IMG/VR virus record: IMGVR_UViG_3300030430_002361
Location: 1 to 38,283 of that record
Direction: 5' to 3' (one strand)
DNA length: 38,283 bases
DNA from: a virus
Positions 1-38,283 of the stretch are shown here, one piece after another (position 1 is the first letter of the stretch; each line of letters begins with the position of its first letter). The notes below the pieces were generated by a model, which saw only the letters and a program-made list of their open reading frames with translations, did not search any database and was not told where the DNA came from. Both the position numbers and the translations under genes were made by a program.

Positions 1-1
1 T

Positions 2-151
2 GATGAAACAGGTTGTGATTTTTTATCAAATGGTTTTAAATGGAAAAATTCAGACGCACATCAAAACGGAAATGGTGCAAAATATGTATATATAGCATTT
101 GCAGAACATCCGTTTGTAAGTAGTAAAGGAGTGCCAGTAACGGCAAGGTAG
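2..151 (+). CDS. C-terminal end of a phage tail/receptor-type protein (partial)
   Basis: An open frame enters from the left edge and stops at 149-151; about 49 residues are visible. The stretch AKYVYIAFAEHPF followed by a short polar tail resembles the C-terminal motif (Y-I-Y-x-A-F-A-E-x-P) that ends many marine phage tail or adsorption proteins. The bulk of the gene lies outside the window, so its length and domains cannot be judged. It is followed two bases later by another tail-region ORF on the same strand, which fits a tail operon. The family resemblance is recall, not a search result. Confidence 0.6.
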   Translation, partial: DETGCDFLSNGFKWKNSDAHQNGNGAKYVYIAFAEHPFVSSKGVPVTAR

Positions 152-152
152 A

Positions 153-545
153 ATGTTAGGTCACGGAGCATTAACAGAGTTTGCATTAGCCTCGGTTAGA
201 GGTGGCGGTGTACAGAACGTAGGATCACCATTTATTAGTGGAGTATCTCTATCAGCTAATTTAGGTGATGAAAGTGTAACTGCCTCCGCTGTAATATCAC
301 AGTCAGGTAGTAGTCTAGGATCAACTTTTTCCATAGGTACAGAAACTGTTGCAGCATCAGCCAATGTTACTACTAGCACTGCTGGACAAATTACTATAGG
401 ATTAGGAGAAGAAACAGCTTTTGGTGAAGCTTTTCAAAATATTATTAACTTTAGCGTTGGTAGTCCATCATTCTTTATTTGGAACGAAGTGGATGACTCG
501 CAAACAATTACCTGGGTAGATGTGGAACCAGGGTCAACGGATTAG
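153..545 (+). CDS. Small tail-region protein, unknown function
   Basis: A 130-residue protein, glycine/serine/threonine/valine-rich with alternating hydrophobic residues, which suggests beta structure. It begins MLGHGALTEFALASV and ends with a W-x-x-V-D-D-x-Q-x-x-x-W-V-x-V segment. That start and end pattern is one I associate with small virion or tail proteins in marine phages. No catalytic motif, signal peptide or membrane segment is visible. It sits between the tail protein entering from the left edge and the tail-fibre-like gene, 9 bases before the latter, so a virion role is inferred from position. A frame on the opposite strand over the same bases is taken as a shadow. Confidence 0.7.
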   Translation: MLGHGALTEFALASVRGGGVQNVGSPFISGVSLSANLGDESVTASAVISQSGSSLGSTFSIGTETVAASANVTTSTAGQITIGLGEETAFGEAFQNIINFSVGSPSFFIWNEVDDSQTITWVDVEPGSTD

Positions 546-554
546 GAGTAAAAA

Positions 555-1562
555 ATGGCATCGTCATATTCAAGTGCACTTAACTTAGAGTTACAAGCCA
601 CAGGTGAAAATTCGGGAACCTGGGGTACAATAACAAACAATAATTTACAAAAAGTAGAATCTGCAATCAAAGGTTATGTATCTGTAGCTATTGCTAGTAC
701 ATCTGATTCTTTAACAGCTACAGATGGATCTACGACAGATGAACAAAGTAACGCTATTATAAAATTAACAGGAACACTTACAGGTAATACTACCGTGCAG
801 TGTGAGGCTGTAGAAACATGGTACATTGTTGATAATGCAACAACTATGAGCACACATACCTTAGGTTTTAAACCTGCTGGCGGTACAGCTACTAACCTTG
901 TAGCAGGATCCAAGCATATTTTATATTCTGATGGCTCTACAATGTTTGATGTCTTGAACGATGCAGGAAATATCACGGCCAACGGAACATTGACAGTAGC
1001 AGGTAACACATCATTAGATGGCGGATCATTTGTGTTTAATGAGTCGTCAGCAGATTTAGATTTTCGTATTGAAGGTAATGGTGATGCTAACTTGTTTTTT
1101 ACCGATGCGGGTAATGATCGTGTTGGTATTAAAACAAACTCACCCTCTACAGAATTACATGTTGTAGGTGGTGTAAAAGCAACAGGTGCAATAGACTTTG
1201 ATGGTGGTGGATTTACTTTCAATGAATCAGGTGCCTCTGTTGATTTTAGAGCTGAGACTAACACGCTCACACACGCTTTGTTTATTGATGGTTCTGCTGA
1301 CAAAATAGGTTTTGGTACAAGCTCACCTGCTAATGCAAGTGTAGAAATTAATCAAGCTAACTCATCAGGTGCAATAGCATGTTTATCATTAGATCAAGAC
1401 GATCAAGATCAAGAGTTTATATACTTTGACGGCACGTCTGCTAGTGACAGTTCAGCTAGTTTATCATCATCTACAGGTACAACTAGTAGTAAAGTTGGTG
1501 CAATACGTGTAAATATTGGAGGTACAGATCGTTGGATCAGATTCTATGATTCAGCTGTATAG
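555..1562 (+). CDS. Tail fibre-like protein
   Basis: A 335-residue protein starting at an ATG preceded by a good ribosome-binding site (AGGAG, 5 bases upstream). The N-terminus (YSSALNLELQATGENSGTWG) resembles the conserved head of marine phage tail-fibre proteins. The middle and C-terminus are low-complexity, Gly/Ser/Thr/Asn-rich and contain imperfect repeats: an F-x-F-N-E-S-x-A-x-x-D-F-R pattern occurs around residues 157-170 and again near 221-232, with an I-x-x-x-S-P-S/A motif after each. Such repeats are typical of beta-helical or trimeric fibre shafts. It lies directly upstream of the gp10-like tail gene. A role in host adsorption is inferred. A long antisense frame at 674-1303 is probably a by-product of this composition. 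Confidence 0.75.
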   Translation: MASSYSSALNLELQATGENSGTWGTITNNNLQKVESAIKGYVSVAIASTSDSLTATDGSTTDEQSNAIIKLTGTLTGNTTVQCEAVETWYIVDNATTMSTHTLGFKPAGGTATNLVAGSKHILYSDGSTMFDVLNDAGNITANGTLTVAGNTSLDGGSFVFNESSADLDFRIEGNGDANLFFTDAGNDRVGIKTNSPSTELHVVGGVKATGAIDFDGGGFTFNESGASVDFRAETNTLTHALFIDGSADKIGFGTSSPANASVEINQANSSGAIACLSLDQDDQDQEFIYFDGTSASDSSASLSSSTGTTSSKVGAIRVNIGGTDRWIRFYDSAV

Positions 1563-1567
1563 TTTCA

Positions 1568-3436
1568 ATGCCTCTTACCAAATTACAAATAGCACCGGGT
1601 ATTGATAAACAAAATACCGAGTATGGTGCTGAGGGTCGATGGGTAGATTGTGACAACATTAGATTTAGATACGGCTTACCAGAAAAATTAGGTGGTTGGG
1701 AAAAAGTTACAACTGATGCACTTGTAGGTGCAACAAGAGCCATACTTACATATAGTGATTTAAGTGGTGTTAAATATGCAATATATGGCACAAACAAAAA
1801 ATTATACGCATACTCAGAGAACTCTTATGCAGACATTACTCCTATAAGATCTACAGGCACAGGTAACATTACACAGTTTGCAACCACTAATGGTAGCACA
1901 ACTGTAACCGTAACAGACTCATCACACGGTGCACTGATAGGTGACTTCGTAACTATTGCAAGTGTCAGTGGTGCAGTAGGTGGTATCTCTGCAGCTAACC
2001 TAGAGGGTGAGTTTGAAATACTGACAGTTCCTAATTCTAATACATTTACTATAGAAGCAAAAGCTGCGGCTAGTTCTGATGCAACAGGGGCCACGGCCAA
2101 CGGAACATATCAAATAAATACAGGTTCTGCTGTATCTATATTTGGTTATGGTTGGGGTGCTTCTACGTATGGTGCATCCACATGGAACACTACAAGAGAA
2201 GGTCTAACTGGTGCTGAGGGTGTTTTACTTGAGTCAGCAAAGTGGGCTTTAGATAACTGGGGTGAAGACGTATTAGCATTACAGTTTAACGGTGGATTAT
2301 TTTATTGGGACACATCATCTGGTTTATCTAATAACAGGTCATCAGTAACAAATGTTTCTAATGCACCTACAAAATCAAGATTTATGTTAGTTTCTGGTGA
2401 CGATAGACACGTCATTTGTTTTGGTACAGAAACTACAATAGGAAACTCCTCTACACAAGACAACATGTTTTTAAGATGGTCAGGGCAAGAGGATCAAAAT
2501 GTTTGGACACCAACGGCAACTAATACAGCAGGATCAAAAAGATTGGTGGATGGTAACTTTATACAAACAGCAGTAAGATCAAGAGGTGCTGTCTTAATAT
2601 GGACAGACACTGCCTTATATCAGATGCAGTTTATAGGTCCACCACTTACCTTTGGTTTTAATCAACTGGGTTCTGCTTGTGGTTGTATAGGATTAAATGC
2701 AGCAGTGGATGTTGGTGGTGTATCTTTCTGGATGGGCACCGATTCTTTCTTCTTATTTGATGGTGCTGTGCAAAAAATACCATGTAGTGTGCAAGATTAT
2801 GTATTTGATGATCTTAATGTTAACGCTAAACAAGACATATTCTGTGCAGCTAACACAGACTATAATGAGGTAATGTGGTTCTACGCTTCTGCAAACTCAC
2901 AACAAATTGATAGAGTTGTATTTTACAATTACGCTGAAAACCTTTGGTACATAGGCACATTATCTAGAACATCTTGGGCTGACAGAGGCACATATGATAA
3001 TCCATATGCAGCTGAATTTAAATCAAATGATACAACAGCTACTATTAGCACTATCACTGGGCTAAAAGCTGGTAGAACATTTATACATTTACATGAGTTT
3101 GGATCTAATGATGATGGCAGTGCAATGAATACACATATAGAGTCTGGTGATGTTGACATAGCAGATGGTGATAACTTTATGTCTATTAGTAGAATGATAC
3201 CAGATTTTAAATCGCAGTCAGGCATCGTAGACTTAACAATCAAAACAAGACCTTATCCGTCAGGGACACAAACTACACATGGTTCATTTGATATAACAAC
3301 AACTACAACAAAAAAAGATACTAGAATACGTGGCAGACAAGTAGCTGTTAGAGTTGCTAGTGATGCTATAGATGACAATTGGAGATACGGCACGTTAAGA
3401 TTAGATATTAAACCAGATGGTATGAGAGGAGCATAA
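1568..3436 (+). CDS. P22 gp10-like tail stabilisation (packaged DNA stabilisation) protein
   Basis: A 622-residue protein. The N-terminus (APGIDKQNTEYGAEGRWVDCDNIRFR...LPEKLGGWEK) matches the family of the P22 gp10 tail accessory/DNA-stabilisation factor. In P22, gp10 sits under the portal and gp4, closes the tail after packaging and links to the needle. The rest is beta-rich with aromatic clusters (for example LRWSGQEDQNVWTP and DNWGEDVL), as in other members. The visible length is somewhat larger than the P22 protein. It ends in a TAATG overlap with a small gene, so the two are probably translationally coupled. It is the best evidence here for a short-tailed virion. Confidence 0.8.
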   Translation: MPLTKLQIAPGIDKQNTEYGAEGRWVDCDNIRFRYGLPEKLGGWEKVTTDALVGATRAILTYSDLSGVKYAIYGTNKKLYAYSENSYADITPIRSTGTGNITQFATTNGSTTVTVTDSSHGALIGDFVTIASVSGAVGGISAANLEGEFEILTVPNSNTFTIEAKAAASSDATGATANGTYQINTGSAVSIFGYGWGASTYGASTWNTTREGLTGAEGVLLESAKWALDNWGEDVLALQFNGGLFYWDTSSGLSNNRSSVTNVSNAPTKSRFMLVSGDDRHVICFGTETTIGNSSTQDNMFLRWSGQEDQNVWTPTATNTAGSKRLVDGNFIQTAVRSRGAVLIWTDTALYQMQFIGPPLTFGFNQLGSACGCIGLNAAVDVGGVSFWMGTDSFFLFDGAVQKIPCSVQDYVFDDLNVNAKQDIFCAANTDYNEVMWFYASANSQQIDRVVFYNYAENLWYIGTLSRTSWADRGTYDNPYAAEFKSNDTTATISTITGLKAGRTFIHLHEFGSNDDGSAMNTHIESGDVDIADGDNFMSISRMIPDFKSQSGIVDLTIKTRPYPSGTQTTHGSFDITTTTTKKDTRIRGRQVAVRVASDAIDDNWRYGTLRLDIKPDGMRGA

Positions 3437-3606
3437 TGTCAAAAATACAAATACCAAGATTACCACAGGCTACACCAGAGTATAGTCAACAACAACAAAA
3501 CACATTAATACAAACATTAGATCAGTTGATATTTTTGTTAAACAATACGTACACACCTGAAACATTAAGAGAAGATACAGAAAGAATTAGTTGGTTTTTA
3601 TCGTAA
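3436..3606 (+). CDS. Small conserved virion-region protein (56 aa)
   Basis: ATG at 3436 overlaps the TAA of the gp10-like gene, and the next gene's ATG follows its TAA directly. The 56-residue product (MSKIQIPRLPQATPEYSQQQ, then a helix TLIQTLDQLIFLLNNTYTP) has the pattern of small proteins found next to tail genes in marine phages: a proline-rich head, a Q-run and a short amphipathic helix. The tight stop/start coupling on both sides supports translation. Function is unknown; it may be a small tail or head-completion component. Confidence 0.75.
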   Translation: MSKIQIPRLPQATPEYSQQQQNTLIQTLDQLIFLLNNTYTPETLREDTERISWFLS

Positions 3607-3981
3607 ATGGCTAATACATACACAAATTATAAGGCTATTCTTACTAATACAAACCTAACTACTTTGTATACCATACCAGCAGAGACTACAGCTATAATTA
3701 AATCTATACATGTAGCTAATGTTGATACATCAAATGACTGTGAAATATCAGTGTTTTTGGTAGACTCAGGTGGTACTAGTTATACATTACAAAAGAGTAG
3801 AGACATAGAAAAAGGATCTACACAAGAGATATTAGCAGCTGGTAATACCAGTCAAATATCATCGGATTCTGGCACCGCTACAGCAACACCATTGGTTGCT
3901 AAGGAGTCAGAGATAATTAAAATACAAGCAGAAAATGCCAATGATTTACATGTTGTTTTAAGTGTTTTAGAGATAACATAG
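3607..3981 (+). CDS. Small beta-rich structural protein, unknown function
   Basis: A 124-residue protein of alternating polar and hydrophobic residues (for example ETTAIIKSIHVANVD and DCEISVFLVDSGG). It looks like one compact beta-sandwich of the kind seen in phage decoration or tail-tip subunits. It starts directly after the preceding stop codon with no separate Shine-Dalgarno, so translation probably relies on coupling. No catalytic motif is visible. A virion role is inferred from its position between the gp10-like gene and the internal-protein block. Confidence 0.7.
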   Translation: MANTYTNYKAILTNTNLTTLYTIPAETTAIIKSIHVANVDTSNDCEISVFLVDSGGTSYTLQKSRDIEKGSTQEILAAGNTSQISSDSGTATATPLVAKESEIIKIQAENANDLHVVLSVLEIT

Positions 3982-4002
3982 ATATTGCAAGGAGGTTAAA
4001 AA

Positions 4003-4233
4003 ATGAGTATAAATGAAGATACTATCGTGGTTGCTGGGAAGAGAATCCCTAAGATAGATGTAGATACTGTTACAACTATCAAACACGCCAAAACAGGAAA
4101 AGTCTACGCTTCAGAAGAAGAGGCAACCAAAGATGTTCAAGATCCTGCTACCGACACAAAAGAAGAAGACATACAAAAAGATGTCGCCATAAAAGTAAAT
4201 AAAATGCCCGATATATTTGGAGGGACTAGTTAG
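4003..4233 (+). CDS. Small charged protein, unknown function
   Basis: A 76-residue protein with a very strong ribosome-binding site (AAGGAGG about 7 bases before the ATG), suggesting high expression. The sequence is rich in D, E, K and T, with a beta-like N-terminal half (TIVVAGKRIPKIDVDTVTTI) and an acidic, disordered-looking C-terminal half. No membrane segment or known motif is seen. It lies between structural genes and may be a minor virion or assembly protein. Confidence 0.7.
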   Translation: MSINEDTIVVAGKRIPKIDVDTVTTIKHAKTGKVYASEEEATKDVQDPATDTKEEDIQKDVAIKVNKMPDIFGGTS

Positions 4234-4236
4234 AAC

Positions 4237-5382
4237 ATGAATAGTAGCATGCAACAATACGAGACTGGTGGCTTGGGGTCATTTCAAGCTGAGGTTTCTA
4301 AACTTGCAGATTTAGGTAGATACGAAGACGCATATATTGCACATGTCGCTGAAGGCGAAACAGTTGTGCCTATGGAAGTCTTAGACTCTAATCCTAGACT
4401 AAAAGCTATGTTGTTTAATCAGATGCTAGACATGGGTATAAACCCTGAGAGATATATTGTAGGTAATGAATTAAATTCTATAAATCCTGTAACAGGACAA
4501 CCTGAGTTTTTTTTAAAAAGAATTTTTAAAGGTGCTAAAAAAGCATTGAAAGATATTGCACCTTACGCTGGTACAATTGCTGGTATATTTGGTGCAGGGC
4601 CCATGGCTTCTGCCATAATAGGCGCAGGTGTACCATTATTAGCTGGTCAAGACGCAGGTGCAGCAATAGCTGGTGGTCTTGGTGGTTATGGTGCAGGCAC
4701 AGCTTTCGGCACTAGAGCTGGTAAAGATTATGCTCTTCGTGACTTATTTAGTAAAGGAGATGAAGGAGGAATAGGAACAGCCTTTCAACGTGTTGGTGAA
4801 AATTTAGGTTTTGTACAAGAAGCCGCTGGAGAAAAAGTTTTAACAGAGGGTCAAAAAAATATTTTAGAAGCACAAGGAATTGATCCTACATCCGTTACTT
4901 ACGATGATTTAGTGTCTATGGACATAGTGAAAGCCGCGGATCCTAAAAAAGCTGGACTAGGTGCATATTTAAATACTGCGGCATTAGCTGCACCAGCTCT
5001 ATACACTTTGGGACAAGAAGAGGATTTAGGAGATCCAAAAGATAGATTCCCTGGATTTTACAATATATATCCTGAAAACACATATTTTGGTATGTTTGGT
5101 AATCGTACGCCTAACATAAATGATCCTATAAATGTAGCTGATGGTGGTATTATGGACTTAGAATATATGGATAAGTATGCAATGGGTGGTGAGTTTCCAA
5201 GAAGACAAGGTCAAATATCAGGACCAGGCGGACCTAAAGATGATTTAGTTCCTGCAATGTTGAGTGATGGAGAGTTTGTAATGACTGCAAAAGCAGTAGA
5301 AAATGCTGGTGGACCACGAGCCATGTATAACTTAATGAATAAATTAGATCCAGAGTCATCTAGAGGGGTAGGTATAGCATAA
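4237..5382 (+). CDS. Putative internal virion protein with two G-E-x-V modules
   Basis: A 381-residue protein. Residues about 37-70 (HVAEGETVVPMEVLDSNPRL) and about 341-370 (MLSDGEFVMTAKAVENAGGP) are two related modules flanking a Gly/Ala-rich hydrophobic stretch (about 110-160) able to form membrane-active helices. A motif ADGGIM near residue 302 and a GPGGPKDD linker precede the C-terminal module. I recognise the AMLSDGEFV pattern from many marine phage proteins, whose function is undetermined as far as I know. It begins a run of coupled large genes. A role inside the capsid or in DNA ejection is inferred from the hydrophobic centre and context. It ends in a TAATG overlap with the next gene. 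Confidence 0.7.
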   Translation: MNSSMQQYETGGLGSFQAEVSKLADLGRYEDAYIAHVAEGETVVPMEVLDSNPRLKAMLFNQMLDMGINPERYIVGNELNSINPVTGQPEFFLKRIFKGAKKALKDIAPYAGTIAGIFGAGPMASAIIGAGVPLLAGQDAGAAIAGGLGGYGAGTAFGTRAGKDYALRDLFSKGDEGGIGTAFQRVGENLGFVQEAAGEKVLTEGQKNILEAQGIDPTSVTYDDLVSMDIVKAADPKKAGLGAYLNTAALAAPALYTLGQEEDLGDPKDRFPGFYNIYPENTYFGMFGNRTPNINDPINVADGGIMDLEYMDKYAMGGEFPRRQGQISGPGGPKDDLVPAMLSDGEFVMTAKAVENAGGPRAMYNLMNKLDPESSRGVGIA

Positions 5383-6326
5383 TGGCTGAAGAGATAATTA
5401 CGTATAGTAGACTAGCGCCTTATATAGAAGAAAGAGGTAAACAGTTATTAGCAACTACATTTGGAGACCCTAATGCTGTAAGACAACCAGGTGAGTCAGA
5501 AGCAGACTTTCAGGTCAGAAAATTTGGTAGAGCAGGAGTGCCACAACCTATTGCAGGATTTCAAGTAGCAGGATTAACTCCAGAACAAGAACAAGCCTTA
5601 GCCATGTCACAACAGGGCATAGGACAGTTTCAACCTTTTTTAGAACAAGCAGGTGCTACTATAGGTGAAGGCATAGCCGCAACTAGAGGTGCAGGTAGAA
5701 TGTTTGCACCCACAGCTGAAGGTGTACAAGCCTACATGGATCCTTATCAACAAACAGTAACTAGACAGGCATTAGCAGAGTTAGATAGACAAGCACAATT
5801 GCAACAACAAGGTTTAGATGCACAGGCTGTTTCAGCAGGTGCGTTTGGCACAGAACGTGCTGGTATACAAAGCGCAGAAATGGCTAGAAATTTACAAGAT
5901 ATTAAATCAAGACGTATATTCGAAGATTTATCAAGAAACTTTCAACAAGCACAACAGACTGCACAACAATCGTTTGAAGCACAACAAGGTAGACAATTCA
6001 ATATAGGTCAACAATTAGCTGCGCTTGGCGGACAACAAGCAGGATTAGGTCAATTGTTACAAGGTTTACAGTTACAAGACATATCACAACTACAACAAGC
6101 AGGTGCTTTAAGGCAACAACAGACACAAAATGTTTTAGACGCACAAAGGGCAACAGCACAATTAGCTGCTCAAGAACCTTTCCAAAGACTTTCATTTGCG
6201 TCTGGTATATTGACAGGCACACCAGCTTCTCAGATGTCTGTTCAACAGCAACCTTCAACTAGTCCTTTAATGCAGATAGCTGGATTAGGATTAGCTGGAT
6301 TAGGAGCATATAAACAGTTTACCTAA
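5382..6326 (+). CDS. Gln/Ala-rich putative internal or DNA-ejection protein
   Basis: A 314-residue protein extremely rich in Q, A and L, predicted as long helix or coiled coil (about residues 70-280, for example QAQLQQQGLDAQAVSAGAFG). The core Y-x-Q-x-V...R-Q-A-x-x-x-x...A-x-A-V-x-A-G-A-F-G-T-E-R resembles conserved proteins of marine podoviruses sometimes annotated as ejection-type. A short hydrophobic C-terminus (QIAGLGLAGLGAYKQFT) could insert in a membrane. It starts at the TAATG junction with the previous gene and ends just before the next ATG. Frames read on other strands in the CAA-repeat DNA are shadows. Confidence 0.7.
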   Translation: MAEEIITYSRLAPYIEERGKQLLATTFGDPNAVRQPGESEADFQVRKFGRAGVPQPIAGFQVAGLTPEQEQALAMSQQGIGQFQPFLEQAGATIGEGIAATRGAGRMFAPTAEGVQAYMDPYQQTVTRQALAELDRQAQLQQQGLDAQAVSAGAFGTERAGIQSAEMARNLQDIKSRRIFEDLSRNFQQAQQTAQQSFEAQQGRQFNIGQQLAALGGQQAGLGQLLQGLQLQDISQLQQAGALRQQQTQNVLDAQRATAQLAAQEPFQRLSFASGILTGTPASQMSVQQQPSTSPLMQIAGLGLAGLGAYKQFT

Positions 6327-8264
6327 ATGAGTGTACTTGACAGAAAAATGTTTAAGAAAGTTGCCAGGCTTAAGCATGGTGGCAGTCCCTTAATTGATCA
6401 CGAAACTGGTAATATAAAAGAAGCAAATCAATTAACAGGCATAGTACAAGGTATGGCAGACTTTCAACCATTTATAGATATGATGGGAGAAACTTTATAT
6501 CCCACAAAAGATAGAGCAACTTTGCAACAAGAGGGTGCCGCTTTATTCGCAACAGATTTAAGCTCACAAAAAGAATTAATAGAACAGCAAAAGAAAGAAG
6601 ATATTGGTACTGCTTTAATAAATTTTGGAACAAGATTAGCTTCAGGCAGAGGTAATAATTTAACTATATTAGCTGAAGCTGCACAAGCGACATTACCTGA
6701 ATTTACTGCAGCTAGACGAGCAACTAGAAAAGAAGAAGCTGCTTTAACATTAGCAGAGCAAGAGCAAAGAAAACAAATAGCACAATATGTGTTAACACAA
6801 GAACAACAAAATCGTGTTAATCAAGCTAACTTAAAAACTCAAGCAATATTTAATAACTTAGGATTTTTTCAAGAAATAGCAAAAGCAAATCATCAAAAAA
6901 AATTAGACGCAACTACACAACTAATTGACTTAATCGATACAAGGACAGGTAATCTAACAAAAGTGACTGTTGCAGATTACTTAGAAGATGCAAACAAACC
7001 AATAGGAGAAAGAATATACGCTTCAGAACAAGATTATGATGAACCTATGTATGTTTATGATTCAGTATTAGGTGATAATGTTTTCTTTACATCAAGAGCA
7101 GAATTTGCTGAGGCTAATAAAAAAAATCCGCAGAGGTATAAAAAAGAAAGAAATAATACTACAGATCCTTTTAAAGAGGTAACAAATATTTTAACAGGAC
7201 AAATACAATACATACGTGAATCTGAATTAGATCCTAGAATACACTTTCCTAGAACTAATTTTGAGTATTTAGAGGTCTACGACAATGTATTAAAAAAACA
7301 AGTATATATGCCTAAAAACATGCCTTTTGATACAAATAGGTACATACCAACACCAGACCCTGTAACAGTAAAAAGAACTTTTTTTGCACAATATACAGAC
7401 CCAGACTCTGGTGAACTAATACAAGATCAAGTACAAGAATTAACAAACGGTGAATTCAGAGTCAGAACTAGAAATTCCAACGGTGACATACTTTTACAAA
7501 CTAATGGTAATCCTGTATGGAGCCCTGCTGGTCGAATAACAGATCTTGTCCCTATGACAGATGTTGAAGTATCTGAAGAAGCAATATTTAAACCTAAACA
7601 AAAATTAGAAATATTTGGAAAAATACAAGGCACAGAGACAAGCTTAAAAGCTATTGACAAAGTATTATTTAACTTAGCTGAAGATCCTACAAGAGCTGGT
7701 ATCGTTGGTTCTGTTAAAAATGCAATACAAATTGGTAAAGGTATGATTGTGGACTTGATCAGCGCTGAGGATCAAGACACAATATTTAGAGCGATAGCAC
7801 AAGATATAAAAAATACTTACGAGGGCACAGATCAATACGTTGAGTTTCAAAGAATGCTTGATGCTAATTACTCAACAGCTAATGGTAAAGACGTATTTGG
7901 AGATAATTTTGACCCTGCTTTTGCACAAAATAAAGTTTTAGTTAACGCTATAGCTTATGCCGTAGCACGTGCTCGTAAAACTAGTGGTCGATTAAACTTA
8001 GATGACGTTAGAAATGCTAGAGAAACATTACAAATTACAGGATTTACAAACGCAGATCAGGTTACAGCTGGCTTGACTGAGATAAGAGATGAATTGTTAA
8101 ATTATAGAAATAATCTAAATCAACAATTCGAATTGGTAGGTGGAGAGTTTCCAAGCTCTTATGTGCCATACAATGCCAATACTTCATCAAATCAAGAAAT
8201 ATTACCTTACTTAAAAGAAGATGGTGAAATAGGTATTAAATGGAAAGAGGCGGATGATTTATAA
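6327..8264 (+). CDS. Large putative internal virion protein (645 aa)
   Basis: The start codon directly follows the preceding stop. The N-terminus (MSVLDRKMFKKVARLKHGGS) carries a short basic/aromatic segment ending in GG, a pattern echoed at the ends of neighbouring proteins. About residues 80-180 are helical and charge-rich (EEAALTLAEQEQRKQIAQYV), followed by several similar Y-V-Y-D/Y-D-x-V-L-x segments between about 225 and 340 that may be degenerate repeats. The C-terminal third is mixed helical. No enzymatic motif is visible. Its place in a coupled block of six genes between tail and lysis genes suggests an ejection or core protein; this is inference. Confidence 0.65.
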   Translation: MSVLDRKMFKKVARLKHGGSPLIDHETGNIKEANQLTGIVQGMADFQPFIDMMGETLYPTKDRATLQQEGAALFATDLSSQKELIEQQKKEDIGTALINFGTRLASGRGNNLTILAEAAQATLPEFTAARRATRKEEAALTLAEQEQRKQIAQYVLTQEQQNRVNQANLKTQAIFNNLGFFQEIAKANHQKKLDATTQLIDLIDTRTGNLTKVTVADYLEDANKPIGERIYASEQDYDEPMYVYDSVLGDNVFFTSRAEFAEANKKNPQRYKKERNNTTDPFKEVTNILTGQIQYIRESELDPRIHFPRTNFEYLEVYDNVLKKQVYMPKNMPFDTNRYIPTPDPVTVKRTFFAQYTDPDSGELIQDQVQELTNGEFRVRTRNSNGDILLQTNGNPVWSPAGRITDLVPMTDVEVSEEAIFKPKQKLEIFGKIQGTETSLKAIDKVLFNLAEDPTRAGIVGSVKNAIQIGKGMIVDLISAEDQDTIFRAIAQDIKNTYEGTDQYVEFQRMLDANYSTANGKDVFGDNFDPAFAQNKVLVNAIAYAVARARKTSGRLNLDDVRNARETLQITGFTNADQVTAGLTEIRDELLNYRNNLNQQFELVGGEFPSSYVPYNANTSSNQEILPYLKEDGEIGIKWKEADDL

Positions 8265-8794
8265 TGGTTGATAATATTAAAAAACCCACAATCGGTAAAT
8301 TTTTAAAAACTACTAGTCTTGCAGGTATTGTATATGAGCTAGGCAAAGAGGTTTTAAAAATAGAAAATGCTATGCCTACAGATAAAGAAGAGAGAGAACT
8401 ATTAAGAAAAAGCATCATAGATGGAAATTTACCAACTGTTACATATGATAAGGAAGGTAGACCTACTTACACACTAGGTAATAACGTAAATTTAAAAGAT
8501 CATTTACCGTACAAAAAACAAACTATGTTTGGTGGCATGGAAGAGTTTGTACTAGTAGATCCATATGATGAAATATATGGCCCGATAGATGATGATAGTT
8601 ACGAACTGACAGAAATGGGTTACAGGAAAAAAAATAGGCCTGGTATGGTAGAAAGAGTATTTAACGCTGCTACTAATGCTTATGAAGATGTGGTTCATCA
8701 CACTCCACCAGAACTTAGAAAAGTGGTCGGTAATGTAAGAGATATTGTAGTAGAATCAGGTAAAGCACTTGCGAAAGGCATGAGTTTTAAATAA
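8264..8794 (+). CDS. Hypothetical protein in the internal-protein block (176 aa)
   Basis: The start ATG overlaps the previous stop (TAATG) and its stop overlaps the next start in the same way, so it is probably translated by coupling. The 176-residue product is charged and mostly polar, with a basic N-terminus (MVDNIKKPTIGKFLKTTSLAG). No transmembrane segment, signal peptide or catalytic signature is visible. It may be a minor virion component made in proportion to its neighbours. No family recognised. Confidence 0.65.
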   Translation: MVDNIKKPTIGKFLKTTSLAGIVYELGKEVLKIENAMPTDKEERELLRKSIIDGNLPTVTYDKEGRPTYTLGNNVNLKDHLPYKKQTMFGGMEEFVLVDPYDEIYGPIDDDSYELTEMGYRKKNRPGMVERVFNAATNAYEDVVHHTPPELRKVVGNVRDIVVESGKALAKGMSFK

Positions 8795-11700
8795 TGGAAC
8801 TTTGGAGTTACAATGAATGGAATGGTGGCAAAGAAGACTACCTAGGTAAATATGGTCTTACTGATGAAATGTTAATTAACAGATTTGGTGAAGTTGACAT
8901 AAAATTAATGGTGCCTGATAAAACTATGTACCTAAATAGTGCAAAAGCAGACACGGTTGAGGGTGCAAAACAACTTGATGAAGAGAGATATGGTTTTGAA
9001 CAATTTATAAATTTACTTAGAAAAGAAAATAAAATTGAAACACAAACACCAACAGCTTTGTTAACAGGAGAACAATTAGCTACATATACAGAACTGCAAA
9101 GATTAAAGAAAAACGCAGCAAAAGAAAAACAATTAATAGATAACCCCGTATTATATTTGTCAGATCAATGGAAAGCAAGTGTAGATGAAGATGATAGAAA
9201 CTTGTTAACATTATTAACAGGCGGTGGCACTGAAAGTGGTAAAGGTATTATAGGCACTGGTATAGATATTTACAAAGGTAATGAAGGATTTGACGCACTA
9301 AAAAAATTAGGTATTGATTCAATACAAGGAGTCAAAGTTTCTGCCATAAAAATGATGCCAGATTTGACAAAAGAAAACTTTGCATTGATGGGTGAGTTGT
9401 TCGGTAATTTACCTTATTATTTTTACAACAAAAAAGGTTTAGCTAACGCATTTTTAAACCCATCTAAATATCCAGGTCAAGTAGGAGCTGTTGCAGGGTC
9501 AGCTAGTGCTGGTGCATACGGAGCATCAATAGCCTATGACGGTTTGAACGCTGCGATAAGAGAACTTAAAGATTTACCTGATCCATCACTATCAACAGAT
9601 CCAAAAGTGCAAAATTTAAATAACGCTAAAAACGCTTTTGTATTTACGGGTGGAGCTGCAGGTTTAGAACCAGCATTTAAAAAAATTAAAAATTGGGCAC
9701 GATGGTGGTATGGAGTAAAAGAGGGTTCAAATGCTGAACAATTGGCAAAAATGGCTTTAGATATGAAAGCACCTTTTGGTATTCAAAATGTAACGTCACA
9801 AGCTTGGGCTAAGTGGTACGGTAGAGTTGTTGGTGTATTTCCATTTATAGGACAACCTTTAAGAGCTTCAAAAGCAAAAACAGCCTACTGGGCAGACGAA
9901 CAGTTAATGGCTAATCTAAATGAATTAGCCCCATTAACATCAGTCATGCATGCAGGTGGTTTTTTAACAGATGAAGCTAAAAGAAAATTTGCCAAGTGGG
10001 CATACATGAATGATCAGTTTTATAATGATTTTTATGTTAAAGCTGCAGCACTCGATGATGCAGTTGGTATTGGTAACGGTTATATTCCTACAGCAAGATT
10101 AAAAGAAACTGCAAAAAGTTACGCAGATCTTACAAGACGTGGAGTTGTACCTGTAGGAGATGGTCAAGTGATAGGAGGATTACAACAAGCACCAGATTTC
10201 GAACAATTTTTAATGAGTTTTGAGGGTTTACCAGAATACATAAATGCTTTTCAATTTAGAAATTTACAAAAAACATTCAATCAAAAATGGGGAGAGTACG
10301 CTAGTAAATATGGTGTAAAAGAAAATGACACAGCAGCATCTCATGCTTTTCCGTTTAAAAAAGCTTTAGAAGAGGGATTGAATGATATTCAACACTGGAG
10401 ACTACCTGTTGGTCAAGGAGGTGTACCAGATCCAGCTCTTGTAAAACAAATGGAGCTTGTAAAACAATCTCTAATTATTGCAAACGAAAATTTTGCACCT
10501 ATGGCTACTTTGTATAAGTCACCTGTAGCACAACAATTTTCACAGGTTGATAGAGCTATGTTTATTCAAGGTGCGGTAGAGAATCAAGGATGGATCTATG
10601 ATGATCAATTAGCACAACAATTGTTTGATACTTTTTTTACAAGACCTAGTGCAAGAGCTTTAGAAGACTTAAGCAAAATAGTTACAAGAAACGCAGATCC
10701 AAACGCAGATCCGCTAAATAGAGCTGCTAGAGTTTATATGAATCAATTGTTTGAACAATCAGCTGATTCAATACCTTACAATATTAAAACTGGTAGTATT
10801 GAGAATTTAGCATTTCAACAAAAAGAATTTTTGAGTAAAGCAGGTGTAAGTCAAGAAGCTTTCAAAACTAATATTGTTACTTCTAATCCAGATATTAGAA
10901 TGATTAACATATTCAATCCTACAAAATTTAGAAATAGTTTAAAACTAGAAACTCAAGACGGTAAGCAGTTTATGCTAGAGCTTTATAGTAAAATGATTAA
11001 TCCAGACACAGGAAGAGCGTATGGTCAAGACGGTGCTAAAGCAGCGTTAGAAAATTTAAACAAAATACTAGACATTGCACAAATAGGATATGATACCAAA
11101 ATAGCTGAGACTGCACAGTTTGTTGCACGTAGAGCAGTATTAGGTGGTAGAGGAGCTATTTTAGGTGCATTCATAGCTACAAACTTTGCAGGTGGACCAC
11201 TTGCAGGTTTGACTATGGCTTTTTTGGCTAGACATCAGGCAAAAATTTTATCTGATCCAAAAAAATTAGCAAATCTTGTTAACATGGCTGATGATACTTT
11301 AAGTGATAAAATTAGGAGATCTAACTATGTAAGATTATTTAGAGCAATATACCCAGGAGAAAATGATGTGCCTGAGGGATTAGACATAGATGACTTTGAC
11401 GAAGTGCTGAACTTTATGTTAATGAGAGATTTTCAACCTAGTGTTACAAATGAGGATGTATCTCCTGCACCTGGCGCACCAAAAGAACTTAAAACATTTG
11501 AACCTAACTTTATAAGAGAGAACGCACCTGAAGCAGGACCTGCTGAGATTGAATTAATGGAATTTAAAAAAGAAAATAAATTATCTAACAATATGTCAAA
11601 TGAATTTATTACGAAGGATAAACCTAAGTTTGCAGCTAATACAATATCTAGTCCTTTTAGACCTATAGGTGGTAACATGTCTAACGCTAAACGTGCTGCT

Positions 11701-11802
11701 TTAGCTGGTGGTAATTTATATGAAGCCATTGCAACAGCAAAACGAGGTGGTAGTATAAATAAACAAGGCATAATGTATTTTGCAGGAAGGAGGAGACCAT
11801 AA
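8794..11802 (+). CDS. Very large putative internal/DNA-ejection protein (1002 aa)
   Basis: The largest gene complete in the window. The protein has a small-residue hydrophobic stretch near residues 230-250 (GAVAGSASAGAYGASIAYDG) and a long one near 783-810 (GAILGAFIATNFAGGPLAGL), with helical, K/Q/N-rich sequence elsewhere. Size and the buried hydrophobic helices fit large podoviral ejection proteins that form a trans-envelope channel. No lysozyme or transglycosylase active-site motif was recognised. The C-terminus ends in a short G/R-rich tail (KRGGSINKQGIMYFAGRRRP) resembling GG-containing motifs in adjacent proteins. Coupled at both ends by TAATG overlaps. Function inferred. Confidence 0.7.
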   Translation: MELWSYNEWNGGKEDYLGKYGLTDEMLINRFGEVDIKLMVPDKTMYLNSAKADTVEGAKQLDEERYGFEQFINLLRKENKIETQTPTALLTGEQLATYTELQRLKKNAAKEKQLIDNPVLYLSDQWKASVDEDDRNLLTLLTGGGTESGKGIIGTGIDIYKGNEGFDALKKLGIDSIQGVKVSAIKMMPDLTKENFALMGELFGNLPYYFYNKKGLANAFLNPSKYPGQVGAVAGSASAGAYGASIAYDGLNAAIRELKDLPDPSLSTDPKVQNLNNAKNAFVFTGGAAGLEPAFKKIKNWARWWYGVKEGSNAEQLAKMALDMKAPFGIQNVTSQAWAKWYGRVVGVFPFIGQPLRASKAKTAYWADEQLMANLNELAPLTSVMHAGGFLTDEAKRKFAKWAYMNDQFYNDFYVKAAALDDAVGIGNGYIPTARLKETAKSYADLTRRGVVPVGDGQVIGGLQQAPDFEQFLMSFEGLPEYINAFQFRNLQKTFNQKWGEYASKYGVKENDTAASHAFPFKKALEEGLNDIQHWRLPVGQGGVPDPALVKQMELVKQSLIIANENFAPMATLYKSPVAQQFSQVDRAMFIQGAVENQGWIYDDQLAQQLFDTFFTRPSARALEDLSKIVTRNADPNADPLNRAARVYMNQLFEQSADSIPYNIKTGSIENLAFQQKEFLSKAGVSQEAFKTNIVTSNPDIRMINIFNPTKFRNSLKLETQDGKQFMLELYSKMINPDTGRAYGQDGAKAALENLNKILDIAQIGYDTKIAETAQFVARRAVLGGRGAILGAFIATNFAGGPLAGLTMAFLARHQAKILSDPKKLANLVNMADDTLSDKIRRSNYVRLFRAIYPGENDVPEGLDIDDFDEVLNFMLMRDFQPSVTNEDVSPAPGAPKELKTFEPNFIRENAPEAGPAEIELMEFKKENKLSNNMSNEFITKDKPKFAANTISSPFRPIGGNMSNAKRAALAGGNLYEAIATAKRGGSINKQGIMYFAGRRRP

Positions 11803-13658
11803 TGACAAAAATTCAAAAATTATATGTTGGTGGAACACCTGCTGGTGGATTTCGATTTACCGATAAGGGTAAAAATGTAAGCACTGCAAATCAAAGAGTC
11901 CGTAGTACTCCTGAAAAATCAAGAGAAGATCGACAAAAAGATATTGGTAAAATAATGAAAGAAATGCGTGAAGATAAAGATTTTAAAAAAAAACGTAAAG
12001 AATTTGAAAGTAAAAAAGAAAACCAAAATGAAAATAGACAACAGCAAGAGGTAAAAGGAGCACAAACTACTGACTTTCTTGAAGATTTAAAAGATGCATA
12101 CAAAGCTGGTTTATTTACTGGAGGCACAAAAACAAAAGAATTTATGGCAAAGTATAATCTTGATCCTTCTGATATTGTTAAATTAAGATCAGGTATAGAT
12201 AGGGGCTTAGGAATAAATATGAGAACAGGCACTAATGTTTTAGAGGACATTGTAGGAAATCTACAACAAGAGGGTATTTTGAGAGATTTTGGAACACCTA
12301 GTGGAAAAGTATTTAAAACTGCACAGGATGTTTTTGAACCAGGCATGAAAAAAAGCAATATATTTTTGCCTTTTGAAGATCCACAAAATATTTTTGAACA
12401 AGGTGCAAACCTAGCCACTCAATTCAATCCAGCCGTAAACTTACTTGCAGGAATTTTTGGTAGTAGTGCTGCTCAGAGAGCTACATATTTTGGTAAAGAG
12501 AAAGGTCTTAAAGGCGAAGAATTAGATAATTTTGCTGCAGCTGTAGCTAATGATCGTAATCTTTATAATCAAATGATGTCAACTCCTTTGATGCAAGATT
12601 ATGAATTAAATGAGTTCAGAGCAGAGGCTAATAGACAAGCTATGGCTAATAGACAAGGAAAGGGTGACCCTGATCCAATATCAGGTACACAGCCAAATGA
12701 GGATGACGAAGGCACAAGCACCACGAATCCCGGATCAGAAACATTTACTCCACAACAACAACAAAACTTTTTTACTTTTTTTGATCCAAGTATCGGTAGG
12801 TATAGATCAGGTAGTTATGATGATTACTTAAAATTTGTAACAGTTAAAGACGGTGGTATTATTAAACTACAACAAGGTGGAGCGTTACCTAATGCACCAG
12901 GAGGTGTGGCTAGTGAAAAAGTAAAAAAAGAATTAGATGAATTATTTGATGCCAGAAAAGAAATACAAGAATTAGATGCACCTACTGAGAGTGAAAAAAA
13001 AGGAGCACAAATGATCATGTCTGATATTGATGATAAAGCAAAGGCAATATCTGAAAGAGCACAAGAAGGTATCATGAGCAGACTTAAAGATCAGTCAGCA
13101 AGAGATATTTTTATGGCTAGTAATCCTGATATAGGACCACCATTACGTGAAGATTTAAAATTATTACCTAGACTAAAAGATTCTGGTATATCATTGTTGA
13201 TGGAGGCGTTGAGAAAATCAGATATATCTACAGGATCTGCAAATCAATATTTAGAAGAAGCTTTAAATAACTTCGTAGCTGCGGGTATTATACCACCTAA
13301 TACAAGCTATAATCAACTTACAGATCCTTTCAAAGACTTAGTCACTAGAGAGGCTGCTAGGATAGCTGAAGCAGAGAATATGAGACAAGAAATCAATATG
13401 TTTAAAGAACCACGTGGAAGAGGAGGATTTAAATTAGAAGAACCTATATATGAAATGCAAGAGGGTAAGCCAGAAGATTTTGAACAAATAAATCCTGTAT
13501 TAAAAAATGCAAGATTTCCTCCAGAACCTGATAGATATAGAGTAGCAGACGGTGGTATTATTGGTTTGAAAAAAGGTGGCATGAATGATATGATGGATGC
13601 CGACAGTCTAATGTTTAAAGATCCTTCTGATGAAGGAGAGTGGGAATACAATGTTTAG
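11802..13658 (+). CDS. Putative internal virion protein with two DGGII motifs
   Basis: A 618-residue protein. The N-terminal 90 residues are very basic and lysine-rich and may bind DNA. Two near-identical elements, VKDGGIIKLQQGG (about residue 348) and VADGGIIGLKKGG (about residue 583), share D-G-G-I-I-x-L-x-x-G-G with each other and relate to ADGGIM in the protein encoded at 4237-5382. The region after the first element is predicted coiled coil. The C-terminus is acidic and overlaps the next gene by 8 bases. No enzymatic signature. A core, scaffold-like or ejection role is inferred from position. Confidence 0.65.
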   Translation: MTKIQKLYVGGTPAGGFRFTDKGKNVSTANQRVRSTPEKSREDRQKDIGKIMKEMREDKDFKKKRKEFESKKENQNENRQQQEVKGAQTTDFLEDLKDAYKAGLFTGGTKTKEFMAKYNLDPSDIVKLRSGIDRGLGINMRTGTNVLEDIVGNLQQEGILRDFGTPSGKVFKTAQDVFEPGMKKSNIFLPFEDPQNIFEQGANLATQFNPAVNLLAGIFGSSAAQRATYFGKEKGLKGEELDNFAAAVANDRNLYNQMMSTPLMQDYELNEFRAEANRQAMANRQGKGDPDPISGTQPNEDDEGTSTTNPGSETFTPQQQQNFFTFFDPSIGRYRSGSYDDYLKFVTVKDGGIIKLQQGGALPNAPGGVASEKVKKELDELFDARKEIQELDAPTESEKKGAQMIMSDIDDKAKAISERAQEGIMSRLKDQSARDIFMASNPDIGPPLREDLKLLPRLKDSGISLLMEALRKSDISTGSANQYLEEALNNFVAAGIIPPNTSYNQLTDPFKDLVTREAARIAEAENMRQEINMFKEPRGRGGFKLEEPIYEMQEGKPEDFEQINPVLKNARFPPEPDRYRVADGGIIGLKKGGMNDMMDADSLMFKDPSDEGEWEYNV

Positions 13659-13878
13659 TTTTAATAGTAAAGATGCCATTTGGTTGGCAGGTATAGTATT
13701 GAGCTTCGGTGTTACATGGGGTATGTGGTCGGAAAGACTTAATGCCATAGAAAAAAAAGCAGATGCTGTAGCACAAATGCAACAAGACATAGCTGTTATT
13801 AAAACACAAATTGTAGCCATTGATGATAAGATGACTTGGATGGAAGAGTTTTTAATTAAGAATTATAAGGAGTATTAG
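13651..13878 (+). CDS. Small membrane protein with coiled coil, candidate holin/lysis protein
   Basis: I chose the ATG at 13651 rather than the in-frame ATG at 13630 because AAGGAGAG lies about 10 bases before it. The 75-residue product has one strong membrane segment (DAIWLAGIVLSFGVTWGMW, about residues 8-26) followed by a coiled coil with heptad-like spacing (AIEKKADAVAQMQQDIAVIK). One N-terminal transmembrane helix with a charged cytoplasmic or periplasmic tail, directly before an endolysin gene, suits a small holin or a spanin-like subunit. Neither is proven. It overlaps the end of the previous gene by 8 bases. Confidence 0.65.
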   Translation: MFSFNSKDAIWLAGIVLSFGVTWGMWSERLNAIEKKADAVAQMQQDIAVIKTQIVAIDDKMTWMEEFLIKNYKEY

Positions 13879-13880
13879 AA

Positions 13881-14318
13881 ATGGATATGGAGAGACTTTT
13901 GGCGTCTGTACGTCATAATGAAGGTTACCGCAACAAGGTTTACCTCGACACACTGGGAAAGAGAACTGTGGGGGTCGGGCACCTCTGCGTTGAAGATTTT
14001 TGGGAGGATGACAAAGAATATGAAGAGTCATTTTTGATGGAGATATTAGAAAAAGATTTAGAAAATGCTATATCAGGTGCTGAAGAGTTGCTCGGTGAGT
14101 ACACTGTACACGATCACTGTAAAGAATTATTGGTTGAGATGGTTTTTCAGCTTGGAAAAACAGGCGTCAGTAAGTTTCGTAACATGTGGGCAGCTTTAAA
14201 AGAAAAGACACCGCCAGATTATAAAACAGCGGCGGCTGAAATGCTCGATTCTCGTTGGGCTAAACAGACCCCGAATCGTGCAAAACGCATGTCGGATATA
14301 ATGGCTAGTTTAAGTTAG
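13881..14318 (+). CDS. Endolysin, T4-type lysozyme (glycoside hydrolase 24)
   Basis: A 145-residue muramidase cutting the glycan of host peptidoglycan at lysis. The N-terminus aligns without gaps to T4 lysozyme's active-site region: N-E-G-Y-x-x-x-V-Y-L-D-T-L-G-x-x-T-V-G-V-G-H. The catalytic Glu is at about residue 14, Asp at 23 and Thr at 29, spaced as E11/D20/T26 in T4. The C-terminal end (RWAKQTPNRAKRMSDIM) matches the usual W-x-x-Q-T-P-x-R-A-x-x-M family motif. There is no signal peptide, so a holin must release it; the upstream membrane protein is the candidate. AAGGAG lies upstream of the start. Confidence 0.93.
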   Translation: MDMERLLASVRHNEGYRNKVYLDTLGKRTVGVGHLCVEDFWEDDKEYEESFLMEILEKDLENAISGAEELLGEYTVHDHCKELLVEMVFQLGKTGVSKFRNMWAALKEKTPPDYKTAAAEMLDSRWAKQTPNRAKRMSDIMASLS

Positions 14319-14327
14319 GAGGATATC

Positions 14328-14372
14328 ATGTGTACTTGTGAACATTGTAATGGCGAATGTATATGCAGATAG
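14328..14372 (+). CDS. 14-residue Cys-rich micro-ORF
   Basis: A very short frame, MCTCEHCNGECICR, with an excellent ribosome-binding site (TAGGAGG) that begins at the lysozyme stop codon, 6 bases before the ATG. Five of 14 residues are cysteine, spaced C-x-C-x2-C-x3-C-x-C as in metal-binding peptides. Its stop codon is immediately followed by the ATG of the next gene (TAGATG). It could be a tiny metal- or redox-active peptide or a leader that couples translation of the secreted protein downstream. The strong site could also simply serve re-initiation. No homologue known to me. Confidence 0.5.
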   Translation: MCTCEHCNGECICR

Positions 14373-14897
14373 ATGAAATACATTCTAATAATATTTTTGT
14401 TATTCGCAGGTAAGGCCTGGAGTGAAACAAACACCGTGTCTAGCACGGTAGTAAACAACACGCCACCTACTGCGAATGCGCCAGTTCTGCCTAATTCTAA
14501 CAGTGATATTTGTAAAGTCGGCATTGGCGGAGCCGTTCAAAATAATGTATTAGGTATTGCCACAGGCGTTTTAATAGACGATGAGCTGTGTCAGCTTCTA
14601 AAATTATCTCGCTCTCAATTCGCTTACGGCATGAAAGTGTCGGCAGTGGCTATCTTGTGTCAAGATCCTCGTGTCTGGGACAGCATGACAGACGCAGGGA
14701 CTCCGTGCCCTGTAAGAGGGTTAATTGGAACTGAGGCCGAACAATACTGGGCAAACAACCCTCATGAGATTCCTGAGGGTAGTAGATATAAAGCTAGTTA
14801 TGTTCAACAAGTAAAAGTAGAAGAAGAACCACAGGGAGATATGGATGCTATTAAGAATTTTGGCCTTATGGCTCTTTCTTTGTTACTCTTATTCTAA
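14373..14897 (+). CDS. Exported Cys-containing protein in the lysis region
   Basis: A 174-residue protein with a clear signal peptide (MKYILIIFLLFAGKAWS, cleavage likely before ET). The mature part carries a T/V/N-rich segment (TVSSTVVNNTPPTANAPVLP) and cysteines in contexts SDICKVG, DDELCQLL, AILCQDPRVW and GTPCPVRG. I recognise this Cys-patterned family from marine phages; its function is not established to my knowledge. A second hydrophobic stretch ends the protein (NFGLMALSLLLLF). Location next to endolysin and other envelope genes suggests periplasmic or outer-membrane action at lysis or host modification. Its end overlaps the next gene by 53 bases. Confidence 0.7.
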   Translation: MKYILIIFLLFAGKAWSETNTVSSTVVNNTPPTANAPVLPNSNSDICKVGIGGAVQNNVLGIATGVLIDDELCQLLKLSRSQFAYGMKVSAVAILCQDPRVWDSMTDAGTPCPVRGLIGTEAEQYWANNPHEIPEGSRYKASYVQQVKVEEEPQGDMDAIKNFGLMALSLLLLF

Positions 14898-16284
14898 AGC
14901 TGATGTATGCCTTCCTAATTATGAAGGCTTATGTGAACCTGGCGTTACAATCACAGAAGATGTACAGGTTGAGGTTACCGAAGAAGATTTAGGAACAGAG
15001 ATAGTAACTACCACAACTACTACAACTACAACCACAACACAAACTGTTATCAACGAAGACTCAGGTAACATATTAGATAGTTCTTTAGGTTATGTAGGCA
15101 CTCAAGACGATGGAGACATGCGAACAGATTGGGGTGGACAAGGTCCTGCTTCAATGCCAACTGGCAATACTTGTGGTGAGTTAGGATCAGATAGGTGTGC
15201 ACAGATTACAGGATCAGGTAATAGTACTTCAACCATGGGTGTCTCAGGCATGGGTACAACTTTTATAATTAATAATATAGATATTTCTGACTTAGAAATA
15301 GACAGAGGTGGTCAAGTAAGATACTCAATTGAAGTCGAAAAACGAGATGCTCAAGATAGAATATACATGCACATTACAGGGCGTAATGGATCTAACACAG
15401 TCTTTCAAGGAACTGATATCTTGTCTGAATCTGGCATTGCATCAGGTTACCAATCATACACTGGGTCTTTTGATTTCAGTGGTGTTTTAAATAGGATAAC
15501 TGTTGAGGTAGGTGGACGAGACATCAATCTTGCAATAGGTCCCTTATTTGATGATGTGACTGTCAACGTATTTTATAATGTAATTAACACAATTATAACT
15601 CAACAAATCACAACAATAGAAGAAATATACTATTTAAATCTTTTTGATTCTGTTGAATTAGATTTTGTAGAAGAGGTGTTTGAATTCAATGATGTAAGTA
15701 TGAATGATGGTGAGATAGAGTTTGCACCTATAGAAGCCCCTGTAGAAGAAATTACCATGGCTAGTGTAGAATTAGAAATAGCTGAGATAGAAATAAATTT
15801 ACCAGAGCCTGAGGTAGAAGTTGTTGAAATAGAAACGGAGATTGAGTTAGAGATTGAAATGGAAATGGAGGAGATTGTAGTTGTAGAGGCTGAACCTGAA
15901 GAAGAGATTATCGAAGAATCTCAAGAAGAACCACAGGAATCAGAACCAGAGCAACCACAAACACCACAAAAAGAAGAAGATCCAGAAGAAACAACAGAAG
16001 AAGAGAAACCATCTGAGCCTAAAGTATCAAAGAAAGAAAAAGCTGCTACAAAAATTGTGAAGAAGATTGACGATAAGGCTAGATATGATGACGCTGCACA
16101 AACCAAAACACTAATAGTTATGCAAATTTTAGGTAATACAAAAACATTTTTTGACAGTCAATCTGTCATACAAGATAAAAATGTAGATCAATATTTAAAC
16201 AAGACAATAGATGATCAGTATGGTATGCTATTTAACATGGCACAAGAAGATACTATTCAGGAGATGATAAATGCCCAGTATTGA
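14845..16284 (+). CDS. Exported acidic low-complexity protein
   Basis: A 479-residue protein with signal peptide (MLLRILALWLFLCYSYSKA). Mature regions: an unbroken threonine run of about 12 residues near 55-66, a beta-rich domain (about 85-245) that could be a carbohydrate- or surface-binding sandwich, then a very acidic E/V/I/P-rich segment (about 295-390), and a helical C-terminus. The start lies inside the previous gene, preceded by AGGGAG. It belongs to the secreted/membrane block after the endolysin, so a periplasmic or surface role is inferred; outer-membrane disruption or superinfection effects are possible but unshown. Confidence 0.65.
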   Translation: MLLRILALWLFLCYSYSKADVCLPNYEGLCEPGVTITEDVQVEVTEEDLGTEIVTTTTTTTTTTTQTVINEDSGNILDSSLGYVGTQDDGDMRTDWGGQGPASMPTGNTCGELGSDRCAQITGSGNSTSTMGVSGMGTTFIINNIDISDLEIDRGGQVRYSIEVEKRDAQDRIYMHITGRNGSNTVFQGTDILSESGIASGYQSYTGSFDFSGVLNRITVEVGGRDINLAIGPLFDDVTVNVFYNVINTIITQQITTIEEIYYLNLFDSVELDFVEEVFEFNDVSMNDGEIEFAPIEAPVEEITMASVELEIAEIEINLPEPEVEVVEIETEIELEIEMEMEEIVVVEAEPEEEIIEESQEEPQESEPEQPQTPQKEEDPEETTEEEKPSEPKVSKKEKAATKIVKKIDDKARYDDAAQTKTLIVMQILGNTKTFFDSQSVIQDKNVDQYLNKTIDDQYGMLFNMAQEDTIQEMINAQY

Positions 16285-16729
16285 GTATAGCGGTATGAAG
16301 ATTACCGGGGGGAAGGTGTTTGCCATCTTTACTTTACTAGGTGCTTTAGGTGGTGCTGCGTGGACGGGTTTTACTTTTTATCAGGATTATCTTGATATGA
16401 AGGAAAAAATAACTCTTTATACCGAGCCAGACCTATCTCAGTATGATGAAGGTATGGCTGTGTTGAAGTCTGAGATTGATATGATATTGCAAGAAATAAC
16501 CATAATATCTGATGTTGCTAGAGATATGCGTTCCGATATGAAAGCTGATTTACGTCAAATGAATGGTGACATCAGACACATTACAGAAATTGTAAATGAT
16601 GTTGAGGATAGACAAAAAGAAGATGCTAGAGAATTGCTTGATGAAATGAAATTATTAGAAGAGAGTCTTGACCTAAAAATAAACAAGGCTTTGAATAATC
16701 CTTTATCAAACATGAGCGCCAAAAACTAA
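16271..16729 (+). CDS. Membrane-anchored coiled-coil protein (holin/spanin-like)
   Basis: A 152-residue protein: one membrane segment (about residues 13-35, GGKVFAIFTLLGALGGAAWTG) followed by a long charged coiled coil (about 70-145). The start MPSIEYSGMKITGGK resembles a conserved marine phage family. Topology fits an inner-membrane spanin or holin-like partner, but no lipobox partner protein was identified. AGGAG precedes the ATG, which lies 13 bases inside the preceding gene. Its 3' end overlaps the convergent minus-strand gene by 24 bases. Confidence 0.7.
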   Translation: MPSIEYSGMKITGGKVFAIFTLLGALGGAAWTGFTFYQDYLDMKEKITLYTEPDLSQYDEGMAVLKSEIDMILQEITIISDVARDMRSDMKADLRQMNGDIRHITEIVNDVEDRQKEDARELLDEMKLLEESLDLKINKALNNPLSNMSAKN

Positions 16730-17479
16730 ATCAAAATACTTTTGTTGATTATCATTTAGATCAGCTAAATTTTTTATCTCACTATCATTTTTACATAATT
16801 GATTATACACATCTTTATCTTTACACCAGTCTCTACCTGTCCAAAACTCAAAGCCATCGTACTTTGATTTATAAGCACTGCTATTTTCATAACTGTAAGA
16901 AAAATAATAATACTGGTAACTCCAGTCCATACAATATTTTATCTCATATAATGTAGCGTAGGTGCCCATACCTAATTTAGGATTTTCATAATCCCATGCA
17001 AACTGACCTGTCATAAAATGATTGTCAACCATCATAGCTTCGGTAAAAGCGATAGGTTTATCTTTGTAAAAATAAACAAAATATTTCCAGTCAATCGGAT
17101 CATCACGCATAAACTCTTCACTTTCTTTCTCATTATTTATTTCATAATAATTTTTTTGACGAATATATTTTTTATATATCTCTGCAATATCATCTACTAA
17201 ATATGTAGGTAACTTATCGTAAGTATGAACACTTATATTTTTTTTATTTAATGTATACTTTTGTTTTTTTGAAAATGTAAACTTTGATAGCTGCAGTCTA
17301 CTGGACCTGGCATTAATCCAAGTAATGTGATTTATCTTTGTATAATACCAAGATAGAGGTAACCAGCCATTATTAAATGCATAATCATATTCATGCTCTT
17401 CAAACTCTGCTAATGGTAGACTATAAAGTAAATCGTAATGTGTTAATTTACCAGTAATATGATCAAAAAATATTTTCAC
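16706..17479 (-). CDS. ATE/GNAT-like protein, possible aminoacyl-tRNA-protein transferase
   Basis: A 257-residue protein, Y/F/K/D-rich, starting with GTG at a one-base overlap with the upstream stop codon. The C-terminal half resembles the conserved domain of arginyl/leucyl-tRNA-protein transferases (ATE/Bpt): GMGTYATLYEIKYC, then YYYFSYSYENSSAYKSKYDG, comparable with the family pattern L-G-x-Y-(S/A)-x-L-x-x-I ... Y-Y-x-G-Y-x-I-x-x-x-x-x-M-x-Y-K. These enzymes use a GNAT-like fold to add an amino acid to protein N-termini, marking them for ClpS/ClpAP degradation. The ATE N-terminal cysteines are absent. It could instead be a generic GNAT acyltransferase. Transfer activity is inferred. Confidence 0.55.
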   Translation of the reverse strand: MKIFFDHITGKLTHYDLLYSLPLAEFEEHEYDYAFNNGWLPLSWYYTKINHITWINARSSRLQLSKFTFSKKQKYTLNKKNISVHTYDKLPTYLVDDIAEIYKKYIRQKNYYEINNEKESEEFMRDDPIDWKYFVYFYKDKPIAFTEAMMVDNHFMTGQFAWDYENPKLGMGTYATLYEIKYCMDWSYQYYYFSYSYENSSAYKSKYDGFEFWTGRDWCKDKDVYNQLCKNDSEIKNLADLNDNQQKYFDLVFGAHV

Positions 17480-18114
17480 TAAGGGCGTTCAAACTGAGTC
17501 ATATAAGAGTCATCAGTCTTAGTGTCTTCTTCTCTAGTGTTTTCCACTGTATAAAAGTTTTGATCAATCTTATATCCAGGGTTCTTCACTAATCTCTCTT
17601 CCATAAAAGCATCATCATACCAAATTGTTCTATTATTAGGATAAGCAAAAAAATTACCATCATCCATACGAAACATGTGTGCACATTTATGTTCAGGATC
17701 CTCACTAAAGTTAGTGTCTAACATACCCGCTTTGTTCTCCCATGCCCAATCTATGGTAAACATATAAGTGCCTTTTCTTTTTGTACCTTTGTAGTCTACT
17801 AACTCTGCTCTACAATTAGCTAGTCTATTTCTTCTTTGTACATCCACATAAGGTGAAAAACAATCCCAATATTGATGTATGTTTAAAGGATGTTTAGGTG
17901 CATCTTTTTTCCAACAAAAAGCATGTATTGGTCTTCTAGTCCAATTTACACCATTAGGTAATAAACACTCAAATAATAGTGCTCTTCGCTCAAGACTATT
18001 TACAGTATGCACATCAGCAAAAGTAAATTCACCGTGTCCTTTCTCATGATCATATAAATATTCGTCTCTTATATAAGCACTGAAAGGAGGTAGATTATGA
18101 TTAAGATAAGCCAT
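17479..18114 (-). CDS. Conserved phage hypothetical protein
   Basis: A 211-residue soluble protein, rich in W, Y, D and H, beginning MAYLNHNLPPFSAYIRDEYL. I recognise this N-terminal pattern as a conserved hypothetical of marine phages, including some cyanophages, with no function I know of. The middle contains LPNGVNWTRRPIHAFCWKKD and WDCFSPYVDVQRR. It lies between the SNF2 helicase and the ATE-like gene on the same strand with minimal gaps, so the three are probably one operon. No membrane segment is visible. Confidence 0.75.
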   Translation of the reverse strand: MAYLNHNLPPFSAYIRDEYLYDHEKGHGEFTFADVHTVNSLERRALLFECLLPNGVNWTRRPIHAFCWKKDAPKHPLNIHQYWDCFSPYVDVQRRNRLANCRAELVDYKGTKRKGTYMFTIDWAWENKAGMLDTNFSEDPEHKCAHMFRMDDGNFFAYPNNRTIWYDDAFMEERLVKNPGYKIDQNFYTVENTREEDTKTDDSYMTQFERP

Positions 18115-18128
18115 GTATAAAAGTTATA

Positions 18129-19580
18129 TTATACTAGCCAGCTTTTCAAGTCTTCACCCAGCACCTCTGTCGCAATGTCAATCTTAGATCTTAAACATTT
18201 AACAATGTTTTCATCAACAGTTTTTTCTGCAATAAAGTCTACATAAGTTACTTTATTGTTTTGACCAATCCTGTGAGTTCTATCCTCTGATTGCAAACGT
18301 ATTTCTAAATCGTAACTGTTGCTGTAATACACGACAGTGTGACTAGCAGTAAGAGTAAGTCCATACCCTCCAGTCTTTGGATTAGCAACAAGGTATTTAA
18401 GATTATCTTCTTTATCTTGAAACCTAGATACAATTTGATCCCTATCGTCCACAGCCGTATCACCGTAAAAGCTACACGCAGTTTGTGTTCCATATTTATT
18501 CTCCAGTTCTTTTGTTATTGTTTTTATGTCATGTCTATAATTTGCCCAGATGATTACTTTACCATCTGTTTCATCTAAAAAGTTAAGTAACTCTTTTATT
18601 CTATTATTTTTTAAGGTTATTAACTTACCTTCATCTGTAGTCATGTGACCACAAGTTATTTGATGTAGTCTCATCAATTGTGTGAGGCCAGAAAAAGCAG
18701 TCATAGTATCGCCTTCTAATTCTGCTATGGCAAACTGTTTCATTTCTTGATATGCTTTTTGTTGTTCTTTTGTTAGCTCAACAAATCTTTTAGTGTATAA
18801 TTTTTCTGGTAAGTCAAGACAATCTTCTTTTAAAACTCGTGACGAAAACTTTTCTAGTTTTTCATTTAACTCATCAAGTCTTATATACTTGATAACATGC
18901 TGATAAGTATGCGCACCACCTGCGGCATTTCTTTGTGCCATTAGTGCGTAACGACTTTTAAAAGCCCAAAAAGATGTGTACCCTAACAAGTCTTCAGATA
19001 AAAACGCACACTGCGTATATAAATCTAAAGGTGATTTAGTAACTGGTGATCCTGTAAGTATTCTTCTGTACTTAGCATGTGCCCCTAGTTTTATTGCACT
19101 CTTAGTTCTTGTAGCTGTAGGTGATTTAATTGTGGTAGACTCGTCAACTGCCATGAGCACTGCATGATTTTTTAAAAACTCTAAAGCTACAGTGTATCCT
19201 TTAGTTGTGCTTAACGCTTCAACATTTATCAAAAATATTTTTAATTTTTCAGAGAACACGGACAACGAATCTAATAGAGCTTTTTGTTTTTTATTTGGTG
19301 TAGGTGTCCAACATATGACAGAGTGATCTACGCTGTCAGGTAGATGTTTAGGTAACTCAGATATCATCCAGTTTCTATACACGCCTTTTGGTGCAACAAT
19401 TAAGGCACCGTTTATTTTTCTTTTTTTGTGTAATATGGCCAGGTTATCTATCAATACCTTTGACTTACCCGTGCCCATTTCCATAAAGAAAGCAAAAACT
19501 TTTTTATCCCAGCATTTATCTAATACAGCTTTTTGATGTTGAAAAGGTTCGGTTTTAAACTTATAACTATAACTATACAT
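18129..19580 (-). CDS. SNF2/DEAD-type superfamily 2 helicase
   Basis: I start this at 19580 (483 aa), since AAGGAG lies about 8 bases upstream of that ATG; a start at 19619 would add 13 residues without a good site. Motifs: I (MEMGTGKSK, about residues 32-40), II (VDEST, in place of DEAH/DEAQ), III (LTGSPVTKS), V (ANPKTGGYGLTLTAS) and VI (QSEDRTHRIGQ). R-I-G-Q is the SNF2 signature. It probably uses ATP to translocate on duplex DNA in replication or recombination. It is first in a three-gene leftward operon, with a likely promoter shared back to back with the rightward replication block. Confidence 0.9.
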   Translation of the reverse strand: MYSYSYKFKTEPFQHQKAVLDKCWDKKVFAFFMEMGTGKSKVLIDNLAILHKKRKINGALIVAPKGVYRNWMISELPKHLPDSVDHSVICWTPTPNKKQKALLDSLSVFSEKLKIFLINVEALSTTKGYTVALEFLKNHAVLMAVDESTTIKSPTATRTKSAIKLGAHAKYRRILTGSPVTKSPLDLYTQCAFLSEDLLGYTSFWAFKSRYALMAQRNAAGGAHTYQHVIKYIRLDELNEKLEKFSSRVLKEDCLDLPEKLYTKRFVELTKEQQKAYQEMKQFAIAELEGDTMTAFSGLTQLMRLHQITCGHMTTDEGKLITLKNNRIKELLNFLDETDGKVIIWANYRHDIKTITKELENKYGTQTACSFYGDTAVDDRDQIVSRFQDKEDNLKYLVANPKTGGYGLTLTASHTVVYYSNSYDLEIRLQSEDRTHRIGQNNKVTYVDFIAEKTVDENIVKCLRSKIDIATEVLGEDLKSWLV

Positions 19581-19660
19581 TCTAAATTCTCCTTGTATCC
19601 CATAATTATATACTTGCAAAAAAATAAATCAAGTGTATAATAATGGGAGAAGAAAATAGA
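19580..19660. promoter_or_regulatory. Divergent promoter region between leftward helicase operon and rightward replication operon
   Basis: Rightward: TTGCAA at 19614-19619, 16-base spacer, TATAAT at 19636-19641, followed by AATGGGAG. Leftward (read on the minus strand): TTGATT, 16 bases, TATAAT, then TATGGGATA and AAGGAG before the helicase ATG. Both resemble sigma-70-type promoters. Both place a TGGG element just after the -10 box, a pattern repeated elsewhere in the window. Predicted by eye only. Confidence 0.6.
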
Positions 19661-19993
19661 ATGACAGTTTACGTTATACAAGAGATGCCATATAAAGATA
19701 TCCTCAGTGCTGAGGAGTATGGTAAATTAGTTCCCCTCATACCACCAGGTTTTCAATTATTATTAAGTTCTGATTCTGTCGTGCAACAATTGCAAGATGG
19801 ACTTAAGGATTTTTCTAACGATGATTATTTATTATTAATTGGTGATCCCTCAATAATTGGTATTGCATGTTCTGTTGCATCTGATATAAATATGGGATAT
19901 TATAAAGTTCTTAAATGGGATAGAAAACGTGAAAAGTATCATCCTATTGAGATAGATATAAGGAGAAATAAGAATGACGAAAATAAACTTTGA
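19661..19993 (+). CDS. Conserved phage hypothetical protein, early/replication block
   Basis: The ATG at 19661 is preferred over 19643 because GGGAGAAG lies just upstream. The 110-residue product (MTVYVIQEMPYKDILSAEEY ... LVPLIPPGFQLLLS ... DYLLLIGDPSIIGIACSVAS) matches a conserved marine-phage family I recall at the start of replication operons. A Rossmann-like or hydrophobic central strand (DDYLLLIGDP) is visible, but no catalytic residues are obvious. It is the first gene after the divergent promoter and overlaps the next gene by 20 bases. Function unknown. Confidence 0.75.
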   Translation: MTVYVIQEMPYKDILSAEEYGKLVPLIPPGFQLLLSSDSVVQQLQDGLKDFSNDDYLLLIGDPSIIGIACSVASDINMGYYKVLKWDRKREKYHPIEIDIRRNKNDENKL

Positions 19994-20525
19994 AGATGAT
20001 GTCTTTTCTGATGTCGATGATTCCTCACTAAAAGCTTTAGCTGATAAATGTAAGCGACTTGAAATAGCAGAGCAAGAAGTTGTAGAACTTGAAGATACAC
20101 TTAAAGAAAAAAAAGAAGGTGTAAGAAAATTATCTGAAGAGGAGATACCACAATTTTTAGCAGAAAAAGGTTTATCAAGCATTACGCTTGACAATGGCAC
20201 CGAGGTAAAAATTACTGAAGAGGTAAGACCAGGAATTAAAGTAGCAGATAGAGGTTATTGTTATGCATGGCTCAGGGACAACGGATATGGTGATTTGGTT
20301 AAAAGTAATGTCACTGTAGCTTTTGCCATGGGTGAAGATGCACAAGCGGTAAAACTTAAAGCTGCAATACAAGATTTGGGTATGGTGAGCACTGATAAAG
20401 AAGATGTTCACTATCAAACCATGAAAGCATTCGTAACTGAGCAACACAAAAAAGGTGTGTCTTTGCCAGACGAATTTGGTGTGTACGTAGCCAATAAAAC
20501 AAAACTCGTACAGAAACGAAAATAA
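19974..20525 (+). CDS. Conserved phage protein paired with ssDNA-binding-like gene
   Basis: A 183-residue protein with AAGGAG before the ATG. An acidic N-terminus is followed by a coiled coil (KCKRLEIAEQEVVELEDTLK, about 27-55), then a globular half containing ITLDNGTEVKITE, AWLRDNGYGDLVKSNVTVAF and LPDEFGVYVANKT. I recognise this architecture from many phages, where it sits upstream of a ssDNA-binding-like gene as it does here. The biochemical role is unknown; a replication or recombination accessory role is inferred. Confidence 0.75.
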   Translation: MTKINFEDDVFSDVDDSSLKALADKCKRLEIAEQEVVELEDTLKEKKEGVRKLSEEEIPQFLAEKGLSSITLDNGTEVKITEEVRPGIKVADRGYCYAWLRDNGYGDLVKSNVTVAFAMGEDAQAVKLKAAIQDLGMVSTDKEDVHYQTMKAFVTEQHKKGVSLPDEFGVYVANKTKLVQKRK

Positions 20526-20548
20526 TGACAACGAATAAGGAGAAACGA

Positions 20549-21337
20549 ATGACGGATAACGCACAAAAGAAACCTCAGCAAGAGGTTGTGGAAAAAAAAG
20601 TGGATGCAGTCGTAGCTATGACAGACTTAGAGTCTGATGCTGGTGCTGGTCTAGGTGGTCTTACTAATGAAGACTTGGCCACACCAAGACTTAAGATCTT
20701 AATGAATGGATCTGAAGAGCTTGATAAAGATGACAATCTTAAAATGGGACAGATATTTAATACTGTCACAGGTCAAGCTTATGACGGAAAGGAGGGAATA
20801 GTAGTAGTGCCGTGTGCTTATCAAAGACAGTATGCCGAATGGCTACCCGTCAGAGGTAAGAACCAACCTCCAGTAAATGTTTATGATGCAAATAGTGATA
20901 TTTTATCAAAAACAACTAGGAATAAAGAAGATAATAGAGATTATCTTGAAAACGGTAACTACGTAGAAACTAATGCAAACCACTTTGTAATTCTCTATGA
21001 TCAAAAGACAGGCGTTGGCAGTCCTGCTTTGATCACATTGAAAGCAACCCAACTTAAAAAAAGTAGGAAATGGAACTCTATGATGTTAAACATCAGGGTA
21101 CCTGGATCGAAAGGTCCTTTTAATCCTCCTTCATTTAGCCACATGTATTCTTTAAAAGTTAAAAAAGAAGACAATGAAAAAGGTAAATGGTTCGGTTGGG
21201 AGATAGACTTACTTGGTCCTGTTACAGATATGCAATTATATAATGAAGCAAAAGTGTTTCATAAAAGCATAGCTGCTGGTGAAGTTACGGCTAAACCAGA
21301 ACAAGATCAAACTGTTGGAAGTCCAAATCCATTTTAA
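20549..21337 (+). CDS. Putative ssDNA-binding-type replication protein
   Basis: I choose 20549 as start (262 aa), because AAGGAG sits 7 bases before it; the earlier in-frame ATG at 20525 overlaps the previous stop. The core (TPRLKILMNGSEELD, GQIFNTVTGQAYDGKEGIVV, VPCAYQRQYAEWLPVRGK) and C-terminus (FGWEIDLLGPV...) fit a phage family often found next to primase and polymerase genes and suspected to bind ssDNA. The C-terminus is not strongly acidic as in gp2.5, so this remains tentative. A strong hairpin follows the gene. Confidence 0.6.
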   Translation: MTDNAQKKPQQEVVEKKVDAVVAMTDLESDAGAGLGGLTNEDLATPRLKILMNGSEELDKDDNLKMGQIFNTVTGQAYDGKEGIVVVPCAYQRQYAEWLPVRGKNQPPVNVYDANSDILSKTTRNKEDNRDYLENGNYVETNANHFVILYDQKTGVGSPALITLKATQLKKSRKWNSMMLNIRVPGSKGPFNPPSFSHMYSLKVKKEDNEKGKWFGWEIDLLGPVTDMQLYNEAKVFHKSIAAGEVTAKPEQDQTVGSPNPF

Positions 21338-21342
21338 GTCTA

Positions 21343-21379
21343 TTGTGGGGGTGAGCATCTTCACGCCTCGCCCCCACAA
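21343..21379 (+). terminator. Strong GC-rich stem-loop between ssDNA-binding-like gene and primase
   Basis: TTGTGGGGGTGAG (21343-21355) pairs with CTCGCCCCCACAA (21367-21379), 13 consecutive pairs with one T-G wobble and an 11-base loop. It is the most GC-rich hairpin in the replication block. It is followed by AATTTC, not a T-run, so a classical intrinsic terminator is doubtful. It may be an attenuator, an mRNA-end protecting or processing element, or a partial terminator that lowers primase expression relative to the upstream gene. Confidence 0.6.
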
Positions 21380-21396
21380 AATTTCAAGGTCAGGTT

Positions 21397-22923
21397 ATGT
21401 TAGAGTACGATATTGGGACATTTAAAAATATTTTTAGAGGCTTGGACAGAGCCTATGGTCAATATCGTGTTGGTGAACAAAAAGAAAATGGTAAGCAGGG
21501 CGGTAAAGCTTACATAACAAAAGGTCAGATTACTGATCAAATGTGGCAGGATCATCTTGATGGTAAAGATCCTAGCCTAGGTATCATACCTATTATGGAT
21601 GACTCTAAATGTTATTGGGGTTGTATTGATGTAGATATGTATCCACTAAATCTAAAAGAACTAGTACAAAAAATTAATAAGAAATCTCTACCATTAGTGG
21701 TATGTAGATCAAAATCTGGTGGTGCACATATATTTTTATTTGCAAAAGAGTCTGTCAGTGCATCCATAATGAGAGATAAGTTAGCAGACTTTGCAGCTTT
21801 TCTAGGTTTTGCTAATTGTGAAATATTTCCTAAACAAATTGAAATACGTGCTGATAGAGGCGACACAGGTAATTTTTTAAACTTGCCTTACTTTGGTGCA
21901 CACAAAGAATCTAATAACAGGTATGCAATAGATAATAATGGCAAACCCTATAGTATAACAGAGTTCTTCGCACTTCACAATAAACTCGCACTAACAGAAC
22001 AAGAACTAAAAGAGTTATCAACCACACAAAAGAATACAAATGTTTTTGACGGTCCCCCCTGTCTAGAACACTTAATGAATGAGAAAATACCAGAGGGGGG
22101 AAGGGATAATACTTTATATCAATATGCAGTCTACGCTAAGAAAAAATGGCCAGATCAATGGCAAGACAAAATAGATGAGTTTAACCACACATTTATGGAT
22201 CCGATATTGCCATCTAAACAGGTGTTAAAGACAGTAAATCAACACGAAAAAAAAGAATATCAGTATAAATGTAAAGATCAGCCCATGTGTTCTGTATGTA
22301 ACTCACAGTTATGCAGGACTCGTAAATTTGGTATAGGTCAAGATTATGATCACGATGTTACAGATTTAACTAAGTATGAATCTGACGAGTCAGTATGGTT
22401 TTTAAATGTAGATGGCAGAAGACTATGTATTAATACAGACGAGTTCTTTGATCAAAGTAAATTTAGAAAAGCATGTATGAACACACTAAATATTTTACCA
22501 AACAAAATGACTGCAAAGGATTGGGATGCTAGGATACAATCTTTGTTGGCGCTAGTAGAGGTAATAGAAATGCCAGAGGAAGTTACTAAGGTAGGTAGAT
22601 TTGATAATTATTTAGAATCTTTTTTAAATGATCAAGGTGAAGCCATGACGATTGATGAGATACTGATAGATAAAGCATGGTCACCTGAGGATGAGCAGGT
22701 AACTTATTTCAGATTGTCATCATTAGAAAATTATTTAACTAAAAAAAGATTTAGTAATTTTAGCTCGACACAAATGTGTGCAAGAATAAGAGAACTAAAT
22801 GGAGACTCAACTAAGAAAAAAATTAGAGGTAAAGTTTATCATCTGTGGTACATACCTAGACCAGAAGAGGGTGATAAATCAGACTTACCAATACCAAATC
22901 TAGAACCACAGGTGCCATTCTAA
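21397..22923 (+). CDS. Archaeo-eukaryotic-type primase (AEP)
   Basis: A 508-residue protein with the AEP catalytic pattern: an acidic D-x-D pair in GCIDVDMY (about residues 74-81), SKSGGAHIFLF (about 105-115; family motif S-x-G-x-H) and a later IFPKQIEIRADRGDTGNF region matching the third motif. A Cys cluster (CKDQPMCSVCNSQLC, about 291-306) may bind zinc. It would make primers for the adjacent polymerase. It ends in a TAATG overlap with the UvrD-like helicase gene, suggesting coupled production of primase and helicase. Confidence 0.85.
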   Translation: MLEYDIGTFKNIFRGLDRAYGQYRVGEQKENGKQGGKAYITKGQITDQMWQDHLDGKDPSLGIIPIMDDSKCYWGCIDVDMYPLNLKELVQKINKKSLPLVVCRSKSGGAHIFLFAKESVSASIMRDKLADFAAFLGFANCEIFPKQIEIRADRGDTGNFLNLPYFGAHKESNNRYAIDNNGKPYSITEFFALHNKLALTEQELKELSTTQKNTNVFDGPPCLEHLMNEKIPEGGRDNTLYQYAVYAKKKWPDQWQDKIDEFNHTFMDPILPSKQVLKTVNQHEKKEYQYKCKDQPMCSVCNSQLCRTRKFGIGQDYDHDVTDLTKYESDESVWFLNVDGRRLCINTDEFFDQSKFRKACMNTLNILPNKMTAKDWDARIQSLLALVEVIEMPEEVTKVGRFDNYLESFLNDQGEAMTIDEILIDKAWSPEDEQVTYFRLSSLENYLTKKRFSNFSSTQMCARIRELNGDSTKKKIRGKVYHLWYIPRPEEGDKSDLPIPNLEPQVPF

Positions 22924-24482
22924 TGTCTACTAAAATTATTTTAGGACCGCCAGGCACAGGTAAAACAGAATATCTATTACGTAAAGTAGAAAAAAAATTA
23001 GAGGAGGGTATTAAACCAGGTCGTATAGGATACTTTGCGTACACAGTGAAAGCTGCTAATGAAGCACGGACCAGGGCTATCAAAAAATTTACTAATCTTG
23101 ATAAAAAAGATTTTAATTATTTTAGAACTTTACACAGTTTAGCATTTAAACAACTAGGTTTAAGTAAAGATGATGTTATGAAAGATAATCATTACAAAGA
23201 GTTATCAGAGTTACTGGGTATAAAACTATCTAATACTAATCGTAAAATGGATAATAATGGTTTTCAAATGCAAGACGATATCTTTGCTAAAGTTATAGAC
23301 ATGGCGAGAGTTAGAAATATAACTTTGAAACAACAATATCAAGAGATGCCACACATGGAAGGTGGGTGGATGAAAATTAAATATATATCCGATGGTATTA
23401 CAGAATATAAAAAGACAAGAAAACTATATGACTTTACCGATATGATCATAGAGTTCAGTAAATCTAATCGTGATGACATTGTACCCGGTCTTGATGTTTT
23501 AATTATAGATGAGGCACAAGATTTATTACCTATACAGTGGGAGATGGTCAAAAAAATCATGGATAAATCAAAGGAGATATATATAGCTGGTGATGATGAT
23601 CAATCTATATTTAAGTGGGCTGGCGCTAATCCAAGTGATTTGATTAACTTGCAAGGTGAAAGATATATACTAGATACTTCACACAGAGTGCCTTTAGAGG
23701 TGCATAAAATTGCTACCAATTTAATAAATAAAGTAGAAAATAGAATACCTAAAGTATGGTCACCAAAAAAAAGTAACATAGCTGTGAGTCGTGGATCTGT
23801 TAAACATCATGTAAATCGTAATTCTGTTTACCAACAGATACAAAGAGATAAAGGTGAATGGTTAGTCTTGGCAAGAGATAATTATACTTTAGAACAAATA
23901 GCAGATGAGATGAAAACGAAAGGTTTTTATTTTTCTGTACATGGTCAACCCTCAGTAAGTAAAAAAAGATTAACAGCCATTATGGCTTGGACTAATTTAG
24001 CTAAACATAGAAAAGCCATATCGTATGACGAAGCAAAAACCATGTATCATTACATGACAGTTAGACGTGGTGTAGAGTATGGACACAAAGGTTTAATTCA
24101 TGCAGATCCAGATGCGTTCTTTACTTATGAAGATTTGTGTGTGTATCATGGTTTGTTAGTCCCTGCACATAGAATATGGCATCATGCTTTGGATCGTATG
24201 CCAGCACACGAGGTTACTTACATAGTGTCTTTGTTACGTAGAAAAGAAAAGTTGAGTCACGAACCACGGATCAATCTGTCAACAATACATGGTGCCAAAG
24301 GTGGTGAAGCTGACAATGTAGCTTTGTTATCTGACTTACCGAGAAAAGCTGATGAGGCTTATTACAAAGATCCTGATAATGAAAGAAGAGTATTTTATGT
24401 CGGTATCACAAGAGCAAAGAAAAATTTACATTTAGTTAGATCAGATACAGACAGAGAGTTTGCAGAGATGTTTCATGAATAA
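22923..24482 (+). CDS. UvrD/Rep-like superfamily 1 DNA helicase
   Basis: A 519-residue SF1A helicase. Motif I (LGPPGTGKTEYLL, about residues 6-18), Ia (AYTVKAANEAR), II (LIIDEAQDLLPIQW), III (AGDDDQSIFKWAGA), IV (DTSHRVP), V (LSTIHGAKGGEADNVAL) and VI (RRVFYVGITRAKKNLHL) are all visible in order. It is shorter than cellular UvrD (about 720 aa), lacking much of the insert domains. It probably serves as replicative or recombination helicase with the adjacent AEP and polymerase. Start is a TAATG overlap; its stop overlaps the next gene start. Confidence 0.92.
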   Translation: MSTKIILGPPGTGKTEYLLRKVEKKLEEGIKPGRIGYFAYTVKAANEARTRAIKKFTNLDKKDFNYFRTLHSLAFKQLGLSKDDVMKDNHYKELSELLGIKLSNTNRKMDNNGFQMQDDIFAKVIDMARVRNITLKQQYQEMPHMEGGWMKIKYISDGITEYKKTRKLYDFTDMIIEFSKSNRDDIVPGLDVLIIDEAQDLLPIQWEMVKKIMDKSKEIYIAGDDDQSIFKWAGANPSDLINLQGERYILDTSHRVPLEVHKIATNLINKVENRIPKVWSPKKSNIAVSRGSVKHHVNRNSVYQQIQRDKGEWLVLARDNYTLEQIADEMKTKGFYFSVHGQPSVSKKRLTAIMAWTNLAKHRKAISYDEAKTMYHYMTVRRGVEYGHKGLIHADPDAFFTYEDLCVYHGLLVPAHRIWHHALDRMPAHEVTYIVSLLRRKEKLSHEPRINLSTIHGAKGGEADNVALLSDLPRKADEAYYKDPDNERRVFYVGITRAKKNLHLVRSDTDREFAEMFHE

Positions 24483-24756
24483 ATCTAAGAGTGCAAAAGG
24501 CGTTATGGGTGAGTTAACCATAGCTGCTAAATACATTAGAAAAGGATATTATGTAGCCATGGCTATGTGCCCACATAGTCCTTTTGATTTAGTGGTTGTA
24601 GATGGTAAAGGAAACTGTAAACTTATAGACGCAAAAACTGTATCAATTCGTAAAAGTGGCAAACAAACAGGTCAAAGAATAAATAGAATGCAATCAAAGA
24701 AACAACAAGAAATGAATATTGAGATAGAGTATGTCGACCCAGAGACCACTATTTGA
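24475..24756 (+). CDS. PD-(D/E)XK nuclease, possible Holliday junction or structure-specific endonuclease
   Basis: The start at 24475 lies in the ATGAATAA overlap with the helicase stop; an upstream in-frame ATG is at 24460. The 93-residue protein has an N-terminal helix with a conserved Glu (GELTIAAKYIRKGYYVAMA) then FDLVVVD and KLIDAKT, which fit the PD-(D/E)XK pattern with D and D-x-K in the active site. Small members of this fold cut branched DNA or act as nucleases in phage recombination. It sits between helicase and polymerase, consistent with that. Substrate is unknown. Confidence 0.65.
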   Translation: MNKSKSAKGVMGELTIAAKYIRKGYYVAMAMCPHSPFDLVVVDGKGNCKLIDAKTVSIRKSGKQTGQRINRMQSKKQQEMNIEIEYVDPETTI

Positions 24757-26605
24757 ACCCCCAAAAGAATGGAACCCACCACAAACTTTGCCTGATTTAT
24801 CACAGGCCAAAGAGATAGCTATAGATTTAGAGACTTACGACCCAGGAATCAAGGACACTGGACCAGGCTGGGCTACTGGTAAAGGTCACGTTGTTGGTAT
24901 TGCTGTGGCTGTAGATGGATTCAAAGGTTATTATCCAATAAGACATGAAGGTGGTGGTAACTTTGATGAAGAAATACTCAAGAAACATTTAAAAAAATAT
25001 TTTGAAAATGATGTCGATAAAATATTTCACAATGCTAGTTATGATATAGGGTGGCTAAAGAGATGGGGTATCAATGTTAAAGGTAGGATTATTGATACGA
25101 TGATAGCTGCAGCATTGATTGATGAGAACAGAATGCCTGGTCAATACAACCTAAACGCTGTTGCCAGAGATTACATACAAGAAAAGAAAGATGAAAGTTT
25201 ATTATATGAAGCAGCACAAGCCTGGCAGATCGATGCTAAGGCTGAAATGTATAAACTACCTTATCAGTATGTCGGACCCTACGCAGAGCAGGACGCAGAT
25301 CTTACACTAAGATTATGGCAAGCACTGAAAGTAGAAATGAATAGACAAGAGTTGCACCACATATTTTATTTAGAGTCAGAATTGTTACCTGTTTTAGTTG
25401 AGATGAAATGGAAAGGCGTAAGGGTAGATTTAGATAAGGCAGATAAATTAAAAAAACAAATAATTGCAAAAGAAAAAAAATTATTATTAGAAATAAAAAA
25501 AGATGTAGGGTTTGAGGTAGAGGTGTTTGCGCCACTGTCAGTGGCAAAAGCATTTGATAAAAAAAAGATATCTTATAACAAAACGCCCACAGGTTTACCT
25601 AGCTTCGATAAAAATTTCTTAGCGACATTACAAGATCCCTTGTCAAAAAAGATAGTAGAATCAAGGGAGTTGTTTAAGGCTAGATCTACTTTTATAGACT
25701 CATTATTAAAACATGAACAGAATGGTCGTATACATGGCGAGATCAATCAATTGAAATCAGATCAAGGTGGTACGATTACAGGTAGACTAAGTATGTCGAA
25801 TCCTAATTTACAGCAAATACCAGCACGGAACGAGAACATCGGACCAATGATTAGGTCATTGTTTATACCAGAAGGTAATCACATGTGGGGTAGTTTTGAT
25901 TACTCACAGCAAGAGCCTAGATTAGTTGTACATTTTGCAGCTTTAACGCATGGTGGATTGTCAGGTGCAGATGAATTTGTACATTCTTATCAAGATAAAA
26001 CAGACACAGACTTTCATCAGATAGCTGCTGAAATGGCAGGTATAGATCGTAAGACAGCTAAAACTATGAACTTAGGATTGTTTTATGGTATGGGTCAGAA
26101 AAAATTAGGTAGTGAGTTAGGATTAGGCGAAGATGATACGAAAGAATTATTTGAAAAATATCATGCTCGTGTGCCATTTGTAAAACAATTGATGAGCCTG
26201 GCTAGTAAGTCAGCTAATGATAACGGTCAGGTTAGAACTATACTAGGTCGTATATGTCATTTTGATTTGTATGAACCAACCAAATGGGGTGTACATAAAC
26301 CATTACCACGTGATGAAGCTGTACGAAAGTATGGTAGTAATCTTAAGAGAGCGTTTACATACAAAGCATTAAACAAGTTAATACAAGGTAGTGCAGCTGA
26401 TCAAACTAAGAAAGCTATGGTCGAGGTATACAAAGCTGGTATCACACCACATATACAAGTACATGATGAGCTTAATTGTTCATGTGAAGATATGGAGCAG
26501 GTTAAACAGATAAAAGAGATTATGGAGAACTGTATAGAACTAGAGGTGCCAAGTAAAGTAGATCCAAAAATAGGAGAGTCATGGGGGACACTAAAAAGCT
26601 CGTAA
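24731..26605 (+). CDS. Family A DNA polymerase with 3'-5' exonuclease (PolA-like)
   Basis: A 624-residue protein with a 3'-5' proofreading domain (exo I IDLETY at about 30-36; exo II FHNASYDIGWL; exo III YAEQDADLTLRLW) and polymerase domain: motif A SFDYSQQEPRL (about 387), motif B RKTAKTMNLGLFYGMGQ (about 438-455), motif C QVHDEL (about 575). There is no 5'-3' exonuclease domain. The residue equivalent to E. coli Pol I Phe762 is leucine here (N-L-G in motif B). It is the replicative polymerase of the block and overlaps both neighbours by about 25 bases. Confidence 0.95.
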   Translation: MSTQRPLFEPPKEWNPPQTLPDLSQAKEIAIDLETYDPGIKDTGPGWATGKGHVVGIAVAVDGFKGYYPIRHEGGGNFDEEILKKHLKKYFENDVDKIFHNASYDIGWLKRWGINVKGRIIDTMIAAALIDENRMPGQYNLNAVARDYIQEKKDESLLYEAAQAWQIDAKAEMYKLPYQYVGPYAEQDADLTLRLWQALKVEMNRQELHHIFYLESELLPVLVEMKWKGVRVDLDKADKLKKQIIAKEKKLLLEIKKDVGFEVEVFAPLSVAKAFDKKKISYNKTPTGLPSFDKNFLATLQDPLSKKIVESRELFKARSTFIDSLLKHEQNGRIHGEINQLKSDQGGTITGRLSMSNPNLQQIPARNENIGPMIRSLFIPEGNHMWGSFDYSQQEPRLVVHFAALTHGGLSGADEFVHSYQDKTDTDFHQIAAEMAGIDRKTAKTMNLGLFYGMGQKKLGSELGLGEDDTKELFEKYHARVPFVKQLMSLASKSANDNGQVRTILGRICHFDLYEPTKWGVHKPLPRDEAVRKYGSNLKRAFTYKALNKLIQGSAADQTKKAMVEVYKAGITPHIQVHDELNCSCEDMEQVKQIKEIMENCIELEVPSKVDPKIGESWGTLKSS

Positions 26606-26769
26606 CTGCTGAGTGTTACAATTGTAAAGATATTGTAATACCAGTAGATGAGCATGAAGAAGAAGGTGGTAAAAAGGTATATTCATGTCCTAGTTGTGGA
26701 GCCACATTTCACATTGAGTTTACAATTGAATACGAGGAAGAGGATCCTAAAAATGATACAATTCATTGA
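26581..26769 (+). CDS. Small zinc-ribbon protein
   Basis: A 62-residue protein with two C-x2-C knuckles (ECYNCKD and YSCPSCGATFHIEF), 20 residues apart, typical of a zinc ribbon. Acidic residues dominate the C-terminus. It starts inside the polymerase gene's last codons, so it is probably co-translated with it. A DNA-, RNA- or protein-binding accessory role in replication or transcription is inferred from the fold only. Confidence 0.75.
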   Translation: MGDTKKLVTAECYNCKDIVIPVDEHEEEGGKKVYSCPSCGATFHIEFTIEYEEEDPKNDTIH

Positions 26770-26799
26770 CAAATCCCATATAATTGTATAAATTATGGG
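26766..26799 (+). promoter_or_regulatory. Putative promoter with TATGGG element and flanking inverted motif
   Basis: TTGACA (26766-26771) and TATAAA (26787-26792) are separated by 15 bases, a short but acceptable spacing. TTATGGG follows at once. The reversed element TCCCATA lies in the spacer, giving an imperfect dyad CCCATATAATT / AAATTATGGG. It would drive the small accessory genes that follow. Predicted by eye. Confidence 0.5.
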
Positions 26800-26805
26800 C
26801 ATAAA

Positions 26806-26895
26806 TTGTTAAATATAGTTTTAGGTTTATTAGTGTTTGCTATCTTTTGGAAACACGTTTTGATAGCCATAGCTGTATTGATATTATTACTTTAG
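26806..26895 (+). CDS. Tiny possible membrane protein (29 aa)
   Basis: A TTG-started frame encoding about 29 residues, nearly all hydrophobic (LLNIVLGLLVFAIFWKHVLI then AIAVLILLL). This is a single membrane helix of the type common in phage small proteins. No Shine-Dalgarno was seen and the start is uncertain. It fills an otherwise empty gap between the zinc-ribbon gene and the next gene. Low confidence. Confidence 0.3.
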   Translation: MLNIVLGLLVFAIFWKHVLIAIAVLILLL

Positions 26896-26906
26896 GAGAA
26901 AGATAA

Positions 26907-27053
26907 ATGAATGCTTTAAAATATAAATCAGTTGCAGTCAAAATAGACATATGGCAACTGTTAAAAAAATTAGGGGCCAAAGATTTTAGATCTGTAGGTA
27001 AAGTCATAGAGTTTTTGACCATGCAAGAGTGTAAGAAGAGAAACATTGAATGA
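26907..27053 (+). CDS. Small ribbon-helix-helix-like protein
   Basis: A 48-residue basic protein with AGGAG 8 bases before the ATG. The sequence YKSVAVKIDIWQLLKKLGAK followed by RSVGKVIEFLTMQE fits the ribbon-helix-helix (Arc/CopG) plan: a short beta strand with alternating residues, helix A, a turn with RSVG, and helix B. Such dimers bind DNA operators. It directly follows a promoter with dyad symmetry, so autoregulation is conceivable. It overlaps the next gene by 8 bases. Fold assignment is by pattern only. Confidence 0.5.
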   Translation: MNALKYKSVAVKIDIWQLLKKLGAKDFRSVGKVIEFLTMQECKKRNIE

Positions 27054-27531
27054 TCTATGTCCACTTTGCTATTGCCCAGAGCACGATGGTAGCTCATGTA
27101 TATGGTGTGGATGTATTTATATAGGAGAACATAGAATGACAGATGAAGAAGCGATATCAATTTTAATTAAATATGCAGAGAAGGATCATGCAGACGAAAG
27201 TCTACAACAGGCTATAACCTTCTTAAAAGCCAAAAAAAATGACACTGATTTCATAACAGATAACAATTTTCCAAAATATCATGATGTAGCTGTCCAGAGG
27301 ACAGAGACAATACATTACAAAGTTTTGCATGATACTTTACAGGAGGCCGTAGAGAGAGTGCAAAAAAGGGTAGACGAGAGAGATTGGGACAACTTACTAG
27401 TATTTCCTCCTGGGTCTCCAAACTACAAGCCGATCCCTCCGTTTGCCGAGTTCGAGATTAAGGACGTTGTTGTAAAAGAGATAGTCCTTAGACCTAATCC
27501 CCACAGCGAAGGGGGTTCATCTGACACCTAG
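27046..27531 (+). CDS. Protein with Cys-rich N-terminus, unknown function
   Basis: Translation from the TTG at 27046 gives 161 residues with a metal-binding-like head (CPLCYCPEHDGSSCIWCGC; six Cys and one His). The first good ATG is at 27136, with AGGAG upstream, and would give a 132-residue form lacking the cysteines. Both starts may be used. The body has an amphipathic helix (AISILIKYAEKDHADESLQQ) and a polar C-terminal part. No family recognised. A structured intergenic region follows. Confidence 0.6.
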   Translation: MNDLCPLCYCPEHDGSSCIWCGCIYIGEHRMTDEEAISILIKYAEKDHADESLQQAITFLKAKKNDTDFITDNNFPKYHDVAVQRTETIHYKVLHDTLQEAVERVQKRVDERDWDNLLVFPPGSPNYKPIPPFAEFEIKDVVVKEIVLRPNPHSEGGSSDT

Positions 27532-27540
27532 AATGAAACG

Positions 27541-27696
27541 CAAGTATTACTCCTCTATTAATCTTCGCAGTTCATTGACTGTAATACTTGATCCTTACCT
27601 GATAAAGATAGGAAGTGGTGTGACGGCTAGGAGAGACTAGCACCTTTCTGAACATGACCGAGGGCAAAGTTTTTTTATTTTTTATTCTTTGCCCTC
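27541..27696 (+). ncRNA. Structured intergenic RNA candidate upstream of 2OG-Fe(II) oxygenase gene
   Basis: Between genes ending at 27531 and starting at 27714. Stem 1: CAAGTATTAC (27541-27550) pairs perfectly with GTAATACTTG (27581-27590). GTTCA in its loop (27570-27574) can pair with TGAAC at 27649-27653, giving a pseudoknot-like arrangement. Between these lies a bulged stem with GCTAG / CTAGC (626-630 / 637-641 of the 27,000s). Last, GAGGGCAAAG (27660-27669) pairs with CTTTGCCCTC (27687-27696) across a T-rich loop, 17 bases before the ATG. A cis-regulatory leader or small RNA is inferred; no known class matched. Confidence 0.45.
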
Positions 27697-27713
27697 ACCT
27701 TCAAGGAGTATAA

Positions 27714-28373
27714 ATGCAAGAAAAACAAATTAATTATGATATGTTCACGCCTTTCGGACCACGGATCATGAAGAGTTCTGTGCCACAGAATATAGTGGAC
27801 GAAGTAAATAAAAAGGCTGACGATATATTAAACGATGATAAAAGATCAGAACAATTAGATTATAGTGCTAACCTGGCTGGTAACGTGAAAAAAGAAGTAG
27901 CGTTATCCTTGGGCGAAATTAAATCATTAGAGTTAGTGATAAATAAATTAGTGACGGAGTATATACTAAAAACTGTTGGTAATCAATTTAATCCAGAAAA
28001 TACTAACATGACTTATACTTCATGGGTTGTAAGTCAGTACGCAGGTGACTTTAATCCTGTACATATACATGACTCGCAGCTATCAGGTGTATTCTTTTTA
28101 AAGATACCACCAGGCTATGAAGAAGAGTTCAGGAGAGAGGATCATTATCCTAGTGTTGGTTGTTTAGAATTTTTAGGTAGTGTGCCGAATACTTTTAGTA
28201 AGCATTCACACATGGCTAAACCACAGATAGGTGATCTGTATATATTTCCTAGTTGGTTATCGCACCAGGTCTATCCGTTTCGTAGTGAAGGTGAGCGTAG
28301 ATCTATGGCATTTAACATACATTTAAGATCCAAGGTTCCCGGACAAGATGTCGGTAAGGGTATCGATAAATAA
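27714..28373 (+). CDS. 2-oxoglutarate/Fe(II)-dependent oxygenase-like protein
   Basis: A 219-residue protein with AAGGAG before the ATG. The fold's metal-site pattern is visible: FNPVHIHDSQLSGVFFLKIP (H-x-H/D at about residues 117-120), later GDLYIFPSWLSHQVYPF (second metal His, about 190) and GERRSMAFNIHL (Arg for 2-oxoglutarate). This fits the putative phage 2OG-Fe(II) oxygenase family common in marine phages, presumed to hydroxylate nucleic acid, protein or small molecules. Substrate unknown. It is preceded by a strong hairpin region. Confidence 0.8.
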   Translation: MQEKQINYDMFTPFGPRIMKSSVPQNIVDEVNKKADDILNDDKRSEQLDYSANLAGNVKKEVALSLGEIKSLELVINKLVTEYILKTVGNQFNPENTNMTYTSWVVSQYAGDFNPVHIHDSQLSGVFFLKIPPGYEEEFRREDHYPSVGCLEFLGSVPNTFSKHSHMAKPQIGDLYIFPSWLSHQVYPFRSEGERRSMAFNIHLRSKVPGQDVGKGIDK

Positions 28374-28477
28374 TGGCTCACACGGGAAGAGCAGGGTTTC
28401 ATAAAGGTAGACGAAAGATAGGATCTAAAAAAAGAAGACGTAGATCTAGTAAATATAAAAATAGGAGGCGCAAATGA
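28373..28477 (+). CDS. Arg/Lys-rich 34-aa peptide
   Basis: The ATG overlaps the previous TAA (TAATG). The 34-residue product begins MAHTGRAGFHKGRRKIGSKK and continues almost entirely in R, K, S and Y. It is highly basic and could bind nucleic acid or RNA. Its 3' end contains the ribosome-binding site (AGGAGG) and start of the next gene (ATGA overlap). Translational coupling on both sides supports a real gene. No function known. Confidence 0.6.
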   Translation: MAHTGRAGFHKGRRKIGSKKRRRRSSKYKNRRRK

Positions 28478-28584
28478 TTTTAGGATTGTTAGTATTGAAT
28501 ACTTTAATATTATTATTTATTGGTTATATGGTGTGGGTAATCGGTGATCGCCAGGCCAGGATACATAGAGAGAGGTTAAAATAA
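28474..28584 (+). CDS. Small single-pass membrane protein (36 aa)
   Basis: A perfect ribosome-binding site (AGGAGG) lies 5 bases before the ATG. The product is MILGLLVLNTLILLFIGYMV followed by WVIGD and a basic end, RQARIHRERLK: one membrane helix with a basic cytoplasmic tail. It overlaps the previous gene by 4 bases and shares TAATG with the next. It may be a small inner-membrane host-interaction protein; function unknown. Confidence 0.65.
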   Translation: MILGLLVLNTLILLFIGYMVWVIGDRQARIHRERLK

Positions 28585-28769
28585 TGGAAGACGAAATAAA
28601 AACGATAAGGGACGAAGTAAAATTGTTAAGGGAGAAAGTTGCACGGCTCACGGACCAGGTCAAAGATCAAATAGAAATAAATGATTTTTTACGAAAAATG
28701 AATAACGAACTAAATGAAAAGAACAAGGATAAAGAATGGTGGAGAAAGATAAAGAGTCCAAGGTTTTAG
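28584..28769 (+). CDS. Small coiled-coil protein (61 aa)
   Basis: A 61-residue, almost wholly helical and charged product (MEDEIKTIRDEVKLLREKVA ...) with clear heptad spacing of I/L/V over about residues 5-45. It starts by a TAATG overlap with the small membrane protein and overlaps the DUF3310 gene at its 3' end by 34 bases. It probably oligomerises or partners a neighbour. No known family. Confidence 0.6.
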   Translation: MEDEIKTIRDEVKLLREKVARLTDQVKDQIEINDFLRKMNNELNEKNKDKEWWRKIKSPRF

Positions 28770-28966
28770 ATAAAATAAACCCGCCATATTATGTCGGAGC
28801 CAAGATTCAAGTGTCAGATTTTATAGCAGAATTTAAGCTAGATTATTTTAGCGGTAATGTGATTAAGTATGTTGTAAGGCAAAAATTCAAGAACGGATTA
28901 GAAGATTTAAAGAAAGCCAGGTGGTATTTAGATAAACTTATATCTACACATCCTGATTCAACATAA
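28736..28966 (+). CDS. DUF3310-like small phage protein
   Basis: A 76-residue protein with the DUF3310 signature: INPPYYVGAKIQVSDFIAEF, LDYFSGNVIKYVVRQKFK, KNGLEDLKKARWYLDKLI. Family members are common in phages; some are annotated as nucleotide-kinase-like, but the function is not established. The N-terminus overlaps the coiled-coil gene, and the 3' end overlaps the convergent minus-strand gene by 23 bases. Confidence 0.85.
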   Translation: MVEKDKESKVLDKINPPYYVGAKIQVSDFIAEFKLDYFSGNVIKYVVRQKFKNGLEDLKKARWYLDKLISTHPDST

Positions 28967-29159
28967 TAGGATAAGCATCAACACATTGCACAGCGACTGT
29001 ATTTGTAGGATTCTGTGCCATCATTATGTTACCAAAACTCTCAGCTGCTAATTCACAAGATTCTTTTGTATCGAAATATCTTTCACCTGCTACACGAATA
29101 CAATCATCGTATGGTTGTGCTACGCAAAAGACTCCTACTAAAAAATATTTTATGATCAA
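28944..29159 (-). CDS. Small exported protein (71 aa)
   Basis: A TTG start overlapping the upstream stop codon. The N-terminus (MIIKYFLVGVFCVAQP) is a short hydrophobic export-like segment. The mature part has three cysteines (DDCIRVAG, ESCELAAES, VQCVDAYP) and the pattern A-x-x-F-G...NPTNTVAVQCV, which resembles small secreted proteins in marine phages. It could be a lipoprotein if Cys12 is modified, but no clear lipobox exists. Last gene of a leftward operon that also encodes a HExxH protein. Confidence 0.6.
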   Translation of the reverse strand: MIIKYFLVGVFCVAQPYDDCIRVAGERYFDTKESCELAAESFGNIMMAQNPTNTVAVQCVDAYPIMLNQDV

Positions 29160-29506
29160 TTTAATTTATCTCGTGTTAAGTATACAAGATAATCTTTAAC
29201 ATTACTCCTAGTAAATAGCTCTGTGACAAAGTTAGCGTAGGCGTTCACTACATTCTCTTCTTCATTAGCCTTTTCTAAATTGTATTGATAATAACAGCAA
29301 TGAAATAGCTCATGAACCAATAAATTAAAGGTATTTTCATTTTCCAATAGCATGATGTTTTCATCAAGTACTATTGTAAGTGGTGGTTTAGAGTGAAAAG
29401 AGCCTTGCTGTTCACCTACCTCGTAGGCTAAATCGTGGCTGACAAGCTTTAAATGAACTTTAAAAGGACCTATTTCTATTACATCAGGTCTTTTTGGTGG
29501 TTTCAC
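29156..29506 (-). CDS. HExxH zinc metallopeptidase-like protein
   Basis: A 116-residue protein started by GTG at a one-base overlap with the previous stop. The motif VHELFHCCYYQY (about residues 64-75) is H-E-x-x-H, the zinc-binding and catalytic signature of many metallopeptidases; a later Glu-rich stretch (EKANEEENVVNAYANF) could supply the third ligand (N-A-Y-A/E-x-x...). The overall plan matches small phage proteins with ImmA/IrrE- or SprT-like domains. The target protein is unknown. It sits in an operon with highly basic small proteins. Confidence 0.75.
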   Translation of the reverse strand: MKPPKRPDVIEIGPFKVHLKLVSHDLAYEVGEQQGSFHSKPPLTIVLDENIMLLENENTFNLLVHELFHCCYYQYNLEKANEEENVVNAYANFVTELFTRSNVKDYLVYLTRDKLN

Positions 29507-29589
29507 TATTTTTTCTTCTTATCTTTTTTCTTTTTCTTTTTCTTTTTCTTCTTCTTGTCTTTGTCTTTTTTATCGTAATGACTTGGCAT
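29506..29589 (-). CDS. Poly-lysine 27-aa peptide
   Basis: The ATG lies one base after the previous gene's stop and the stop overlaps the next GTG, so coupling is likely. The 27-residue product begins MPSHYDKKDKD; 18 of its 27 residues are lysine, including a run of 11, with only a few Asp. Lysine codons are mixed AAA and AAG, so it is not a mere poly-A. Long lysine runs can slow ribosomes, so it may act as a regulatory leader for the HExxH gene or as a DNA-binding peptide. Confidence 0.45.
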   Translation of the reverse strand: MPSHYDKKDKDKKKKKKKKKKKDKKKK

Positions 29590-29590
29590 T

Positions 29591-29887
29591 TTAATCTTTT
29601 TTCTTAGCACTCATAAGAGGAATAGCTGCGTTTATTTTTTTTCCAACACTTTTTAAAGCTGCAGGAGTTACAGTTTTTGTAACACTGACACCGTTTACAG
29701 AATTGATCGCTCTTCTTAAATCATCCATATTTAATCTACCAGTTGGTTTTCTCTCTCTAGCTAATTTAAGTGCTGTGGCAGTTTTACCAAACTCTTTAAG
29801 TTTACCTGGTTTATTATCAGCTTTTTGATAAAGATTCTTAACTATCTTGCCTTTAGAGTCTCTGACTGGTTTTTTTCCGTTTGACAT
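29591..29887 (-). CDS. Small basic protein (98 aa), possible DNA-binding
   Basis: AAGGAAAA precedes the ATG. The 98-residue product is rich in K and R (MSNGKKPVRDSKGKIVKNLY ... KKINAAIPLMSAKKKD) with an amphipathic helix pattern in the middle (FGKTATALKLARERK, DDLRRAINSVNGV). No cysteine, membrane or enzymatic motif. A nucleic-acid-binding role is suggested by charge only. It is the second of the leftward genes starting near 30012. Confidence 0.55.
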   Translation of the reverse strand: MSNGKKPVRDSKGKIVKNLYQKADNKPGKLKEFGKTATALKLARERKPTGRLNMDDLRRAINSVNGVSVTKTVTPAALKSVGKKINAAIPLMSAKKKD

Positions 29888-29889
29888 AA

Positions 29890-30012
29890 TTATTTTCCTT
29901 TCGGTTTTTTACCACGTTTCTTCATATTTATAGCAATTGCAGCCTGACGTTTCAACTTTTTCTTTTTACCACCAGTCAATTGCTTAGGTATTTGTGCTCG
30001 TGAAATAGGCAT
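29890..30012 (-). CDS. Lys/Arg-rich 40-aa protein
   Basis: First gene of the leftward cluster. The 40-residue product begins MPISRAQIPKQLTGGKKKKL and ends in KKRGKKPKGK, with one short helix (KRQAAIAINMKKRG). It has no clear Shine-Dalgarno and is adjacent to the divergent AT-rich/iteron region. The next start lies about 3 bases past its stop. Probably a basic nucleic-acid-binding peptide; function unknown. Confidence 0.5.
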   Translation of the reverse strand: MPISRAQIPKQLTGGKKKKLKRQAAIAINMKKRGKKPKGK

Positions 30013-30066
30013 ATAGTTGTATAGAATATATTTTATTTTATCTTTTACAATTTTTTTCTTAATATG

Positions 30067-30237
30067 AGGTTACCTAGGTTACTTTTGTAATAAGTTATTG
30101 ATTCTAGTATATTTTATAGGTAACTTATAGGTAACTTATAGGTTACCTAGTAACTTTTACTATACATGCCTTGCGAAATAATTAGTGATAAATAATAATA
30201 ATAATGTATATATAAAACAACTATATATGATTTTGAT
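30067..30237. repeat. Iteron-like AGGTWACYT array plus AT-rich tract (origin, pac or operator candidate)
   Basis: Units: AGGTTACCT 30067-30075, AGGTTACTT 30076-30084 (adjacent), AGGTAACTT 30118-30126, AGGTAACTT 30129-30137, AGGTTACCT 30140-30148, and a truncated AGTAACTT at 30149. The units at 30118, 30129 and 30140 are exactly 11 bases apart, close to one helical turn. Each is nearly self-complementary. A very AT-rich stretch with TAA repeats follows (about 30178-30237). The array lies between a leftward operon and the rightward small terminase gene. Confidence 0.65.
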
Positions 30238-30708
30238 ATGGGCAACGTAAGAAAGTTAACAACAAAACAACATAAGTTTGCAGTGTTACTAGTTACCAAA
30301 GGTGATAGAATGTCTGCAAAAGAGTGTGCAATTGAAGCAGGTTTTTCTGAAAAGTCAGCACAGCAAGCTGCAGCTAATCTGACAAATCCTAAAATGTTTC
30401 CGTTAGTTGTTAGTGAAATAGAAAGATTACGTAGAGAATGGGAACAAAAATACAAAGTAACATATGGCAGACATATTCGTAGGTTAGACGATTTATCCCG
30501 TGGTGCAGAAGAGGCAGGTAATTGGGCAGCAGCTGTAGCAGCTGAAAAGTCAAGAGGCCAGGCAGCAGGATTGTACATAGATAGAAAAGAAATACTTACA
30601 GGATCAATAGATCAGCTATCTAAGGCTGAAGTTGAGGAAAAACTCAAAGAAATAGAAAAACAATTTAGCATAAATACAGACGTTATTGACATTACACCAG
30701 AAGATTAG
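30238..30708 (+). CDS. Terminase small subunit
   Basis: A 156-residue protein. Residues about 7-60 (LTTKQHKFAVLLVTKGDRMS, ECAIEAGFSEKSAQQAAANL, NPKMFPLVVSEIERL) form the N-terminal helix-turn-helix pattern of TerS proteins, followed by helices with RAGNWAAAVAAEKSRGQAAG-like sequence and a charged C-terminus (LSKAEVEEKLKEIEKQF) typical for oligomerisation and TerL contact. TerS binds the packaging start site; the repeat array directly upstream is a natural candidate. The large subunit is about 4 kb downstream, separated by accessory genes. Confidence 0.8.
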   Translation: MGNVRKLTTKQHKFAVLLVTKGDRMSAKECAIEAGFSEKSAQQAAANLTNPKMFPLVVSEIERLRREWEQKYKVTYGRHIRRLDDLSRGAEEAGNWAAAVAAEKSRGQAAGLYIDRKEILTGSIDQLSKAEVEEKLKEIEKQFSINTDVIDITPED

Positions 30709-30710
30709 CC

Positions 30711-30744
30711 TTGCAATTTATAACTTTATGGGATAACTTATAAA
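30711..30744 (+). promoter_or_regulatory. Possible promoter with TATGGGATA element after terS
   Basis: TTGCAA at 30711-30716 is followed by TTATAACTTTATGGGATAAC and TATAAA at 30739-30744. The spacing to either -10-like element is not ideal (TATAAC too close, TATAAA 22 bases away). The TATGGGATA string matches the element at 19596-19610 (minus strand). The next gene has AAGGAG before its ATG at 30763. Tentative. Confidence 0.35.
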
Positions 30745-30762
30745 GAATAAGGAGAATCTAGA

Positions 30763-30966
30763 ATGACGAGATCTTATAAAAAAACATTTGTAAGGATTGA
30801 TCTTGATAAAACAGAGTTTGACATTATGTGCAACGTGCTAGACATGTCTTTGTTTGGTAGAAACAATCTTAAAAATCCATTGGTAAAAATCTTTTTACCT
30901 AAAATTAAATACACACTAGAACAAGAAGCAAAGAAAGGAGGTAAGAGAAAATTAAAAGATGTCTAA
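30763..30966 (+). CDS. Small basic hypothetical protein (67 aa)
   Basis: AAGGAG lies about 10 bases before the ATG. The 67-residue product (MTRSYKKTFVRIDLDKTEFD ... LEQEAKKGGKRKLKDV) has a short beta strand followed by helices and a basic C-terminus; no cysteine cluster or membrane segment. The shape is reminiscent of small DNA-binding proteins but no motif is convincing. Overlaps the next gene by 8 bases. Confidence 0.6.
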   Translation: MTRSYKKTFVRIDLDKTEFDIMCNVLDMSLFGRNNLKNPLVKIFLPKIKYTLEQEAKKGGKRKLKDV

Positions 30967-31363
30967 AATAATAGTAGCATTAGAACAGATAGATGAGGGC
31001 GCAATCAATCCTGGAACTGGTATGTATGAACAACCAATTTGGAAAATAACACTGAAAGGTCAGGAAGAAAGACTGTTAGGTAAACACAAAATGGAAGAGT
31101 ACATATCTAAATCTTTTGGCAAAGCAATACACAGATTTAAAAGATGGAAAGTTTTAACTAAGACAAGTGAAACACATGTGTATGTAATTATTTTTTCAGA
31201 TCGCACACATGAAATGTTAACACCAAATCAGTTGATGGATAGCATATATCAAGGTCATAGTGTACGAAATGATAACAAGCTTGACTATATAGATAAAGAT
31301 TTAGCTGCAAAAGGTGGCAAGAGTCCAATATTTATACCAGAAGAAAATGACAAAGAAGTATAA
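30959..31363 (+). CDS. Hypothetical protein upstream of methyltransferase (134 aa)
   Basis: A 134-residue protein (MSKIIVALEQIDEGAINPGT ...) with AAAGGAGG upstream at a rather long spacing (about 20 bases). It has mixed alpha/beta character and no recognised motif; a basic patch (KAIHRFKRWKV) is visible. Its 3' end overlaps the methyltransferase start by 17 bases, so expression is probably linked. It could be a modification-related partner, but nothing in the sequence proves it. Confidence 0.6.
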   Translation: MSKIIVALEQIDEGAINPGTGMYEQPIWKITLKGQEERLLGKHKMEEYISKSFGKAIHRFKRWKVLTKTSETHVYVIIFSDRTHEMLTPNQLMDSIYQGHSVRNDNKLDYIDKDLAAKGGKSPIFIPEENDKEV

Positions 31364-32363
31364 ACATTTAGATTTGTTTTCAGGTATAGGTGGATTTAGT
31401 TTAGGTTTAGAAGCTACAGGTGCTTTTGAGACTGTAGCGTTTTGTGACTACGATCAATACTGTCAAAAAGTTTTACGTAAACATTGGCCGTGGGTTACAA
31501 TTTATGACGATGTAAAGGAGTTAAATAGTGAAAGATTATCAGCAAATGGACATACTGAAGTCGACATCATCACAGGAGGATATCCGTGTCAACCGTTCAG
31601 CATCGCTGGACGCCAAAAAGGCGAGCAAGATCCGAGACACGTCTGGCCAGAAATGTTTAGACTTGTCAAAGAACTCAGGCCGACTTGGGTTATTGGAGAA
31701 AATGTTAGTGGACACATTAAACTCGGTTTGGACACCGTACTCGAGAACTTGGAGAGTGAAGGTTACGCCACAAGGGCGTTTAGTATTTCAGCTTCGAGCA
31801 TCGGCTCCAACCACCAAAGGGAAAGGGTATGGATTATTGCCAACACCAATGAGCTCGGATGGGACAACTGGATCTATAATAGGGAAGAACGACAAGTTTC
31901 GAATGACAAAGAACGGAACATTGAGGAAAGTGAATCAGAACGGGATAGACGGATCGATAGGATTAGGCAGGTTAGTCAAACTATGGAGGACACCAGATGC
32001 ACACAGTGGCCGTGGTCCTTCTTCCAAAACCAGGATGAAGATGAAACTAGAGAAGGGTATGCCGATCAGTTTGAACGATCAAGTGGCACACCCGAATCTG
32101 ATGTGGCCGACACAGAAGTTCCCGACACCGACAGCGAGGGATTGGCGGGACGCTGGTCCGAATGTAAATTACCAGAAGATCAAAAAGAAGGGGAGATTGG
32201 CTGGTCACAGTGGTGGCAGTCTGAACCCAACGTGGGTAGAGTGGCTAATGGGATACCCAAAAGGGTGGACAGACTTAAATCATTAGGCAACAGTTTAGTC
32301 CCAATGATACCTTACTATATTGGGATGAGCATCAAGAAAGGAGATATGTTATGGACAAAGTAA
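31347..32363 (+). CDS. DNA C5-cytosine methyltransferase (Dcm-like)
   Basis: I start at 31347 (338 aa, MTKKYKHLDLFSG); an ATG at 31314 would add 11 residues not typical of the family. Motifs: I LFSGIGGFSLG (about 9-19), IV GGYPCQPFS with catalytic Cys (about 81), VI ENVSG, VIII QRERVWIIANT (about 160), and the C-terminal motif LKSLGNSLVPMIPYYIG. The middle, variable target-recognition part (about 170-310) shares its DNA with a second gene in another frame. It likely methylates phage DNA against host restriction. It overlaps neighbours at both ends. Confidence 0.92.
   Translation: MTKKYKHLDLFSGIGGFSLGLEATGAFETVAFCDYDQYCQKVLRKHWPWVTIYDDVKELNSERLSANGHTEVDIITGGYPCQPFSIAGRQKGEQDPRHVWPEMFRLVKELRPTWVIGENVSGHIKLGLDTVLENLESEGYATRAFSISASSIGSNHQRERVWIIANTNELGWDNWIYNREERQVSNDKERNIEESESERDRRIDRIRQVSQTMEDTRCTQWPWSFFQNQDEDETREGYADQFERSSGTPESDVADTEVPDTDSEGLAGRWSECKLPEDQKEGEIGWSQWWQSEPNVGRVANGIPKRVDRLKSLGNSLVPMIPYYIGMSIKKGDMLWTK
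31528..32286 (+). CDS. Gene embedded in the methyltransferase gene, other frame (252 aa)
   Basis: GTG start at 31528 with AAGGAG at 31515-31520, a 7-base spacing. The 252-residue frame lies wholly within the methyltransferase gene. Segments LGLLEKMLVDTLNSVWTPYS, TWRVKVTPQGRLVFQLRASA, YGLLPTP, QKFPTPTARDWRD and SGGSLNPTWVEWLMGYPKGW fit a protein family I recall being encoded beside or out of frame with phage dcm genes. Function unknown. Because both frames give family-like sequence over 250 codons, dual coding is likely; a chance shadow would not give such motifs. Confidence 0.75.
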   Translation: MKDYQQMDILKSTSSQEDIRVNRSASLDAKKASKIRDTSGQKCLDLSKNSGRLGLLEKMLVDTLNSVWTPYSRTWRVKVTPQGRLVFQLRASAPTTKGKGYGLLPTPMSSDGTTGSIIGKNDKFRMTKNGTLRKVNQNGIDGSIGLGRLVKLWRTPDAHSGRGPSSKTRMKMKLEKGMPISLNDQVAHPNLMWPTQKFPTPTARDWRDAGPNVNYQKIKKKGRLAGHSGGSLNPTWVEWLMGYPKGWTDLNH

Positions 32364-32524
32364 CATTGAGTATAGCACGTCAACAAAGAGCATTGAGAGC
32401 AATGCATGCAGCTAAGTCAACTGCATTCAAGCATTTTTGGTTTAATGTTTTTGGCAAGATACTCTCAAAAAGCATCATAAAAAATGAAGACGGTGTGCCA
32501 TATGACAGTGAAACCAGAAACTAA
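32351..32524 (+). CDS. Small hypothetical protein after the methyltransferase (57 aa)
   Basis: The ATG lies 13 bases inside the end of the methyltransferase gene, with AAAGGAGA upstream. The product (MDKVTLSIARQQRALRAMHA then AKSTAFKHFWFNVFGKILSK) is helical and basic. No motif recognised. It overlaps the start of the nuclease gene by 41 bases in another frame, so at least one of the two starts may be further downstream. Confidence 0.5.
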   Translation: MDKVTLSIARQQRALRAMHAAKSTAFKHFWFNVFGKILSKSIIKNEDGVPYDSETRN

Positions 32525-32945
32525 ATTTTGGAAAAAACTGAAGGAGATAACTCCTGAAATACATTGGACTAGGATAGAATCAATTAGTTCACCTGGCGTG
32601 CCTGATTTACATGGAGTTTTTCGTGGTAAAGATGGATATCCAATAAGCTTTTTTGTAGAATTAAAATGTACTAAGCTGAAAAAAATAGCATTGACTCCAC
32701 GTCAAATATCGTGGAATTACAGCTATAATGAAGCAGGTGGATTGAATTTTATCATGGCAATGGCCCTCTCTAATAGAGCATTGTATATTTATTCAGGTGG
32801 CATGGCTCGTGAACTCTCCATTACGGGGCTTAGTACTGAGCCCCTGGCCATACTAGAGTATCCGTGGAACCCGGGCCGCATGCTGCAGGTGATGGAATCA
32901 TTTCTCCATTACCGAGAAACGTGTGACGTTGCCACCGAATCATAG
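32484..32945 (+). CDS. VRR-NUC-like PD-(D/E)XK nuclease with unusual C-terminal extension
   Basis: A 153-residue protein; an alternative start is at 32502. Residues about 10-95 contain the nuclease signature: a helix with FWKKLKEITPEIHWTRIES, then PGVPDLHGVFRG (Asp) and FFVELKC (E-x-K), and LTPRQISW, matching VRR-NUC/Holliday-type nucleases. It probably nicks or resolves branched DNA. The last 40 residues (about 111 to 153) are coded by visibly GC-richer DNA containing two copies of the TCTCCATTAC repeat in different frames, so this tail probably arose from the repeat region. Confidence 0.75.
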   Translation: MKTVCHMTVKPETKFWKKLKEITPEIHWTRIESISSPGVPDLHGVFRGKDGYPISFFVELKCTKLKKIALTPRQISWNYSYNEAGGLNFIMAMALSNRALYIYSGGMARELSITGLSTEPLAILEYPWNPGRMLQVMESFLHYRETCDVATES

Positions 32946-32978
32946 ACTCATGGAGCTAAGGCCCAGGTAACTGGGTGC

Positions 32979-33005
32979 TTGACAAAAGGGTAAAGATCCT
33001 ATAAA
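32979..33005 (+). promoter_or_regulatory. Putative promoter in the repeat region
   Basis: TTGACA (32979-32984), 15-base spacer and TATAAA (33000-33005), followed by GTTGGGAC. It sits after a CCCAG-GTAA-CTGGG hairpin and no convincing ORF follows for over 400 bases, so a non-coding transcript across the repeats is possible. The same TGCTTGACA context appears at the next promoter. Confidence 0.5.
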
Positions 33006-33373
33006 GTTGGGACATGATTAGTTTAGCTCTCCATTACGCATTAGTGGTGCTATGCCTCTGCATCGCCATGTTTATCCAGTACCCCAGAACCAGGACGCCC
33101 GTGATGGTAGCTGCCATCATGGTGATTCTCCATTACACGTAGCCCACGGATCTTTCGAAGAAGATTATGGTCACGCACTGCCCCAGGCAGCCGCATCTCC
33201 ATTACGGGTGCGCTACGAATCTTTCGATGTAAAGCTAAAAGTGGTGCACTGTCCACCTGCTGTTCGTAGTTTGTTCTTCTTTCTCCATTCTCCATCGCCA
33301 CCGACCCACGACTGGCACAGGTAGTATACTAGAGGAGCTGTCTTCTCCTGGGCCTCAGGATGGAAGTGAGTGC

Positions 33374-33402
33374 TTGACAACACTAATAAAGTCCCATATA
33401 TT
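33374..33402 (+). promoter_or_regulatory. Promoter for the 33423 gene
   Basis: A perfect -35 box TTGACA (33374-33379), 17-base spacer and TATATT (33397-33402), about 20 bases before the gene at 33423. TCCCATA overlaps the -10. This is the best-spaced sigma-70-type promoter found by eye in the window. Confidence 0.6.
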
Positions 33403-33422
33403 TAGGAAAAAGGAGAAAGAAG

Positions 33423-33734
33423 ATGAATAAAAGCTGTAAGCAAAGAATAAAAGAAGAATGGAAAGAGCGTCAGCAGGATCTGCAAGATCCGCATTATGAG
33501 GCTCTTGCGTTTGATTATGTAGAACCCCATACTTTTGACAAGCAGCCAGAAGGCTACTGGCGCTGGCAGTTTAGTTGGGGCGGACCAGGTGACGAGCTTC
33601 GAGGTTTCGTAAATGAGCACAAAGAGCTGCATCGGCTGGAATATTGGTTCCTTGATTGGTTTGATGGTGCCTCTCTGCTGGTGAAGCCCGGGTCACAGCC
33701 GTGGACACAGATGCAGGAGATGATTCCGCATTAG
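33423..33734 (+). CDS. Conserved phage protein (103 aa), unknown function
   Basis: AAGGAG lies about 9 bases before the ATG, and a well-formed promoter precedes it. The 103-residue product has W/F-rich blocks WRWQFSWGGPGDELRGFV and LEYWFLDWFDGASLLV that match a conserved small family I recall in marine phages. The N-terminus (MNKSCKQRIKEEWKERQQDL) is a charged helix. Function is unknown. It is the only confident gene inside the repeat/hairpin region and is coded by the same GC-richer DNA. Confidence 0.75.
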   Translation: MNKSCKQRIKEEWKERQQDLQDPHYEALAFDYVEPHTFDKQPEGYWRWQFSWGGPGDELRGFVNEHKELHRLEYWFLDWFDGASLLVKPGSQPWTQMQEMIPH

Positions 33735-33771
33735 CGTGGTTTATACTCTTTTGAAGTGGATTGTTATACTT

Positions 33772-33793
33772 GTGCTGCTGTCCCAGGCAGCAC
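33772..33793 (+). other. Perfect 7-bp hairpin
   Basis: GTGCTGC (33772-33778) pairs with GCAGCAC (33787-33793) around an 8-base loop containing TCCCAG. The CCCAGGCAGC string of its right half recurs at 33182 and 33877, the first also inside a hairpin. No T-run follows, so it is not an obvious terminator. Confidence 0.6.
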
Positions 33794-33899
33794 GGGTGAT
33801 GCAGTGGATGGTCGGTATTATTCTCCATTAGCAAATTTTGCTACGCTTTTGCCAGTAACACACAACATGTGGCCCAGCCCAGGCAGCGGCATGCCAGAT

Positions 33900-33973
33900 C
33901 TCGTGGTGACAGAAAGGTTATGTGTCGTACTGCAACTACGATTATGCGAGTTCGAATCTCGCCCACGAGTCCA
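33900..33973 (+). tRNA. tRNA-Cys (anticodon GCA)
   Basis: A complete cloverleaf can be drawn. Acceptor CTCGTGG (33900-33906) pairs with CCACGAG (33963-33969). D-stem ACA/TGT encloses a loop with GG. Anticodon stem TCGTA/TACGA holds loop CTGCAAC, with GCA at 33932-33934. Variable loop TTAT; T-stem GCGAG/CTCGC with loop TTCGAAT. The discriminator is T (33970), the known identity base of bacterial tRNA-Cys, and CCA is encoded (33971-33973). It lies in the repeat region; two bases after the CCA the TCTCCATTCTCCATCG repeat starts. Confidence 0.93.
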
Positions 33974-34082
33974 TTCTCCATTCTCCATCGGCTGACGCCA
34001 AAGGATCTAGCACCTAACGTAATGGAGCAGGTGATGCTGCCCGTGACCAGATGGTCGTGATTTTGTTCCTCTTATAAAGTGT

Positions 34083-34111
34083 TTGACTGTAATCCCATAA
34101 TGTTGTTAAAT
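34083..34111 (+). promoter_or_regulatory. Promoter for the 34134 gene
   Basis: TTGACT (34083-34088), 17-base spacer and TTAAAT (34106-34111), 22 bases before the ATG. The spacer holds TCCCATAAT, the reverse of the ATTATGGGA element found at other probable promoters. Confidence 0.55.
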
Positions 34112-34133
34112 AGAAAGTAGAAAGGAGAATGAC

Positions 34134-34400
34134 ATGTCAAACGATCTAACTTTAACTGACATCAAGACTGTCGTAGATGAAGCGATGAAGTCCGAAGTTC
34201 AAAAACTCAAGCGAGAAATCCTTGAGTCAACTTCTAATGACAAATGGACTAAAACAATCAACTACAAAGCAGTTTGTCAGCATATGGATTATGCTATCTT
34301 TGAGTTTGTCCAAACTAGTAATGATCCTAAAGTCAGAGCGTTCGGTCAAAAGTTAATGTCAGAACTTGCACAAAAGTTCGGCATAACCGAGCGTATCTAA
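34134..34400 (+). CDS. Small conserved-looking protein with own promoter and terminator
   Basis: An 88-residue soluble, helical protein (MSNDLTLTDIKTVVDEAMKS ... AFGQKLMSELAQKFGITERI) with AAAGGAG before the ATG. It forms a single-gene transcription unit: promoter at 34083-34111 and a strong intrinsic terminator 12 bases after its stop. Such an isolated, well-expressed unit just upstream of the large terminase may encode a host-takeover or DNA-binding factor, but no motif is recognised. Confidence 0.7.
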   Translation: MSNDLTLTDIKTVVDEAMKSEVQKLKREILESTSNDKWTKTINYKAVCQHMDYAIFEFVQTSNDPKVRAFGQKLMSELAQKFGITERI

Positions 34401-34411
34401 TCTCTAATCTG

Positions 34412-34446
34412 ATCCTCCCTATTTGTGCATAGGGAGGATTTTTTTC
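34412..34446 (+). terminator. Rho-independent terminator
   Basis: ATCCTCCCTAT (34412-34422) pairs perfectly with ATAGGGAGGAT (34429-34439) around a 6-base loop and runs straight into a T-tract (34439-34445). It ends the single-gene unit upstream and insulates the terminase region. Confidence 0.9.
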
Positions 34447-34450
34447 TTAC

Positions 34451-34459
34451 TTATCCACA
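34451..34459 (+). other. Consensus DnaA box
   Basis: TTATCCACA, identical to the consensus bacterial DnaA box, lies 5 bases after the terminator. A single copy may be chance; no second close copy was noticed within 200 bases. Confidence 0.4.
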
Positions 34460-34556
34460 ACTAATTTACCACCTGTTGCGATCCTGAATTTAACTGGTAA
34501 TACCTGGTAGAAGATTTCCTATTTGCCAAAAACCACCATATATAGTATGCTGCCAT

Positions 34557-34570
34557 AGGGGGTACCCCCT
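34557..34570. promoter_or_regulatory. 14-bp perfect GC-rich palindrome upstream of large terminase
   Basis: AGGGGGTACCCCCT is fully self-complementary and flanked by GCTGC on the left and GCAGC on the right, allowing a longer interrupted hairpin. It lies in the roughly 200-base gap (34447-34642) before terL, which otherwise holds a DnaA box and two TTGACT strings (near 34589 and 34613). It could be an operator, a cohesive-end/packaging signal or an RNA hairpin. Confidence 0.55.
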
Positions 34571-34642
34571 AAATGCAGCGGCAGGTACTTGACTGCGAGA
34601 GGTCTAGCGAGTTTGACTCTGTCAGTCAGGGTCTAAAAAAAT

Positions 34643-36103
34643 ATGGAATCTATAGAATCACTAACTCAAGAAGAAGCGAGACTTTTAGCTCAAAAATTAA
34701 AAATAAAAAAATTAGAGTACTCTGTTCAAGAACAGTCACAAAAAAATTTTTTACCATTCGTAAGATCTGTTTGGCCAGAGTTCAAAGAAGGTTCACATCA
34801 CAAAATAATTTCTAAAAAATTTGAAGATATTGCATCTGGTAAGTTAAAACGATTGATCATTAACATGCCACCAAGACACACTAAGTCCGAGTTTGCATCC
34901 TTTTTATTTCCTGCGTGGTTCGTGGGCAAAAATCCAAAAGCAAAGATAATGCAAACCACACACACAGGAGAACTTGCTATTCGCTTTGGACGTAAAGTCA
35001 GGAACCTTATGGAAACGCAAGAGTATAAAAAAATTTTTAAAACTGAATTACAACCCGATAGTATGGCAGCTGGTCGGTGGGAGACGGCTCAAGGTGGAGA
35101 ATACTTTGCCGCTGGTACAGGCGGTGCGGTTACTGGTCGTGGTGCCGATCTGCTAATTATCGATGATCCACATTCCGAGCAAGACGCACTAAGCGACACG
35201 GCCCTTGATCAAGCTTATGAGTGGTACACCTCTGGTCCTCGTCAGCGTTTACAGCCTGGTGGTGCAATAGTTATTGTTATGACCCGTTGGTCCGTGAAAG
35301 ATTTAACAGGGAAGTTGATGAAGAAACAATCAGAGATTAAAGCAGATCAATGGGAAGTGGTAGAGTTTCCTGCAATCATGCCTAGTGGTAAACCAGTATG
35401 GCCAGGTTTCTGGTCGTTACCAGAACTAGAATCAGTAAAAGCGTCACTCTCAGCAAGTAAATGGAATGCACAATGGCAACAGGCTCCCGTATCACAAGAG
35501 GGTAGTATTATCAAAAGAGAGTGGTGGCAGATATGGGAAGAGAAAGATATACCTGATCTACATCACATAATTCAAAGTTACGATACAGCTTTCAGTAAAA
35601 GAGAAACAGCTGACTATTCAGCTATTACTACATGGGGCGTATTTTATCCTAAGGCTAACAATGTACCACATTTAATACTCATGGATGCGAAGCGTGGTCG
35701 GTGGGACTTTCCTGAATTAAAAAAGATGGCGTACAAAGAATACAAGTACTGGGAACCCGAAACAGTAATCATTGAAGCTAAAGCATCAGGGCTACCCCTT
35801 ACACACGAGTTAAGACAGATAGGAGTCCCTGTTGTAAATTTTACACCAAGCAAAGGACAAGATAAACATGTCAGAGTTAATTCAGTTGCACCGTTGTTCG
35901 AAAGTGGTATGATATGGACACCCGACACAAGGTGGTCGGAGGATGTAATTGAGGAATGCGCTGCGTTCCCTTATGGAGATCATGATGACTTGGTGGATAG
36001 CATGACACAGGCTGTAATGCGTTTTAGACAGGGTAACTTCTTAAGACTGAAGGATGACTATGTCGATGATCCGATGCCCAAGATTCAAAAAGAATATTAT
36101 TAA
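34643..36103 (+). CDS. terL: Terminase large subunit (packaging ATPase and nuclease)
   Basis: A 486-residue protein. ATPase: Walker A-like NMPPRHTKS (about 74-82), Walker B LLIIDDP (about 170-176), coupling-motif region VIVMTRW. Nuclease: acidic clusters QSYDTAFSK (about 313-321), VIIEAKASG (about 374-382) and HDDLVDS (about 446-452), the RNase H-like metal site. Length and order are typical of phage TerL. It translocates DNA into the procapsid and cuts concatemers. Weak ribosome-binding site; its stop overlaps the next start (TAATG). A +1-frame ORF beginning at 34573 over its 5' end is a shadow. Confidence 0.95.
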   Translation: MESIESLTQEEARLLAQKLKIKKLEYSVQEQSQKNFLPFVRSVWPEFKEGSHHKIISKKFEDIASGKLKRLIINMPPRHTKSEFASFLFPAWFVGKNPKAKIMQTTHTGELAIRFGRKVRNLMETQEYKKIFKTELQPDSMAAGRWETAQGGEYFAAGTGGAVTGRGADLLIIDDPHSEQDALSDTALDQAYEWYTSGPRQRLQPGGAIVIVMTRWSVKDLTGKLMKKQSEIKADQWEVVEFPAIMPSGKPVWPGFWSLPELESVKASLSASKWNAQWQQAPVSQEGSIIKREWWQIWEEKDIPDLHHIIQSYDTAFSKRETADYSAITTWGVFYPKANNVPHLILMDAKRGRWDFPELKKMAYKEYKYWEPETVIIEAKASGLPLTHELRQIGVPVVNFTPSKGQDKHVRVNSVAPLFESGMIWTPDTRWSEDVIEECAAFPYGDHDDLVDSMTQAVMRFRQGNFLRLKDDYVDDPMPKIQKEYY

Positions 36104-38283
36104 TGGTAGATAAAAACAGTTCTATAAAACCTATTTTCAAATCAATATTAGACACAGCGGTAGAGACTGTAGAAAGAGCAACTGAAATACCTTTCGAGGC
36201 AGCGTCAGATATAGTCGTGGAGCCAATCACAGGAATCCTGACCCCCGGAACAAATGAAGAAGAAAGAAAAAAAATTAAAGATGATATTTTTAAAAAAGAT
36301 GAGATACGTAAAGAAATGCTGGAGGGTATTCAAATTAATGAACTTGGAGGTCCCAGCAGAGTTGATGAAATATTAAAGTTACCACCAAATTCTAGAGAGC
36401 AACTTTTAGCCATAAGAGAGTTGGAAAAAGATTTAGTTAATATGGGATATCCTGAAGTTAAAGGCATGGATATTATTAATTATTACAGAGAACTTATATT
36501 CGGACCAGAGTTTGACATACACAAACAAGTAGCTGAAGGATCTGTAAGAATCTCAGAAATGAACAATCAACAATTAGGAGATTATTTTTTTGGATATTTA
36601 ACAGCAGCTGATGCGGGGGCCTTGGCTTACATTTCAGCACCTCTAAAAGGTATAATAAAAAAAGCTTTAGACGAAAAAAATTTTATAGCGTTAAAAAATA
36701 TTGTAGCAAAATTTTTTCCAGATAAAACAGCACAAAATATTTCTAAAAAATTAAAAGGAACACAGGATCCTGAAACTCAAGAAAAAATTAAAAAAGTAGT
36801 CAAAGACAAACAAACTGCAAAATTAGATAAATATGATAGTATGTTAGGTCGTTTTTTCTATGGTGAAGATAATAGTATAGCACCCACTACTATGGCTTCA
36901 GATGTAGGAACTAAAGTATCAGTCATAGAAGAGTATGCAAAAAATAATCCAAACAGTTTTATTGCAAGATACAAACAACCGATACAAGTAGAAAGAGCAG
37001 ATCAGGTAACTAAAGAGGTTTTAGAAATACTTAGAAATGCGGTGCAAACAAAAGGTAGTAAATTAAATAAATTAGAGGCAGTTAAGATTCTTAAGGAGAA
37101 CAACACTCCGATAGCTAGAACAACCTTAACAAGAATTTTAAATGACAATCCTGAATCTGAATTAGCTCAACTGGTAGGGGCAAGAGAAGTAAGTGGTGAA
37201 AGAGCAATAGGTCAATTTTATTCTTACTTTCCTGGTTTTACTAGAGAATCAACAATAGAAGCAAGAGCACAACATACAATAATTAGAGACATATATAGAG
37301 CGGGTGGCTTTGGTGATGAGAAAGAATTTTTAGAATTTATGAATGAGTATGGTTTTGTTCCAAATAGAATTAAAAGATTAGACGCAGATGGTAAAGCTGT
37401 GTTAAACGAAAAGGGTGAGCCTATTTATGATCCTAATCCTGAGTACGATAAAGCAGAAATGCGAGAGAAGAGAAATAAATTATTTGCATACATAAAAGAT
37501 GAATTTTTTAAAGAGCCTGGGTCATATGAAGAATATTTATCAAAAGTAGCACATGCAAAAAATTTAACGGACTATGCCATAAACAAATTTGTTGACACTG
37601 TAAAAAATAATGAGGGATTTAGAAATCAGTTTGTATCAGAGTATAAAACAAAATATCCAGATAGAGCCGCTTCAATAAACGATGATGTAGAGGGCATGGC
37701 ATTTGATTACGCAACCACACATTTTAACGCACAAATGTCACATATTATGCCTATCGGAGCTACGAAAGCTACAACACCTGTTAAAGGAGAGTCATTTAAG
37801 TTGGCAAAAAATTTAGAAGGTCAGATGTTTCAATCACCTTTTTATGCTGTAAATTTTGCTGCACATAATATTGGCACACAAAGGATGTATGAAAATATTA
37901 TTAGAAGAACTGTTGCTGAAATTAAAAAGGGCAATGATGTGCAAAAAAACTTAAATAAATTAATATCTGTAAATGAATCAATGTCAGAAAGGGGACTGGA
38001 AACCTACCTTAGATTTTCTGATAAACAGATGCCAGAGGATGTTTTTAAACAACTACAAGCGAAATTAGGTAACAGAGCACAAGTTGAACCAGAACAAGAG
38101 GGAGTTAAAAGTTTGTTCATAGGTGATAAATTTAACACACTTGAGGAAAACATAGCTTTTTTTGATATGAGAATGAATGGTTATATTACTAATCCATCCT
38201 CATTTAAAATATCAAATGCCAGACCTAAATCTGGTGATGCATCATCTGATGAAATGTTTCTTAAAGGTGATGCACCATACATA
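36103..38283 (+). CDS. Large protein of unknown function, runs off the right edge
   Basis: The ATG overlaps the terL stop. The frame stays open for 727 codons to the window end. The sequence is charged and helical with no clear walker, nuclease or portal signature. Notable segments: EIPFEAASDIVVEPITGILT near the N-terminus, a moderately hydrophobic stretch (TAADAGALAYISAPLKGIIK) near residue 168, and FYSYFPGFTRES near 368. In size and style it resembles the internal/ejection-type protein at 8794-11802. A portal gene is the usual neighbour of terL, but I see no evidence that this is one. Confidence 0.7.
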   Translation, partial: MVDKNSSIKPIFKSILDTAVETVERATEIPFEAASDIVVEPITGILTPGTNEEERKKIKDDIFKKDEIRKEMLEGIQINELGGPSRVDEILKLPPNSREQLLAIRELEKDLVNMGYPEVKGMDIINYYRELIFGPEFDIHKQVAEGSVRISEMNNQQLGDYFFGYLTAADAGALAYISAPLKGIIKKALDEKNFIALKNIVAKFFPDKTAQNISKKLKGTQDPETQEKIKKVVKDKQTAKLDKYDSMLGRFFYGEDNSIAPTTMASDVGTKVSVIEEYAKNNPNSFIARYKQPIQVERADQVTKEVLEILRNAVQTKGSKLNKLEAVKILKENNTPIARTTLTRILNDNPESELAQLVGAREVSGERAIGQFYSYFPGFTRESTIEARAQHTIIRDIYRAGGFGDEKEFLEFMNEYGFVPNRIKRLDADGKAVLNEKGEPIYDPNPEYDKAEMREKRNKLFAYIKDEFFKEPGSYEEYLSKVAHAKNLTDYAINKFVDTVKNNEGFRNQFVSEYKTKYPDRAASINDDVEGMAFDYATTHFNAQMSHIMPIGATKATTPVKGESFKLAKNLEGQMFQSPFYAVNFAAHNIGTQRMYENIIRRTVAEIKKGNDVQKNLNKLISVNESMSERGLETYLRFSDKQMPEDVFKQLQAKLGNRAQVEPEQEGVKSLFIGDKFNTLEENIAFFDMRMNGYITNPSSFKISNARPKSGDASSDEMFLKGDAPYI

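Follow-up and report, generated by a model that had tools for sequence, protein, structure and literature searches.

On sequence grounds, the window (the whole stretch of DNA analysed, 38,283 bases) is an HTVC023P/HTVC027P-like podovirus, a marine phage of the SAR11 type. Its terminase large subunit (TerL) is closest, among named phages, to that of 023Pt_psg01 (67%), followed by HTVC027P (64%) and HTVC023P (58%); the HTVC023P type of Pelagibacter phages has been described previously (PMC9599517). A phage nucleotide search with the window gave no match. The region studied here is the slot between the terminase small subunit (TerS; 30238–30708; phrog_51, E 1.6e-10) and TerL (34643–36103; phrog_38, E 1.2e-113), and all features given below lie on the + strand unless stated otherwise. 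Elsewhere, the window carries a minus-strand block (16709–19619) with an arginyl-tRNA-protein transferase-like protein and an SNF2-type helicase, a TOTE-type primase (21397), and a 1,002-aa protein at 8794–11799 with no PHROGs match.

The ORF at 32484–32945 reads as a VRR-NUC-like nuclease (phrog_2165, E 2e-13; no Pfam match). It is followed by a sigma70-like promoter, TTGACA-15-TATAAA (32979–33005), which ends 8 nt before the start codon of a 42-aa ORF (33014–33142) with two hydrophobic stretches and an RxRxP loop. This tiny ORF was present with the same architecture, at 42 or 40 aa, in 24 of the 24 loci examined (median pN/pS 0.52), and its near-leaderless start, about 8 nt past the −10 box, suggests leaderless expression of a transmembrane peptide. 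A second sigma70-like promoter found in the scan, TTGACA-17-TATATT (33374–33402), precedes the ORF at 33423–33734, which encodes a conserved, phrog_36747-like protein of 103 aa with unassigned function. Its family has members in at least 228 viral relatives and is conserved across hundreds of contigs; distant homologues occur in alphaproteobacterial genomes (Afipia, Nitratireductor, Pelagibius and others). The family was looked at in the window and in L320–L327. In the phages examined, a tiny transmembrane ORF comes next; that of the window, the second such ORF here, has 31 aa and a GTG start (33736–33831), and its frame is open in relatives. A recurring 5′ leader hairpin, GTGGCTACCGAATCCGTTT..AAACGGCCACAC, precedes the homologue of ORF 33423 in L283, L294, L295, L301, L306 and L312; it is common to lineages with different repeat words, sometimes has larger structured-looking inserts next to it, and has no Rfam match.

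Farther downstream are a tRNA-Cys (GCA; 33900–33973), a weaker promoter-like sequence seen by eye and absent from the promoter scan list (34083–34111), the slot's second gene, a conserved ORF of 88 aa (34134–34400), and the window's only match to the DnaA box TTATCCACA (34451–34459). The tRNA-Cys was not found in L003, L298 or L253; in L003, only AATCTCGCCCACGAGTCC, left over from its 3′ end, persists beside the last repeat unit at about 4231–4301. In G013, a 19-kb contig (locus L040), several of the nine TTATCCACA boxes form tandem pairs, all of them between VRR-NUC and TerL. The initial annotation had located two promoters and a tRNA here, and two good sigma70-like promoters (at 32979 and 33374) and the tRNA were recovered. 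Its statement that most of the stretch has no convincing gene was wrong: with the end of the VRR-NUC-like ORF, the 42-aa and 103-aa ORFs, the second tiny transmembrane ORF and the tRNA-Cys, the stretch is mostly genic.

Through these genes and the gaps between them runs a repeated 10-mer, TCTCCATTAC. Five exact copies begin at 32815, 32903, 33028, 33127 and 33196, at spacings of 88, 125, 99 and 69 bases. The first two are inside the 3′ part of the VRR-NUC-like ORF, where U1 (32815–32824) is read LSIT and U2 (32903–32912) is read LHY (in FLHY); U3 (33028–33037) and U4 (33127–33136, followed by CCCACGGATCTTTCGA) are inside the 42-aa ORF; and U5 (33196–33205, followed by GCTACGAATCTTTCGA) is intergenic. 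Three variants follow: TCTCCATTCTCCATC at 33282–33296 (U6, intergenic and kept in L014 and L003), TCTCCATTAG at 33822–33831 (U7, which ends the second tiny ORF in ILH and a stop codon), and TCTCCATTCTCCATC again at 33975–33989 (U8, intergenic, on the far side of the tRNA-Cys from U7). Unit U6 also contains an AT palindrome, TAGTATACTA, at 33322–33331. With at most one mismatch to TCTCCATTAC, the window held 11 matches against 3.14 ± 1.70 in shuffled sequences, and none of 100 shuffles reached 11. A count over the whole record found the exact 10-mer nowhere outside 32815–33205 and never on the − strand. The description of five exact copies with variants on one strand was thus borne out, as were the raised G+C content of the repeat stretch (49.4% against 36.4% in the window) and a recurring string, CCCAGGCAGC, present three times. 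A complementary copy had been reported at the end of the region; the sole nearby − strand match is indeed there, GCTCCATTAC at 34019–34028, and it carries one mismatch. The AATGGAG within it (34021–34027) could pair with repeat U8. A scan with the loose pattern TTCTCCATT x2 was excluded from the evidence.

The core of the word, CTCCATT, occurs in the same place and in one orientation in scores of marine relatives, and relatives with the ORF 33423 family have the same word on the same strand at nearly the same spacing. The relatives' word keeps to the coding strand. In the distant loci, the commonest 10-mers (for example, CATCTCCATT and TCCATTCCAT) occur 50–58 times on the + strand and 0 times on the − strand. 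Among 21 distinct VRR-NUC sequences, codons 109–114 (CGT GAA CTC TCC ATT ACG) are essentially fixed, even at four-fold sites, and the synonymous sites of U1 are invariant, whereas each of the four Gly codons occurs at codon 115. Because U1 is read LSIT and U2 is read LHY, in different frames, no single protein motif accounts for both. The word is therefore under selection at the nucleotide level.

These data also bear on the view that the stretch is mostly protein-coding or neutral and that the repeats were left behind when 3′ ends of small genes (LLHSPLP-stop, ILHYA-stop, LH-stop) were duplicated. Several units do sit at gene ends that encode LH (U2, U4 and U7, and VRR-NUC in relatives), and the two tiny ORFs are conserved. 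However, U1 lies in another frame with its synonymous sites frozen, so that the codon test already weakens this reading; U5, U6 and U8 are intergenic; and the genes are the same in lineages that use other words. We consider it unlikely.

In distant relatives the repeat is organized in units of about 90 bp (85–95 bp) headed by CTCCATT(C)CATT, including the form TCTCCATT(C)CATTG. The layout of a unit is the word, a spacer of about 20–30 bp, a TACTATAGTA-type or TAGTATA box, and GC-rich words; the palindrome of U6 is the counterpart of this TACTATAGTA. An alignment of 77 distant units gave gcatcTCCATTcCATtg, about 20 bases, gGTACTATAGTAgTA, and then the GC words. Many of the distant loci L257–L316 also carry a second repeat, TACAAGTTACAA / GTTACAAGGTTACA, on a single strand. 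The sigma70-like promoters of the window sit 76–92 bp downstream of U2 and U6, and single units have no −35 box. Since the AT box lacks a −35 partner, the units are not complete promoters. Sigma70-like promoters were more numerous than expected in the slots of HTVC027P (4 against 1.0 expected) and of the window (2 against 0.45 expected), and the same scan gave no clear excess in the slot of 023Pt_psg01. T7-like single-subunit promoters were considered in view of the resemblance of TACTATAG to the T7 core and were dropped on inspection, as the bases upstream are not conserved between units.

The alignment of the 77 units also speaks to the suggestion, made in the initial annotation, that the region encodes a set of small RNAs. 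In that reading, the repeats would act as RNA, as small RNAs in tandem or as a signal, with an unpaired CUCCAUU as the active element. In the CTCCATT lineages every copy lies on the transcribed strand, predictions leave the core unpaired, and the segment just upstream of it folds slightly better than shuffled sequences (z −0.9). On the other hand, the aligned units gave no consensus fold with RNAalifold, the z value of the core in sliding windows was near 0, searches against Rfam returned the tRNA only, and the words of HTVC027P, a relative discussed below, are antisense to, or upstream of, minus-strand genes. A set of small RNAs was thus not supported, and we regard an RNA-level function as the least probable of the readings considered here.

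Near-identical genomes reveal how the units change. In the pairs L295/L296, L309/L311, L300/L309 and L283/L311, words of 15–40 nt were swapped or units of about 90 nt were gained or lost; in L295/L296, for example, AGCTGAGATGGTAGA and TGCTGCCAGGGAAGT were exchanged immediately 5′ of TCTCCATT. Genes also come and go between units, as shown by the loss of the tRNA-Cys in L003, the insertion of an ORF in L298 and a small ORF in L008. Gain, loss and recombination involve the cassettes as blocks, and the proposal of a repeat-mediated variable region was upheld to this extent, with both swapped words and whole units distinguishing otherwise near-identical arrays. Homology junctions, taken as the ends of alignments, were enriched just past the motif by a modest 1.6–1.9-fold over chance, an enrichment that is partly trivial because a conserved word lengthens the alignment. 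We therefore dropped the motif as a sharp crossover site. A host Chi-like site was also rejected: the initial annotation had proposed a count of the motif in the host, and CTCCATT was not enriched in a 1.1-Mb single-cell genome that holds a relative and is assumed to be a host (206 occurrences against 167 for the reversed control).

In related lineages whose gene order is the same, other words fill the slot between TerS/VRR-NUC and TerL, again on one strand and nearly confined to the slot. In HTVC027P, with VRR-NUC at 16222 and TerL at 20471, the word is of the type GCTTGNN: GCTTGNNGCTTG occurs 17 times in 57.6 kb, and 16 of the 17 copies are on the + strand in the slot, at 16,506–17,737. The word GGGCCCACCC is found in 023Pt_psg01, with 5 of 5 copies in the slot (15,431–17,848), and in G005, with 9 of 9 (27,764–31,322). 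In L312, L299, L301 and L029 the words are of the TTGAAATAC type and occur together with TATAGTA and CCGGCCGGCCGG, and L018/L020 have CCCCCTTCGGGGG words. Each lineage thus uses a word of its own here, and we take as the main finding that a single slot with a conserved gene order holds lineage-specific, one-way repeats. In the open pelagiphage papers searched, we found no description of these arrays. G005 carries a window-type ORF 33423 (82%) among its different repeats, which indicates that the gene moved without the cassettes; ORF 33423 was accordingly dropped as a partner of the word.

Two site-based readings rank below gene-boundary cassettes as less supported. In the first, which takes up the packaging or recombination site suggested in the initial annotation, the words would bind TerS, and the TerS–TerL slot would be the pac/cos region. 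The position fits: all lineages examined have the slot between TerS and TerL. It is also the G+C peak of HTVC027P, and one-way, clustered, lineage-specific words would suit such a site. Against this, the identity of the whole TerS protein ignores the type of motif (48% between the window and L271, which has the same word, and 50% between the window and L312, which has a different one), the words span 1–4 kb with genes between them, and L041, L043 and L047 have a gap of 415–564 bp without repeated words. TerS as the reader of the word was dropped, its whole-protein identity being equal within and between motif types, and a packaging site appears rather unlikely.

In the second, the words would be iteron-like initiator sites beside DnaA boxes. 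They are direct repeats with AT-rich stretches nearby, and the DnaA boxes TTATCCACA fall in the slot in G013 (9 of 9), G005 (3 of 3), G014 (1 of 1) and the window (1 of 1). However, two complete genomes, HTVC027P and 023Pt_psg01, have 0 such boxes, and the one box of G003 is outside the slot. Spacings of 7, 69–125 or about 800 bp are not those of phased iterons, a search of the genes identified no initiator, and the GC skew tracks the gene strand with no switch at the slot, for which reason a bidirectional origin was dropped. We judge a replication origin quite unlikely.

To the reading of the words as lineage-specific intergenic regulatory or shuffling cassettes, acting like the PeSLs of T4-type phages or like boundary sequences, we assign a probability of about 45%. 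Under this reading, the stretch would be the CTCCATT "dialect" of fast-evolving gene-boundary cassettes between TerS/VRR-NUC and TerL in HTVC023P-type podoviruses. A cassette would open with its conserved one-way word, TCTCCATTAC in this case, continue about 30 bp on with a palindrome or AT-rich box, and end in variable GC-rich words. Runs of cassettes would lead to the sigma70-type promoters of small genes, and the cassettes may set small accessory genes apart from one another, drive them, and supply the homology by which they are swapped. The strong promoters that come after runs of units (32979 and 33374 here) and the turnover of genes between units favour this reading. Several points sit uneasily with it: the window-type ORF 33423 of G005 among different repeats, the modest enrichment of junctions, the AT box without a −35 partner, and the lack of a clear promoter excess in 023Pt_psg01. 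Moreover, a pure recombination role needs neither a strict single orientation nor a switch of word between lineages.

Several known systems share part of this pattern. The stoperators of cluster A mycobacteriophages are asymmetric sites of about 13 bp that lie in short intergenic gaps in one orientation to transcription. The words resemble them in asymmetry and single orientation; here, in contrast, no repressor was found and the sites do not extend beyond a single slot of 1–4 kb. The SAS/ESAS elements of cluster K mycobacteriophages, which have been contrasted with stoperators (PMC3203893), are short, asymmetric, phage-specific motifs with 11–19 copies per genome in essentially one orientation and one part of the genome, half of them with adjoining inverted repeats (PMC3203893). 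SAS elements have the look of sites for translation initiation and are placed 3–7 bp ahead of start codons (PMC3203893), whereas the present words failed a test for a position a few bp before start codons: they are at gene ends, inside genes, or in arrays about 76–100 bp upstream of promoters.

The closer likeness is to the mobile regulatory cassettes of T4-type phages, the promoter-early stem-loops (PeSLs; Arbiol 2010, Comeau 2014). As summarized in PMC4503421 and PMC3950731, these are composite elements between genes that carry promoters and stem-loops, in a region where genes are shuffled intensely. Of these features, the intergenic position holds for U5, U6 and U8, whereas U1–U4 and U7 overlap genes or gene ends; GC hairpins or terminators precede some units, although the folding excess is weak (z −0.9). 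The present elements differ from PeSLs in that the one-way word is conserved within coding sequence too, that units stand in tandem arrays with no intervening genes, that each lineage has its own word, and that the region is the TerS–TerL slot of a podovirus. The short conserved boundary sequences proposed to underlie phage mosaicism, as cited in PMC3029335, are likewise short shared sequences at gene borders in a mosaic region; here, by contrast, the word is repeated many times per genome and switches between lineages.

Beyond the cassette reading, a further idea, which we hold to be unlikely, is that the word acts as a rapidly switching cis-acting address. Each lineage would have its own one-way word in 5–16 copies beside the terminase genes, and a putative phage reader would use it to distinguish the phage's own DNA from that of competing relatives in packaging, replication or early expression. 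The word would then evolve as a specificity code while the genes stay syntenic. Because HTVC027P is cultured and displays the same phenomenon with GCTTGNN, the function of the words is directly testable. Phages of the HTVC023P type are among the commonest on SAR11, the commonest marine bacteria, and the combination of a fixed slot, a word specific to each lineage and recombination in blocks offers a natural record of switching among the regulatory or recognition sequences of phages.
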